DNA of 64,000 bases. Source: Cubamyces lactineus (lineage: Eukaryota > Basidiomycota > Agaricomycetes > Polyporales > Polyporaceae). The notes under the pieces are model-generated. The model searched no databases and was not told where the DNA came from. It worked only from the letters and a program-made list of their open reading frames with translations. Position numbers and translations under genes: made by a program. The stretch's first letter is position 1. Every line of letters begins with the position of its first letter. Positions 1 through 64,000 of the stretch are shown here, one piece after another. The stretch covers positions 1 to 64,000 of the forward strand of contig JACDTU010000003.1 in the NCBI GenBank assembly GCA_022376465.1. The letters run 5' to 3'.

Positions 1-30
1 GTTGTTAACAATCCGTGGTGACCACTAGTG
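1..30. repeat. Right terminus of a second foldback element
   Basis: These 30 bases match the terminal sequence of the long-inverted-repeat element at 22763-27410 and end in CCACTAGTG, the reverse complement of that element's left end. Chromovirus pol sequence resumes directly at 31 (compare 51119 onward in copy D). A second copy of the foldback element therefore sits in copy A and extends off the left edge. Its target duplication cannot be checked here. Confidence 0.85.
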
Positions 31-1685
31 TTGAACGAACTCCGACATTCCTCGGAGAAGTGCCAAGGCACGGACTTGCGGGTTAAGCGGGTCAGCGGTA
101 GTACGATCTCGGAGTAGTTTGGAATAAACCGTCGATAGAAGTTCGCGAACCCCAGGAACGACTGTATGTCGCGGACCTTTCAGGGTTCGGGCCAATCCAA
201 GATCGCCTTAACCTTCGACTCCGCCATGGTAAGTCCGGTGGGAGAGAGGATGTACCCGAGGTACTCGACGGAGTCGGTGTGGAACTCGCACTTGTCAGCG
301 CGGGCATAAAGCCGGTGCTTGCGGAGTCGCCGGAGTACCTCTTTGACGTGCTTGCGGTGTTGCTCGGGGTTGTCGGAGTAGATGAGGATGTCGTCCAGGT
401 AGACGATGACGCACACATCGAGCATATCCGTGAAGATGTCATTGACGAACCGCTGAAAAGCAGCGGGCGCGTTAGAAAGTCCGAACGGCATGACTAACCA
501 TTCGAAGGACCCATAGCGAGTCCGAAACGCGGTCTTCCACTCATCTCCGGGAGCTATGCGGACTAGATTGTAGGCGTGACAGAGGTCGATTTTGGTATAG
601 ATCCGGGCCTTCCAAGGTGCGTCCAGCAAGTCCGAGACGAGAGGAAGGGGATAGCGGTCCTTCCGGGTGATCTTATTCAAACCCCGGTAGTCCACACAAA
701 GGCGAAGAGATCCGTCCTTCTTCTTGACGAAGAGGACGGGAGCTCCGCAGGGGGAATTGGACGGACGTATGAACCCCGAACGGAGGTTCTCGTCAATGTA
801 CTCCCGAAGCGTGTCGAGCTCGAGTTTTGAGAGGGAGTAGATAGGTCCGAGTGGCGGAGTAGCCCCTTCTTCCAGGTCGATCTTTAGGTCGTAGGGGCGA
901 TGCTCCGGTAGGATGTCGGCCTTGGTCTTGCTGAAGACGTCCGCAAACTCGTGGTACTCCTCCGGAACTCCGGTGAGGTCCGGGGGAGAGTTGGAGATGG
1001 ACGAGCTTCGCGCAGTAGCCGAGTCCGGGGTAGACAGATTCAGGGTATAACTCGCGGACCCCGGAAGTTTGCAAGCTCGAGCGAAAGCAGCAGCATTCAC
1101 AAGAGAGATCCGGGGTACGGAGGTCGGAGTAGGAGAAGTCGGTAGTTCCAGAGTAGACGGAGTAGACGGAGTACGCTCAGCCGGAGCTGGCGGGGGTACC
1201 ATGGTGTCAGAAACAGGACGCGGCGGGGGTGCGGAACGGAATTGGATGCTGCGCTTCTTCCAGTCAATCAACGGATTGTAGGCGGAGAGCCAGCTGTATC
1301 CCAGAACGGCAGACATGGACTTGTCGAGCGGAGTAACATAGAAATCTATATTGAGGACTTCTCCAGACGGAAAATGTACGGGCAGGGTGGTAAACGAAGT
1401 AATCAGGTGGTTAGAAGTACCGTCGAAAAGCTGAAGACGGAGCGGGGTTACGGCGGTAGTTGGGAGTTGATACGTAGTCGCGAAATCGGAGTCGATGAAA
1501 CAATGGGAGGAACCGGAGTCGATAAGGGCGCGGAACGGAGTTGGGATAGAATCGGAGTACAAGTCGAGGAAGAGTGCATGGGGGTCGGAAAGAGCGGACG
1601 CGTTGAGCCTGAGGATCTCCGTACCGGAGGAGTCAATGCGGTCCTCGCGGGGTACGGAGTTCGGAGGACCGCGGACTAATTTTTT
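31..1685 (-). pseudogene. pol: pol of copy A: protease and reverse transcriptase, TGA-interrupted
   Basis: Reading begins by -1 slippage at the heptamer at 1679-1685, next to the gag stop. The protein shows a retropepsin-like motif (ALIDSGSS) and then a Ty3/gypsy reverse transcriptase with VDYRGLNKI, the [11 protein letters not shown] block and an intact YLDD catalytic box. An in-frame TGA at 180-182 replaces the CGG (Arg) found in copies B and C, just after the RT domain. RT motif A reads KIDLCHAYN where B and C have KIDLRHAYN. Both changes also occur in copy D. The frame stays open beyond the stop to the foldback junction at 31. Confidence 0.88.
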
Positions 1686-3145
1686 GTCTCCTTCGGGGCT
1701 GCAGCTGGAGCAGGCACAGCAGGAGCGGGGTTGGCCTGAGCGGCGCGACCCTTGGTCGCGGACGAGGTCTTCTTCGGACAAGCACTCGCGGTATGACCAG
1801 CTCCGCCGCAGAAGAGACAAAGGTTGTTGGCGAAACGGCGCTGACGCTCCTCGGGGGTGAGCTTTCCGTCCTTACCGAGCTTGTCGGCGTACGTCTTGGC
1901 CGGGGTCTTCGGAGTCTTAGGGGACTTCGACGAAGTACCGGAATTGCCGGACTTGGACGGGGTAGACGAGGAGGCCTGTCCGGAGTTGTTACCTCCGGAC
2001 TTGTTGCCGGAGTTGGAGGACTTGGAGTCGGAGGTCGACTTGCTGCCGGACTTCGAAGGTCCGGACTCGCGCGAGACCTCGGCCTTGCGCTCCCAGTAGC
2101 GGTTGTCGATTGACTGCGCAAGGTCGCGGAGGGCCACCAGGGTCTCGGGCTTGCCGACCTCGGAGATGCGGTCCTTGAGGCGATTCGGAAGTCCGTCGTA
2201 GAACCGGTACCGGAGCGGAGCATTACCCCAGCGGACTTGAGTGGCGAGGCGGGTGAACTGGGTGATGTACTTAGCTATCCGCTGGTTGTCGCCCATCCGG
2301 AGGTTCATCAGCTCATGCTCCGCAGCTCCGGAGGCGTCGTAAGGACCGAAGTTCACTCGGAGTTCCTCCTGGAAGTGGTCGTAGGATGTAAGGAAGATGG
2401 GGGGGTTGTCCGAGTCGCCTTCGAGGAGGTAGGGCTCGAACCATTGTAGCGCGGTGCCCTTGAGGAAGGAGATGGCGTAGGTCACCTTCTTCTCATCGGA
2501 GTCGAATGTTCGGGGTCGGGCCTTGAAGACAAGTTCCAACTGTGTGAAGAAAGATCGGAGTTTGTTAGGATCGGACCCGTCGAACTGGTCCGGCTCGCGG
2601 ACGTTGTGCCGCTCGTTGTTCGAAGGTTGGGTAACCGCCGGAGTTGGAGCGGTAGTACGTTCGAGGGTACGCGCGATGAGAGAGATCGCGGTCGCTAGTT
2701 GCGACTGTACTCAGTCTTCGGAGTTGGAGGAGTCCAAGCTTGAGCTGGTGTCGTCGTCTCCCGGCCCTTGTGGGTCATTGTCCGGAGGACCTGGCGGTCC
2801 TGGGGGGCCCGGCGGACCTGGAGGACTAGGCGGACCTGGAGGCCCGCGGCTCGGACCGGAAGGCTGACCCTCGGAGAACGGGTTCCCCGGAGATGGCTCT
2901 CGGGGTACCTGCGAGGCAGTCGCAGCAGAGATGACCAGAGGCTGAGGCGGGTCACCTTCGTCGTCCCCATCGGAGGACGCTTCAACGATCGTTCGAGCGA
3001 ACTGCCCGCGGCGGCTCGGAGTAGCTTCTTCTTGCATCGCTGAGTCGCCTCGGCGAGCTGTCCAGCCACTCCAGTTCTCGGCGGGGTCTTCTTGCTCTAG
3101 GGCGCGAGATTGAGTCTGAGTGCGGACTACGGTTCGAGTGGACAT
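1676..3145 (-). pseudogene. gag: gag of copy A, TGA-interrupted
   Basis: This is a Gag polyprotein gene starting at the ATG at 3145. The first 144 residues are acidic and rich in Pro and Gly, including a collagen-like PPGPPGPP run. An in-frame TGA at 2711-2713 then replaces the CGG seen in copies B and C. The frame continues with the conserved capsid-like region and a CCHC zinc knuckle (CX2CX4HX4[15 protein letters not shown]) and ends at TAG 1676-1678. Without readthrough only the N-terminal fragment would be made. Confidence 0.88.
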
Positions 3146-3176
3146 ATTGAGTGAAACCCGGTGAGTTCGGAAATAC

Positions 3177-3891
3177 TGTTAAGACCGTGCCGTCCGGGGG
3201 TACAACTCCGGTGGTCGGGACTTGGACGGAGTTCGGGGTCGGAGTACGACCGGAGGTCAGACTAGCACTGGGGTGAGGACTTTCGCGAAACTATTAGTAA
3301 CGCACGGGTTCCGACTCGATGTCCTCTATTTACGGACTACGGAGTACGGACTTGACGGGACGAAGGTCGGACTTGGGGACGGGGTTGGGTCGAAGGGGTT
3401 GGTAGCAAGGGAACGAAGGTTGGTCGGACTAGGGAGTCGGGGTTGAGTGTCGGAGTACGGACTAGAAGTCCAGTAAGACGAGTGTACAAGGTTAACGAGT
3501 ATAACAAGATTTCCGAACTGAGTAGCTACTACATTCCGGGGCAGTATTTATACTAAGTCAGAAACCTGGTAGAAACAAAAGAGATGTACGTGATAGGAAA
3601 GAGGAGAACGAAAGTACGAAGTAACTTGCCAAGGGTAAGATAACGTAGATAGCTCAGTAAGCAAAAGCCTCATGTAGGTAGCGCCATGAGGGGTTATCTG
3701 AGACATGTAAGTCATGGGGTCGGGGGGAAGTCCGAAGTACAGAGTACGAAGTGCGGAGTACGGAGAACGGAGCCGGGGGTACGGGGTACGGAAGAGCGGA
3801 GTACGGGGAAGCGGAGTACGTAGTGCGGGGTAAGGAGCGGAGTACGGGGGTTCGGGGATCGGACTTCGGGGTTACAGCACGGAGCGTAACA
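3177..3891 (-). repeat. 5' LTR of copy A (715 bp)
   Basis: The repeat begins TGTTA and ends TAACA on the plus strand. It matches the 715 bp LTR of copy D and is longer than the 693 bp LTRs of B and C by an insertion near 3450-3500. It carries the minus-strand TATAAATA box and the CGG-rich U3 (near 3715-3890). Its mate lies outside the window. Confidence 0.9.
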
Positions 3892-6668
3892 ATCTGCCAA
3901 CGGTTGGAAGGAGGGCGAGGACTACGTCGTTGGCCACCGCATGATCTGGCTGACATACACTGCATGGAAGGTGGTTGAGGACATCCTTCGGGCACAGGAG
4001 AAGGAGCTGAAGTGCGGAGGGGACGACGTGGATGGCGAGAGTGTCATTCCTGACGACACGACCGAGTACACGCACCAGGAAGGCTCTCTTGCGGTCGGCC
4101 CTGGCGCGTACTACGGCGGTGGTGAGAGCAAAGACAACCTCCTGCTGACTCGCACCGGCACCAACGGCACACACTACCACGAAGCTAACACGAACGCTAG
4201 CTATCCCAAAATGCCTATGACACCGAGTAATCCCGACACACCTGGCTATGTCGATGCAGATGGCTGGGGTTCTGAGTGGGACAAGAAGGGTGGCGGTACA
4301 CCTCCGGATCTCGGGCCTTCGAAGGAGGGCGACCTCGTCGCGAAGGCCCCTAACACCGTCGAGGAGGTTCCTACGAGTCGGTCTCGACGGAATTGGCTCT
4401 ACGTCGTCTGGCTTACAACGTGGTGGATACCTTTGATCGCCTTGAGCAAGATCGGCCGGATGAAGCGCCCCAATATCCAGCTGGCATGGCGAGAAAAGGT
4501 CACTATCTTCTGGCTGGTCTTCCTGTTCAACGGCATCGTCATCTTCTACATCATCGAGTTTGGACACCTGCTCTGCCCCGACTTCAACAAGGCCTGGTCA
4601 CTCAACGAGGTAAATCAACATACAGGAGATGACGACTTCTGGGTCACCATCCAGGGTACGGTCTACGATGTGTCCAACTTCATCCACGGCGACCATTCGG
4701 ACGTCCAGAACCTCGCGAGTAACGGCGCTGACACGAGTACTTCCCCGTTCCACCAGTCATCATGTGTCAAGGCTTAGTCACCGACACGGCTTTGGTACTT
4801 ACCCCTGCCAACTTCACACCTCAGGCTCCGCAGGCCATGCACAAGTCCGGTCCGGAAGGGTATCAGGGCTCGAAGCTCAGCAACATTAATTGGTACACGA
4901 AGTACTTCTTGCCGAAGATCCGCCAGTTCACGAAGGGACCTCTTGTGTGGGACAAGAAGACGATACAGGCACAAGCGAGCGATCCGGATAACCAGCGGTG
5001 AGTACTGACGTTAATGCCACAAGCACTCAGCTGAACATGGATGTGCAGGCTTTGGGCTATCTATGACAACGCAGTCTATGATCTCTCGGACTACGTCTAC
5101 ACACAGTCCATCAACAGCGCGGCCGAGTTCTCATTCCTCAACCAGGACATCGTGGACATCACAAAGACGTTGAACAATGTTCTGGCGGGTCTCGACACCA
5201 CGACGTGCGAACAGAACATGAACTGTATCAGCAATCTGTTTTATTATGGCAAGCCCGACTTCCGCAAGACCGCGCGTTGTCAAGTACAGAACATTCTCCT
5301 GCTTGTCTTCTCGATCATCCTGATGGTCTCAATTGGTATCAAGTGTAAGTTGCCACACACTAGACCCGCCAACCTGCAACTAACATTTGCCTAGTCTTGG
5401 CTGCATTGCAGCTGACGCCGAAGAGAATGCCGGAAATGTTGGACAAGTTCGTGCTCTGCCAAGTGCCGTGTTATACCGAAGGCAAAGAGTCACTCCGCCA
5501 CATGATCAACTCGTTGGCCGCGTTGAACTACGACGACAAGCGCAAGTTGATCTTCATCAACTGTGACGGTAACATCATCAGTACCGGCAACGATCGTACC
5601 ACGCCTCGCATCGTCCTGGACATTCTTGGTGTCGACCCGAAGCTCAATCCCGACCTGCTCCTGTACAAGGCTATCGGTGAAGGTTCTCGCCACCTCAATT
5701 ACGGCGAAGTGTACTCTGGTCTCTACGAGTTTGAGGGCCACGTCGTTCCGTAAGTTCGGTCATCTTCACCCAGCTGCCATCTGTTGATATACGTCGCTTT
5801 GTAGCTACATTGTCGTCGTCAAAGTCGGCAAGCCGACTGAGCGGACCAAGCCGGGCAATAGAGGAAAGCGTGACAGTCAAATCCTCGTCATGCAATACCT
5901 CAACCGGGTTCACTTTGATGCGCCTATGGCCCCTCTCGAGCTGGAGATCTACCACCAGATGCGGAACGTCATTGGTATCGACCCCGCCTTCTACGAGTAC
6001 ATCTTCACCGTCAATGCTGATACGGTAAGGCGCCTTCTTGCTTCGTGTGGACGTGGTACTGATATTGTGATAGACTGTCACGCCGGACTCCCTCAACCGT
6101 CTCGTCGCGTGCGCCGCGGACGACTCGAGTATCATTGGTATTTGTGGTGAGACGAAGCTCGACAACGAAGAGGGCTCGTGGTGGACCATGATCCAGGTGA
6201 GTTGACTTCGTCTGCCTATGTGAGCCGTTGCTAATCTCCCTATAGGTCTACAAATACTACATCTCGCACCACTTGTCGAAGGCCTTCGAGAGCTTGTTCG
6301 GCTCTGTAACGTGTTTGCCTGGTTGTTTCTCGATGTACCGCATCCGTACGGCCGACAAGGGCTGGCCCATCATCATTTCAAACCGCGTCATCGAGGAGTA
6401 CGCAGAGCCCATCGTCGACACCCTGCACAAAAAGAACTTGTTCTCGCTCGGAGAGGATCGGTACCTGACGATGCTCCTGCTCAAGCATTTCCCAGCTTTC
6501 CGCACGCGAAGTTCACGCCAGACGCCGTCGCCCATACCATTGCTCCCGAGTCGTGGCGCGTGCTGTTCTCGCAGCGTCGTCGCTGGATCAACTCGACCGT
6601 GCACAACCTGTGCGAGCTTGTCTTCCTGCCTGAGCTGTTCGGATTCTGCTGCTTCTCGATGCGGTTCT
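3892..6668 (+). pseudogene. Chitin synthase (class V/VII type), N-terminal/central part, broken
   Basis: This encodes a membrane GT2 enzyme that polymerises UDP-GlcNAc into chitin. The fragment starts inside an exon at the copy A LTR, so any upstream domain (such as a myosin motor) is outside the window. It shows transmembrane segments, a cytochrome b5-like block (WVTIQGTVYDVSNF), [21 protein letters not shown], the EDRY motif and QRRRW. Inferred exons are 3893-4997, 5049-5344, 5395-5749, 5805-6024, 6074-6196 and 6246-6668. Two frameshifts are visible: near 4720-4745, and near 6495-6505 just after LLLKHFP. The GT2 acidic motif reads NAD where I would expect DAD. The copia insertion ends this part at 6668. 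Confidence 0.85.
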
Positions 6669-7201
6669 TGTTGAACTTCCAGGTTATCGGCTGTGCCGGA
6701 CCGGGAATGTGGACCTTGTGGCTGTGGCGCCTACAACGCGCACAGCATGGACTTTATTCCTTTTATGGACTACTCAGTGTACGTACTGTAGTTGAACATT
6801 CTTTCATTCCCTCCATCTTTCCGTTGCGTTCTACACTGCTACGGATTCTTCCAGAGGGTTCTATACCTATGACACCATATGTCGCGATACTCGCACCATG
6901 GTCTTACTCATCGTACATAGGTATCACATGCCTCCTTTCTTTGCTTACTCATGGCACTCCTCTCTCAGTATATAAGGAGGACATTCTTCGCCCCTGCTCT
7001 TCAGTCGTTCGCTCACAGACTGAAGAGTAAGTTCCCTTATTACCTATGGTTTATATGCAGTTACTTACTGAGTACTTGTAGCTTCTTTGTGTCGCTTACA
7101 GGTACTTATACTATGCAATATAGTCGTTCGCTCACAGACTGAAGACTTCTTTGTGTCGCTTACAGGTCGCTCCCAGCCTTTCCAGGTTCAGAAGTTCGTC
7201 A
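6669..7201 (+). repeat. Left LTR of the copia element (533 bp)
   Basis: Begins TGTTGAAC and ends at GTTCGTCA, at a constant 5,804 bp offset from the right LTR. A TATATAAG box lies near 6970. The R/U5 part contains internal direct repeats: a 24 bp block at about 7003 recurs near 7122, and a 22 bp block at about 7082 recurs near 7146. Confidence 0.92.
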
Positions 7202-7218
7202 GGTTATGAGCCCTGCGC
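7202..7218 (+). promoter_or_regulatory. Primer binding site complementary to initiator tRNA-Met anticodon arm
   Basis: GGTTATGAGCCCTGCGC follows the left LTR directly. From memory of the yeast initiator tRNA-Met sequence, it is a perfect complement of the anticodon stem-loop region (GCGCAGGGCUCAUAACC), not of the 3' end. Internal 'half-tRNA' priming of this type is known from Drosophila copia and yeast Ty5. Confidence 0.8.
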
Positions 7219-8173
7219 TCTAACTTGTTGCTGCTTCTGTCGACATCTCTGCGCGCACCCTCCCTTCGTCGACATCGCTGTTGTGCACCCTCCCCTCCAT
7301 AATTCCTTAACTCTTGACTGTTGCCCGCCAACACTGCTACCAGGGGGACATTTCTGCGCTCGTGACGCAGCCCTGAGTGCTTTTACTATAGCCCTAGTAC
7401 TCAGTAGGCTGTACAGCTCTTTGTAGCGAGCTCTTTCAAGTATCCCTGGGTCAGGCCTCGCACTTGCGACAGCCAGCCCTTGTATCCGGGTTCTTTAGGA
7501 ACTTAGGACCGGAGGACAACCGTCTGGACCCTCCTTACGATACTCTTTTTGTCGGATAGCAGTACATAGTTTTTCTTGGGCACAGTTGGCAACTTTTACC
7601 CAGATTTTCGGGCATTTCGGCTGTCTGGATCTCTGGTTCTCCTGAACAGGTGTTCCCATCTACCAGGACTTCTCGGTGCACACAGCAAGTCAATCATCGC
7701 ATTTTTTCTGAACTGTTTTGGAGCCGACCACAGCGGAACCTCTTGCCATAGACTCTGAGGAGGAAGTCGACGCCACCCTCGACAACCCTTCGGAATCATC
7801 TGCCTTTGATTGTTCTGGGCTTATCCACTTCTTCGATGTCGACGAGAACCTCGACCGTTACTACGACCCAGAAGACGACAGCTACTTTGCTTGTGATAGC
7901 TTCCCCTGTCCTAATCGCTACCAGAACCTTCAAGAGCCTCCACCCGGTAACCTCTGGGCTGTAGTCCCAGAACCTTGGCAAGTTACTCCGCTTCCTCCTT
8001 CTTCGACAGAAGAAGAAGAAGACCTAGAATCAGTCTACGAGCTTTCACCTCTCCTTGCTCCCACACCCCTTCCTCCGGACGCGCCTCTCTAATTCGCGCC
8101 TCCACAATCTCCACTTCCTACACTCGATCTCACCGAGAATCTCGTCGATTCGCCCCAATTCTTTCTCCTCACT
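7219..8173 (+). other. Copia untranslated leader with an upstream open frame
   Basis: This is a long leader between the primer site and the gag start. From 7718 to TAA 8090-8092 there is an open frame rich in Asp, Glu and Pro, in phase with gag. It has no ATG near its start, so I do not call it a gene. It may be a former N-terminal Gag extension or leader sequence. Confidence 0.5.
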
Positions 8174-11100
8174 ATGGGCGACATCAAACCTGAATCCGTC
8201 CCTCTCCTTTCTCCGGCCAGCCAGTACGCTGATTGGGCTGCGAAGATGAAGGGTCTCCTGATGTTCATGAACTGCTGGGATGTAGTCTCTTCGGAGACGA
8301 CTGAACCTACCGACGCTGAAGAGCGCAAGGAGTATAGGAAGAAGAATGCTCAGGCATGCGGTCTGCTCTTCATGCGGACTGGGCCTAGCTTCCACTATCT
8401 CCTCGAGACAAAGACAACCAACGGCACCTCCTCTCCGGCCAATCTCACTGCCAAAGAGATGTGGGATGCGCTGAAAGACAAGTTTGGGAAACCGAACTCT
8501 GCGCACGTTTGGGGTCTTTTCGAGTCACTCATCAGTGAGTCTCGCATGTCGGACCAGCGTTCGCTTCAGGATCAGATGAGTCGGATCGTCACGCGTATCC
8601 GCGAGATCTCGACCAACGGCCTGAAGTTAGAGGATAACATCCAGGCCCTCATCCTTCTCTCCAAGGTCCCGGAGTCCTACCGACCTATGATCTCTGCGCT
8701 CATGGCCACTATGGACCTCGACAAGATCACCGTCGACGTCATCCTCGAGAAGTCTCTCTCTGAGGAAGCCATGCGCAAGACTGGTCAGTCCGCTGCTCGG
8801 ATCTCCAAGACCAAGCCCAAGCCATCCGGCCCCTGCGACTTCTGTGGCAGTCAGACCCATCATGAGTCGACTTGCTACAAGAAGCACCCCGAGCTTCGCC
8901 CTAAGGGCAACAAGGGTAAGGGCAACGGTGGCAAGAAGAAGGACAAGGACAAGGACAAGGATAAAGGGAAGGGAAAGGACAATTCTCATGACCATGCGCA
9001 CATCTCAGCCAATGTACTTGTAGCTGAATCCGGCTCTAACATGCACGCTTCTTTCTATGATGCGGCGAAAGCTGCTGCTGGTGTACGGTATACTCGTTGG
9101 CTGATGGACTCTGGCGCATCTCAGCACGTCACTTGGTGCTTTGACGACTTCACCGAGTATGAACCCTTCGACAAACCGCTGACCTTCAATACTGCCTCAT
9201 CTGGCGAAGGTTCGGTTATTCAGGGACTCGGTCAAGGCACTGTTAAAGCTGAGACTCTTGTCGATGGTCAACGGTGGACTATCACTCTTCCGAACGTCTG
9301 CTATGTGCCTCAGGCCTCTGCACGACTGTTCTCCACTGGTACCATTGAGAAGAATGGTTATTCTCTCTTCCAAGGAGCGAGGAAGATGATGATCTTCGAC
9401 AAGCAGCCGGAAGGCGCTGTCGACTCAGGCTCGACGATTCGCATCAAGGGTCGAAAGATCCTTGAAGCACCGTACAATCCTGCGAGCAATCTCTATGATT
9501 TGACTCTGGAGATTCTTCTGAACAGGCACGTCCACCTCAACGTTCGCAGTTATAAGACCTGGCATCGTCGCTTTGGTCATGCAGGCAAGGAGCCTCTTCG
9601 CCACCTGCCTAAGAACGTAAAGGGTGTTGACCAGCTTGATCCCGCGGATGATGAACCGTGTGAGGGTTGTGCCTTTGGCAAATCCCACAGACTCCCTTTC
9701 CCGCCATCAGAAAAGCGTGCGACTGAGCCTCTCGAGCTCGTCCACACTGATCTTGATGGGCCAATGCGCACTGCGTCAGTTGGCAGCGGATTCAAGTACT
9801 TCGCTAGCTTCATCGATGACTACTCTGGTCTCGCCCGTGCTTATTTCCTGAAGTACAAGTCGGATGCCTTCAAAGCGTTCAAGGACTTCAAGGCTTGGGC
9901 TGAGAATCAAACCGGGAGGAAAATCAAGCGAGTCCGCTCTGATCGTGGTGGGGAGTACACGTCAAACGAGTTCTCTGAGCTTCTCCGCAGTCTAGGGATT
10001 GAGCACCACAAAACCATGCCTGATTCGCCTCAGCAGAATGGACGCGCTGAACGCTGGAACCGTACAATCACTGAGAAGGCTCTGTCTATGCTTCACCACG
10101 CTGGACTTAGTCACGGTTTCTGGCAACTCGCTATTGAGGCAGCCGTTCATATCTACAATCGTCAGCCTATGCGTCGCCTGAAATGGCGATGTCCCATCAC
10201 TCTGTGGGATGGGACCATCCCTGATGTGTCCTATTTCCGCGTTTTTGGCTGCAAAGCCTACGTTCATGTGCAAAAGGACAAGCGCAAAGGGAAACTCGAC
10301 AAGAAGGCTGTCGAGATGATCTTTGTTGGGTATGAGCAGGGTTCCAAGGGGTATAAATTCTGGAATCCAGCCACCCACTCTATCGTCGTATCTCGCGATG
10401 TGATCTTCGACGAAGAGTCTTTTCCTGCATGTAAGATTCCTGGCAATCGTCCTGTTACCCCAGACGATAGTCCGTTCTCAGATCAAGAAGTCCCTTCAGA
10501 CGATGCCTCCAATGCTGAGCCTGAAAACTTCGAGATCGATATCCCTCTTCCTATTCCTCTCCCGGAGGCTGCACCTCCTGCGCCTCCTGCACCTCCAGAG
10601 CAACTTGCTCCCCCTCCTCCGCAACAACCTGATCCACCACCTGCTGTTCCTCCACCGCGGCCTACCCATCAGCGAAATCGTCATGAGCCAGTGGGAGGTC
10701 CTAGCATAGCGCGTGATCGCCCTCGTCGCGAGAACGTTCCTAGACCTCAGCGCTACAGGGACAGCGTGTATGGTGATGAGCCACCTGCAAAGGTTGATGC
10801 TCGTACAGATGCGGAAGGGAACTTGGAGGACAATGAACAAGTTGTACAGTCTATCATTGCGATGCTCGCTGCCGCAACCCATCAGCCTGGCATTCCTAAC
10901 TCTCATCGACAAGCCATGGCATCTCCAGACGCGGAGAAGTGGCGTGCAGCTGAGAAAGCAGAGTACGACTCGCTCATTGAGAACAAGACCTGGCTTCTTG
11001 TGCCTAGGCCAAAGAACCGACAAGTTGTTGCCAATCGTTGGGTGTATGACATCAAGCATGATGGTCGGTATAAGGCTCGTCTTGTGGCCAAAGGTTTTAC

Positions 11101-12461
11101 TCAGGTCTGGGGGGAGGATTACAATGAAACCTTCTCGCCTGTTGCGCGTTTTGAGTCGATTCATTACCTCCTCGCGCATGCTGTGCTTGAGGACTGGGAC
11201 ATCGAGTCAATGGATGTCAAAACTGCATTCTTGAACGGCGACTTGGAGGAGGAGATCTACATGGAACAGCCTGAGGGCTGGGTTGTTCCTGGCAAGGAAA
11301 ACTTCATGTGTCTGTTGCTGAAAGCTATCTACGGCTTGAAGCAGGCATCTCATCAATGGAACGCCATGATACACCAAATCTTGCTAGATCTGGGATTCAT
11401 ATGGACATACTCTGATGCCGGAGTCTACGTATATCGGCGTCATAGGGGGGATTCCGTCACGATCATCGTTCTGTATGTCGACAATCTACTTCTCATGGGT
11501 GACAAGCCTGGCCATATCAAGGCTACCAAGGAGGCCTTGATGCAGCGGTTCAAGATGACGGATCTGGGTCCTGTCTCGCGTTTTCTTGGTCTGAACATTG
11601 TTCGCGATCGTAAAGCTCAAACGATCAACATCGACCAGATAGACTACATCCAGTCCGTTCTCGAACGTTTCGACATGGCTGACTGCAAGCCGGCGCACAC
11701 TCCCCTCCCTGCTGGTGCTGTACTGGATCCCTGCTGGTGCTGTACTGGAGAAATCTAGTCACACCGCCGCCGATCACTCCCGGAAACGGTACCAGAGCCT
11801 AATTGGCAGTCTGCTCTATGCGACTTTGGGTACACGTCCGGATATCTCCTTCGCGGTCCAGAAGTTGTCTCAGTACAACTCTAATCCTAGTGACGCACAC
11901 TGGAACTATGCCAAGTATGTTCTGCGGTACCTGCAAGGGACCAAAGACTACCGGTTGCGTTACTTCGGTTCCTCGAATGACGGTCTTTTGGGTTATTCAG
12001 ACTCGGACTGGGCTGAGGACCGGGATGACCGCAGGTCCACTGGAGCTTACGTCTTCTTAATGGCAGGCGGCGCTATTTCCTGGCAGTCTAGGAAACAGCC
12101 GACTGTTTCGCTCTCCTCGACCGAGGCGGAATACAAGGCTGCGTCAGACGCTTGTCGTCAAGTTGTATGGCTTCGCACGTTTGGTGAAGAGTTGGGGGAC
12201 GACATCTCTCGTCCTACACCTTTGTGTCTCGACAACCAAGGGTCCATCTTCTTATCAGTTAATCCCGTCACCGAGCGTCGCACGAAGCACGTCGACGTCC
12301 AGTACCACTACACTCGCGAACAAGCTGAGTTAGGGACGATCGACATCTTCTACGTAGCGACAGAGGATCAACTAGCTGATTCCTTGACGAAGAACGTCTC
12401 CTTCTCTATATTGGAGCGCTTCAGAAAGGCGATTGGTCTAGTCTCTCCCTCCGCAGTTTGA
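8174..12461 (+). pseudogene. gag-pol: Copia gag-pol polyprotein, frameshifted and RT-mutant
   Basis: The frame opens at ATG 8174. In order it contains a copia Gag, a CCHC knuckle (CDFCGSQTHHESTC), a Lys-rich stretch, protease (WLMDSGASQH), integrase with the HHCC region and DDE residues (HTDLDG, RSDRGGEY, QQNGRAERWNR), a Pro-rich linker, and RT (ARLVAKGF, MDVKTAFLNGDL, YGLKQA). The RT catalytic box reads YVDN; the second Asp of YVDD is Asn (AAT at 11483-11485). A 22 bp tandem duplication at 11706-11749 then shifts the frame, giving a stop at 11756-11758. RNase H continues in another frame to TGA 12461 with the usual SSTEAEY and ADSLTK motifs. Confidence 0.93.
11706..11749 (+). repeat. 22 bp tandem duplication that frameshifts copia pol
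   Basis: A 22 bp unit starting TCCCTGCTGG occurs twice back to back, at 11706-11727 and 11728-11749. Because 22 is not a multiple of three, it separates RT from RNase H. Removing one unit would join the two frames at the usual HTPLPAG position. Confidence 0.93.
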
Positions 12462-12463
12462 AC

Positions 12464-12472
12464 GAGTGGGAG
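12464..12472 (+). promoter_or_regulatory. Copia polypurine tract
   Basis: GAGTGGGAG lies immediately upstream of the right LTR, in the position expected for the plus-strand primer of reverse transcription. Confidence 0.7.
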
Positions 12473-13005
12473 TGTTGAACTTCCAGGTTATCGGCTGTGC
12501 CGGACCGGGAATGTGGACCTTGTGGCTGTGGCGCCTACAACGCGCACAGCATGGACTTTATTCCTTTTATGGACTACTCAGTGTACGTACTGTAGTTGAA
12601 CATTCTTTCATTCCCTCCATCTTTCCGTTGCGTTCTACACTGCTACGGATTCTTCCAGAGGGTTCTATACCTATGACACCATATGTCGCGATACTCGCAC
12701 CATGGTCTTACTCATCGTACATAGGTATCACATGCCTCCTTTCTTTGCTTACTCATGGCACTCCTCTCTCAGTATATAAGGAGGACATTCTTCGCCCCTG
12801 CTCTTCAGTCGTTCGCTCACAGACTGAAGAGTAAGTTCCCTTATTACCTATGGTTTATATGCAGTTACTTACTGAGTACTTGTAGCTTCTTTGTGTCGCT
12901 TACAGGTACTTATACTATGCAATATAGTCGTTCGCTCACAGACTGAAGACTTCTTTGTGTCGCTTACAGGTCGCTCCCAGCCTTTCCAGGTTCAGAAGTT
13001 CGTCA
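12473..13005 (+). repeat. Right LTR of the copia element (533 bp)
   Basis: Colinear with 6669-7201, with no differences noticed by eye. It is followed by the target duplication GTTCT (13006-13010). Confidence 0.92.
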
Positions 13006-13010
13006 GTTCT

Positions 13011-14251
13011 TCGTGTTCATCGATCTGCTGGGTACTCTCATCCTTCCGTCGACGGTCATCTACGTGCGTAGTATCTCGTTCCTTTGTCTGAGATAAATAA
13101 CTAACAAGCCATACAGCTGATCTATCTGATCATTGAGGTCGCCCTCCGCAAGACTGCCCTTCCAGTCATTTCGATCGTCATGTTGGCTGCTGTGTACGGT
13201 CTTCAGGTATGATCATCAGCCACGCTTTACAATGCCTTGCGCTCACATGTGTCTTTCTAGGCTGTCAGCTTCCTGCTGAAGCGCGAGTTCATGCTTATCG
13301 GCTGGATGGTCGTCTACATCCTCTTGTGCGTACTTCAGTTGTCAGATGAGCCTGGCAGGACTGACACAGTCGATACAGGTACCCAGTGTACAGTTTCTTC
13401 CTACCGGTTTACGCGTTCTGGTGCATGGACAACTTCAGTTGGGGTAACACTCGTCTGGTCATTGGTGAGGGCAACAACAAGAAGGTCATCATGAACGACG
13501 ATGAGAAGTACGACGACAGCATGATTCCTCTCAAGAAGTTCAGTGGTATGTAACTATTGTTCACTGCCTTCTACAACCTGTACTCATTCTCGATCCAGAA
13601 TACGAGGCTGAGGCATGGGTGACGGGCTCTCGTCACTCTGACAAGACCGGATACGGTAGGAAGTCACCATCCCAAGGACGCTCGCGCACGGCTCACTCCC
13701 GCGGCCAGTCCCCACGGCCAAGCTTCCACCAGTCACAAGCGGGCAACTACTATCGCGACACGAACCTCATGAACCCACAAGGCTCGACGTACCACCCGAA
13801 CAACTCTGCAAGCAACCTCTCGCACTACGGCGCCACACCTGTGGCCGCTTTGCAATTCGGCCTACCACAGCTACCCTTCATGGGCGGCTTCGCCGGCACT
13901 GGGTCTGTACATGGCTCTAACTACGGCGGCCCGACAATGGGCATGCCGATGGCGAACCCGCTCACGTACCAGAACACGGGGAGCATGTACGGGATGATGC
14001 CGAACGCGCCGCGGAACACCGTCATGACGAACATGAACATGTTCGGTGGGGCGGGCAATGTGCACAGCTCGCAGGGCGGGTTTGCGCCACCGATGGCACC
14101 AGGCCTCATGTCCTCGCAGCGGCCGATGTCGACGTTCTCCCTCGCGACGATGGTGAACCTGTTCGCGGGCGGGTCAAGCATGAACCCGGAGCCGACCGAC
14201 GAGGAGCTCATCACGGCGCTGCGGGCTTACAAGGTCTGTGAACTGTTGTAA
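13011..14251 (+). pseudogene. Chitin synthase, C-terminal part
   Basis: This continues the gene cut at 6668; the exon resumes with FVFIDLLGTL after the copia target duplication. Exons are 13011-13063, 13117-13206, 13261-13325, 13379-13545 and 13599-14251, with clear GT-AG borders. They encode the C-terminal membrane helices (YPVYSFFLPVYAFWCMDNFSWG), the conserved WGNTR segment, and a long Ser/Gly/Met/Asn-rich tail. The start of a DEK-C-like domain (PTDEELITALRAYK) is present, but the frame stops at 14251 and I find no remainder downstream, so the C-terminus looks truncated or altered. Confidence 0.85.
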
Positions 14252-14869
14252 CCTTCCAACAAGAGCATGCCTCAATCTTCTTAGGTCTGCATCACGAGGC
14301 ATTCCACGCCAATGTTCGGCTTTGAACAGTCGACTCGGCTTGCGATAAGACCCTCGACTCAGCTTGTAATACAATCCATGAGGATTCATGTACGTACTGA
14401 TCACAGCCGTACTGAATAGAAAGGTCAATGCTGAAGACAGGAGTCGTCTTCTTGGCCTTCCCTCTTACCTCGTGAGTGGACAGCACATTCTTCCGGCCAT
14501 GTGCTCACATTCATTCTCTAGCTTCCTGGTTATCTGATCAAGCATTTGCAATCCACAGTTCGCAGGGTGCGAGCTCCGTCTTATTCTGTGCTCTTCCAAC
14601 CATTGTACAGTATCACGAAGCCAATAACGGTTTCACGATTGGGTGCGTATTAACAGCTTCGCTCTCATGCTGACATGACCCCGTCAGTTCCTCATTCATC
14701 TGCTGATTTTAGATCTGCCATCAGCAGCGAGCGTACCACCAGCTGTGAGGTCGTTTACGTATGAGCAGTACGAATCGTCTTGGAGCCTGGGGCAAATGGG
14801 GCATTGGACTTTTCGCCCCAGTGAGTGACCATGTCCTCGTCCGCTGTATCACTGATGGCTCGAGCACCA
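14252..14869. other. Intergenic, no gene recognised
   Basis: This lies between the chitin synthase stop and the promoter of the next host gene. Only short open frames occur, without splice-site or motif support. I could not identify a continuation of the DEK-C domain here. Confidence 0.5.
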
Positions 14870-14877
14870 TATAAATA
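14870..14877 (+). promoter_or_regulatory. TATA box of the split host gene
   Basis: TATAAATA about 160 bp upstream of the ATG at 15037. The intervening sequence is pyrimidine-rich and may contain a 5' UTR intron ending CTCTTCAG. Confidence 0.45.
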
Positions 14878-15036
14878 GGCTTGAAATGATACGTCCTCAG
14901 TGTCAGGCTTTCGCACTTCGCCCTAGACACACACACTGCCTTACTTGTACGTTCTCATACCTGCGCTTACCCCTTAAGTGCCCTCATCTAACGATACTGG
15001 TGTTTGCTACTCTTCAGCTGGCCGCTCGCGACTCCA

Positions 15037-16077
15037 ATGGCGCGCCCACCCGCTCGCGGCATGCAGCGTCCCTACCCGGACTCCGAGCTGGAGTACATCG
15101 ACATCAATGAGGGTATTGGAGAGATCAACGATGACGACGAACTCTACGACGATGAATATGACTACGAGGCGAGGGATCTCATGCCACGGCGTCCTGCGTC
15201 GACAAGCGTCAGAAGCGCACGATCGGCTGCCCCCCAGCCCAGCACTGCTGGCAGCGCTTCCACTGCTCGTCTGGAGCAAGAAGAGGTACGTGCAGAACAA
15301 TCTTGCGGAGCTCACACACTGACAGCTCGTGCTTTGTCGTACTAGGAGGTCCACAAGCTGCAGGTCGAAGGGCAGAGAAAGGACAATAAGATCAAGGAAT
15401 TGGAGATCAAGCTCGCGCAGCACGAGGCCAACAGGATCAAAAGGCAGATGAGGTCTGCGAAGGAAGGGGCTCTGACGCACGTCCCCGTACAAGCTCCGAC
15501 ACAAGCACCCACTCAAACCCTAGCACAGGCAGCGAATGCTTCGGTGCAGGTACAGCGAGCTCCGACGCAGGCGACGAACCAGCCCGATCCCACTACCAGC
15601 ACAGAGATGGCGCCCGCAATCAACTTGACCGACAATACGCACCCGCTTGCTCACTATCGATCAGCAATCGACAACCTTGGTCGAAAATTCTCCATCTTTC
15701 ACATGCCTTTCACACCCCCTCCTGAGACATTCGGGTTCTCGGAGCGCCCCGACGTCGACCCACTGGATTACAATACTCGGTACCCCTACCGGTGCACTGC
15801 TGCTGAACAGTTCGCCACTCTTGTGCAAAGCTACGCTGCTGGAATCTACGACATGGTGCCTGCGTCACTGTGGGTTCATATCCCTAACCCCTACTTTGCC
15901 GCTGTGGTGAGTTCGCAACACGACCGTTTTCAACCTTCTGACGTTAGTGTTAGTTCAACCATGGGATCAAAGATAGCCGATACAAGGTCCTCTCAAACGC
16001 TCGCGGTGCACGCGCTGCGATATTCGCAGGCCTTCCGGACTTCAACCACGCTGTTTTTGGTGAGAAGCCTGTGCACC
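15037..16077 (+). pseudogene. DUF6698-like host gene, 5' part
   Basis: Exons are 15037-15285, 15346-15906 and 15954-16077; the last is cut by chromovirus copy B. The encoded part has an acidic N-terminus (DELYDDEYDYEARD), a short predicted coiled coil, a Gln/Pro/Thr-rich linker, then a folded region (PHYRSAIDNLGRKFS-like block, GIYDMVPASLW, FNHGIKDSRYKVLSNARG). The layout resembles the fungal DUF6698 family as I remember it; function unknown. It continues at 29055 after the five-base duplication GCACC. Confidence 0.6.
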
Positions 16078-16770
16078 TGTTAGGACCGTGCCGTCCGGGG
16101 GTACAACTCCGGTGGTCGGGACTTGGACGGAGTTCGGGGTCGGAGTACGACCGGAGGTCGGACTAGCACTGGGGTGAGGACTTTCGCGAAACTATTAGTA
16201 ACGCACGGGTTCCGACTCGGTGTCCTCTATTTGCGGACTTCGGAGTACGGACTTGACGGGACGAAGGTCGGACTTGGGAACGGGGTTGGGTTGAAGGGGT
16301 TGGTAGGAAGGGAACGAAGGTTGGTCGGACTAGAGGGTCGGGGTTGAGTGTCGGACTACGAGTTGAACCAGTAATGGGTATAACGAGATTTCCGAACTGA
16401 GTAGCTACTACATTCCGGGGCAGTATTTATACTAAGTCAGAAACCCGATAGAAACAATAAGAGATGTACGTGATAGGAAGGAGTAGAACGAAAGTACGAA
16501 GTAACTTGCCAAGGGTAAGATAACGTAGATAGCTCAGTAAGCAAAAGCCTCATGTAGGTAGCGCCATGAGGGGTTATCTGAGACATGTAAGTCATGGGGT
16601 CGGGGGAAGTCCGAAGTACGGAGTACGAAGTGCGGAGTACGGAGAACGGAGTCGGGGGTACGGGGTACGGAAGAGCGGAGTACGGAGGAACGGAGTACGT
16701 AACGCGGAGTAAGGAGCGGGGTACGGGGGTTCGGGGATCGGGCTTCGGGGTTACAGCACGGAGCGTAACA
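16078..16770 (-). repeat. 3' LTR of copy B (693 bp)
   Basis: Starts TGTTA and ends TAACA on the plus strand, and is the same length as the copy C LTRs. It directly abuts the split host gene on the left and the polypurine tract on the right. Confidence 0.93.
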
Positions 16771-16783
16771 GTGCCTCCCCCCT
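16771..16783 (-). promoter_or_regulatory. Polypurine tract of copy B
   Basis: On the minus strand this reads AGGGGGGAGGCAC directly before the 3' LTR. The same sequence lies beside the 3' LTRs of C (39668 onward) and D (38455 onward). Confidence 0.75.
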
Positions 16784-16907
16784 AGGCCCGAACCCTTGAG
16801 GGCCTATAGTGAAGGGAAATGGAAGTCTGTCCAAAAAAGGTAATCCGATAAGTCCAGGGAACGGAGATCAAGAATCGGGGCAGGGTCAGAATCGATGAAG
16901 AAAGGTG

Positions 16908-16915
16908 TATATAAG
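16908..16915 (+). promoter_or_regulatory. TATA box of the antisense Zn2Cys6 gene (copy B)
   Basis: TATATAAG lies 70 bp upstream of the ATG at 16978, outside the LTR. It is conserved at the same spacing in copy C and in D (38592-38599). The antisense gene therefore seems to have its own promoter. Confidence 0.7.
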
Positions 16916-16977
16916 ACGGGGGTGAGACTTAGCCAGTTCGTCCTCGCTCTTTGTCTCCCACCACCACCACCAGCACT

Positions 16978-18371
16978 ATGTCCTCAACCCTCGACAACAT
17001 TCAGGCTTTGGAGGCGCACCTTGCGCAGCTCCGGATGAAGGCAGCGGCGGAGGAGGCCGCAGCAGCCGAAGCGTAAGTACCGGGGTTGCCGGGGTTGCGG
17101 AGTACGGAGTTCGGGCTAACGGTGGTTTACAGGGCGCGAAAAGCGGAGGAGGAGCGAGCACGGGAGGAGAAAGAGCGCGCGGAGTACGAGGCCGCGCAGA
17201 AGGCAGCAGCGCTGATCCGCCAGGCTGCCCTCGCGAAGGCCGGGGCTTCCGCGCGGGGAAGCAAGCGTCCCGCGGAGGACGAGGAGCCGGAGTCGGAGGA
17301 GGAAGAGGACGACGCGGAGTTGCTCGTCCTGCGGTAAGTCCGGTCGGGGTACGGAGTACGGGGGTCGGACTAACGGAGTTCCACAGGACGAGGTGCGACC
17401 GGTGCGCCGCGAAGCAAATCGCGTGCCGGTTCCGCGCGGGCAAACGGACGTCGAGTTGCGTCCAATGCCAGAAAGCTCGGTCGCGCGCGTGCGTCGGGGC
17501 CCGCGGACTTCCCGCGGACATCCAAGCCCGGATCGCGCGCAAGGAGGAGGCCCCAAGCCCGCAGCGCAAGAAGGTCAAGTCCGCCCCCATCGTCGTCGAC
17601 GACGACGGGTTTGAGACCCCCGCGCCCACCGGAGTTCGGAGTTCAGAGAAGGTGCGGGCGGAGAAGGGCAAGGGGAAGGAGAAGGAGAAGGAGAAGACGG
17701 TGGAGAAGGCGGCGGAGAAGCCGCTGCAGCCAGGTGAGGTCCGATGGACCTTTGTCGCGCCACCCGGAATTAACCCCCCAGCACGAACAGTCGTCGCCCG
17801 AGGCCCGAGCATCGCAGGCTCGTCGACGGGCCCTCGGATGTCCGCCAGCTCCGGACTTCCGGAGGTTGGGAAGTCCGACCTCCGGTGGTCCGACGACCCG
17901 GAGAAGCTCTCCGACCGGGAGCTCCTCGAGCACCTGCTCGTCGCGGTGCAGCGCAACCGGCGCACCGCGGGGCGGGTCATCGACCTGCTGGTCGACGAGG
18001 AGGAGCAGCGGGAGGAGATGATGCGGGAGGAGGTCCGGGGTCTTGGCGATGCCATCGCCAAGATCGTGCGGAAGGAGTTGAAGGCCGTCATCGGCGAGGC
18101 CGTCCGCGAGGCGGTGAAGTCCGAACTCGCGACGGAGTTCGGGACTATGCTGCGGGAGATCCTTGAGATCACCTCGCAGGACAAGGAGGACGCGATCGCG
18201 GACGCGCTGGAGCGGGCGGGGGTTGCTGGGTCGGACTGGGAGGAGGAGAATGGGTCGGGGTTGGACAAGTCCGCGCGGGGCAAGTCCAGTGAGGAGGAGG
18301 AGGAGCAGGGCGAGGGCGCGAAGGAGGGGAAGGGGCCGGAGGACCCGGCGGACATGGACATGGCGGAGTAG
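16978..18371 (+). CDS. Antisense retrotransposon gene: Zn(II)2Cys6 coiled-coil protein
   Basis: Three exons (16978-17072, 17133-17333, 17387-18371) join in frame to 426 codons; both introns are GT-AG with CTAAC branch sites. Residues 1-80 are an Ala/Glu/Arg-rich predicted coiled coil, followed by an acidic stretch. Exon 3 opens with Cys residues spaced CX2CX6CX10CX2CX7C, which fits the fungal Zn2Cys6 binuclear cluster known from Gal4-type DNA-binding factors. A Lys/Glu-rich basic segment, a long helical region (LLEHLLVAVQRNRR onward) and an acidic tail ending MDMAE follow. It lies head-on to pol, 107 bp from the pol stop, between pol and the 3' LTR. This is the only uninterrupted copy in the window. 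Binding to the CGG-rich U3 is my inference. Confidence 0.82.
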
Positions 18372-18478
18372 GGCGGTAGTACGGACTTCGGACCTCGGAC
18401 TTCGTAGCTAGTATCTTGTAGTCCGAGTGCGGAGGAGTATAGAAAGAAATCTGCTGGTGAGAACTCCGCGTGTGAACT

Positions 18479-21400
18479 TCAAGACAATTTAGCAAGAGGT
18501 CCGGGCTTGTCCGGGTAAGCTGCGTGGAAGTCCGAAACTAGCTCCTGGGCATGTCCGAGCTCCGTGGCCAAGATCCACGAAGTTTCTTCGTCCGTACCTT
18601 CGTAGCCTGCCCATCGGACTAGGTACAGGAGTTGACAACTCCGACGCCGGCGGTCAATCTTGGAGTCGAGGATCTCCGAAATCTCGTACTCCGGTTCTCC
18701 GTCCACCAGGATCGGAGGTGGCGGAGTTTGGACGCGGCCGGGGATGGTGTTCGGAGTTGCAGGCTCGAGTTGTGAGACATGGAAAACGGGGTGTACCGCG
18801 CGCATAGAGTCCGGTAGTCGGAGGGTGAAGGAGTGAGTTCCGACCTGCGCGATGATAGTGAACGGACCTAAGAACTTCTCGGACAACTTTTTGGAGGGAC
18901 GAGTAGTCCGGATGTGCTGAGCTCGGACATAGACCTGATCTCCGACCTTGAAGTCCGGCGCGGGTAGACGGTGTTTGTCCGCCTGTACTTGGTACCGGGC
19001 CTGGGCTTCGGCGATCTGCTGTCGGAGTTGGGTGTGAAGTTCGTCGAGGTCGACAGCGTAGTCGCGAGCTCGAGCGGAGGTGAGGTCCCGCTCGGGGTAG
19101 ACGGAGATGGCGGGGTTGTAGCCCTTGTTCGCGAAGAACGGGGATATACCGGTAGTTGCGGACGGAGCATTGTTGTACGCGAACTCCGCCAAGGGAAGGA
19201 GTTGGGACCAGTTGTCCTGCTGGTAGTTCGAATAGATCCGGAGGTACTGCTCGAGGGTCTGGTTAACCCGCTCGGTTTGACCGTCGCCTTCCGGGTGGTA
19301 ACCGGAGGTGAAGTGAAGGCGCATGTCGAGGGCCTTACCGAGGGAGCGGAAGAAGTGAGAGACGAACTCCGAGCCCCGGTCGGAGGTAACGTGCGAGGGA
19401 ACTCCGTGCTTGGAGAACACATGGAGTACGAACAAGTCCGCTAACTCCGAGGCTGTAAGCGTGTCGTGGGTAGGGATGAATATACCTTGCTTAGTGAGCC
19501 TGTCGACTACCACCAAGATCACGGTGTAGCCAGCGGAGTTCGGGAGTTGCTCGATGAGGTCCATGGAGATGGAGTTCCAGGGTCGCTCGGGGATCGGGAG
19601 TTGCTTCAAAGTACCGTAGGGGAGATGCCGGGGGACTTTAGCTCGCGCACAGGTAGTACAGGACTTACAATAGTCCCGGACGAAGAGTCGAAGTCCGGGC
19701 CAGGCGTAGTCCCGCAGGACCAGGGCTTGCGTCTTGTTCTGTCCCCAGTGTCCGGCAGTAGGGTGGTCGTGACAAGCTCGGAGTACGCGAAGGCGGAGGT
19801 CGCCGGAGTTCGGGACATAGACTCGACCTGAGAGTCGGAGTAGCCCGTCTTCATCGCGGGACCATCGGGAGTTACCTTCGGAGGCGAGCTTGAGTGCAGC
19901 AGATAGTTCGGGGTCAGGAGTCGGGGTTGCTTGAGCGGACTTGATGTCCGAGAGGAGTTGTTCGGAGTCGAGGACGAAGGAAGCTCGGAGTACGGGGGGT
20001 CGGAGGTAGGTAGCCCAGAGGGACGCGGCGAGCTGCTCCTGGGTGAAAACCGGTCGGTAGTTGTGTGGGTTGACGACGGAGTAGTCACTGCCCCCCTCTT
20101 TTGGGTAGACGTCCCAACGGCGTGTCAGTGCGTCGGGCTTCGCTCCAAGCTTACCTGGCCGGAACCGGACTACGAGGTTGAACTGCGAGAGGAACTCCGA
20201 CCATCGGGCTTGACGGCGGGTCAGTAACTTCGTAGTCGCGAAGTATACCAAATTCTTGTGGTCCGTGACAACGTCGATCGGGGTTGCCGAACCTTCGAGG
20301 TAGTGCCGCCAGGTCTTGAAACATTCGAAGATCGCGAGGAGTTCCTTGTCGTGGGTGTCGTAGTTCAACTCCGCGCCGGTCAAGGTGCGGGAGTGGAAGG
20401 CAATGGGGTGGAGTTCACCGGACTCGGTGGTAAGGGAGAGAATGCCGGCGATGGCGTAGTCCGAGGCGTCAGTCTCGACGGTGAGGGGTCGGTCGGGCAT
20501 CCAGTGGTGTAGTACCGGAGCTGTCGTGAACGCCTTCTTGAGAGCGTTAAACGAACTCCGACATTCCTCGGAGAAGTGCCAAGGCACGGACTTGCGGGTT
20601 AAACGGGTCAGCGGTAGTACGATCTCGGAGTAGTTTGGAATAAACCGTCGATAGAAGTTCGCGAACCCCAGGAACGACTGTATGTCGCGGACCTTCCGGG
20701 GTTCGGGCCAATCCAAGATCGCCTTAACCTTCGACTCCGCCATGGTAAGTCCGGTGGGAGAGAGGATGTACCCGAGGTACTCGACGGAGTCAGTGTGGAA
20801 CTCGCACTTGTCAGCGCGGGCATAAAGCCGGTGCTTGCGGAGTCGCCGGAGTACCTCTTTGACGTGCTTGCGGTGTTGCTCGGGGTTGTCGGAGTAGATG
20901 AGGATGTCGTCCAGGTAGACGATGACGCACACATCGAGCATGTCCGCGAAGATGTCATTGACGAACCGCTGGAAAGCAGCGGGCGCGTTAGAAAGTCCGA
21001 ACGGCATGACTAACCATTCGAAAGACCCATAGCGGGTCCGAAACGCGGTCTTCCACTCATCTCCAGGAGCTATGCGGACTAGGTTGTAGGCGTGACGGAG
21101 GTCGATTTTGGTATAGATCCGGGCCTTCCGAGGCGCGTCCAGCAAGTCCGAGACGAGAGGAAGGGGGTAGCGGTCCTTCCGGGTGATCTTATTCAAGCCC
21201 CGGTAGTCCACGCAAAGGCGAAGAGATCCGTCCTTCTTTTTGACGAAGAGGACGGGAGCTCCGCAGGGAGAGTTGGACGGACGTATGAACCCCGATCGGA
21301 GGTTCTCGTCAATATACTCCCGAAGCGTGTCGAGCTCGAGTTTTGAGAGGGAGTAAATAGGTCCGAGTGGCGGAGTAGCCCCTTCTTCCAGGTCGATCTT

Positions 21401-22219
21401 TAAGTCGTAGGGGCGATGCTCCGGTAGGATGTCGGCCTTGGTCTTGCTGAAGACGTCCGCAAACTCGTGGTACTCCTCCGGAACTCCGGTGAGGTCCGGG
21501 GGAGAGTCGGAGATGGACGAACTCCGCGCAGTAGCCAAGTCCGGGGTAGACAGGTTCAGGGTATAGCTCGCGGACCCCGGGAGTTTGCAAGCCCGAGCGA
21601 AAGCAGCAGCGTTCACAAGGGAGATCCGGGGTACGGAGGTCGGAGTAGGAGAAGTCGGTAGTTCCGGAGTAGCCGGAGTAGACGGAGTAGACGGAGTAGA
21701 CGGAGTACGCTCAGCCGGAGCTGGCGGGGGTACCATGGTGTCAGAAACAGGACGCGGCGGGGGTGCGGAACGGAATTGGATGCTGCGCTTCTTCCAGTCA
21801 ATCAACGGATTGTAGGCGGAGAGCCAGCTGTATCCCAGAACGGCAGACACGGACTTGTCGAGCGGAGTAACATAGAAATCTATATTGAGGACTTCTCCAG
21901 ACGGGAAATGTACGGGCAGGGTGGTAAACGAAGTAATCAGGTGGTTAGAAGTACCGTCGAAAAGCTGTAGACGGAGCGGGGTTACGGCGGTAGTTGGGAG
22001 TTGATACATAGTCGCGAAATCGGAGTCGATGAAACAATGGGAGGAACCGGAGTCGATAAGGGCGCGGAACGGAGTTGGGATAGGATCGGAGTACAAGTCG
22101 AGGAAGAGTGCATGGGGGTCGGAAAGAGCGGACGCGTTGAGCCTGAGGATCTCCGTACCGGAGGAGTCAACGCGGTCCTCACGGGGTACGGAGTTCGGAG
22201 GACCGCAGACTAATTTTTT
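18479..22219 (-). CDS. pol: pol of copy B (protease, RT, RNase H, integrase, chromodomain)
   Basis: Entry is by -1 frameshift at 22213-22219. Domains in order: retropepsin ([11 protein letters not shown]); RT with [17 protein letters not shown] and YLDDILIYS; RNase H ([29 protein letters not shown]); integrase zinc finger ([20 protein letters not shown]); DDE core ([28 protein letters not shown]); and a C-terminal chromodomain ([27 protein letters not shown]). No internal stop was seen, so this Pol could be functional, but its gag is interrupted. The chromodomain is expected to direct integration to marked chromatin, as known for chromoviruses. Confidence 0.92.
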
Positions 22220-22762
22220 GTCTCCTTCGGGGCTGCAGCCGGAGCGGGCGCAGCGGGAGCGGGGTTGGCTTGAGCGGCGCGACCCTTAGTCGCGGACGAG
22301 GTCTTCTTCGGACAAGCACTCGCGGTATGACCAGCTCCACCGCAGAAGAGACAGAGATTGTTGGCGAAACGGCGTTGACGCTCCTCGGGGGTGAGTTTTC
22401 CGTCCTTACCGAGCTTGTCGGTGTACGTCTTGGCCGGGGTCTTCGGAGTCTTAGGAGACTTCGACGAAGTACCGGACTTGGACGGGGTAGACGAGGAGGC
22501 CTGTCCGGAGTTGTTACCTCCGGACTTGTTGCCGGAGTTGGAGGACTTGGAGTCGGAGGTCGACTTGTTACCGGACTTCGAAGGTCCGGACTCGCGCAAG
22601 ACCTCGGCCTTGCGCTCCCAGTAGCGGTTGTCGATCGACTGCGCGAGGTCGCGAAGGGCCACCAGGGTCTCGGGCTTGCCGACCTCGGAGATGCGGTCCT
22701 TGAGACGGTTCGGAAGTCCGTCGTAGAACCGGTACCGGAGCGGAGCATTACCCCAACGGACT

Positions 22763-25002
22763 CACTAGTGGTCACCACGGATTGTTAACAACTGCCCACG
22801 TAGGTGGGGAAATTCTCGTGGAAGACCTGCCAACTCGATATACAAATACAAATGGCCCACCTCATTGAGAATCAATGACACTATGGATTTTCAATGGGAG
22901 TGGGGCTTTTGTAGTAGTGTATTAACAATTGTGCCACATTTGTAAATGAGATGCATGAATAATGCCCCCACGTATGATACACAATAGCTGGATCGTACAT
23001 GGACGTGGGTGGTTTGTATATCCCTGCAATACACAATCCACCCACGTCCAATGTATAATAGCTGAATTGTAGATGGACGTGGGTGATTTGTAGATGCCTC
23101 TGATATACAATCTGCCCACGTCTGATGTACAAAAGCTGGATTGTAGATGGACGTGGGCAGTTTGTAGATGTCAATAGCTGGATTGTAGATGGACGTGGGT
23201 GCTTTGTACATGCCTCTGATATACAATCTGCCCACGTCTGATGTACAAAAGCTGGATTGTAGATGGACGTGGGCGGTTTGTGGATGTCAATGGCTGGATT
23301 GTAGATGGACGTGGGTGATTTGTACATGCCTCTGATATACAATCTGCCCACGTTTAGCTTGATTGTAGATGGACGTGGCAGTTTTGTACATGCCTCTGAT
23401 ATACAATCAGCCCACGTCTGATATACAATAGCTGGATTGTATATGAACGTGGCAGTATTGTATATGAACGTGGCAGTATTGTATATGAACGTGGCAGTTT
23501 TGTATATGAACGTGGCAGTTTTGTATATGAACGTGGGTGATTTGTACATGCCTCTGATATACAATCTGCCCACGTTTAGCTTGATTGTAGATGGACGTGG
23601 CAGTTTTGTAAATGCCTCTGATATACAATCAGCCCACGTCTGATATACAATAGCTGGATTGTATATGAACGTGGCAGTTTTGTATATGAACGTGGCAGTA
23701 TTGTATATGCCTCTGATATACAATCTGCCCACATTTAACTTGATTGTATATGGACGTGGCAGTTTTGTACATGCCTCTGATATACAATCAGCCCACGTCT
23801 GATCTACAATAGCTGAATTGTATATGAACGTGGCAGTTTTGTACATGCCTCTGATATACAATCTGCCCACATTTAGCTGGATTGTATATGGACATGGCCA
23901 CTTTGTAGATGCCACTTTTGTATTACAACTACTATCTGGGCACTTTCTAGCGCTTTTTGGGCTCCTATTTGGGCGCTTCTTCAACGCTTTTGGGCGCTTT
24001 TTTGGCTGTTATCTGGGCGCTTTTTTGGCTGTTATCTGGGCGCTTTTTGGGTTCCTATTTGGGCGCTTTTTGGGCGCTTTTTTGCGTCCAAATAGGGCAG
24101 GCATATTCAACACCTTCCTGCCCTCCTCTTCTGGGGCCCTATTAGGGCACCCTGTTGGGCCAAAAATATACATAGCATGTATGTATATGCCATAGTACAT
24201 CTCTGTGTGCATAGTGATGCAATAGTGCAGGGAAAATAACCAAAAAATGCGACCCTAGGCCAAGGGCCACCAGGAGGGGACCACTGCAGGGTGGCTGGCC
24301 TGGCTTCCTCTGGTCCAATTTCTGTGAGTAATATATCATTGGAGAGGTGCTTGAAAGGGCTTTTCAACGCATATTTTTGCAGGAGGAACCATGCAAAATT
24401 GGTAGAAATATGGATCATCGCATTTTCGCCAAAAATGGCCATTTTGTTTCCTTGATTGCTCAGCACACAGGTGTCCCCTCATGTTTCCCTTGGTACCGTT
24501 CAATTCGCGTTTTCAAGGGCTTTCTAACAGTAGTACATACATGGCATTCTGACCACATGCATTGACATCCTTCTCCTGCCCCTCCCTCACTTTACCACCT
24601 CATAGCTCCTGCAGTTCTTTGTCTTTCTCTGTGAAGTCTTTTGATATCTGTAGTATACATACAGAACTATGTATTTATTGCTTTTTACGCCCTAATATGG
24701 CCTATCCCCAATGGAATCCATCTAGGTGCATTTTCGCACTTTTCAGATTCTCCCCTCCATATCTCTGCACCCAGAGCAGCTATTGCCTTTGTTCTTTTCG
24801 CATTTTGTGCCTGGACATTGCTACTACATGTCTGTAGAAGCTCATTTTTATCGAATGCAGCGATCAGAATTGAGCTCCTTATCAGCTGTGGCAGGCAGAT
24901 CCTGTTTTGGCTTACATTCAGGGCATTATTTTCTGATCAGATAGCACATTCATATTCTACTCGTCTATAGCTACCTGTAACAACAAGAATCATGGGATTT
25001 GG
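22763..25002 (+). repeat. Left arm of the foldback element (2,240 bp)
   Basis: The outer half (about 22960-23900) is a higher-order tandem array in which an ACGTGG/CCACGT core recurs more than two dozen times. A GGGCGC(T)n array follows near 23935-24090, then about 870 bp of non-repetitive sequence. It is the reverse complement of 25150-27410 apart from one 21 bp unit and a few terminal bases, as far as I can see. Confidence 0.9.
23440..23544 (+). repeat. 21 bp tandem repeat, five units (left arm)
   Basis: Units begin with TATATGAACGTGGCAGT at 23440, 23461, 23482, 23503 and 23524. The mirror array in the right arm (26608-26733) has six units; this accounts exactly for the 21 bp length difference between the arms. 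Confidence 0.92.
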
Positions 25003-25149
25003 AGGAGTGGTTGCAGAGATATGGCCCAGAGGCACCAAATGCTGCCTGTTCAGCAATGCACTGCATGCATTTCCGGAGCAGTGCAACTGCACACACTGCA
25101 ACTTTGGGTGTCCAGGAGGTCCATTCACTGTAGCTCACTCAATTCTTCA

Positions 25150-27410
25150 CCAAATCCCATGATTCTTGTTGTTACAGGTAGCTATAGACGAGTAGAATAT
25201 GAATGTGCTATCTGATCAGAAAATAATGCCCTGAATGTAAGCCAAAACAGGATCTGCCTGCCACAGCTGATAAGGAGCTCAATTCTGATCGCTGCATTCG
25301 ATAAAAATGAGCTTCTACAGACATGTAGTAGCAATGTCCAGGCACAAAATGCGAAAAGAACAAAGGCAATAGCTGCTCTGGGTGCAGAGATATGGAGGGG
25401 AGAATCTGAAAAGTGCGAAAATGCACCTAGATGGATTCCATTGGGGATAGGCCATATTAGGGCGTAAAAAGCAATAAATACATAGTTCTGTATGTATACT
25501 ACAGATATCAAAAGACTTCACAGAGAAAGACAAAGAACTGCAGGAGCTATGAGGTGGTAAAGTGAGGGAGGGGCAGGAGAAGGATGTCAATGCATGTGGT
25601 CAGAATGCCATGTATGTACTACTGTTAGAAAGCCCTTGAAAACGCGAATTGAACGGTACCAAGGGAAACATGAGGGGACACCTGTGTGCTGAGCAATCAA
25701 GGAAACAAAATGGCCATTTTTGGCGAAAATGCGATGATCCATATTTCTACCAATTTTGCATGGTTCCTCCTGCAAAAATATGCGTTGAAAAGCCCTTTCA
25801 AGCACCTCTCCAATGATATATTACTCACAGAAATTGGACCAGAGGAAGCCAGGCCAGCCACCCTGCAGTGGTCCCCTCCTGGTGGCCCTTGGCCTAGGGT
25901 CGCATTTTTTGGTTATTTTCCCTGCACTATTGCATCACTATGCACACAGAGATGTACTATGGCATATACATACATGCTATGTATATTTTTGGCCCAACAG
26001 GGTGCCCTAATAGGGCCCCAGAAGAGGAGGGCAGGAAGGTGTTGAATATGCCTGCCCTATTTGGACGCAAAAAAGCGCCCAAAAAGCGCCCAAATAGGAA
26101 CCCAAAAAGCGCCCAGATAACAGCCAAAAAAGCGCCCAGATAACAGCCAAAAAAGCGCCCAAAAGCGTTGAAGAAGCGCCCAAATAGGAGCCCAAAAAGC
26201 GCTAGAAAGTGCCCAGATAGTAGTTGTAATACAAAAGTGGCATCTACAAAGTGGCCATGTCCATATACAATCCAGCTAAATGTGGGCAGATTGTATATCA
26301 GAGGCATGTACAAAACTGCCACGTTCATATACAATTCAGCTATTGTAGATCAGACGTGGGCTGATTGTATATCAGAGGCATGTACAAAACTGCCACGTCC
26401 ATATACAATCAAGTTAAATGTGGGCAGATTGTATATCAGAGGCATATACAATACTGCCACGTTCATATACAAAACTGCCACGTTCATATACAATCCAGCT
26501 ATTGTATATCAGACGTGGGCTGATTGTATATCAGAGGCATTTACAAAACTGCCACGTCCATCTACAATCAAGCTAAACGTGGGCAGATTGTATATCAGAG
26601 GCATGTACAAATCACCCACGTTCATATACAAAACTGCCACGTTCATATACAAAACTGCCACGTTCATATACAATACTGCCACGTTCATATACAATACTGC
26701 CACGTTCATATACAATACTGCCACGTTCATATACAATCCAGCTATTGTATATCAGACGTGGGCTGATTGTATATCAGAGGCATGTACAAAACTGCCACGT
26801 CCATCTACAATCAAGCTAAACGTGGGCAGATTGTATATCAGAGGCATGTACAAATCACCCACGTCCATCTACAATCCAGCCATTGACATCCACAAACCGC
26901 CCACGTCCATCTACAATCCAGCTTTTGTACATCAGACGTGGGCAGATTGTATATCAGAGGCATGTACAAAGCACCCACGTCCATCTACAATCCAGCTATT
27001 GACATCTACAAACTGCCCACGTCCATCTACAATCCAGCTTTTGTACATCAGACGTGGGCAGATTGTATATCAGAGGCATCTACAAATCACCCACGTCCAT
27101 CTACAATTCAGCTATTATACATTGGACGTGGGTGGATTGTGTATTGCAGGGATATACAAACCACCCACGTCCATGTACGATCCAGCTATTGTGTATCATA
27201 CGTGGGGGCATTATTCATGCATCTCATTTACAAATGTGGCACAATTGTTAATACACTACTACAAAAGCCCCACTCCCATTGAAAATCCATAGTGTCATTG
27301 ATTCTCAATGAGGTGGGCCATTTGTATTTGTATATCGAGTTGGCAGGTCTTCCACGAGAATTTCCCCACCTACGTGGGCAGTTGTTAACAATCCGTGGTG
27401 ACCACGACTG
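25150..27410 (-). repeat. Right arm of the foldback element (2,261 bp)
   Basis: Inverted copy of the left arm, 21 bp longer because its 21 bp array (26608-26733) has six units instead of five. Confidence 0.9.
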
Positions 27411-28356
27411 ACGGACTTGAGTAGCGAGGCGGGTGAACTGAGTGATGTACTTAGCTATCCGCTGGTTGTCGCCCATCCGGAGGTTCATCAGCTCATGCTC
27501 CGCAGCTCCGGAGGCGTCGTAAGGACCGAAGTTCACTCGGAGTTCCTCCTGGAAGTGGTCGTAGGATGTAAGGAAGATGGGGGGGTTGTCCGAGTCGCCT
27601 TCGAGGAGGTAGGGCTCGAACCACTGTAGCGCGGTGCCCTTGAGGAAGGAGATGGCGTAGGTCACCTTCTTCTCATCGGAGTCGAAGGTTCGGGGTCGGG
27701 CCTTGAAGACAAGTTCCAACTGCGTGAAGAAAGACCGGAGTTTGTTGGGGTCGGACCCGTCGAACTGGTCCGGCTCGCGGACGTTGTGCCGCTCGTTGTT
27801 CGAAGGTTGGGTAACCGCCGGAGTTGGAGCGGTAGTACGTTCGAGGGTACGCGCGATGAGAGAGATCGCGGTCGCTAGTTGCGACTGAACCCGGTCTTCG
27901 GAGTCGGAGGAGTCCGAGCTTGAGCTAGTGTCGTCGTCTCCCGGCCCTTGTGGGTCGTTGTCCGGAGGGCCTGGCGGTCCTGGAGGGCCCGGCGGACCTG
28001 GAGGACTAGGCGGACCCGGAGGCCCGCGGCTCGGACCTGAAGGCTGACCCTCGGAGAACGGGTTCCCCGGAGATGGCTCGCGGGGTACCTGCGAGGCAGT
28101 CGCGGTAGAGATGACCAGAGGCTGAGGCGGGTCACCTTCGTCGTCCCCATCGGAGGACGCTTCGACGATTGTTCGAGCGAACTGCCCGCGGCGGCTCGGA
28201 GTAGCTTCTTCTTGCGTCGCTGAGTCGCCTCGGCGAGCTGTCCAGCCACTCCAGTTCTCGGCGGGGTCTTCTTGCTCTAGGGCGCGAGATTGCGTCTGAG
28301 TGCGGACTACGGTTCGAGTGGACATATTGAGTGAAACCCGGTGAGTTCGGAAATAC

Positions 28357-29049
28357 TGTTAGGACCGTGCCGTCCGGGGGTACAACTCCGGTGGTCGGGA
28401 CTTGGACGGAGTTCGGGGTCGGAGTACGACCGGAGGTCGGACTAGCACTGGGGTGAGGACTTTCGCGAAACTATTAGTAACGCACGGGTTCCGACTCGGT
28501 GTCCTCTATTTGCGGACTTCGGAGTACGGACTTGACGGGACGAAGGTCGGACTTGGGAACGGGGTTGGGTTGAAGGGGTTGGTAGGAAGGGAACGAAGGT
28601 TGGTCGGACTAGAGGGTTGGGGTTGAGTGTCGGACTACGAGTTGAACCAGTAATGGGTATAACGAGATTTCCGAACTGAGTAGCTACTACATTCCGGGGC
28701 AGTATTTATACTAAGTCAGAAACCCGATAGAAACAATAAGAGATGTACGTGATAGGAAGGAGTAGAACGAAAGTACGAAGTAACTTGCCAAGGGTAAGAT
28801 AACGTAGATAGCTCAGTAAGCAAAAGCCTCATGTAGGTAGCGCCATGAGGGGTTATCTGAGACATGTAAGTCATGGGGTCGGGGGAAGTCCGAAGTACGG
28901 AGTACGAAGTGCGGAGTACGGAGAACGGAGTCGGGGGTACGGGGTACGGAAGAGCGGAGTACGGAGGAACGGAGTACGTAACGCGGAGTAAGGAGCGGGG
29001 TACGGGGGTTCGGGGATCGGGCTTCGGGGTTACAGCACGGAGCGTAACA
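28357..29049 (-). repeat. 5' LTR of copy B (693 bp)
   Basis: Starts TGTTA and ends TAACA. It is followed on the minus strand by the same 11 nt primer site as in copy C. The flanking duplication GCACC is at 29050-29054. Confidence 0.93.
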
Positions 29050-29054
29050 GCACC

Positions 29055-30252
29055 AGGCTTTAGGCAACGATCCTACAGTCACGTACTGGCGTGGCGCAGT
29101 CTCACAGGACCTCTTTCCACCCATCCTCTTCCCACCAGGGAAACATATGGTTATGTCGGAATCATACCGGAGTGAGCCCCTCGCACGGGTACGTTGTTGA
29201 GAATAGATCGCATTTGATGACACTGATACACTTCGTTACAGTTCATGCGACTCTCGCTCTTTGGGACCAGTTCAATCACGACAACAGACCCTCCGCAGGC
29301 CACTACAAACGGGTGAATCTGGGGCATCAAGACGGTCACACCGTCGATGCTCACCTACGCAGTCATCGCCGTATGTCATACTTTGTCCACACCGTGTACA
29401 TTGCTGATTCATAATTGTACAGGTGCGCCACCTCCTCTCTTCAGACAGTAACTTTGCGTCGGTTGGGGCTGTCTCGAGTATCTCATACCAGGAGCAATGG
29501 TGCGACCATATGTTAGGGCTTATCAGCACATGGCACTCCCTGCCATTCCAAGAGACAAGAGAATGGCTTGATGACATTGTTTTTGAGGGTACCCCGGAGA
29601 GACGTAGCAAATCTAGTACGAGCAGCACTGCCCCACCCGGCGTCATCACAAGGATGGATCCGCGCCTCCTCGCAGCACGAAATGTGTCTTCTGGCGACGA
29701 CTTTCAACACGACATCGACGAGAATATCCCATGCGCTAACGACGGCCTCCCGCGCATCAACGATGACCTCCCACGCGTCGAAGACAACCTCCCGCGAGTC
29801 CTTCCGCCGTCAACGATCCCATCTCCGGTGCCCCCATCATCCCCACCACTCCTGTCACGTCTGCTGCATCTGCCGCATCTACCGTGCCGATCGTGCCTGT
29901 TGCCCCCATCGTCTCTGTGGCAGGCTCATCTGAGGGCCCAACGATGCCTGTCACAATTGCTGCACCGGTACACAGCCGTGCCCTCTCCGCCAACAGGAGC
30001 CACCGCCCTAGCCCTACATCTTCCGCTCTGCCCAGCTCTTCGAATAGCCCATCCCTGGCCCCCAATCAGCTCCCCGTGGCTTCCCAGCCACCCGCGCGTC
30101 ATACCGTGGATGCGCTTGCCATCACACTCAGTCAGATCATGATAGACTGTGCTGCAGCGTCGGGATCGGACCTTCCTATGACGATAGAATTGGCTGGCGA
30201 TTACCTGGAGCCGACCATCCTCGCGTCCCTCCCCAGCCGCGCCAGAGTCTGA
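29055..30252 (+). pseudogene. DUF6698-like host gene, 3' part
   Basis: The exon cut at 16077 resumes here (GNDPTVTYWRGAVSQDLFPP) and runs to 29188. Further exons are 29242-29370 and from 29423. Conserved-looking blocks are FMRLSLFGTSSI, VTPSMLTYAVIAVRHLLSS and SISYQEQWCDHML. An in-frame TGA at 29314-29316 interrupts the second block, so the gene is damaged apart from the copy B insertion. Downstream of the core is a Pro/Ser/Thr-rich tail. The best-looking frame changes near 29790-29815, suggesting a frameshift or unrecognised intron, and ends at TGA 30250-30252. Confidence 0.55.
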
Positions 30253-30679
30253 GGGGGGAGACATGCTACGAGGCGCGGTCGACGGAGCCCCACACCTCTC
30301 CCGCCAATCACTGATTCGTCTGTGGAAACTTCTCCTGCTCCTGGCGATAATGCAGGCGTCGCTCAAGCCCCTCGCCGTGTTAGCACAAGGAAGACGAAGT
30401 CCGGGGGTAAGTAATGCATTGTTTGCTTGAGAAGCAAAGGACGTCTTTCTACTGCACAAGGTTACTCGGGTCCAGGGGCGTAGCAAAAGAAGTACGATTG
30501 GTCAATTCTGTACATGTAGATTTGGTACTTTCCCTGCTGTGTACTATGTAGTTGTATTCTTGCGTTCTCATAAGCATTGACGACCAATGAGTTGCATACG
30601 AGCTTGACAGTCAGTAAATGTTTGCATCTATTAGGATTGAAAGGCGTTGCTTACCTGGTTAAGCCGACATAACAAAACG
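30253..30679. other. Intergenic flank left of the LINE, no gene recognised
   Basis: No open frame with splice or motif support. The stretch ends at the LINE target duplication. Confidence 0.5.
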
Positions 30680-30694
30680 GGATAGTGCCCTGTC
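30680..30694. repeat. LINE target-site duplication, left copy
   Basis: GGATAGTGCCCTGTC occurs here next to the poly(T) and again at 37149-37163 at the other end of the LINE. A 15 bp duplication of this type is the expected product of target-primed reverse transcription. Confidence 0.93.
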
Positions 30695-30902
30695 TTTTTT
30701 TTTTTTTTTTGAGATCCTGGGTATCCTAAATTACACGTATATACTACACGCAGTGCTTTACAGCCGTCTGCATCAGGGTCGGAGCCTGCGGGTTTTGTCG
30801 TGGATCCCGCACACACGTATCACGCCTGCCGCTGAGCATCTGGTCCCAGCGTCGGAGAGGGTGAGGGGCGCAGAGCCCGCTATCGGAGGTGGAGTCCTCG
30901 CG

Positions 30903-33900
30903 TCACGCCGTCGGTAGGTCATCAAAGGTAAGCGCCGATGGGTTGTCCGCGAGGAAGTGCACAATGTCGTAAAATGGGTCGAGGGATTGTAGGAGGTCTT
31001 CGATTGATGAGTGTCGGTATCTTCGGGTGTAGTAGTTGCATCGGAAAAGGATGTGTTCGCATGAGTGCATCATCGGGGTGCCGTCGTGAAGGGAGCAAAA
31101 GGTTGGTTCGTCCAGGCGTGTGCGGAAGCGCAGTCGGTAGGAGCCCGTAGGAGCGTGTCCGGTCAAGCACCGCACGAGGCGCGTGGTGATGACGGGGCCT
31201 CCACCGAGGCGTTTTAGCGGGAAGTTGCCGGTGTGTTTGACTGTACGGACGGACGGGTGGTTGATGAGGAAGTGCCGTCCCCAGTACTTGCGACTGTCCT
31301 TCGAGGCTTGCTCACGCCACTCATACACTGCGTCCTCGGTGATCGCGCTCTTGATGTATGAGTGGAACGTTGGAAACCGGCCATAGAAGTGCATGTTCCC
31401 TGGTTCGAGGGCCATGAGCTTGACGTCGGCGTCGACCGCTTCGTTCTCCACGATCCCAGAGTGGCCGGGGCAGTAGTGGAGGTGGAGGTGGTTGTCAGGG
31501 CTGCGCTCGAACCAGTCACGGAGAATCCGGCACGTGTTGACAGCTGCCATGCGCCCGCCTGAGGTGTTGAGAATGCTCGTGAGAGCGCTTTCGCTGTCTG
31601 AGAAGATGTGCACTTGTGCGTAGCGTCCCTTTTGGTATGCAAATGCTACCGCCATGGACAGCGCCACTGACTCGCAGTCGTATGAGTGTGCATTTCCTGT
31701 GAATATGGCACGGAAGTGGATAAGCCATCCTTTGTGGTATGCACGGTACCCAGCGGCTGATCCAGTGCGTGAGGTGCGGGGGTCCGGTTTCAGATATGCG
31801 CTGCCATCGGTGAAGATGACCAGGGCGCTCGTGTCGGCGTGGGCATTGTCGATCCTGGGACGTAGTTCTTCCGCAATCCACTTGGCCATGGCGTCTTCAT
31901 CCCCCTTTTTTGGGTGTGCGAAGTGTGTGGAGATGCGGTCTTCAAATAGATCGCGCACTCGGGTGCCAGGCTGGCACTCGTCGTCAAGGGGGTCGAACAC
32001 CTCGGTGATCAGAGGTCGTTTGCGCGGGAACGCGGTGGTGAGAGGGATGGTCGGAGTGGGTTTGATGCTCTCGGCCGGGAAGCGTACGTGAGGCGCGTGC
32101 TCCGCATGACCGAGGATGTTGGGGAAGTGGGCGCGTAACGGATGAGAGTCGGGCAGGGTGTGGAGGCGCAGGAAGTAGCACTCCTGGAGTTTCTGGCACT
32201 GCAACCCGATGGGCATGATGCCCGCCAGAGAGTGCAGAGCGCCGACTGGCGTTGTACGAAACGCGCCGGTGATCCACCGCAGCGCACGGTGTTGCGCAAC
32301 TTCGAGTGGTTTGATGAGGGTTTTGACGCCCTTAGGCCGGTACCATGCCTGTACGCCATATGTGAGTAATGGGAGGACGCACGAGATGTATAGCGTGCGT
32401 CGCTGCATGGCTGAAAGTCCGCACACCAAGTTGCCCAGCATCAGCATGGCACTGATGGTGGTGGTCGCGCGCTCTGCAAAGTGGGCCACGTGCGCTCGGA
32501 ATGTGAGTTTAGAGTCCAAGCGGAACCCCAGGTATCGCCACACGTCGCTGGGTTCGATTGACAGTGTTGGGCTGAGCACCAGTGGACATCCCATGTCTTG
32601 CGAGCGCGCCAGGCGGGTGCACGCAAAGTGCATGAGCTCGCTTTTGTCGCCCTCTGTGACGAGGCCAAGACGAGCCAGTACCGTACTTGTGTCCCGATGT
32701 TTCCCCTGGAGGATGCAGCAGTTTTCCGCTATGGAGGGTGTGGTGACGATCCACAGGCCATCGTTGACGTAGAACTGGATGGCTGAGGAGCTCTGTGCAG
32801 CGCGGGGTGGGGAGAGGATGTGTAGGGCCGGGGAGATGTAGATGTTTGTGAGGACTGGGGAGAGGGCAGAGCCTTGCCCCGCTCCTACTGCGGGTAGGTC
32901 AAACCACGGGGATACTGCGTTGCCCCAGCGGAAGCATGAGCGCCTCCCGGCGAGGTAGTCGTGGAAGAATGTTACCATCCGGGAGGCGAAGCCGTAGCGT
33001 GCCATGAGCTGGCACAGCAGTTCGTGGTTCATGGACGGGAAGAATTGTGCTACATGGAATGCGTAGCACGTAGTGACGAGCTTTTTCTTCCAGCCGGCAC
33101 GAATGTGGGTGATGAGGTGGGTGGCGGCGTCGATGGTGCTGTGAGCCTTAGTACTGCCAAACTGATTTGGGTGTAGGATGCCGTGCTTCTGGCATTCGTA
33201 GTGCAGCCGCTCGCTGACGATCTTCTCAAACAGCTTTCCGAGGGTGCTGAGAAGGACGATGGGGCGGTAGGACTTGATACGGGAGTAGTCGTCCTTGTAG
33301 GGCTTTGGGATAACTACAGAGACGGCGCGCTTGAATTGCGCCGGCCAGTGACCGTAGCGCAGTATGGCGTTGTAAATCGTGTGGAGGATGTTGAGGACAC
33401 GCTCGTCCTTGGCGAGGAGTTTGAGGTGGCGCCAGTGGAGATGGTCCCATCCCGGCGTGGAGGAGGTGGCGACTCCGCGCAGCGCATCAAGGATCTCCGC
33501 CTTTGCAATGTCCGGGCACTCTCTTTCCGGGAGCTCCGCAACTTCGTTGATGATGGAGATGTCGATTGGACGGTTGGCCGCTGCGTGGAAGGTTTGGTCG
33601 AGGGCGTTCCACAGGTCCGGGAGGGCTTGCAGTGGTTGGCTGCCATGGACAAGGGACCGGTACATAGGCAGCGCGCGGGGTCCAACCCATGCCATCAGGT
33701 CCCATACACGACGCTGCTCTGATGCGACTTGCTCAATGCGTTCATCGAAGTGTTTGCGGCGTCGCACGCGCACAGTGCTTTTGAGATGTCGATACGCCCG
33801 TTTGACCGCTGCGCGCGCTGCAGGCACTAGGCGTGGTTCCTCGACCCGTACCTGTGTCAGTCGGTCGTGGGCTGTTTCGAGCTTATCCCGGGCTGCCGTG

Positions 33901-34892
33901 CAAGACGCATCCCACCACTGGCATGTCTTGGTGCAGATGGTGGCCGGTCGGGCGTGCGCGTTCCAGGCATTGAGGATGCAATCGAACACGGTGTCGACCA
34001 CTCGCCGTAAGTTGCCAACTGAGGCAACACTGGGCTGTGGGGGGAATGCGGCATGCAGGCCGTCACGGACGGAGGTGATGAACTCTTGTTCCGCTTCTGA
34101 CTTGGGCGCGATTGTGGGCTGGCCCTTGTACGACCATTCGCCTGTGGGAATGACCACTGAGATGATGGCATGGTCCGACAGGCCTCGATCGCGACCCTCA
34201 ACATGGATGCGGTAGAGGTCAGGGTTGCGGTCGTTGGGCACCCAGACGAGGTTGATGACCGTTGGGCTGGCGCCGTGGTGTGGGAAGTGGGTCTGCACGC
34301 CCACCGGAGAGAGCAGGCGGAGGCCCAATGCAACCTGTAGGTCGAGGAGCTCGCCTACACGCTCTGCAGAGTCACGCCGGGGGTACGCCGGGTCCCACAC
34401 TTCGGAGTGTGTGTTGTAGTCACCGCCTGCAACATCGATGTCGGGCAGGCGCTGTACGATGTCAGCAAGGTATGCGACTGCGCTGTTCCGCGTATCGTTG
34501 TAGATATTGAGAATGTTGGTAGGGTCATGGTTTGCGTCGAGCCGTACTGCGAGCAGCATGCAGTCGCGGTGGTTTACCACGGGGTCGAGCGTAATGAAGG
34601 CGTTGACTAGGCGGCGGCTGACATGGCACACCACCCGTGCGTCTTTACGAGCTTCAATGAGTCGCCATGCTGGATGTAGTTGGGTACCATAGAGCATGTT
34701 GTCCTCAGTGCGGTCCGCCGGGCCTGCCGGCGACGCCGAGGGGATGGGGCGGATTGAGCCGTACCATGGTTCTTGCAAACATACTATGTCCACCTCCGCA
34801 GCAGCGCACTGTTCAAGGACGAGGTGAGTTTGTTGCGGAGAGTGGTTGACGTTATGAAAGACGATGCGGAGCGAATTCATAATATCGGGCAT
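30903..34892 (-). CDS. LINE ORF2: APE-type endonuclease, reverse transcriptase, RNase H
   Basis: The 1,329-residue frame has no stop. The N-terminus is an apurinic-endonuclease fold (FHNVN, VCLQEPW, GGDYNTHSEVWDP, LSDHAIISVV). The RT follows (FGSTKAHSTIDA, VAQFFPSMNH, GAGQGSALSPVLTNIY). RT motif A has His (33054-33056) where related elements have the catalytic Asp (FDIAQFFPS), and motif C reads YVNDG instead of YVDDG (Asn codon 32763-32765). RNase H is present with DGS, SDSESAL and HSGIVENEAVD. The C-terminus has a Cys/His cluster (CSLHDGTPMMHSCEHILFRC). The open frame suggests recent origin, but the RT should be inactive as read. Confidence 0.88.
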   Translation of the reverse strand: MPDIMNSLRIVFHNVNHSPQQTHLVLEQCAAAEVDIVCLQEPWYGSIRPIPSASPAGPADRTEDNMLYGTQLHPAWRLIEARKDARVVCHVSRRLVNAFITLDPVVNHRDCMLLAVRLDANHDPTNILNIYNDTRNSAVAYLADIVQRLPDIDVAGGDYNTHSEVWDPAYPRRDSAERVGELLDLQVALGLRLLSPVGVQTHFPHHGASPTVINLVWVPNDRNPDLYRIHVEGRDRGLSDHAIISVVIPTGEWSYKGQPTIAPKSEAEQEFITSVRDGLHAAFPPQPSVASVGNLRRVVDTVFDCILNAWNAHARPATICTKTCQWWDASCTAARDKLETAHDRLTQVRVEEPRLVPAARAAVKRAYRHLKSTVRVRRRKHFDERIEQVASEQRRVWDLMAWVGPRALPMYRSLVHGSQPLQALPDLWNALDQTFHAAANRPIDISIINEVAELPERECPDIAKAEILDALRGVATSSTPGWDHLHWRHLKLLAKDERVLNILHTIYNAILRYGHWPAQFKRAVSVVIPKPYKDDYSRIKSYRPIVLLSTLGKLFEKIVSERLHYECQKHGILHPNQFGSTKAHSTIDAATHLITHIRAGWKKKLVTTCYAFHVAQFFPSMNHELLCQLMARYGFASRMVTFFHDYLAGRRSCFRWGNAVSPWFDLPAVGAGQGSALSPVLTNIYISPALHILSPPRAAQSSSAIQFYVNDGLWIVTTPSIAENCCILQGKHRDTSTVLARLGLVTEGDKSELMHFACTRLARSQDMGCPLVLSPTLSIEPSDVWRYLGFRLDSKLTFRAHVAHFAERATTTISAMLMLGNLVCGLSAMQRRTLYISCVLPLLTYGVQAWYRPKGVKTLIKPLEVAQHRALRWITGAFRTTPVGALHSLAGIMPIGLQCQKLQECYFLRLHTLPDSHPLRAHFPNILGHAEHAPHVRFPAESIKPTPTIPLTTAFPRKRPLITEVFDPLDDECQPGTRVRDLFEDRISTHFAHPKKGDEDAMAKWIAEELRPRIDNAHADTSALVIFTDGSAYLKPDPRTSRTGSAAGYRAYHKGWLIHFRAIFTGNAHSYDCESVALSMAVAFAYQKGRYAQVHIFSDSESALTSILNTSGGRMAAVNTCRILRDWFERSPDNHLHLHYCPGHSGIVENEAVDADVKLMALEPGNMHFYGRFPTFHSYIKSAITEDAVYEWREQASKDSRKYWGRHFLINHPSVRTVKHTGNFPLKRLGGGPVITTRLVRCLTGHAPTGSYRLRFRTRLDEPTFCSLHDGTPMMHSCEHILFRCNYYTRRYRHSSIEDLLQSLDPFYDIVHFLADNPSALTFDDLPTA

Positions 34893-34916
34893 GTGACATA
34901 GATGGAGTATGCGTGT

Positions 34917-37025
34917 CTACTGACTACCCCCCGCCCCTCTACCCGCCTCTCTACCGGCGCAACCGCTCCTCTTGCGTTGGTGGCGGCGCTTGGGCATGCC
35001 TGTGGTCTGAGGGGGGAGGTTAGCGTCGAACACGCGCACGGAGGCGGGGCCAAAACGTACGCGTGCTCCGGGGTTGTCAGTGAGGCCACCCTTGCGGGTT
35101 GGCTCCTTCGCGGTGTTGTGGAGAGGGATGTTGGCGTGGGGCAGGGCCTGGCCCTGCGCCGCGTACCAGGCGCGGTCGTTGCGGTGCTTCGCCCACTCGC
35201 ACACTCGGTCTGACGCGTAGTGGGCACCTTTGCAATTGCGGCATCGAGGTGGGTGGGGGCATTCCGAGGAGAGGTGGTCGGGGTGTTCCTCGCAGCACGC
35301 AGCCAGGGTATTGTGGAGGCGAACGTGATGGGGGCCGCCGCACCGGTCGCACACATCTGTGGGGGACCGGCAGACACTGGCGACGTGACCCCACGCAAGG
35401 CATGAGCCGCACTGGGGTACCTTCGGCTTATCGGGGAGGATGCAGGCACGCCTGGCGCCATCAGGGAAGAGGACCGATATCGCTACCAGGGCCTTGCCGA
35501 TGGAGTGGGAGCTGTCGTCCTGGATGTCGACAACGAGCATGCGCGAGGACAACTTTTGGCCGCGGTCCGGGCCCCAGCGTAGACGGATGTCCGGGCTGTT
35601 GATGTACGGGGCCCAGTCGGCCTGGAGTTCAAGTGGGCGGGCCGCTTCGCGAGCAAGGATGGGCAAGCTGCTGTCCGTGATGCATGGCACGCGCCTGAAG
35701 GCGAGCGACGTCCGGTACTGTTAGGTGCGCACGTCGATGTAGACGATGGGGATGTTGAGGACTGCCGCCGTGCGCTCTTTCAGAAAGTTGAGAGCAGCTT
35801 CGGTGGGGGCTTGGGACAAGACGACAGTGATGTTGCCAATAGCCGACCACGCAAGGTGGTGGATACGGAAGTCGGACAAGTCGCCCGAACATTCGAAGGA
35901 CGTCGACAGGGTCTTCTGGATTGACCCCGCCGGCAGCCGCTTCTCTGGTGGGACGCGGCCGCCTTCGGTGAAGACGACGTAGACGGTCTTGGTGACGTGT
36001 GGCGGGGGTCGCTTGAAGCGCTTTGGTGCTGGGGAGCGACCACGCGAGCTGGGAGCAGGTGAAGGGGAGGCGTCGCTACGCGTGCACCCGGGTGCATCCG
36101 GTCCAGGTGCCGGCGACCGCAGGCGTTTAGCCAGGGCTGGCGTTGCAGGCGGCGAGGGTGCGAGCGGACTCACACCACGGCGCACGACGTCCGCCCAATT
36201 TGGAGGGTCTGGCGATGTCCGTGGGGAGGCACTGCCAAGACGGTCAAGGAGGGTGGGACGATGGCCCGCTGCCATCGGGCCTGGAGAGGGAGAGCGAGAC
36301 GGAAAGCGAGACGAGAGTGGCGAGGGGAAGCGGGACGAGGCCTCCGAAGGGGCGGGGTCCGCAGCGGGGTTGGGTTGAGGTGCGGGCGGGCTGAGACTAG
36401 GGCCTGTGTTCTCAAAGCACTTGTCCAGCTCCGCCAGATCGTCAGCGAGGCGAAAGGCCACTCCGGCTGCGTGAGCAAAGTCGCCGGAGAGGTCGAATAC
36501 GGTCGAGTTAAGTCTGTTCAGGGCAGCATTCAGTGCCTCCCACCCCGGGCGGGACTCACTGGGCAGGAGCCGGCGGATGAGGATGCGGTGCTCACGAAGA
36601 GATGTGGTCATGGTGTTGAGTGATGCCACTATCGTGTTGCATGCTGCAACGAAGCCGTCCTCCCAGTGTATCACCGGGAGGCGTTCGGTCGCAGCGAGTT
36701 CACGCGCCACTTGAGCGTCGAGGGAGTCGGCAGAAGGTGACTGCGAGCCTTGGTCGGGCGAGTCGTCCATTTCCGCATCCTCCACCTCGTCATCGGCGCG
36801 GTACACGTCCAGGGCGTTGTCCACCCATTCGTCATCCCCCTCCTCCGGGCCGGGGAGGGGGACATAGTCGAGCCTCGGGCTAGGACTGCCCTGTTGGGGT
36901 GCGCTGGGAGGTGGGACGACGTCGTGGGGGGCGAGGGTTGACGTGGCGCTGCCGTGGTCGCCGCGTCCACAAACCGTCGCGCTCCTCGGCGGTCCCAGGT
37001 CCCCCGATGGTGCTCGGAGGGCCAT
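34917..37025 (-). pseudogene. LINE ORF1 with one in-frame TAA
   Basis: Starts at the ATG at 37025 and is open for 434 codons (Pro/Ser/Asp-rich N-terminus, then an RNA-binding-like region). It stops at TAA 35721-35723 and continues in the same frame to 34917. The continuation carries three CCHC-like knuckles (CGSCLAWGHVASVC; CDRCGGPHH...; CRNCKGAHYASDRVC) and a basic C-terminus. A single nonsense change therefore separates the nucleic-acid-binding knuckles from the N-terminal half. Confidence 0.82.
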
Positions 37026-37148
37026 ATACGATGAAAGTCGTCGGTGGAAAGCTGATAGCGATGGAGACCACGGGGAGGGAGAGAGGGAGGGGGAAGGAGG
37101 TACCGGCGCTTAACGGTGCAGGTGGTGGTACGAGGTCAAGGAGCGATC

Positions 37149-37163
37149 GGATAGTGCCCTGTC
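37149..37163. repeat. LINE target-site duplication, right copy
   Basis: GGATAGTGCCCTGTC, identical to 30680-30694. Confidence 0.93.
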
Positions 37164-37739
37164 GGAACCAAACAATGACATCTGGTCCGTGCGGGTATTC
37201 CCTTGTATATATAATCGGTCCCTCACTCCGAATCCCCCTCCATTGAGCGAAGTTTATTAGGTTGTACCCGGCGCAATTGTAATAGTTGTCGAGCCATAGC
37301 TACTATATACTATAATAGTTGTGTATTAGTGAAGTCGTAGTGTATAATATAAATCATTGTTCCGACGTTGAAATGTTACTAAGGTCTCCTTGGACTATGG
37401 ATCAGTGAATATACTATTCTTATGAGTGTCCCTACATAAGAATCATATGCGCGAGGATGCTTATCGGGCCCATGAGACCATCGGGATTGTAGCATAGTTC
37501 TCAGGATGTGTCTCATACCATCGCAATACTAGCTCTCAACTCCCGAGGTCCCCGGCCAGGCGTCTAGATGGCCTCGGGACGATCTCTGGATGACCTCTCG
37601 ATACTGTTCAGCGGATGTCCCTGGATGTCCTCAAGACGTTCTCGGGACGACCTCTTGATACCCGCCGGATAGCTACTTGATATCTACCCGCAAGTCTGCC
37701 GAGGCCTGCCCGAGGAATAGTAACTCATCTCGAGGATGA
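37164..37739. other. AT-rich intergenic DNA between the LINE and copy D
   Basis: Contains TATATATAA-type runs and no coding signal. A stretch near 37540-37690 repeats variants of 'GGATGTCCT/GACGACCTC' and may be a degenerate simple repeat. It ends at the first base of the copy D LTR. Confidence 0.5.
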
Positions 37740-38454
37740 TGTTAGGACCGTGCCGTCCGGGGGTATAACTCCGGTGGTCGGGGCTTGGACGGAGTTCGGG
37801 GTCGGAGTACGACCGGAGGTCGGACTAGCACTGGGGTGAGGACTTTCGCGAAACTATTAGTAACGCACGGGTTCCGACTCGATGTCCTCTATTTACGGAC
37901 TACGGAGTACGGACTTGACGGGACGAAGGTCGGACTTGGGGACGGGGTTGGGTCGAAGGGGTTGGTAGCAAGGGAACGAAGGTTGGTCGGACTAGGGAGT
38001 CGGGGTTGAGTGTCGGAGTACGGACTAGAAGTCCAGTAAGACGAGTGTACAAGGTTAACGAGTATAACGAGATTTCCGAACTGAGTAGCTACTACATTCC
38101 GGGGCAGTATTTATACTAAGTCAGAAACCTGGTAGAAACAAAAGAGATGTACGTGATAGGAAAGAGGAGAACGAAAGTACGAAGTAACTTGCCAAGGGTA
38201 AGATAACGTAGATAGCTCAGTAAGCAAAAGCCTCATGTAGGTAGCGCCATGAGGGGTTATCTGAGACATGTAAGTCATGGGGTTGGGGGGAAGTCCGAAG
38301 TACGGAGTACGAAGTGCGGAGTACGGAGAACGGAGCCGGGGGTACGGGGTACGGAAGAGCGGAGTACGGGGAAGCGGAGTACGTAGTGCGGGGTAAGGAG
38401 CGGAGTACGGGGGTTCGGGGATCGGACTTTGGGGTTACAGCACGGAGCGTAACA
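37740..38454 (-). repeat. 3' LTR of copy D (715 bp)
   Basis: TGTTA...TAACA, of the same subtype as the copy A LTR. The polypurine tract follows at 38455 onward. Confidence 0.92.
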
Positions 38455-38974
38455 GTGCCTCCCCCCTAGGCCCGAACCCTTGAAGGCCTATAGTGAAGGG
38501 AAATGGAAGTCTGCCCAAAAAAGGTAATCCGATAAGTCCAGGGGACGGAGATCAAGAATCGGGGCAGGGTCAGAATCGATGAAGAAAGGTGTATATAAGA
38601 TGGGGGTGAGACTTAGCCAGTTCTTCCTCGCTCTCTCTCAGCTACCACCACCACCACCACCACTAATGTCTTCAACTCTCGACAACATCCAGGCTCTGGA
38701 GGCGCACCTCGCGCAACTCCGGATGAAGGCGGCGGCAGAGGAGGCCGCAGCAGCCGAGGCGTAAGTACCGAGGTTGTCGGAGTTCGGGGTACGGAGTTCG
38801 GACTAACGGTAGTATACAGGGTGCGAAGGGCGGAGGAAGAGCGAAAGCGGGAGGAGGAGCGAGCGCGGGAGGAGAAGGAGCGCGCGGAGTACGAGGCCAC
38901 GCAAAAAGCAGCGGCGTTGATTCGCCAGGCTGCCCTCGCGAAGGCCGGAACTTCCGCGCGGGGGAGCAAGCGTC

Positions 38975-39667
38975 TGTTAGGACCGTGCCGTCCGGGGGTA
39001 CAACTCCGGTGGTCGGGACTTGGACGGAGTTCGGGGTCGGAGTACGACCGGAGGTCGGACTAGCACTGGGGTGAGGACTTTCGCGAAACTATTAGTAACG
39101 CACGGGTTCCGACTCGGTGTCCTCTATTTGCGGACTTCGGAGTACGGACTTGACGGGACGAAGGTCGGACTTGGGAACGGGGTTGGGTTGAAGGGGTTGG
39201 TAGGAAGGGAACGAAGGTTGGTCAGACTAGAGGGTCGGGGTTGAGTGTCGGACTACGAGTTGAACCAGTAATGGGTATAACGAGATTTCCGAACTGAGTA
39301 GCTACTACATTCCGGGGCAGTATTTATACTAAGTCAGAAACCCGATAGAAACAATAAGAGATGTACGTGATAGGAAGGAGTAGAACGAAAGTACGAAGTA
39401 ACTTGCCAAGGGTAAGATAACGTAGATAGCTCAGTAAGCAAAAGCCTCATGTAGGTAGCGCCATGAGGGGTTATCTGAGACATGTAAGTCATGGGGTCGG
39501 GGGAAGTCCGAAGTACGGAGTACGAAGTGCGGAGTACGGAGAACGGAGTCGGGGGTACGGGGTACGGAAGAGCGGAGTACGGAGGAACGGAGTACGTAAC
39601 GCGGAGTAAGGAGCGGGGTACGGGGGTTCGGGGATCGGGCTTCGGGGTTACAGCACGGAGCGTAACA
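38975..39667 (-). repeat. 3' LTR of copy C (693 bp)
   Basis: TGTTA...TAACA, directly preceded by the target duplication GCGTC. The polypurine tract lies at 39668 onward on the minus strand. Confidence 0.94.
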
Positions 39668-39874
39668 GTGCCTCCCCCCTAGGCCCGAACCCTTGAGGGC
39701 CTATAGTGAAGGGAAATGGAAGTCTGTCCAAAAAAGGTAATCCGATAAGTCCAGGGAACGGAGATCAAGAATCGGGGCAGGGTCAGAATCGATGAAGAAA
39801 GGTGTATATAAGACGGGGGTGAGACTTAGCCAGTTCGTCCTCGCTCTTTGTCTCCCACCACCACCACCAGCACT

Positions 39875-41268
39875 ATGTCCTCAACCCTCGACAACATTCA
39901 GGCTTTGGAGGCGCACCTTGCGCAGCTCCGGATGAAGGCAGCGGCGGAGGAGGCCGCAGCAGCCAAAGCGTAAGTACCGGGGTTGCCGGGGTTGCGGAGT
40001 ACGGAGTTCGGGCTAACGGTGGTTTACAGGGCGCGAAAAGCGGAGGAGGAGCGAGCACGGGAGGAGAAAGAGCGCGCGGAGTACGAGGCCGCGCAGAAGG
40101 CAGCAGCGCTGATCCGCCAGGCTGCCCTCGCGAAGGCCGGGGCTTCCGCGCGGGGAAGCAAGCGTCCCGCGGAGGACGAGGAGCCGGAGTCGGAGGAGGA
40201 AGAGGACGACGCGGAGTTGCTCGTCCCGCGGTAAGTCCGGTCGGGGTACGGAGTACGGGGGTCGGACTAACGGAGTTCCACAGGACGAGGTGCGACCGGT
40301 GCGCCGCGAAGCAAATCGCGTGCCGGTTCCGCGCGGGCAAATGGACGTCGAGTTGCGTCCAATGCCAGAAAGCTCGGTCGCGCGCGTGCGTCGGGGCCCG
40401 CGGACTTCCCGCGGACATCCAAGCCCGGATCGCGCGCAAGGAGGAGGCCCCAAGCCCGCAGCGCAAGAAGGTCAAGTCCGCCCCCATCGTCGTCGACGAC
40501 GACGGGTTTGAGACCCCCGCGCCCACCGGAGTTCGGAGTTGAGAGAAGGTGCGGGCGGAGAAGGGCAAGGGGAAGGAGAAGGAGAAGGAGAAGACGGTGG
40601 AGAAGGCGGCGGAGAAGCCGCTGCAGCCAGGTGAGGTCCGATGGACCTTTGTCGCGCCACCCGGAATTAACCCCCCAGCACGAACAGTCGTCGCCCGAGG
40701 CCCGAGCATCGCAGGCTCGTCGACGGGCCCTCGGATGTCCGCCAGCTCCGGACTTCCGGAGGTTGGGAAGTCCGACCTCCGGTGGTCCGACGACCCGGAG
40801 AAGCTCTCCGACCGGGAGCTCCTCGAGCACCTGCTCGTCGCGGTGCAGCGCAACCGGCGCACCGCGGGGCGGGTCATCGACCTGCTGGTCGACGAGGAGG
40901 AGCAGCGGGAGGAGATGATGCGGGAGGAGGTCCGGGGTCTTGGCGATGCCATCGCCAAGATCGTGCGGAAGGAGTTGAAGGCCGTCATCGGCGAGGCCGT
41001 CCGCGAGGCGGTGAAGTCCGAACTCGCGACGGAGTTCGGGACTATGCTGCGGGAGATCCTTGAGATCACCTCGCAGGACAAGGAGGACGCGATCGCGGAC
41101 GCGCTGGAGCGGGCGGGGGTTGCTGGGTCGGACTGGGAGGAGGAGAATGGGTCGGGGTTGGACAAGTCCGCGCGGGGCAAGTCCGGTGAGGAGGAGGAGG
41201 AGCAGGGCGAGGGCGCGAAGGAGGGGAAGGGGCCGGAGGACCCGGCGGACATGGACATGGCGGAGTAG
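39875..41268 (+). pseudogene. Antisense Zn(II)2Cys6 gene of copy C, nonsense mutated
   Basis: Exons 39875-39969, 40030-40230 and 40284-41268 match copy B. A TCA-to-TGA change at 40540-40542 ends the frame at codon 186, after the zinc cluster and before the helical and acidic C-terminal half. A truncated product would keep the predicted DNA-binding part, so it could act as a competitor, but this is speculation. A Glu-to-Lys change is also seen at the end of exon 1. Confidence 0.82.
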
Positions 41269-41375
41269 GGCGGTAGTACGGACTTCGGACCTCGGACTTC
41301 GTAGCTAGTATCTTGTAGTCCGAGTGCGGAGGAGTATAGAAAGAAATCTGCTGGTGAGAACTCCGCGTGTGAACT

Positions 41376-44300
41376 TCAAGACAATTTAGCAAGAGGTCCG
41401 GGCTTGTCCGGGTAAGCTGCGTGGAAGTCCGAAACTAGCTCCTGGGCATGTCCGAGCTCCGTGGCCAAGATCCACGAAGTTTCTTCGTCTGTACCTTCGT
41501 AGCCTGCCCATCGGACTAGGTACAGGAGTTGACAACTCCGACGCCGGCGGTCAATCTTGGAGTCGAGGATCTCCGAAATCTCGTACTCCGGTTCTCCGTC
41601 CACCAGGATCGGAGGTGGCGGAGTTTGGACGCGGCCGGGGATGGTGTTCGGAGTTGCAGGCTCGAGTTGTGAGACATGGAAAACGGGGTGTACCGCGCGC
41701 ATAGAGTCCGGTAGTCGGAGGGTGAAGGAGTGAGTTCCGACCTGCGCGATGATAGTGAACGGACCTAAGAACTTCTCGGACAACTTTTTGGAGGGACGAG
41801 TAGTCCGGATGTGCTGAGCTCGGACATAGACCTGATCTCCGACCTTGAAGTCCGGCGCGGGTAGACGGTGTTTGTCCGCCTGTACTTGGTACCGGGCCTG
41901 GGCTTCGGCGATCTGCTGTCGGAGTTGGGTGTGAAGTTCGTCGAGGTCGACAGCGTAGTCGCGAGCTCGAGCGGAGGTGAGGTCCCGCTCGGGGTAGACG
42001 GAGATGGCGGGGTTGTAGCCCTTGTTCGCGAAGAACGGGGATATACCGGTAGTTGCGGACGGAGCATTGTTGTACGCGAACTCCGCCAAGGGAAGGAGTT
42101 GGGACCAGTTGTCCTGCTGGTAGTTCGAATAGATCCGGAGGTACTGCTCGAGGGTCTGGTTAACCCGCTCGGTTTGACCGTCGCCTTCCGGGTGGTAACC
42201 GGAGGTGAAGTGAAGGCGCATGTCGAGGGCCTTACCGAGGGAGCGGAAGAAGTGAGAGACGAACTCCGAGCCCCGGTCGGAGGTAACGTGCGAGGGAACT
42301 CCGTGCTTGGAGAACACATGGAGTACGAACAAGTCCGCTAACTCCGAGGCTGTAAGCGTGTCGTGGGTAGGGATGAATATACCTTGCTTAGTGAGCCTGT
42401 CGACTACCACCAAGATCGCGGTGTAGCCAGCGGAGTTCGGGAGTTGCTCGATGAGGTCCATGGAGATGGAGTTCCAGGGTCGCTCGGGGATCGGGAGTTG
42501 CTTCAAAGTACCGTAGGGGAGATGCCGGGGGACTTTAGCTCGCGCACAGGTAGTACAGGACTTACAATAGTCCCGGACGAAGAGTCGAAGTCCGGGCCAG
42601 GCGTAGTCCCGCAGGACCAGGGCTTGCGTCTTGTTCTGTCCCCAGTGTCCGGCAGTAGGGTGGTCGTGACAAGCTCGGAGTACGCGAAGGCGGAGGTCGC
42701 CGGAGTTCGGGACATAGACTCGACCTGAGAGTCGGAGTAGCCCGTCTTCATCGCGGGACCATCGGGAGTTACCTTCGGAGGCGAGCTTGAGTGCAGCAGA
42801 TAGTTCGGGGTCAGGAGTCGGGGTTGCTTGAGCGGACTTGATGTCCGAGAGGAGTTGTTCGGAGTCGAGGACGAAGGAAGCTCGGAGTACGGGGGGTCGG
42901 AGGTAGGTAGCCCAGAGGGACGCGGCGAGCTGCTCCTGGGTGAAAACCGGTCGGTAGTTGTGTGGGTTGACGACGGAGTAGTCACTGCCCCCCTCTTTTG
43001 GGTAGACGTCCCAACGGCGTGTCAGTGCGTCGGGCTTTGCTCCAAGCTTACCTGGCCGGAACCGGACTACGAGGTTGAACTGCGAGAGGAACTCCGACCA
43101 TCGGGCTTGACGGCGGGTCAGTAACTTCGTAGTCGCGAAGTATACCAAATTCTTGTGGTCCGTGACAACGTCGATCGGGGTTGCCGAACCTTCGAGGTAG
43201 TGCCGCCAGGTCTTGAAACATTCGAAGATCGCGAGGAGTTCCTTGTCGTGGGTGTCGTAGTTCAACTCCGCGCCGGTCAAGGTGCGGGAGTGGAAGGCAA
43301 TGGGGTGGAGTTCACCGGACTCGGTGGTAAGGGAGAGAATGCCGGCGATGGCGTAGTCCGAGGCGTCAGTCTCGACGGTGAGGGGTCGGTCGGGCATCCA
43401 GTGGTGTAGTACCGGAGCTGTCGTGAACGCCTTCTTGAGAGCGTTAAACGAACTCCGACATTCCTCGGAGAAGTGCCAAGGCACGGACTTGCGGGTTAAA
43501 CGGGTCAGCGGTAGTACGATCTCGGAGTAGTTTGGAATAAACCGTCGATAGAAGTTCGCGAACCCCAGGAACGACTGTATGTCGCGGACCTTCCGGGGTT
43601 CGGGCCAATCCAAGATCGCCTTAACCTTCGACTCCGCCATGGTAAGTCCGGTGGGAGAGAGGATGTACCCGAGGTACTCGACGGAGTCAGTGTGGAACTC
43701 GCACTTGTCAGCGCGGGCATAAAGCCGGTGCTTGCGGAGTCGCCGGAGTACCTCTTTGACGTGCTTGCGGTGTTGCTCGGGGTTGTCGGAGTAGATGAGG
43801 ATGTCGTCCAGGTAGACGATGACGCACACATCGAGCATGTCCGCGAAGATGTCATTGACGAACCGCTGGAAAGCAGCGGGCGCGTTAGAAAGTCCGAACG
43901 GCATGACTAACCATTCGAAAGACCCATAGCGGGTCCGAAACGCGGTCTTCCACTCATCTCCAGGAGCTATGCGGACTAGGTTGTAGGCGTGACGGAGGTC
44001 GATTTTGGTATAGATCCGGGCCTTCCGAGGCGCGTCCAGCAAGTCCGAGACGAGAGGAAGGGGGTAGCGGTCCTTCCGGGTGATCTTATTCAAGCCCCGG
44101 TAGTCCACGCAAAGGCGAAGAGATCCGTCCTTCTTTTTGACGAAGAGGACGGGAGCTCCGCAGGGAGAGTTGGACGGACGTATGAACCCCGATCGGAGGT
44201 TCTCGTCAATATACTCCCGAAGCGTGTCGAGCTCGAGTTTTGAGAGGGAGTAAATAGGTCCGAGTGGCGGAGTAGCCCCTTCTTCCAGGTCGATCTTTAA

Positions 44301-45107
44301 GTCGTAGGGGCGATGCTCCGGTAGGATGTCGGCCTTGGTCTTGCTGAAGACGTCCGCAAACTCGTGGTACTCCTCCGGAACTCCGGTGAGGTCCGGGGGA
44401 GAGTCGGAGATGGACGAACTCCGCGCAGTAGCCAAGTCCGGGGTAGACAGGTTCAGGGTATAGCTCGCGGACCCCGGGAGTTTGCAAGCCCGAGCGAAAG
44501 CAGCAGCGTTCACAAGGGAGATCCGGGGTACGGAGGTCGGAGTAGGAGAAGTCGGTAGTTCCGGAGTAGCCGGAGTAGACGGAGTAGACGGAGTACGCTC
44601 AGCCGGAGCTGGCGGGGGTACCATGGTGTCAGAAACAGGACGCGGCGGGGGTGCGGAACGGAATTGGATGCTGCGCTTCTTCCAGTCAATCAACGGATTG
44701 TAGGCGGAGAGCCAGCTGTATCCCAGAACGGCAGACACGGACTTGTCGAGCGGAGTAACATAGAAATCTATATTGAGGACTTCTCCAGACGGGAAATGTA
44801 TGGGCAGGGTGGTAAACGAAGTAATCAGGTGGTTAGAAGTACCGTCGAAAAGCTGTAGACGGAGCGGGGTTACGGCGGTAGTTGGGAGTTGATACATAGT
44901 CGCGAAATCGGAGTCGATGAAACAATGGGAGGAACCGGAGTCGATAAGGGCGCGGAACGGAGTTGGGATAGGATCGGAGTACAAGTCGAGGAAGAGTGCA
45001 TGGGGGTCGGAAAGAGCGGACGCGTTGAGCCTGAGGATCTCCGTACCGGAGGAGTCAACGCGGTCCTCACGGGGTACGGAGTTCGGAGGACCGCAGACTA
45101 ATTTTTT
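41376..45107 (-). CDS. pol: pol of copy C (complete)
   Basis: Entered by -1 slippage at 45101-45107 and open to the stop at 41376, about 1,240 codons. Domain order is as in copy B: retropepsin, RT ([18 protein letters not shown]), RNase H, HHCC zinc finger, DDE integrase and a C-terminal chromodomain. All catalytic motifs I recognise are intact. The stop lies 107 bp from the end of the convergent antisense gene, so 3' ends of the two transcripts may overlap. Confidence 0.93.
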   Translation of the reverse strand, partial: KKLVCGPPNSVPREDRVDSSGTEILRLNASALSDPHALFLDLYSDPIPTPFRALIDSGSSHCFIDSDFATMYQLPTTAVTPLRLQLFDGTSNHLITSFTTLPIHFPSGEVLNIDFYVTPLDKSVSAVLGYSWLSAYNPLIDWKKRSIQFRSAPPPRPVSDTMVPPPAPAERTPSTPSTPATPELPTSPTPTSVPRISLVNAAAFARACKLPGSASYTLNLSTPDLATARSSSISDSPPDLTGVPEEYHEFADVFSKTKADILPEHRPYDLKIDLEEGATPPLGPIYSLSKLELDTLREYIDENLRSGFIRPSNSPCGAPVLFVKKKDGSLRLCVDYRGLNKITRKDRYPLPLVSDLLDAPRKARIYTKIDLRHAYNLVRIAPGDEWKTAFRTRYGSFEWLVMPFGLSNAPAAFQRFVNDIFADMLDVCVIVYLDDILIYSDNPEQHRKHVKEVLRRLRKHRLYARADKCEFHTDSVEYLGYILSPTGLTMAESKVKAILDWPEPRKVRDIQSFLGFANFYRRFIPNYSEIVLPLTRLTRKSVPWHFSEECRSSFNALKKAFTTAPVLHHWMPDRPLTVETDASDYAIAGILSLTTESGELHPIAFHSRTLTGAELNYDTHDKELLAIFECFKTWRHYLEGSATPIDVVTDHKNLVYFATTKLLTRRQARWSEFLSQFNLVVRFRPGKLGAKPDALTRRWDVYPKEGGSDYSVVNPHNYRPVFTQEQLAASLWATYLRPPVLRASFVLDSEQLLSDIKSAQATPTPDPELSAALKLASEGNSRWSRDEDGLLRLSGRVYVPNSGDLRLRVLRACHDHPTAGHWGQNKTQALVLRDYAWPGLRLFVRDYCKSCTTCARAKVPRHLPYGTLKQLPIPERPWNSISMDLIEQLPNSAGYTAILVVVDRLTKQGIFIPTHDTLTASELADLFVLHVFSKHGVPSHVTSDRGSEFVSHFFRSLGKALDMRLHFTSGYHPEGDGQTERVNQTLEQYLRIYSNYQQDNWSQLLPLAEFAYNNAPSATTGISPFFANKGYNPAISVYPERDLTSARARDYAVDLDELHTQLRQQIAEAQARYQVQADKHRLPAPDFKVGDQVYVRAQHIRTTRPSKKLSEKFLGPFTIIAQVGTHSFTLRLPDSMRAVHPVFHVSQLEPATPNTIPGRVQTPPPPILVDGEPEYEISEILDSKIDRRRRSCQLLYLVRWAGYEGTDEETSWILATELGHAQELVSDFHAAYPDKPGPLAKLS

Positions 45108-46567
45108 GTCTCCTTCGGGGCTGCAGCCGGAGCGGGCGCAGCGGGAGCGGGGTTGGCTTGAGCGGCGCGACCCTTGGTCGCGGACGAGGTCTTCTTCGGA
45201 CAAGCACTCGCGGTATGACCAGCTCCACCGCAGAAGAGACAGAGATTGTTGGCGAAACGGCGTTGACGCTCCTCGGGGGTGAGTTTTCCGTCCTTACCGA
45301 GCTTGTCGGTGTACGTCTTGGCCGGGGTCTTCGGAGTCTTAGGAGACTTCGACGAAGTACCGGAATTGCCGGACTTGGACGGGGTAGACGAGGAGGCCTG
45401 TCCGGAGTTGTTACCTCCGGACTTGTTGCCGGAGTTGGAGGACTTGGAGTCGGAGGTCGACTTGTTACCGGACTTCGAAGGTCCGGACTCGCGCAAGACC
45501 TCGGCCTTGCGCTCCCAGTAGCGGTTGTCGATCGACTGCGCGAGGTCGCGAAGGGCCACCAGGGTCTCGGGCTTGCCGACCTCGGAGATGCGGTCCTTGA
45601 GACGGTTCGGAAGTCCGTCGTAGAACCGGTACCGGAGCGGAGCATTACCCCAACGGACTTGAGTAGCGAGGCGGGTGAACTGAGTGATGTACTTAGCTAT
45701 CCGCTGGTTGTCGCCCATCCGGAGGTTCATCAGCTCATGCTCCGCAGCTCCGGAGGCGTCGTAAGGACCGAAGTTCACTCGGAGTTCCTCCTGGAAGTGG
45801 TCGTAGGATGTAAGGAAGATGGGGGGGTTGTCCGAGTCGCCTTCGAGGAGGTAGGGCTCGAACCACTGTAGCGCGGTGCCCTTGAGGAAGGAGATGGCGT
45901 AGGTCACCTTCTTCTCATCGGAGTCGAAGGTTCGGGGTCGGGCCTTGAAGACAAGTTCCAACTGCGTGAAGAAAGACCGGAGTTTGTTGGGGTCGGACCC
46001 GTCGAACTGGTCCGGCTCGCGGACGTTGTGCCGCTCGTTGTTCGAAGGTTGGGTAACCGCCGGAGTTGGAGCGGTAGTACGTTCGAGGGTACGCGCGATG
46101 AGAGAGATCGCGGTCGCTAGTTGCGACTGAACCCGGTCTTCGGAGTCGGAGGAGTCCGAGCTTGAGCTAGTGTCGTCGTCTCCCGGCCCTTGTGGGTCGT
46201 TGTCCGGAGGGCCTGGCGGTCCTGGAGGGCCCGGCGGACCTGGAGGACTAGGCGGACCCGGAGGCCCGCGGCTCGGACCTGAAGGCTGACCCTCGGAGAA
46301 CGGGTTCCCCGGAGATGGCTCGCGGGGTACCTGCGAGGCAGTCGCGGTAGAGATGACCAGAGGCTGAGGCGGGTCACCTTCGTCGTCCCCATCGGAGGAC
46401 GCTTCGACGATTGTTCGAGCGAACTGCCCGCGGCGGCTCGGAGTAGCTTCTTCTTGCGTCGCTGAGTCGCCTCGGCGAGCTGTCCAGCCACTCCAGTTCT
46501 CGGCGGGGTCTTCTTGCTCTAGGGCGCGAGATTGCGTCTGAGTGCGGACTACGGTTCGAGTGGACAT
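45098..46567 (-). CDS. gag: gag of copy C (complete)
   Basis: A 489-residue Gag from the ATG at 46567, 31 bp inside the 5' LTR boundary. It has an acidic, Pro/Gly-rich N-terminus with a collagen-like PPGPPGPP run, and a capsid-like helical region (FFTQLELVFKARPRTF onward, ALQWFEPYL). A Ser/Gly/Asn/Lys-rich linker, a CCHC knuckle ([14 protein letters not shown]) and an Ala/Pro tail follow. It ends ETKN-stop, with the last codons forming the frameshift heptamer. Confidence 0.93.
   Translation of the reverse strand: MSTRTVVRTQTQSRALEQEDPAENWSGWTARRGDSATQEEATPSRRGQFARTIVEASSDGDDEGDPPQPLVISTATASQVPREPSPGNPFSEGQPSGPSRGPPGPPSPPGPPGPPGPPGPPDNDPQGPGDDDTSSSSDSSDSEDRVQSQLATAISLIARTLERTTAPTPAVTQPSNNERHNVREPDQFDGSDPNKLRSFFTQLELVFKARPRTFDSDEKKVTYAISFLKGTALQWFEPYLLEGDSDNPPIFLTSYDHFQEELRVNFGPYDASGAAEHELMNLRMGDNQRIAKYITQFTRLATQVRWGNAPLRYRFYDGLPNRLKDRISEVGKPETLVALRDLAQSIDNRYWERKAEVLRESGPSKSGNKSTSDSKSSNSGNKSGGNNSGQASSSTPSKSGNSGTSSKSPKTPKTPAKTYTDKLGKDGKLTPEERQRRFANNLCLFCGGAGHTASACPKKTSSATKGRAAQANPAPAAPAPAAAPKETKN
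45101..45107 (-). promoter_or_regulatory. -1 ribosomal frameshift site between gag and pol
   Basis: On the minus strand the last gag codons read ACA AAA AAT TAG. This contains A AAA AAT in the X XXY YYZ register. A -1 slip gives AAA AAA TTA and leads directly into the pol frame (KKLVCGPPN). The same heptamer is at 1679-1685 (A), 22213-22219 (B) and 52765-52771 (D). I did not verify a downstream pseudoknot. Confidence 0.8.
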
Positions 46568-46585
46568 ATTGAGTGAAACCCGGTG

Positions 46586-46596
46586 AGTTCGGAAAT
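46586..46596 (-). promoter_or_regulatory. Self-priming primer binding site of copy C
   Basis: Two bases inside the 5' LTR the minus strand reads ATTTCCGAACT. This is the exact complement of AGTTCGGAAAT at the predicted transcript start (46909-46919, minus strand). That matches the self-priming of Tf1/sushi elements, where the first 11 nt of the mRNA pair with the primer site. No tRNA 3'-end match (TGG start) is present. Confidence 0.75.
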
Positions 46597-46944
46597 ACTG
46601 TTAGGACCGTGCCGTCCGGGGGTACAACTCCGGTGGTCGGGACTTGGACGGAGTTCGGGGTCGGAGTACGACCGGAGGTCGGACTAGCACTGGGGTGAGG
46701 ACTTTCGCGAAACTATTAGTAACGCACGGGTTCCGACTCGGTGTCCTCTATTTGCGGACTTCGGAGTACGGACTTGACGGGACGAAGGTCGGACTTGGGA
46801 ACGGGGTTGGGTTGAAGGGGTTGGTAGGAAGGGAACGAAGGTTGGTCAGACTAGAGGGTCGGGGTTGAGTGTCGGACTACGAGTTGAACCAGTAATGGGT
46901 ATAACGAGATTTCCGAACTGAGTAGCTACTACATTCCGGGGCAG

Positions 46945-46952
46945 TATTTATA
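46945..46952 (-). promoter_or_regulatory. LTR TATA box
   Basis: TATAAATA on the minus strand, 33 nt upstream of AGTTCGGAAAT, the proposed transcript start. It is conserved in all LTRs of the family in the window. Confidence 0.7.
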
Positions 46953-47118
46953 CTAAGTCAGAAACCCGATAGAAACAATAAGAGATGTACGTGATAGGAA
47001 GGAGTAGAACGAAAGTACGAAGTAACTTGCCAAGGGTAAGATAACGTAGATAGCTCAGTAAGCAAAAGCCTCATGTAGGTAGCGCCATGAGGGGTTATCT
47101 GAGACATGTAAGTCATGG

Positions 47119-47286
47119 GGTCGGGGGAAGTCCGAAGTACGGAGTACGAAGTGCGGAGTACGGAGAACGGAGTCGGGGGTACGGGGTACGGAAGAGCGGA
47201 GTACGGAGGAACGGAGTACGTAACGCGGAGTAAGGAGCGGGGTACGGGGGTTCGGGGATCGGGCTTCGGGGTTACAGCACGGAGCG
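47119..47286 (-). promoter_or_regulatory. CGG-triplet array in U3
   Basis: About 170 bp of U3 consists of variants of CGGAGTA in direct repeat (CGGAGTACGGAGAACGGAG and similar), placing CGG triplets every 7-8 bp. CGG triplets are the half-site of Zn2Cys6 factors, and this element family encodes such a protein. The array is present in every LTR of the family here, with small differences between the 693 and 715 bp subtypes. Confidence 0.6.
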
Positions 47287-48496
47287 TAACAGCGTCCCGC
47301 GGAGGACGACGAACTGGAGTCGGAGGAGGAAGAGGACGATGCGGAGTTGTTGGTCCCGCGGTAAGTCCGGTCGGGGTACGGAGTGCGGGGTTCAGGCTAA
47401 CGGAGTTCCACAGGACGAAGTGCGACCGGTGCGCGGCGAAACAGATCGCGTGCCGGTTCTGCGCGGGGAAGAGGACGTCGAGCTGCGTCCAGTGCCAGAA
47501 GGCCCGGTCGCGCGCGTGCGTCGGGGCTCGCGGACTTCCCGCGGACATCCAAGCCCGAATCGCGCGCAAGGAGGAGGCCCCAAGCCCGCAGCGCAAGAAG
47601 GTCAAGTCCGCCGCCATCGTTGTTGACGACGACGGGTTCGAGACCCCCGCGCCCACCGGAGTACGGAGTTCGGAGAAGGTGCGGGCGGACAAGGGCAAGG
47701 GAAAGGAGAAGGAGAAGGAGAAGACGGCGGAGAAGCCGCTGCATCCAGGTGAGGTCCGATGGACGTTCGTAGCACCGCCCGGGATTAACCCACCAGCACG
47801 CACGGTCGTAGCCCGAGGCCCGAGTCTTGCGGGCTCGTCGACGGGCCCCCGGATGTCTGCGAGCTCCGGACTTCCGGAGGTTGGGAAGTCCGACCTCTGG
47901 TGGTCCGACGACCTGGAGAAGCTCTCCGACCGGGAGCTCCTCGAGCACCTGCTCGTCGCGGTGCAGCGCAACCGGCGCACCGCGGGGCGGGTCATCGACC
48001 TGCTGGTCGACGAGGAGGAGCAGCGGGAGGAGATGATGCGGGAGGAGGTCCGGGGTCTTGGCGACGCCATCGCCAAGATCGTGCGGAAGGAGCTGAAATC
48101 CGCCATCGGCGAGGCCGTCCGCGACGTGGTCAAGTCCGAACTCGCGACGGAGTTCGGCACTATGCTGCGGGAGATCCTGGAGATCACCTCGCAGGACAAG
48201 GAGGACGCGATCGCGGATGCGCTGGAGCGGGCGGGCGTGGCTGGGTCGGACTGGGAGGAGGAGGAGAGTGGGACGGGGTTGGCGGACAAGTCCGCGCGGG
48301 GCAAGTCCGGTGAGGTGGAGGAGGAGCAGGGCGAGGGCGCGAAGGAGGGAAAGGGGCCGGAGGACCCGGCGGACATGGACATGGCGGAGTAGGGCGGAGT
48401 ACGGACTACGGACCTCGGACATCGTAGGTAGCAATTTGTAGTCCGAGTGCGGAGTAGTATAGAGAAATCTGTTGGTGAGAACTCCGCGTGTGTATC

Positions 48497-51400
48497 TCAA
48501 GACAACTTAGCAAGAGGTCCGGGCTTGTCCGGGTAAGCTGCGTGGAAGTCCGAGACTAGCTCCTGGGCATGTCCGAGCTCCGTGGCTAAGATCCATGAAG
48601 TTTCTTCGTCTGTACCTTCGTAGCCTGCCCATCGGACTAGGTACAGGAGTTGACAACTCCGACGCCGGCGGTCAATCTTGGAGTCGAGGATCTCCGAAAT
48701 CTCGTACTCCGGTTCTCCGTCCACCAGGATCGGAGGTGGCGGAGTTTGGACACGGCCGGGGATGGTGTTCGGAGTTGCAGGCTCGAGTTGCGAGACATGG
48801 AAGACGGGGTGTACCGCGCGCATAGAGTCCGGTAGTCGGAGGGTGAAAGAGTGGGTTCCGACCTGCGCGATGATAGTGAACGGACCTAAGAACTTCTCGG
48901 ACAACTTTTTGGAAGGACGTGTAGTCCGGATGTGCTGAGCTCGGACATAGACCTGATCTCCGACCTTGAAGTCCGGCGCGGGTAGACGGTGTTTGTCCGC
49001 CTGTACTTGGTACCGGGCCTGGGCTTCGGCGATCTGCTGTCGGAGTTGGGTGTGAAGTTCGTCGAGGTCGACAGCGTAGTCGCGAGCTCGAGCGGAGGTG
49101 AGGTCCCGCTCGGGGTAGACGGAGATGGCGGGGTTGTAGCCCTTGTTCGCGAAGAACGGGGATATACTGGTAGTTGCGGACGGGGCATTGTTATACGCGA
49201 ACTCCGCCAAGGGGAGGAGTTGGGACCAGTTGTCCTGCTGGTAGTTCGAATAGATCCGGAGGTACTGCTCGAGGGTCTGGTTAACCCGCTCGGTTTGACC
49301 GTCGCCTTCCGGGTGGTAACCGGAGGTGAAGTGAAGGCGCATGTCGAGGGCCTTACCGAGGGAGCGGAAGAAGTGAGAGACGAACTCCGAGCCCCGATCG
49401 GAGGTAACGTGCGAGGGAACTCCGTGCTTGGAGAACACATGGAGTACGAACAAGTCCGCTAGCTCCGAGGCTGTAAGCGTGTCGTGGGTAGGGATGAATA
49501 TACCTTGCTTAGTGAGCCTGTCAACTACCACCAAGATCGCGGTGTAGCCGGCGGAGTTCGGGAGTTGCTCGATGAGGTCCATAGAGATGGAGTTCCAGGG
49601 TCGCTCGGGGATCGGGAGTTGCTTCAAAGTTCCATAGGGAAGATGCTGGGGGACTTTAGCTCGCGCACAGGTAGTACAGGAATTACAGTAGTCCCGGACG
49701 AAGAGTCGGAGTCCGGGCCAGGCGTAGTCCCGCAGCACCAGGGCTTGCGTCTTGTTCTGTCCCCACCAGGTGGGGGCCCTGCAAAACAGTTCGCTGTGTT
49801 GACTGGCATGCTCGTACTGCTCGAGGGTCTGGTTAACCCGCTCGGTTTGACCGTCGCCTTCCGGGTGGTAACCGGAGGTGAAGTGAAGGCGCATGTCGAG
49901 GGCCTTACCGAGGGAGCGGAAGAAGTGAGAGACGAACTCCGAGCCCCGGTCGGAGGTAACGTGCGAGGGAACTCCGTGCTTGGAGAACACATGGAGTACG
50001 AACAAGTCCGCTAACTCCGAGGCTGTAAGCGTGTCGTGGGTAGGGATGAATATACCTTGCTTAGTGAGCCTGTCGACTACCACCAAGATCGCGGTGTAGC
50101 CAGCGGAGTTCGGGAGTTGCTCGATGAGGTCCATGGAGATGGAGTTCCAGGGTCGCTCGGGGATCGGGAGTTGCTTCAAAGTACCGTAGGGGAGATGCCG
50201 GGGGACTTTAGCTCGCGCACAGGTAGTACAGGACTTACAGTAGTCCCGGACGAAGAGTCGAAGTCCGGGCCAGGCGTAGTCCCGCAGGACCAGGGCTTGC
50301 GTCTTGTTCTGTCCCCAGTGTCCGGCGGTAGGATGGTCGTGACAAGCTCGGAGTACGCGAAGGCGGAGGTCGCCGGAGTTCGGGACATAGACTCGGCCTG
50401 AAAGTCGGAGTAGTCCGTCTTCATCGCGGGACCATCGGGAGTTGCCTTCGGAGGCGAGCTTGAGTGCGGCAGATAGTTCGGGGTCAGGAGTCGGGGTTGC
50501 TTGAGCGGACTTGATGTCCGAGAGGAGCTGTTCGGAGTCGAGGATGAAGGAAGCTCGGAGTACGGGGGGTCGGAGGTAAGTAGCCCGGAGGGACGCGGCG
50601 AGCTGCTCCTGGGTAAAGACCGGTCGGTAGTTGTGAGGGTTGACGACGGAGTAGTCACTGCCCCCCTCTTTTGGGTAGACGTCCCAACGGCGTGTCAGTG
50701 CGTCGGGCTTCGCTCCAAGCTTACCTGGTCGGAACCGGACTACGAGGTTGAACTGCGAGAGGAATTCCGACCATCGGGCTTGGCGGCGGGTTAGCAACTT
50801 CGTAGTCGCGAAGTATACCAAGTTCTTGTGGTCCGTGACAACGTCGATCGGAGTTGCCGAACCTTCGAGGTAGTGCCGCCAGGTTTTGAAGCATTCGAAG
50901 ATCGCGAGGAGTTCCTTGTCGTGAGTGTCGTAGTTCAATTCCGCGCCGGTCAAGGTGCGGGAGTGGAAAGCAATGGGGTGGAGTTCACCGGACTCGGTGG
51001 TAAGGGAGAGAATGCCGGCGATGGCATAGTCCGAGGCGTCGGTCTCGACGGTGAGGGGTCGGTCGGGCATCCAGTGGTGTAGTACCGGAGCTGTCGTGAA
51101 CGCCTTCTTGAGAGCGTTGAACGAACTCCGACATTCCTCGGAGAAGTGCCAAGGCACGGACTTGCGGGTTAAGCGGGTCAGCGGTAGTACGATCTCGGAG
51201 TAGTTTGGAATAAACCGTCGATAGAAGTTCGCGAACCCCAGGAACGACTGTATGTCGCGGACCTTTCAGGGTTCGGGCCAATCCAAGATCGCCTTAACCT
51301 TCGACTCCGCCATGGTAAGTCCGGTGGGAGAGAGGATGTACCCGAGGTACTCGACGGAGTCAGTGTGGAACTCGCACTTGTCAGCGCGGGCATAAAGCCG

Positions 51401-52771
51401 GTGCTTGCGGAGTCGCCGGAGTACCTCTTTGACGTGCTTGCGGTGTTGCTCGGGGTTGTCGGAGTAGATGAGGATGTCGTCCAGGTAGACGATGACGCAC
51501 ACATCGAGCATATCCGTGAAGATGTCATTGACGAACCGCTGAAAAGCAGCGGGCGCGTTAGAAAGTCCGAACGGCATGACTAACCATTCGAAGGACCCAT
51601 AGCGGGTCCGAAACGCGGTCTTCCACTCATCTCCGGGAGCTATGCGGACTAGATTGTAGGCGTGACAGAGGTCAATTTTGGTATAGATCCGGGCCTTCCG
51701 AGGCGCGTCCAGCAAGTCCGAGACGAGAGGAAGAGGGTAGCGGTCCTTCCGGGTGATCTTATTCAAACCCCGGTAGTCCACGCAAAGGCGAAGAGATCCG
51801 TCCTTCTTCTTGACGAAGAGGACGGGAGCTCCGCAGGGGGAATTGGACGGACGTATGAACCCCGAACGGAGGTTCTCGTCAATGTACTCCCGAAGCGTGT
51901 CGAGCTCGAGTTTTGAGAGGGAGTAGATAGGTCCGAGTGGCGGAGTAGCCCCTTCTTCCAGGTCGATCTTTAGGTCGTAGGGGCGATGCTCCGGTAGGAT
52001 GTCGGCCTTGGTCTTGCTGAAGACGTCTGCAAACTCATGGTACTCCTCCGGAACTCCGGTGAGGTCCGGGGGAGAGTTGGAGATGGACGAGCTTCGCGCA
52101 GTAGCCGAGTCCGGGGTAGACAGATTCAGGGTAAAACTCGCGGACCCCGGAAGTTTGCAAGCTCGAGCGAAAGCAGCAGCATTCACAAGAGAGATCCGGG
52201 GTACGGAGGTCGGAGTAGGAGAAGTCGGTAGTTCCAGAGTAGACGGAGTAGACGGAGTACGCTCAGCCGGAGCTGGCGGGGGTACCATGGTGTCAGAAAC
52301 AGGACGCGGCGGGGGTGCGGAACGGAATTGGATGCTGCGCTTCTTCCAGTCAATCAACGGATTGTAGGCGGAGAGCCAGCTGTATCCCAGAACGGCAGAC
52401 ACGGACTTGTCGAGCGGAGTAACATAGAAATCTATATTGAGGACTTCTCCAGACGGGAAATGTATGGGCAGGGTGGTAAACGAAGTAATCAGGTGGTTAG
52501 AAGTACCGTCGAAAAGCTGTAGACGGAGCGGGGTTACGGCGGTAGTTGGGAGTTGATACATAGTCGCGAAATCGGAGTCGATGAAACAATGGGAGGAACC
52601 GGAGTCGATAAGGGCGCGGAACGGAGTTGGGATAGGATCGGAGTACAAGTCGAGGAAGAGTGCATGGGGGTCGGAAAGAGCGGACGCGTTGAGCCTGAGG
52701 ATCTCCGTACCGGAGGAGTCAACGCGGTCCTCGCGGGGTACGGAGTTCGGAGGACCGCAGACTAATTTTTT
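48497..52771 (-). pseudogene. pol: pol of copy D: TGA after RT and duplicated integrase
   Basis: Entered at the heptamer at 52765-52771. The protease and RT match the other copies; motif A reads KIDLCHAYN as in copy A. The same TGA as in copy A (51266-51268 here) follows the RT. The frame then continues through RNase H to the end. The integrase region is present twice in frame (50317-49814 and 49765-49262) with 16 novel codons between them. The chromodomain is intact. Confidence 0.9.
49262..50317 (-). repeat. In-frame 504 bp integrase duplication with a 48 bp filler
   Basis: Segments 49262-49765 and 49814-50317 are colinear at a constant 552 bp offset and are separated by 48 bp (49766-49813) not found in copies B or C. 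The two copies are not identical: the upper one has ACCGTAGGGGAGATGCC as in copy C, the lower one TCCATAGGGAAGATGCT. This argues for recombination or template switching between related elements, not a simple tandem duplication. 552 is a multiple of three. Confidence 0.9.
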
Positions 52772-53679
52772 GTCTCCTTCGGGGCTGCAGCTGGAGCAGG
52801 CACAGCAGGAGCGGGGTTGGCCTGAGCGGCGCGACCCTTGGTCGCGGACGAGGTCTTCTTCGGACAAGCACTCGCGGTATGACCAGCTCCGCCGCAGAAG
52901 AGACAAAGGTTGTTGGCGAAACGGCGCTGACGCTCCTCGGGGGTGAGCTTTCCGTCCTTACCGAGCTTGTCGGCATACGTCTTGGCCGGGGTCTTCGGAG
53001 TCTTAGGGGACTTCGACGAAGTACCGGAATTGCCGGACTTGGACGGGGTAGACGAGGAGGCCTGTCCGGAGTTGTTACCTCCGGACTTGTTGCCGGAGTT
53101 GGAGGACTTGGAGTCAGAGGTCGACTTGCTGCCGGACTTCGAAGGTCCGGACTCGCGCGAGACCTTGGCCTTGCGCTCCCAGTAGCGGTTGTCGATTGAC
53201 TGCGCAAGGTCGCGGAGGGCCACCAGGGTCTCGGGCTTGCCGACCTCGGAGATGCGGTCCTTGAGGCGATTCGGAAGTCCGTCGTAGAACCGGTACCGGA
53301 GCGGAGCATTACCCCAGCGGACTTGAGTGGCGAGGCGGGTGAACTGGGTGATGTACTTAGCTATCCGCTGGTTGTCGCCCATCCGGAGGTTCATCAGCTC
53401 ATGCTCCGCAGCTCCGGAGGCGTCGTAAGGACCGAAGTTCACTCGGAGTTCCTCCTGGAAGTGGTCGTAGGACGTAAGGAAGATGGGGGGGTTGTCCGAG
53501 TCGCCTTCGAGGAGGTAGGGCTCAAACCATTGTAGCGCGGTGCCCTTGAGGAAAGAGATGGCGTAGGTCACCTTCTTCTCATCGGAGTCGAATGTTCGGG
53601 GTCGGGCCTTGAAGACAAGTTCCAACTGCGTGAAGAAAGACCGGAGTTTGTTGGGGTCGGACCCGTCGAACTGGTCTGG
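52762..53679 (-). pseudogene. gag: gag of copy D, 5' end missing
   Basis: Contains the capsid-like region, linker and CCHC knuckle, ending at TAG 52762-52764. Homology to the copy C gag stops near 53675-53680 at the palindromic terminus of the adjoining element. The Pro/Gly-rich N-terminal part is absent. Confidence 0.9.
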
Positions 53680-54196
53680 CCACCATATGTGGTGGTAATA
53701 AAGTATTACGAACAGGTTGTTCCCCCAGACCGTTTTACAAATAAACCAGGCTGGTTCGTAATACTTTACGAGTCCCCGGGCCCTCCGGGGTAGGGCCTAT
53801 AGGATCCCCTCGGCTTCTCGGCTCCCTTCCCAATGCGGTAACTGTCCCCGGCAGGCGCTCACTGCACCTGGCACTGTCGCCGGAATCCCAGATCTACCCG
53901 ATTTACTCCTAATTTGGCATATTGCAGGCGCTTGTATTTGTGCCTGTGCCCTACCTCTGATTGGACACTTTTACCACTACCGCCAGTTGGGCGCTTGATG
54001 AGCGCCTATTCCACTATGATCCCGCCTCCAGACTTTTGCCTAGGTGCTCGCCCTTACTCTATTGTACTAGCCTCTCATGCTTATCTCAGGCTGCTCAATC
54101 TATGGAACATGCAGATCTGATTCATCTACAGGTTGCTGTACATCATGAGGTACAATAGCTGGTGATGTAATCAAAGTAGTTCCACGTTGCCATTCT
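53680..54196. other. Palindromic terminus and non-coding flank of the KDZ element
   Basis: Holds the 16 bp palindrome at 53680-53695, then a 15 bp inverted pair (TAAAGTATTACGAAC at 53699-53713 and its complement at 53754-53768) around a 40 nt loop. GC-rich and then CT-rich sequence without coding signal follows. Such structured subterminal sequences fit a transposon end. Confidence 0.55.
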
Positions 54197-57100
54197 TCAT
54201 CCTTCCCCCCCCCCTGCTGCGATCACCTGCTTGTAGCACACACTGATAAATGTGTCTCGCATTGCTCGAAATATGAGCATCTGGTCCAGCGCATACGCCT
54301 TCAAACCCTCCTGTATCTCCTCTGAAACGTCAGTACGGACCTGAGCAGCACAGGTTTCCCAGTGTGATGCCTCGCTCTCCATCGCTGCTAGGACACGTCG
54401 CATCTCCTCCGGTAGAAGCTCAGTCTCCTCTTGCCAGCGGAGTGCTCGAGCACGGGCCTTGAGCCATTCAATCCGCAGCGATTCGACGTGGGCTTGATCG
54501 CCTGACTTGTCTGATGCGTTCCATATCCACGACATCTTCTTGCGCCCCTCACCAACCCCAGAGCTTGCACTCTGTCGATGGCCCTGCAAGACGCTCTGTG
54601 GCTCATCGTCTCCGACCCCTCGAACGTCTTCATCACGCAGGACTTGGAACTCTAGCTCCCAGGCTCCTGGACCCTCCAGGTTTAGGCGTGCCTGACGTGC
54701 ACGACGATACCGAGCAGCTGCACGGTCTCGTCGTACACGCTGTTGAGCGAGCTCAGCCTGTGCGCGCGTGTTAGGCCCCTGATTGCGGACATTTGCCCTC
54801 TTGTACTTGTACAGGTGATCCAAAGTATGGAGCTTGTTTCGGACATCCTGGAGCGAGTCGCGGCACTGAGCTTCACGTAGGCGTAGCTCCAGCTTGATAA
54901 CATCATCGCTGCAAACTACCGCCCGATGGGCAGTGGCAATGTCAGATGGTAGGCCGAGTCGCACACTCTCTATATGCTCCACGTCCGTCCGCGCCTGCGG
55001 TACTTGGGACAGAAGGGGAAGAGTTGCAGGCATGTATACCGCCTGGAGATCGCGGAACTTCTGAATTCGTCGTCGGAGGGCTGTTCGGCGCTCAAGCAGC
55101 ACCGGCAGATCGGAGGGCAGCGTTTTCTTCGTGTCCTGCTGAAGCCGATATCTACGAGAGGGTTATGGTAATGTAAAGCTGGTAGAGAAATAGACGTACT
55201 GTTGATCTTCAATGTCTAGGCCCATGGTGATGAACCCTAGCACGCTGACCTCATGCTGGGCAATATATCCAGGCACAGCGCTTGCCACCTGTTCCTCCTC
55301 TGCCAACTTGCGTCGTACGTCGGACTCCGTTGGACCTAACAATGAGCAGGATATTAGCAGCAGTAGGTCATATGCGGTATCAGACACCCACCATCCGATA
55401 TCAACATGTACGGGTCCTCTAGTGTGCTATCCTTCTCCCAGGCAACGACCGCGGCAGTCCATCGCTTGATGTGTTTGCGCTTGAGCGACGCAGTGAGAGC
55501 CACAAAAAGCTCCATGTGCTCCGCCTGTTCACGGAGTGCGACACGAAGACGATCGCGCAGCGTCCATGCTGTACACGAATCTTGAGTGAATGTATATCAT
55601 GCTATGAATGGACAAAACATACCAATTATTACATACTTCCGCCAATTTGCGTATCCCCACTGGTCTTCCAGCACACCCTGTCTCTGACCGGGTCCCATCA
55701 TCTTGGTACTCGTCGCGATAGGTTGGATCCACCACCAACGACGCTCGATACCCTCGCCGTCCGTTCGACCCGCGCCAGGGCGATAGTTCATGGAATGTTT
55801 TGAGTGATCAATCTGCTTGTGGCTATGATAGTGGAGCTTCGGAATTGAGTAGTCGGTGTCGTCGGGTACCTCGATTCGTACGTGCTCCGGAAATTCAGCA
55901 AGGCGGTCTTTCAGACCCTTGCTCCACTGACAAGCAATATCGTAACTGACATGCTTGCGCACAAGACGGTGGTGTGACATTGATGACGCGAACACATAGT
56001 CCATGTTCACATATCTGTGAACCGACAGTCAGTAAGGGGCATCACAATGAAGCGACGTGAACACGCACTTTTCGCCCTTTTGCATATCACCCACGCCATT
56101 CGCCAGCATGAACTCATGACGTGCACAAACCACTGCGCCTACCCCAGTCGCTGCATAGCCCTTGTGATATTTCGTGTTTGCATGATCAATTGCAGAAAGT
56201 CCAGTACATGTACTCATCTGCAAGGAGCGAAGTCAGTAGCGGACTTGGTTGCACGCTCAACGACAAACATACCTCCTCCTGGTCAGCGTATGCCGCCAGC
56301 ACCTCCCGGTACCTCACATCCTCCACGAAATAACCCCACCCACTGCCAAGGATAGGGTCCTTCTGTTCATTGGATACTGCACGACGCTTGAGGCGGAAGC
56401 ACGCGTCCATGGCTATCGTGAGCTGGTAGAGATACCTACGTAGCACGTCAGATTGAATGTGTATGCGTTGAGTGACCAAACTCACCGTCTGTCCTCGGGT
56501 ACGATATCCCAACCCTTGGGCAGATTCACGCCCGGCCGAGGGCAAGTGGGACAATGCACAGCAAGTTCCCCGAATCTCGTCCCATTGACACCGCTCACAT
56601 CGTGACCGCGACCCGCCCGTTTGAGACGTTTGAGAAACCTCCACTGGGATACAACCCGCATGAATACCTTGTAGCGGTCTTGAAGGTACGTCGTCCCAGT
56701 GTTGTCGGTAAGGCGGAGGAGCGATTGGTAGTAGTCGAACATCGACATCTTGCCCTGAAGGCTTTGAATATGATAGTGCTCGAGCACACGGTAAGTGAGC
56801 GCGGTGTTGGGCTCTGTATCCGTGGCGGGATACAGTCGGTGGCGATGGAGCTGTTGGGACGGCGTACCAGACATGCCGGCGTGTTCGCACCCACAGAACA
56901 GGACATTGGCACGATGTTGGCCGGACACGTCGATCACGCAGAAGTCGGCACGGGCAGGTCTTGGATTCGAGCACACAGATCTATCCGCATGCCCTAGTTG
57001 AATGACGAGACCAAGGTCTGCAAGAGAGATGCCTTCGAAGGCGTGACCCGTCCATCGCTGCAGATATCAGCTATACAAGTCATGCACACGGCGTGATGGA

Positions 57101-57750
57101 ATGCTTACCTCCATCCGATGCCATGGATTATCCACATGCCTACTGATCGTGCATGCTTCGCACAACAACCTCGGAGCGCATTCCTTGCAGCGGATTTTCG
57201 CGGGGCCAGCGACGGTAGGAAGGCTGTTGGTCACGCATGTCGGGCATTGAAGATAGGTGTGGTCACCTCGTCCCTCGTTGCGCAATAGCTCGTGCAGGTA
57301 TTCGTCCACCAGAGGCAGCCATTCCCTCATTGGATCGTCCTATTCAGCTGAACGTTAGCGTGTCGTGACTAAATACGCTTGAAGATGACTGACCGAGCTT
57401 GAGTAGCGCACCGCTGGAGGTACCATCTCCCCCTCCTCGAAGATCTCCCGCTCTGCTGCGACATCTTCTCCAGCCTGGAGATGCCTGGAGACGAACGGAT
57501 CCCAATCAGCGGCCGTGCCGATGTCTACTTCAGGCGGGGGCTGCAGAGAGGCACTGGTCGGTGTCGAATAGCCGCTACCCGCGCTAGGATCCAGGAGAAG
57601 AGAGTCGCGATAGACCCGTCGCAAGTCCGAGGAAGCAGTGTCGATGGAAAGCACAGGTGGAGTGCGGTCGTTGGTCACCTCAGAGGAATAGATGGTAAAC
57701 TCGCAGTAGGCGTCAGAGTCTCTCCGGCGTTTCCGTGGCCTGTGAGCCAT
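54197..57750 (-). CDS. KDZ (Kyakuja-Dileera-Zisupton) transposase with CxC2 cysteine cluster
   Basis: Nine exons (57750-57394, 57339-57109, 57057-56486, 56435-56273, 56217-56069, 56014-55623, 55580-55392, 55335-55200, 55151-54197) total 3,144 nt, one uninterrupted frame of 1,047 residues. All introns are GT-AG, 42-56 nt. The start at 57750 gives a basic MAHRPRKRRRD N-terminus typical of the family. A CxC2-like cluster follows (CPTCV, CKECAPRLLCEACT, then CCGCEH-type Cys). The RNase H-fold core has AMDACFRLK, CARHE, YDIACQW and GRTDGEGIERRW, which carry the expected acidic residues. The C-terminus has the family's MSWIW and LRIEWLKARARALRW helices. It looks intact and possibly active. Confidence 0.9.
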
Positions 57751-58427
57751 GTCGCGTGAGTAGCTGGATGCTCGTTGTGTACAAAACTGGAACCGAGGCT
57801 CGTACTTCAGCGGCAAGCTGTGGGCGCTTACATGTCTCTCCAGACTCAGCCTTCCACGTCCTGAAGGCTCAGGCATTCGACCCGTCTCCTCCACTACATC
57901 CGAGGACGCGCCTGCCCTACGGCACACGCTGTATGCTGCATCTGGGTGAGTACACCACCGCCTGGGTGTCACGGATGGCTACCATAGCGAGGCAACGACC
58001 TTGGAGCCCGGTTGGTACTAAGCCATGTGTGACACCCGGCTCAGCCTGCCCGTGTTGCACGGTACTGACACCCTCGGTCCATCGTGCAGCTCCGCCACAA
58101 GACTCCCTACCTTCATTTCGGAAGGTACGTCCCCTCCACGTCGGGCATCCATCGCGTCTCACGAGCCTCCTCCCACAGACTCGCCACGGCACCGCGTTCT
58201 CCCCCTGGGTGTCCGACTATGGGCCTCCACTACACGCACCCGCCGGCTTCAGCCTCGCACGGCTCGTAGGGCACGCCGTTCGATCTGAGCCAACGCCGAA
58301 CGATACTGACAACGTACCGGAGCTCGCTGACAACGTACCGGAGCCTGCCGACAACGCACCGGAGCCTGCCGACAATGCCCTCCGAGTCTCCGCAAGCACT
58401 CATGTGCCGCCTCCACGCACCCCCCAT

Positions 58428-59892
58428 ATGCCTACCTCGCCGCTCAATCCTTCGCCTCGCGGTGCTATGCTCCAAGCAGCCTTCCAGCCCAACTCGACCA
58501 CCCCCACTCCCACTCCCACCCCCGCACTTCCAACCAGTGCGATGGCCTGCATGTCGAAGGAGCGCTTCCATGCCAAGCAGCGCTCCAAGAGACGGCGGCG
58601 CGCTGCACGAGCCAAGCAGTCGCTCGAGGCCACAACCGGGGGCGATTATCAGCTCAAGCAAGCAGCGAAGAAGTGGCGAGCACGGGCCTCGCTCATCTAT
58701 GCCGACGTCCGTTCCGACGACAACAACGCCATGGCCCCTCTGATCTCCGCACAGCTCCCCCTTGCCAAGAACGCATATATCGCTAGAGGCGTCATACGGG
58801 GTGCGACAAGGCGTGGACGGAAGTGGACGAAGGAGCGGCTCATTGCGAAGGGTTTTGAGTACGTCCCATGGGACGGCAGGTGTGTAATCACCCATTGTCT
58901 GCCGGAACGCGTACTGACACCTCTCGATAGCACCCCTCGTCTTCTAGTGGACAGCGAAAGCGTCGTCATTGGCGTCCTTGCTGGTCGGCCCAGCGGCGCG
59001 GCTTGGGATGGTGTCATACAGGACGTTGCACGGCTCCTGGCTGATGCACGGCGTCGGTGCGGCGTGGACGCATGCGTTCCAACCCACAGGCGCGGTACGT
59101 ATGCCGCCATACATACCGGCATATCCATGGGTGGGGGCCAAACGGTATGTAGTATGCTCTCTGCTCTCATCGCTCACCCTCAACATCTCACAACGGCTCC
59201 ACACAGCGCCCGAACAACCTGCACAACGACCCGGACAGGCAGCGCGTGGTGGACGAGCTACTTGCAGACAGCGGAGTCCGCAGAGTCCTCAACTTCGCGA
59301 ACGGTGAGTGGCCGTCGGATTCGTCCTGCGCGATTCTGTGCTCATCGCTGCCTCAGGCGCTTTTCAGGTATACGCCCCGACGCTTCACCAATACTACAAG
59401 AGCACTCTCGACCGTGTCTGCCAGTCTGATCCCAGCCTTACCAGGAATACTCCAGGCAATAGCTTCGCGGCTGCCACGTTTAATCTCGGCCCGCAGACAG
59501 TGACGCGACCCCACCTCGACCACCTCAACCTTCCGTGGGGCTGGTGTGCAATTACAGCGATGGGCACGTTCGACCACACGAAGAGCGGGCAAATCGTACT
59601 GTGGAATCTGAAGAAGGTAATTGAATTCCCGCCCGCTGCCACTATCTTCATCCCATCTGCTGTCATCGAACACTTCAACCTCGCCGTCGAGCCTGGAGAT
59701 CAACGTCTTTCAATCACCCAATATACTGCAGGGGCGCTGTTTCGCTGGGTCAAGGCGGGATGCTGCCTCCTTCGAGAATTGGACGAGGACGCACGGGCGG
59801 ACTTTGAGAACACGGGGCGTAAGCGTTGGGAGAATGGGACCGCCATGCTTAGCACAAAGTTTGAGATGCTGACCGGTTCTGTACCACAGTAG
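58428..59892 (+). CDS. TET/JBP-family 2-oxoglutarate/Fe(II) dioxygenase
   Basis: Exons 58428-58879, 58931-59144, 59207-59303 and 59357-59892 join in frame (432 codons from this ATG). After a basic N-terminal segment come FEYVPWDG, LLVDSESVVIGVLAGRP and GISMGGGQ. The double-stranded beta-helix follows with the iron ligands HLD (His 59512-59514, Asp 59518-59520), the distal His in IEHFN, and the 2-OG-binding Arg in DQRLSITQY. The family oxidises 5-methylcytosine or thymine in DNA. It is transcribed divergently from the KDZ transposase, a pairing known in fungi. The frame stays open upstream to 57735, including a 21 bp in-frame repeat (DNVPE type) at about 58300-58380, so the true start may be further 5'. 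Confidence 0.8.
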
Positions 59893-60232
59893 CGCCTCAC
59901 CACCCCGTCCTATTCATCCCATACACCTGTACCCTACGCTACAATTCTAATGCATGCCTCTATCCCATCCATAGAAGGTCGTCACCGCCGCTGCAGCACG
60001 TCCAAATGCCAAGAGTACCCGGCAAGTCAACGTCTGAACAATTAGCGCTCATCGTCGGGAGCGCAGCTCCTCACAGCGTCTCACGGAGCGTCTCACGGCG
60101 TCTCGTGGAGCATCTCACAGGGCCTCACCGCGCGTCTCAGTGTCTCGCAGCGCTCATCTTGCTCTCAAGGCATCTGCGGTGCTCTCTGGCGCACAAGTTC
60201 CTCGACTATTGTGCGAACTTGGGCTGCTCTCG
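59893..60232. other. Intergenic with a degenerate GTCTCAC repeat
   Basis: Between about 60075 and 60160, GCGTCTCACGG-like units recur five or six times with variation. No gene was recognised. Confidence 0.45.
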
Positions 60233-60888
60233 ATGACCGACCACATCGCGATCGAACAAGCTAAATTAGCACGGTCAAGGGAGCTTCGGAGGGCACGCAA
60301 CTTAAGGTATCGTCAAAAACTCAAGGAAAAGTACGTCCGAGTCGAGCCCAGAGTCGCTGCTGCTCACTCTCTGGACCTGTTTGCTTAGAAGAAGTGATAC
60401 GCTGTCCTCCGCCGAGGCATATGCTAACGGCACACAAAGCTCGAGGTGCGCGCACTTTTGCAGCACCATACATGAAATTCAACCTAGTAACTGATGTCTA
60501 TAATCGCAGCGGGCTTATTGCTCTCCCACTCACGCCAAACTCCGCCCTCACTACCGCGCTAATCGAATTCAACACTCGTCTCCGAGCATGGGGATTTGAG
60601 CAGGATCGAGGCGCCTTCCAAGCCTGTCTGAAGAAGGAGTGGGCCCTGGCGTGCCAGGTGGGGAACGACAGCATGTGGATCGGAAAGAGGGAGGTGTGGA
60701 TCAGGCAGGCCGATGACCTGCTGGACGATATCGAGCGGTTCGTAAGCAGCGGTATGTTGGAAATATTGTCCCAAAGCGCATCGAGCAGCCTGTGGGCATC
60801 TATTACTTCAGTGGTGTTCAAAGTTCAGTGGCAGATCGCTGTACTGGAGGCGTTCCTTGATGTTTCAGTGCAACAGAGTGTACAGTAG
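60233..60888 (+). CDS. Small hypothetical protein, function unknown
   Basis: Best model is exon 1 60233-60330 and exon 2 60417-60888, an in-frame total of 189 codons. The donor GTACGT is good; the acceptor (CGCCGAG) is weak and chosen for frame. The N-terminus is strongly basic (KLARSRELRRARNLRYRQKLK). The rest looks helical and ends FLDVSVQQSVQ. I do not recognise the family. It lies downstream of the TET/JBP gene on the same strand. Confidence 0.35.
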
Positions 60889-60992
60889 CTCCGTATTTCG
60901 TTGTCACACAGCAATGTTCACGGAACGGCATGCATATATTTCGCGCGGGGACAGGGATACAAGATGTTGGCAAAGCTCGTGAGGTACAGGTG

Positions 60993-62066
60993 CTACTCAT
61001 TGTCCGACACGTCTACCACAGGCACACCGACGCGGTGCTTCGTGGATTGTTGCGTAAAAAACCAAGCTGCCCGCGACAGAGACTTGAACGGAACAATCTT
61101 CATGCCTGGACGACAGCCAGCGCTGACAAGCGCGGTCGTGCTGGGGGATGTCAGTGTTGGGGTACAGGCGGAGGTTGAGTAGCGTACTCACCGATCAAAG
61201 TAAATCCCTGGCAGGTCGCCCCGAAGGACTACAAATACATATTCTCCCTTGCGGACACGGACGCGGTCATACGACAACTCTGGGCTGTCGCGACCGGTGG
61301 TAGCGGGTGGATCGGCGGTCGTACGAGACGAAGTGGCGACACGCTTGGATGCCGGACTAGCCGGCTTAGCACCCCAGAAGCCCTTCGCGGTCATGGTAAC
61401 CTTGAGTGGGCGTGCCTTTGTTGGCTTCGACGGTGTCGACGCCTCGGAAGGAGGTGTGGGGATCGTCGCCGCAGATACGGTACCGGGTGTGAGCAGCGAC
61501 GGGACGGAGGCTGAATGAGGAGCTCGATGTCCTGAGAGCTTGGAATCATCGCCGATATCGTCGTCTGACGAATCAGACTCAACAGCGACATCTGCCGGGA
61601 GACGGACGTGCACGAGGGGCGGGGGATGAATAGGCGTGGGTATGTGCAGTTGAGCTTCAGGCTCGCGTTGCTTTGAGGTCGGTGTGAGGACAGCGGGGCG
61701 TGGGGCTGGTGGGGTCCAATCCGAGACAGATCTCGGGCCCCCATACCAGCCGCGGCGAGCATCTTCCAAGCTATGAAAGCTTTTGTACATGGCGCCAGGG
61801 AACCCCTTCACCATGGCGCCAGTGAGGCCCCTAAACGGTTCAGCGAATGTTAGCCAGCTGGAGTCGTGCAGCTCAAGAGACTTCGGTACGCACCAGTTAT
61901 AAAACAGTCCTATGCCTCGTCCAATCCATACAACATAGACCTTCCCTCGCGGATCCCGCGCGCCGATGGGTATAATCTCGTTTTGATTGTTGAATTTTGG
62001 TGTACTGCCCAGGGCGACAGCGAGTGAGTCGAAATCGTCTAGAACAGCTTGGTCTATCTTGCCCAT
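60993..62066 (-). CDS. Protein with two RNase H1-type hybrid-binding domains
   Basis: Exons 62066-61192 and 61140-60993 total 1,023 nt, 340 codons. Domain 1 (KVYVVWIGRGIGLFYNW ... GFPGAMYKSFHSLEDARRGW) has the RNase HI N-terminal (hybrid-binding) pattern, which binds RNA/DNA duplexes. A Pro/Ser-rich, partly acidic linker (SDSSDDDIGDD) follows. Domain 2 spans the intron (EYVFVVLRGDLPGIYFDR then TTALVSAG, VPFKSLSRAAWFF). No RNase H catalytic domain is present. The start at 62066 was chosen because the in-frame extension to 62294 is pyrimidine-rich and UTR-like; used as coding it would add a hydrophobic segment. Role unknown. Confidence 0.7.
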
Positions 62067-62341
62067 AGGTGCAGTCTGAGGAACGAGGAACACAACGAGG
62101 GCAGAGACAGCAACGAGAACAAGAATGAGTTGGGAGGAGATTGGAGGAGATGATAGAGATGGGCGATGGCGCTCATGGCCTCGTTCACGTGACTTGGTCT
62201 CGCGTTTGAGGGCGCTAGGAGATGACAAGCTTGTCTCTTCAACTTGCCTGCTCACCGTCTGCCAAAGGGTCCTCGACAACTTCTGGTCGCTCATACACTA
62301 GCGCTAGCTCACACTGCCTTGCTCGCTCTATTGCTCTTACA

Positions 62342-64000
62342 ATGGCCTCTGCATTCTCTGAGCTCAGTCAAATCGTGTACGAAGCAACTGATATCACTCG
62401 GGCTCCCACGGCGGCTTCAATGGCTACGCGGAACCGGCATAAGAAGAAACGCCAAAAGAAGAACGAAGAAGGGAAGCGAGGCAATCCAGGCGTCTTCCAG
62501 GGTGCCCGTCTCGAATTCCTGACAGCGCAATACCCCGACTACTCCAAGACTAAAGGCAAGGGCCGGAAAGTCTCGAACAAGTATTGGCCCGCCCTCTTTG
62601 CGCTCTACTGGTCACAGTTTCCCTGGTACCTGCCCATCGACAAGGAGCCAAGCGCGCTTGCCAACTACGAGGAGCCAGAGGAGAGCCACGAAACGTTGGT
62701 AGCGAAGAAGGACATCATCAACAAGACACAGAGGGTGAGTTCATGCTCGTTGCAACCCAGGCACGGTACTGACGTTCATGTACAGCAAATAAAGTCTCAT
62801 CTACGGTACCGTGCAGTCGCTACCAAGAGAAAGGAGGACAATCCTTGGCAGCCACTGCTCGAGGCCTTGAGGACGAAGTCTGACATCCGTCCTCCCCCCC
62901 GCCGCCTCACGTCCTGGCAACTGTACATGGCAAAGAAGCCTGAACACATCGACACTGTCTATCAAGAACGCTGGCCCGAGGCCAACCTCCCTAGCACACG
63001 CAGCCTCTCATTCCGCGCTGCAATCGCGCGTGAGCTCCTTGCTCAAGAAAGCCCAGAGTACTGCAAGGAGCTGGACGAGGAGGCCATTCGGTTGCATGAA
63101 GAAGAGCTTGCTGAGATTGAGGCATCCAAGCTACCTCAAGCAGATCCGTCGGACCGAGAGGCAATGCTCAGGTGCGTATCACTCCTGTGCGACGTGGACG
63201 TCTTAGCTGACACTTCATTCCCTGTACAGGGCGCGAGAAGAGTTTGCAGCAGTTGTACAACCGCTGTTGCAGCTGTTACGCGACTATACTGGCATGTACT
63301 GCACGCTCATTGCAGGCGTGCCGCTGCTGTCGGGCATGCAGGAGTTTGATCTTCGCGTGTAAGTCCTATGGCTCCAATGGTGTCTCCTGATACTAACAAA
63401 ATCCCAGTGTCGGGTGTGGAAGAACAGTCGGGCCTGTGCAGCAACCATGGCACACGGTAGAGGAATCGGCGTTCAAGAAGGATGTGATGTACTCCTTCAC
63501 ACGCTTCCTCATGAAGACACCTGGTAAGTGCAATGTTACCCCCTCAGCACCTGCTACACATCCTGATGCATCCACAGAGTGGCTTGAGCGGATGCAGAAT
63601 ATCGCAGGTTCCACATCTTCTACAGCACCCGCACCTGCCTCTGAGGCGGTGGATCCTGCAGGCTCATCCATGTCAGCGCTCGGACTACAACTCTCCGGGC
63701 TCCCTTCTGGTCCTTCCAATCCATCCGCGCTACAAGTAGACAAGGGACATGGTGCCAATCATTCAAGTCGTAGCAGGAATGGTGCACGGCATCCAAGGCG
63801 TAAGGGGCGCAGAGTAGATGATGACTCTGACTTGTCCGACTCGTCAGATTCCTCGATGTCCGACTCGGACTCGACTTCGAGCTCATCGTCAGATTCTACG
63901 GACAGTGATGGAGAGCTGGATGGCGATGATTCTGGCGATGACGAACTGTTCACCGGTGTCCCTACTCCGACACTGGCGGAACTTGACCTTGGCGATGCCA
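62342..64000 (+). CDS. Lineage-specific hypothetical protein, 3' end outside window
   Basis: Exons 62342-62734, 62786-63171, 63230-63358, 63408-63523 and 63578 onward join in frame with GT-AG borders. The protein has a Lys-rich segment (RNRHKKKRQKKNEEGKRG), a conserved-looking block (YWPALFALYWSQFPWYLPID), and a middle region (NPWQPLLEALR, RLTSWQLYMAKKPEH). Then come a helical Glu-rich stretch, VVQPLLQLLRDYTGMYCTLIAG, and a long acidic Ser/Asp repeat region. I recall similar unnamed proteins being common in Agaricomycetes and often near transposons, but know no function. It is divergent from the hybrid-binding gene, with 275 bp between starts. Confidence 0.72.

Follow-up and report, generated by a model that had tools for sequence, protein, structure and literature searches.

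A Tf1/sushi-type chromovirus of the fungus Cubamyces lactineus carries, on the strand opposite its genomic RNA, a selected and apparently spliced gene for what is probably a Zn2Cys6 protein, and the same element is densely studded with the short word CGGRSTW. The open spliced frame, the purifying selection on it, the six conserved cysteines and the excess of the word were obtained by direct computation. From these we infer a Zn2Cys6 fold, binding of the word by the protein and, as the outcome, activation or relief from silencing. Our main reading, to which we assign a probability of about one half, is that the element encodes its own Zn2Cys6-type regulator, which would bind the CGGRSTW sites of its own family and keep those copies active or protected from silencing.

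The window, meaning the whole stretch of 64,000 nucleotides analysed, contains three copies of the element (B, C and D) with the following features.

16078-29049, gag and pol on the minus strand: copy B, with 693-bp LTRs (TG..CA) and the 5-bp target duplication GCACC
16078..16770, minus strand: 3' LTR of copy B (TG..CA, 693 bp), in which 22 CGGRSTW sites were counted
16596..16770, no strand: array of 10 CGG-motif matches within 175 bp at the U3 (outer) end of the LTR; both the sense TATA and the antisense gene lie downstream of it
16771..16977, plus strand: leader and putative promoter of the antisense gene, with a conserved TATATAA at about 16908-16914
16978..17072, plus strand: exon 1, coiled-coil-like N-terminus
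17073..17132, plus strand: predicted intron 1, 5 motif sites in 60 bp
17133..17333, plus strand: exon 2, acidic stretch
17334..17386, plus strand: predicted intron 2, 5 motif sites in 53 bp
17387..18371, plus strand: exon 3, six-cysteine stretch (from 17394), basic stretch, conserved long helix and acidic tail
18479..22285, minus strand: pol of copy B, with protease, RT, RNase H, integrase, SH3_Tf2-1 and chromodomain; 67 motif sites
28357..29049, minus strand: 5' LTR of copy B
37740..38974, no strand: 3' LTR and initial antisense-gene part of copy D, severed by copy C
38975..47291, minus strand: copy C, complete from LTR to LTR, including gag and pol; 153 motif sites; duplication GCGTC; sits in copy D
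46586..46596, minus strand: ATTTCCGAACT, site of self-primer binding in copy C, with its complement in the LTR 33 nt past the TATA box
47292..48392, plus strand: remaining antisense gene of copy D (rest of exon 2, intron 2 and exon 3)

The pol product matched the Pfam families RVP, RVT_1, RNase H, H2C2, rve, SH3_Tf2-1 and Chromo, with gag separate. The chromodomain follows the integrase, and the order gag, protease, RT, RNase H, integrase is that of a Tf1/sushi-type chromovirus. The primer site ATTTCCGAACT is an 11-nt exact complement located 2 nt from the 5' LTR end, with its partner at LTR position 373 and TATAAA at 340, and we take this self-complementarity of primer and LTR to be the self-priming layout of Tf1/sushi elements. 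An earlier note on this DNA had placed the element among the Tf1/sushi chromoviruses; judged by its self-primer and its chromodomain-bearing pol it belongs there, with self-priming onto the predicted transcript start.

In the nest at window positions 37740-53680, copy C sits within the antisense gene of copy D, and the gag and pol of copy C overlap in different frames at 45098-45293, ORF coordinates that are consistent with -1 frameshifting. The gag of copy B is split by a 4.65-kb insertion (22762-27411) that begins with CACTAG, has ACGGACT at its flanks and contains long inverted repeats (23431-25007 and 25145-26721) whose arms are 100% complementary. The window also holds a copia element (6669-13006), with two identical 534-bp LTRs and GTTCT on both sides, which interrupts a chitin synthase gene (Chitin_synth_2 match, 6224-7027), and a LINE at 30903-37109 with endonuclease, RT and RNase H plus an upstream ORF.

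A search of the genome (36.3 Mb, 43 contigs) returned at least 41 matches to the antisense-gene region, fragments among them, including 17 at 99-100% identity; these counts are lower bounds, and some matches may be duplicate contigs. A locus on contig 26 (L014), with the same C-in-D insertion place and the same TGA as window copy C, may be a duplicate or second haplotype of the window's nest. An alignment of 36 copies was assembled from B, C and 34 of the 40 fetched stretches (L009-L039, L041, L042 and L046), and the broken or partial matches L040, L043-L045, L047 and L048 were excluded.

The antisense gene is found between pol and the 3' LTR, is not part of the LTR itself and runs in the direction opposite to pol. 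As claimed in the earlier note, its three exons (16978-18371, plus strand) join in frame to give a protein of 426 aa with the pattern CX2CX6CX10CX2CX7C. The ATG, the TAG and GTATATAAGACG are kept in all 36 aligned copies, as is the TATA box that the note had assigned to the gene, and the splice sites are nearly invariant (intron 1, GT and AG each in 35/36; intron 2, both in 36/36). Intron lengths vary in the aligned copies from 45 to 61 and from 40 to 55 nt, regardless of frame. A potential third intron (17734-17781) is likewise frame-keeping, and this segment is absent from some gene models of homologues. Because the gene is antisense to the genomic RNA, its introns would, as proposed, survive retrotransposition. 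The gene had been described as present in all three copies of the window, but only B has it intact: C has a TGA at codon 184, the same stop as in L014, and copy C has inserted into exon 2 of the gene in D (duplication GCGTC). Since B and C are 99.8% identical, they add little independent evidence.

Zn2Cys6 proteins have the cysteine spacing CX2CX6CX5-12CX2CX6-8C. The six cysteines with their spacing were found in 31 of the 36 copies, the five misses being frameshifted, and five of the six were invariant in a 10-row alignment (the fourth was present in 9 rows), the rows having been picked to hold the stretch. The earlier note had spoken of a perfect zinc cluster and had pointed to the Pfam Zn_clus profile. 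The spacing does fit, but Zn_clus (PF00172) gave no match to the antisense protein at E<=10, and among its 38 matches across the genome, compared by eye, none fell at a copy of the gene. A profile search of PDB sequences with the antisense-protein family gave four matches at E<=10, none of them named Zn2Cys6. A structure model of the 61-residue cysteine stretch, predicted from 10 sequences, had a mean pLDDT of 72, and all nine of its Foldseek matches in the PDB at E<=10 were Zn2Cys6 domains, all weak (best E 0.41): Ppr1 (two chains), Gal4 (three), Leu3, Put3, Pho7 and Hap1, the last two of which are Zn2Cys6 proteins as well. The model of exon 3 (mean pLDDT 63.5, pTM 0.28) had Leu3 as its sole PDB match (E 6.1) and contained a 101-residue helix (176-276) with 9 of the 11 invariant columns. 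These models make a Zn2Cys6 fold of the cysteine stretch likely. The antisense protein resembles regulators of the Gal4/Ppr1/Leu3 type in its cysteine spacing and in the predicted fold of that stretch. It differs from them in lacking the Zn_clus match, in being encoded by a retrotransposon and in having the cysteines mid-protein, behind the coiled-coil-like N-terminus.

CGG is the half-site of Zn2Cys6 proteins, and the motif hunt began as a search for CGG half-sites. The word CGGRSTW, whose forms include CGGAGTA, CGGAGTT, CGGACTT and CGGGGTW, came from k-mer excess and from tables of CGG plus four nucleotides, and was defined after the excess was seen. Copy C has 153 sites in 8317 bp, or 18.4 per kb. 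Densities per kb were 30.3 in the LTR, 19.3 in the antisense-gene region of B, 17.6 in the pol of B and 10.9 in the gag of C, compared with 0.5 to 0.9 in three other stretches of the window and 0 to 1.3 at nine loci around five other chromovirus matches. The same CGG+4 words ranked on top in coding and non-coding parts of the element. In pol, 49 [AT]A[CG]TCCG sites were counted on both strands, against 8.8 ± 2.4 in 200 synonymous-codon shuffles that kept protein and codon usage (z 16.7), and the wider word A[CG][TC]CCG used all three codon phases (19, 38 and 20). ACTCCG was not in excess in the copia element, the LINE or one host frame; the copia element was slightly high for AGTCCG (5 versus 1.6, z 2.9). 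A soft EM search for motifs ended up capturing codon periodicity and was not used further.

The excess was kept in the 12 longest frames from diverged loci of the family, in pol or the antisense-gene region (z 4.7 to 12.3, lowest in the most diverged), and the motif density of 3' pol fell from 17.3 per kb in B to 5.8 and 6.6 in L042 and L048. Among copies, motif sites were not conserved significantly better than other synonymous sites (27% versus 32% variable, p 0.32), and the CpG subset gave p 0.038, uncorrected and one of six tests. No spacing between sites was dominant. Clusters of three sites numbered 948 genome-wide, compared with 8 for the reversed pattern. Among the first 100 cluster places (contigs 1 and 2), 95 lay in or beside known copies or LTRs and 5 were untraced; two isolated cluster places were LTR remnants, 92.6% and 85.5% identical. 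The word is therefore dense in its own family and rare elsewhere, as for VANC-like self-targeting.

The pols of four other chromovirus families of the same genome, 38 to 46% identical, showed no motif excess in the same shuffle test (z -1.6 to 1.1). In these families and a fifth partial match, no relative of the gene was found in the 2.5 to 3 kb after pol: the best E was 0.2 or worse with default filters, there was no six-cysteine pattern, and the control L024 scored 4e-148. With filters off, a few low-complexity matches reached E 1e-4. Whether related elements carry the gene, a point raised in the earlier note, thus has a divided answer, as these four families are without it but homologues occur in Trametes and Cubamyces. 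The link between gene and motif is a correlation, one family with both versus four with neither.

Since this link is correlational and the binding is predicted, the motif may instead be read by a host factor, or reflect some other process, while the antisense protein acts elsewhere, for example in nuclear entry or in RNA or Gag binding. The strand bias of TACTCCG, nearly all of which lies on the sense strand (34:1, with AACTCCG at 20:13), points the same way and is not predicted by an orientation-free site. However, the other four chromovirus families of the same host show no excess, and CGG is the expected target of a Zn2Cys6 protein. Both orientations of the motif are enriched in pol, so that a signal in RNA only fits poorly. 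We regard this explanation as unlikely.

If the element does encode its own regulator, as we prefer, the antisense gene would give a retrotransposon-specific DNA-binding protein of the Zn2Cys6 type, transcribed from a TATA promoter of its own, opposite in strand to the genomic RNA. The protein would recognise CGGRSTW half-sites, at about 18 per kb across the element, and in this way single out copies of its own family. It would maintain activity at both the LTR promoter and its own, probably by counteracting CpG methylation or silencing chromatin, as plant VANC proteins do. Transitions at CpG among pol copies reached 4.8%, compared with 1.8% at other C/G positions, an excess that hints at methylation of element copies. 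At 0-fold sites of pol (19 copies versus B, 18479-20900), CpG positions differed about 10 times as often as non-CpG positions (0.0475 versus 0.0049). More tentatively, and with less than even confidence, the antisense protein and its roughly 150 cognate sites may form a complete self-recognition system, in which sites in LTRs, introns and, via synonymous choice, gag and pol allow the protein to coat the copies and de-silence its own family while the host genome is left alone.

The gene and motif evidence is shared by a protein that binds the motif but represses, holding down how much its own family is transcribed or how many copies it has, or recruiting heterochromatin. Repression could explain why sites are missing where binding might be harmful. 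The antisense leader (16771-16977) had no motif site in any of the 11 copies examined, the longest site-free run of copy C (335 bp, 39649-39984) covers the antisense leader and exon 1, and the LTR core promoter is site-free for 255 bp, although site-free runs of 246 and 262 bp are present in other parts too. However, the 17 matches at 99 to 100% identity and the nearly or fully identical LTR pairs indicate recent spread, and the antisense protein carries an acidic tail. Such tails are more usual in activators. Repression is accordingly a quite improbable outcome in our judgment.

The selection on the protein suggested in the earlier note was confirmed. The spliced frame was fully open in 23 of the 36 aligned copies, had one internal stop in 6 and was shifted in 7; it was open in 15 of 17 near-identical copies and 8 of 19 diverged ones. 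For the antisense gene, dN/dS was 0.07 to 0.16 in 16/16 pairs among 12 chosen copies, with a Fisher p of about 1e-16 or smaller in the five pairs tested, for which the share of synonymous sites is approximate. The 3' part of pol, used as a yardstick in 19 copies versus B, gave 0.04 to 0.20. In 12 diverged frame-keeping copies (8 fully open and 4 with one internal stop), all 14 distinct exon indels were multiples of three, compared with 5 of 29 indels in the LTR, leader, introns and 3' flank. These results indicate purifying selection on the antisense gene with a constraint like that of pol. For copies L024-L046 compared with B, synonymous divergence of the antisense gene exceeded that of the 3' part of pol 2- to 4-fold, and 25-fold in L024 (0.177 versus 0.007), a difference that hints at recombination between subfamilies or at constraint on the synonymous sites of pol.

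Three search rounds, each scoring about 8000 best candidates, returned 7, 14 and 21 homologues of the antisense protein. Those with a name are annotated as hypothetical proteins and come from Trametes, T. sanguinea and T. cinnabarina among them, or from Cubamyces, and five are unnamed ENA entries; those in other species are 32 to 63% identical and are known from protein sequences alone. The short ENA proteins P0001, P0016 and P0019-P0021 were rejected as transcript evidence, as their starts resemble bacterial-style gene calls and they appear to come from genomic fragments. A scan of viral contigs for relatives gave nine pattern matches and no relative. The introns and predicted promoter of the gene are host-gene-like, and its absence from the other chromovirus families tested would also suit a captured host gene that rides along with no function for the element. 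Such a passenger is very improbable given the constraint comparable to that of pol, the pooled pair dN/dS values, the homologues in other species and the fact that none of the candidates scored was a host paralogue at E<=0.01.

On the minus strand, 500 codons are open right after the pol stop and in frame with pol (16976-18478) in B and C, and 512 in D, and the wobble positions of the plus- and minus-strand frames coincide. That this sense-strand frame, or the antisense RNA itself, is the true product and the plus-strand frame its by-product deserves almost no credence, and read-through of pol into it as the real protein is refuted: the minus-strand frame is broken in all eight diverged copies whose spliced plus-strand frame is fully open, so that it is itself probably a by-product of the antisense gene; dN/dS is lower in the plus- than in the minus-strand frame in 16/16 pairs; and exon indels preserve the plus-strand frame, whereas those in other parts do not.

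Among known systems, HTLV-1 HBZ is likewise an antisense retroelement gene for a nuclear regulator. HBZ is a bZIP protein with its promoter in the 3' LTR, and that element is not known to be studded with a self-motif. HBZ is mentioned in excerpts of PMC7264820 and PMC11963269. The earlier note knew of no Tf1/sushi element with a regulator of this kind. In a literature search by titles and abstract starts, with most subscription papers outside it, no description of a Zn2Cys6 gene inside an LTR retrotransposon was found, and "antisense" and "zinc" each occur 0 times in the fungal survey PMC3248453. However, antisense genes between pol and the 3' LTR have already been described, including brtn in the Boty-like retrotransposons of Botrytis cinerea (Zhao et al. 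2011, as cited in excerpts of PMC7264820, PMC8365987 and PMC4227169), so that what is new is the kind of protein encoded, the presence of introns and the motif. Like the present element, Boty is a fungal element with a CHROMO domain and an extra antisense gene between pol and the 3' LTR; for brtn, the same excerpts mention neither a zinc cluster nor introns nor a self-motif. In plants, Retand (TRP28) and Grande (gene23) also have antisense genes in this position, kept in most copies, with an own promoter and a nuclear product for gene23 and predicted DNA binding for TRP28 (excerpts of PMC11963269 and PMC7264820). Unlike the chromovirus studied here, they are non-chromovirus plant elements with other domains, and for Retand the passages of PMC11963269 report tandem repeats but not an element-wide cognate word.

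The antisense genes of LTR retrotransposons are described as having no known function (PMC7264820). The present element offers a candidate function, as it combines a selected protein that probably binds DNA with a densely repeated word that may be its target and that reaches coding sequence through synonymous choice. If the predicted binding is true, the role of such genes would become directly testable, and the element would be a case in which carrying binding sites has shaped a coding sequence. The likeness to VANC of the Arabidopsis VANDAL transposons is one of working principle only; there, a transposon-encoded protein counteracts silencing and a short word is dense in its own family and rare elsewhere (excerpts of PMC5735166 and PMC10398659). 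VANDAL is a DNA transposon and its protein is probably unrelated. Its words, according to the same excerpts, lie mainly in non-coding tandem repeats, whereas here they also run through gag and pol, and the binding of protein to word is here a prediction. Should that prediction hold, this chromovirus would stand as a counterpart, among fungal retroelements, of the VANC systems of plants.
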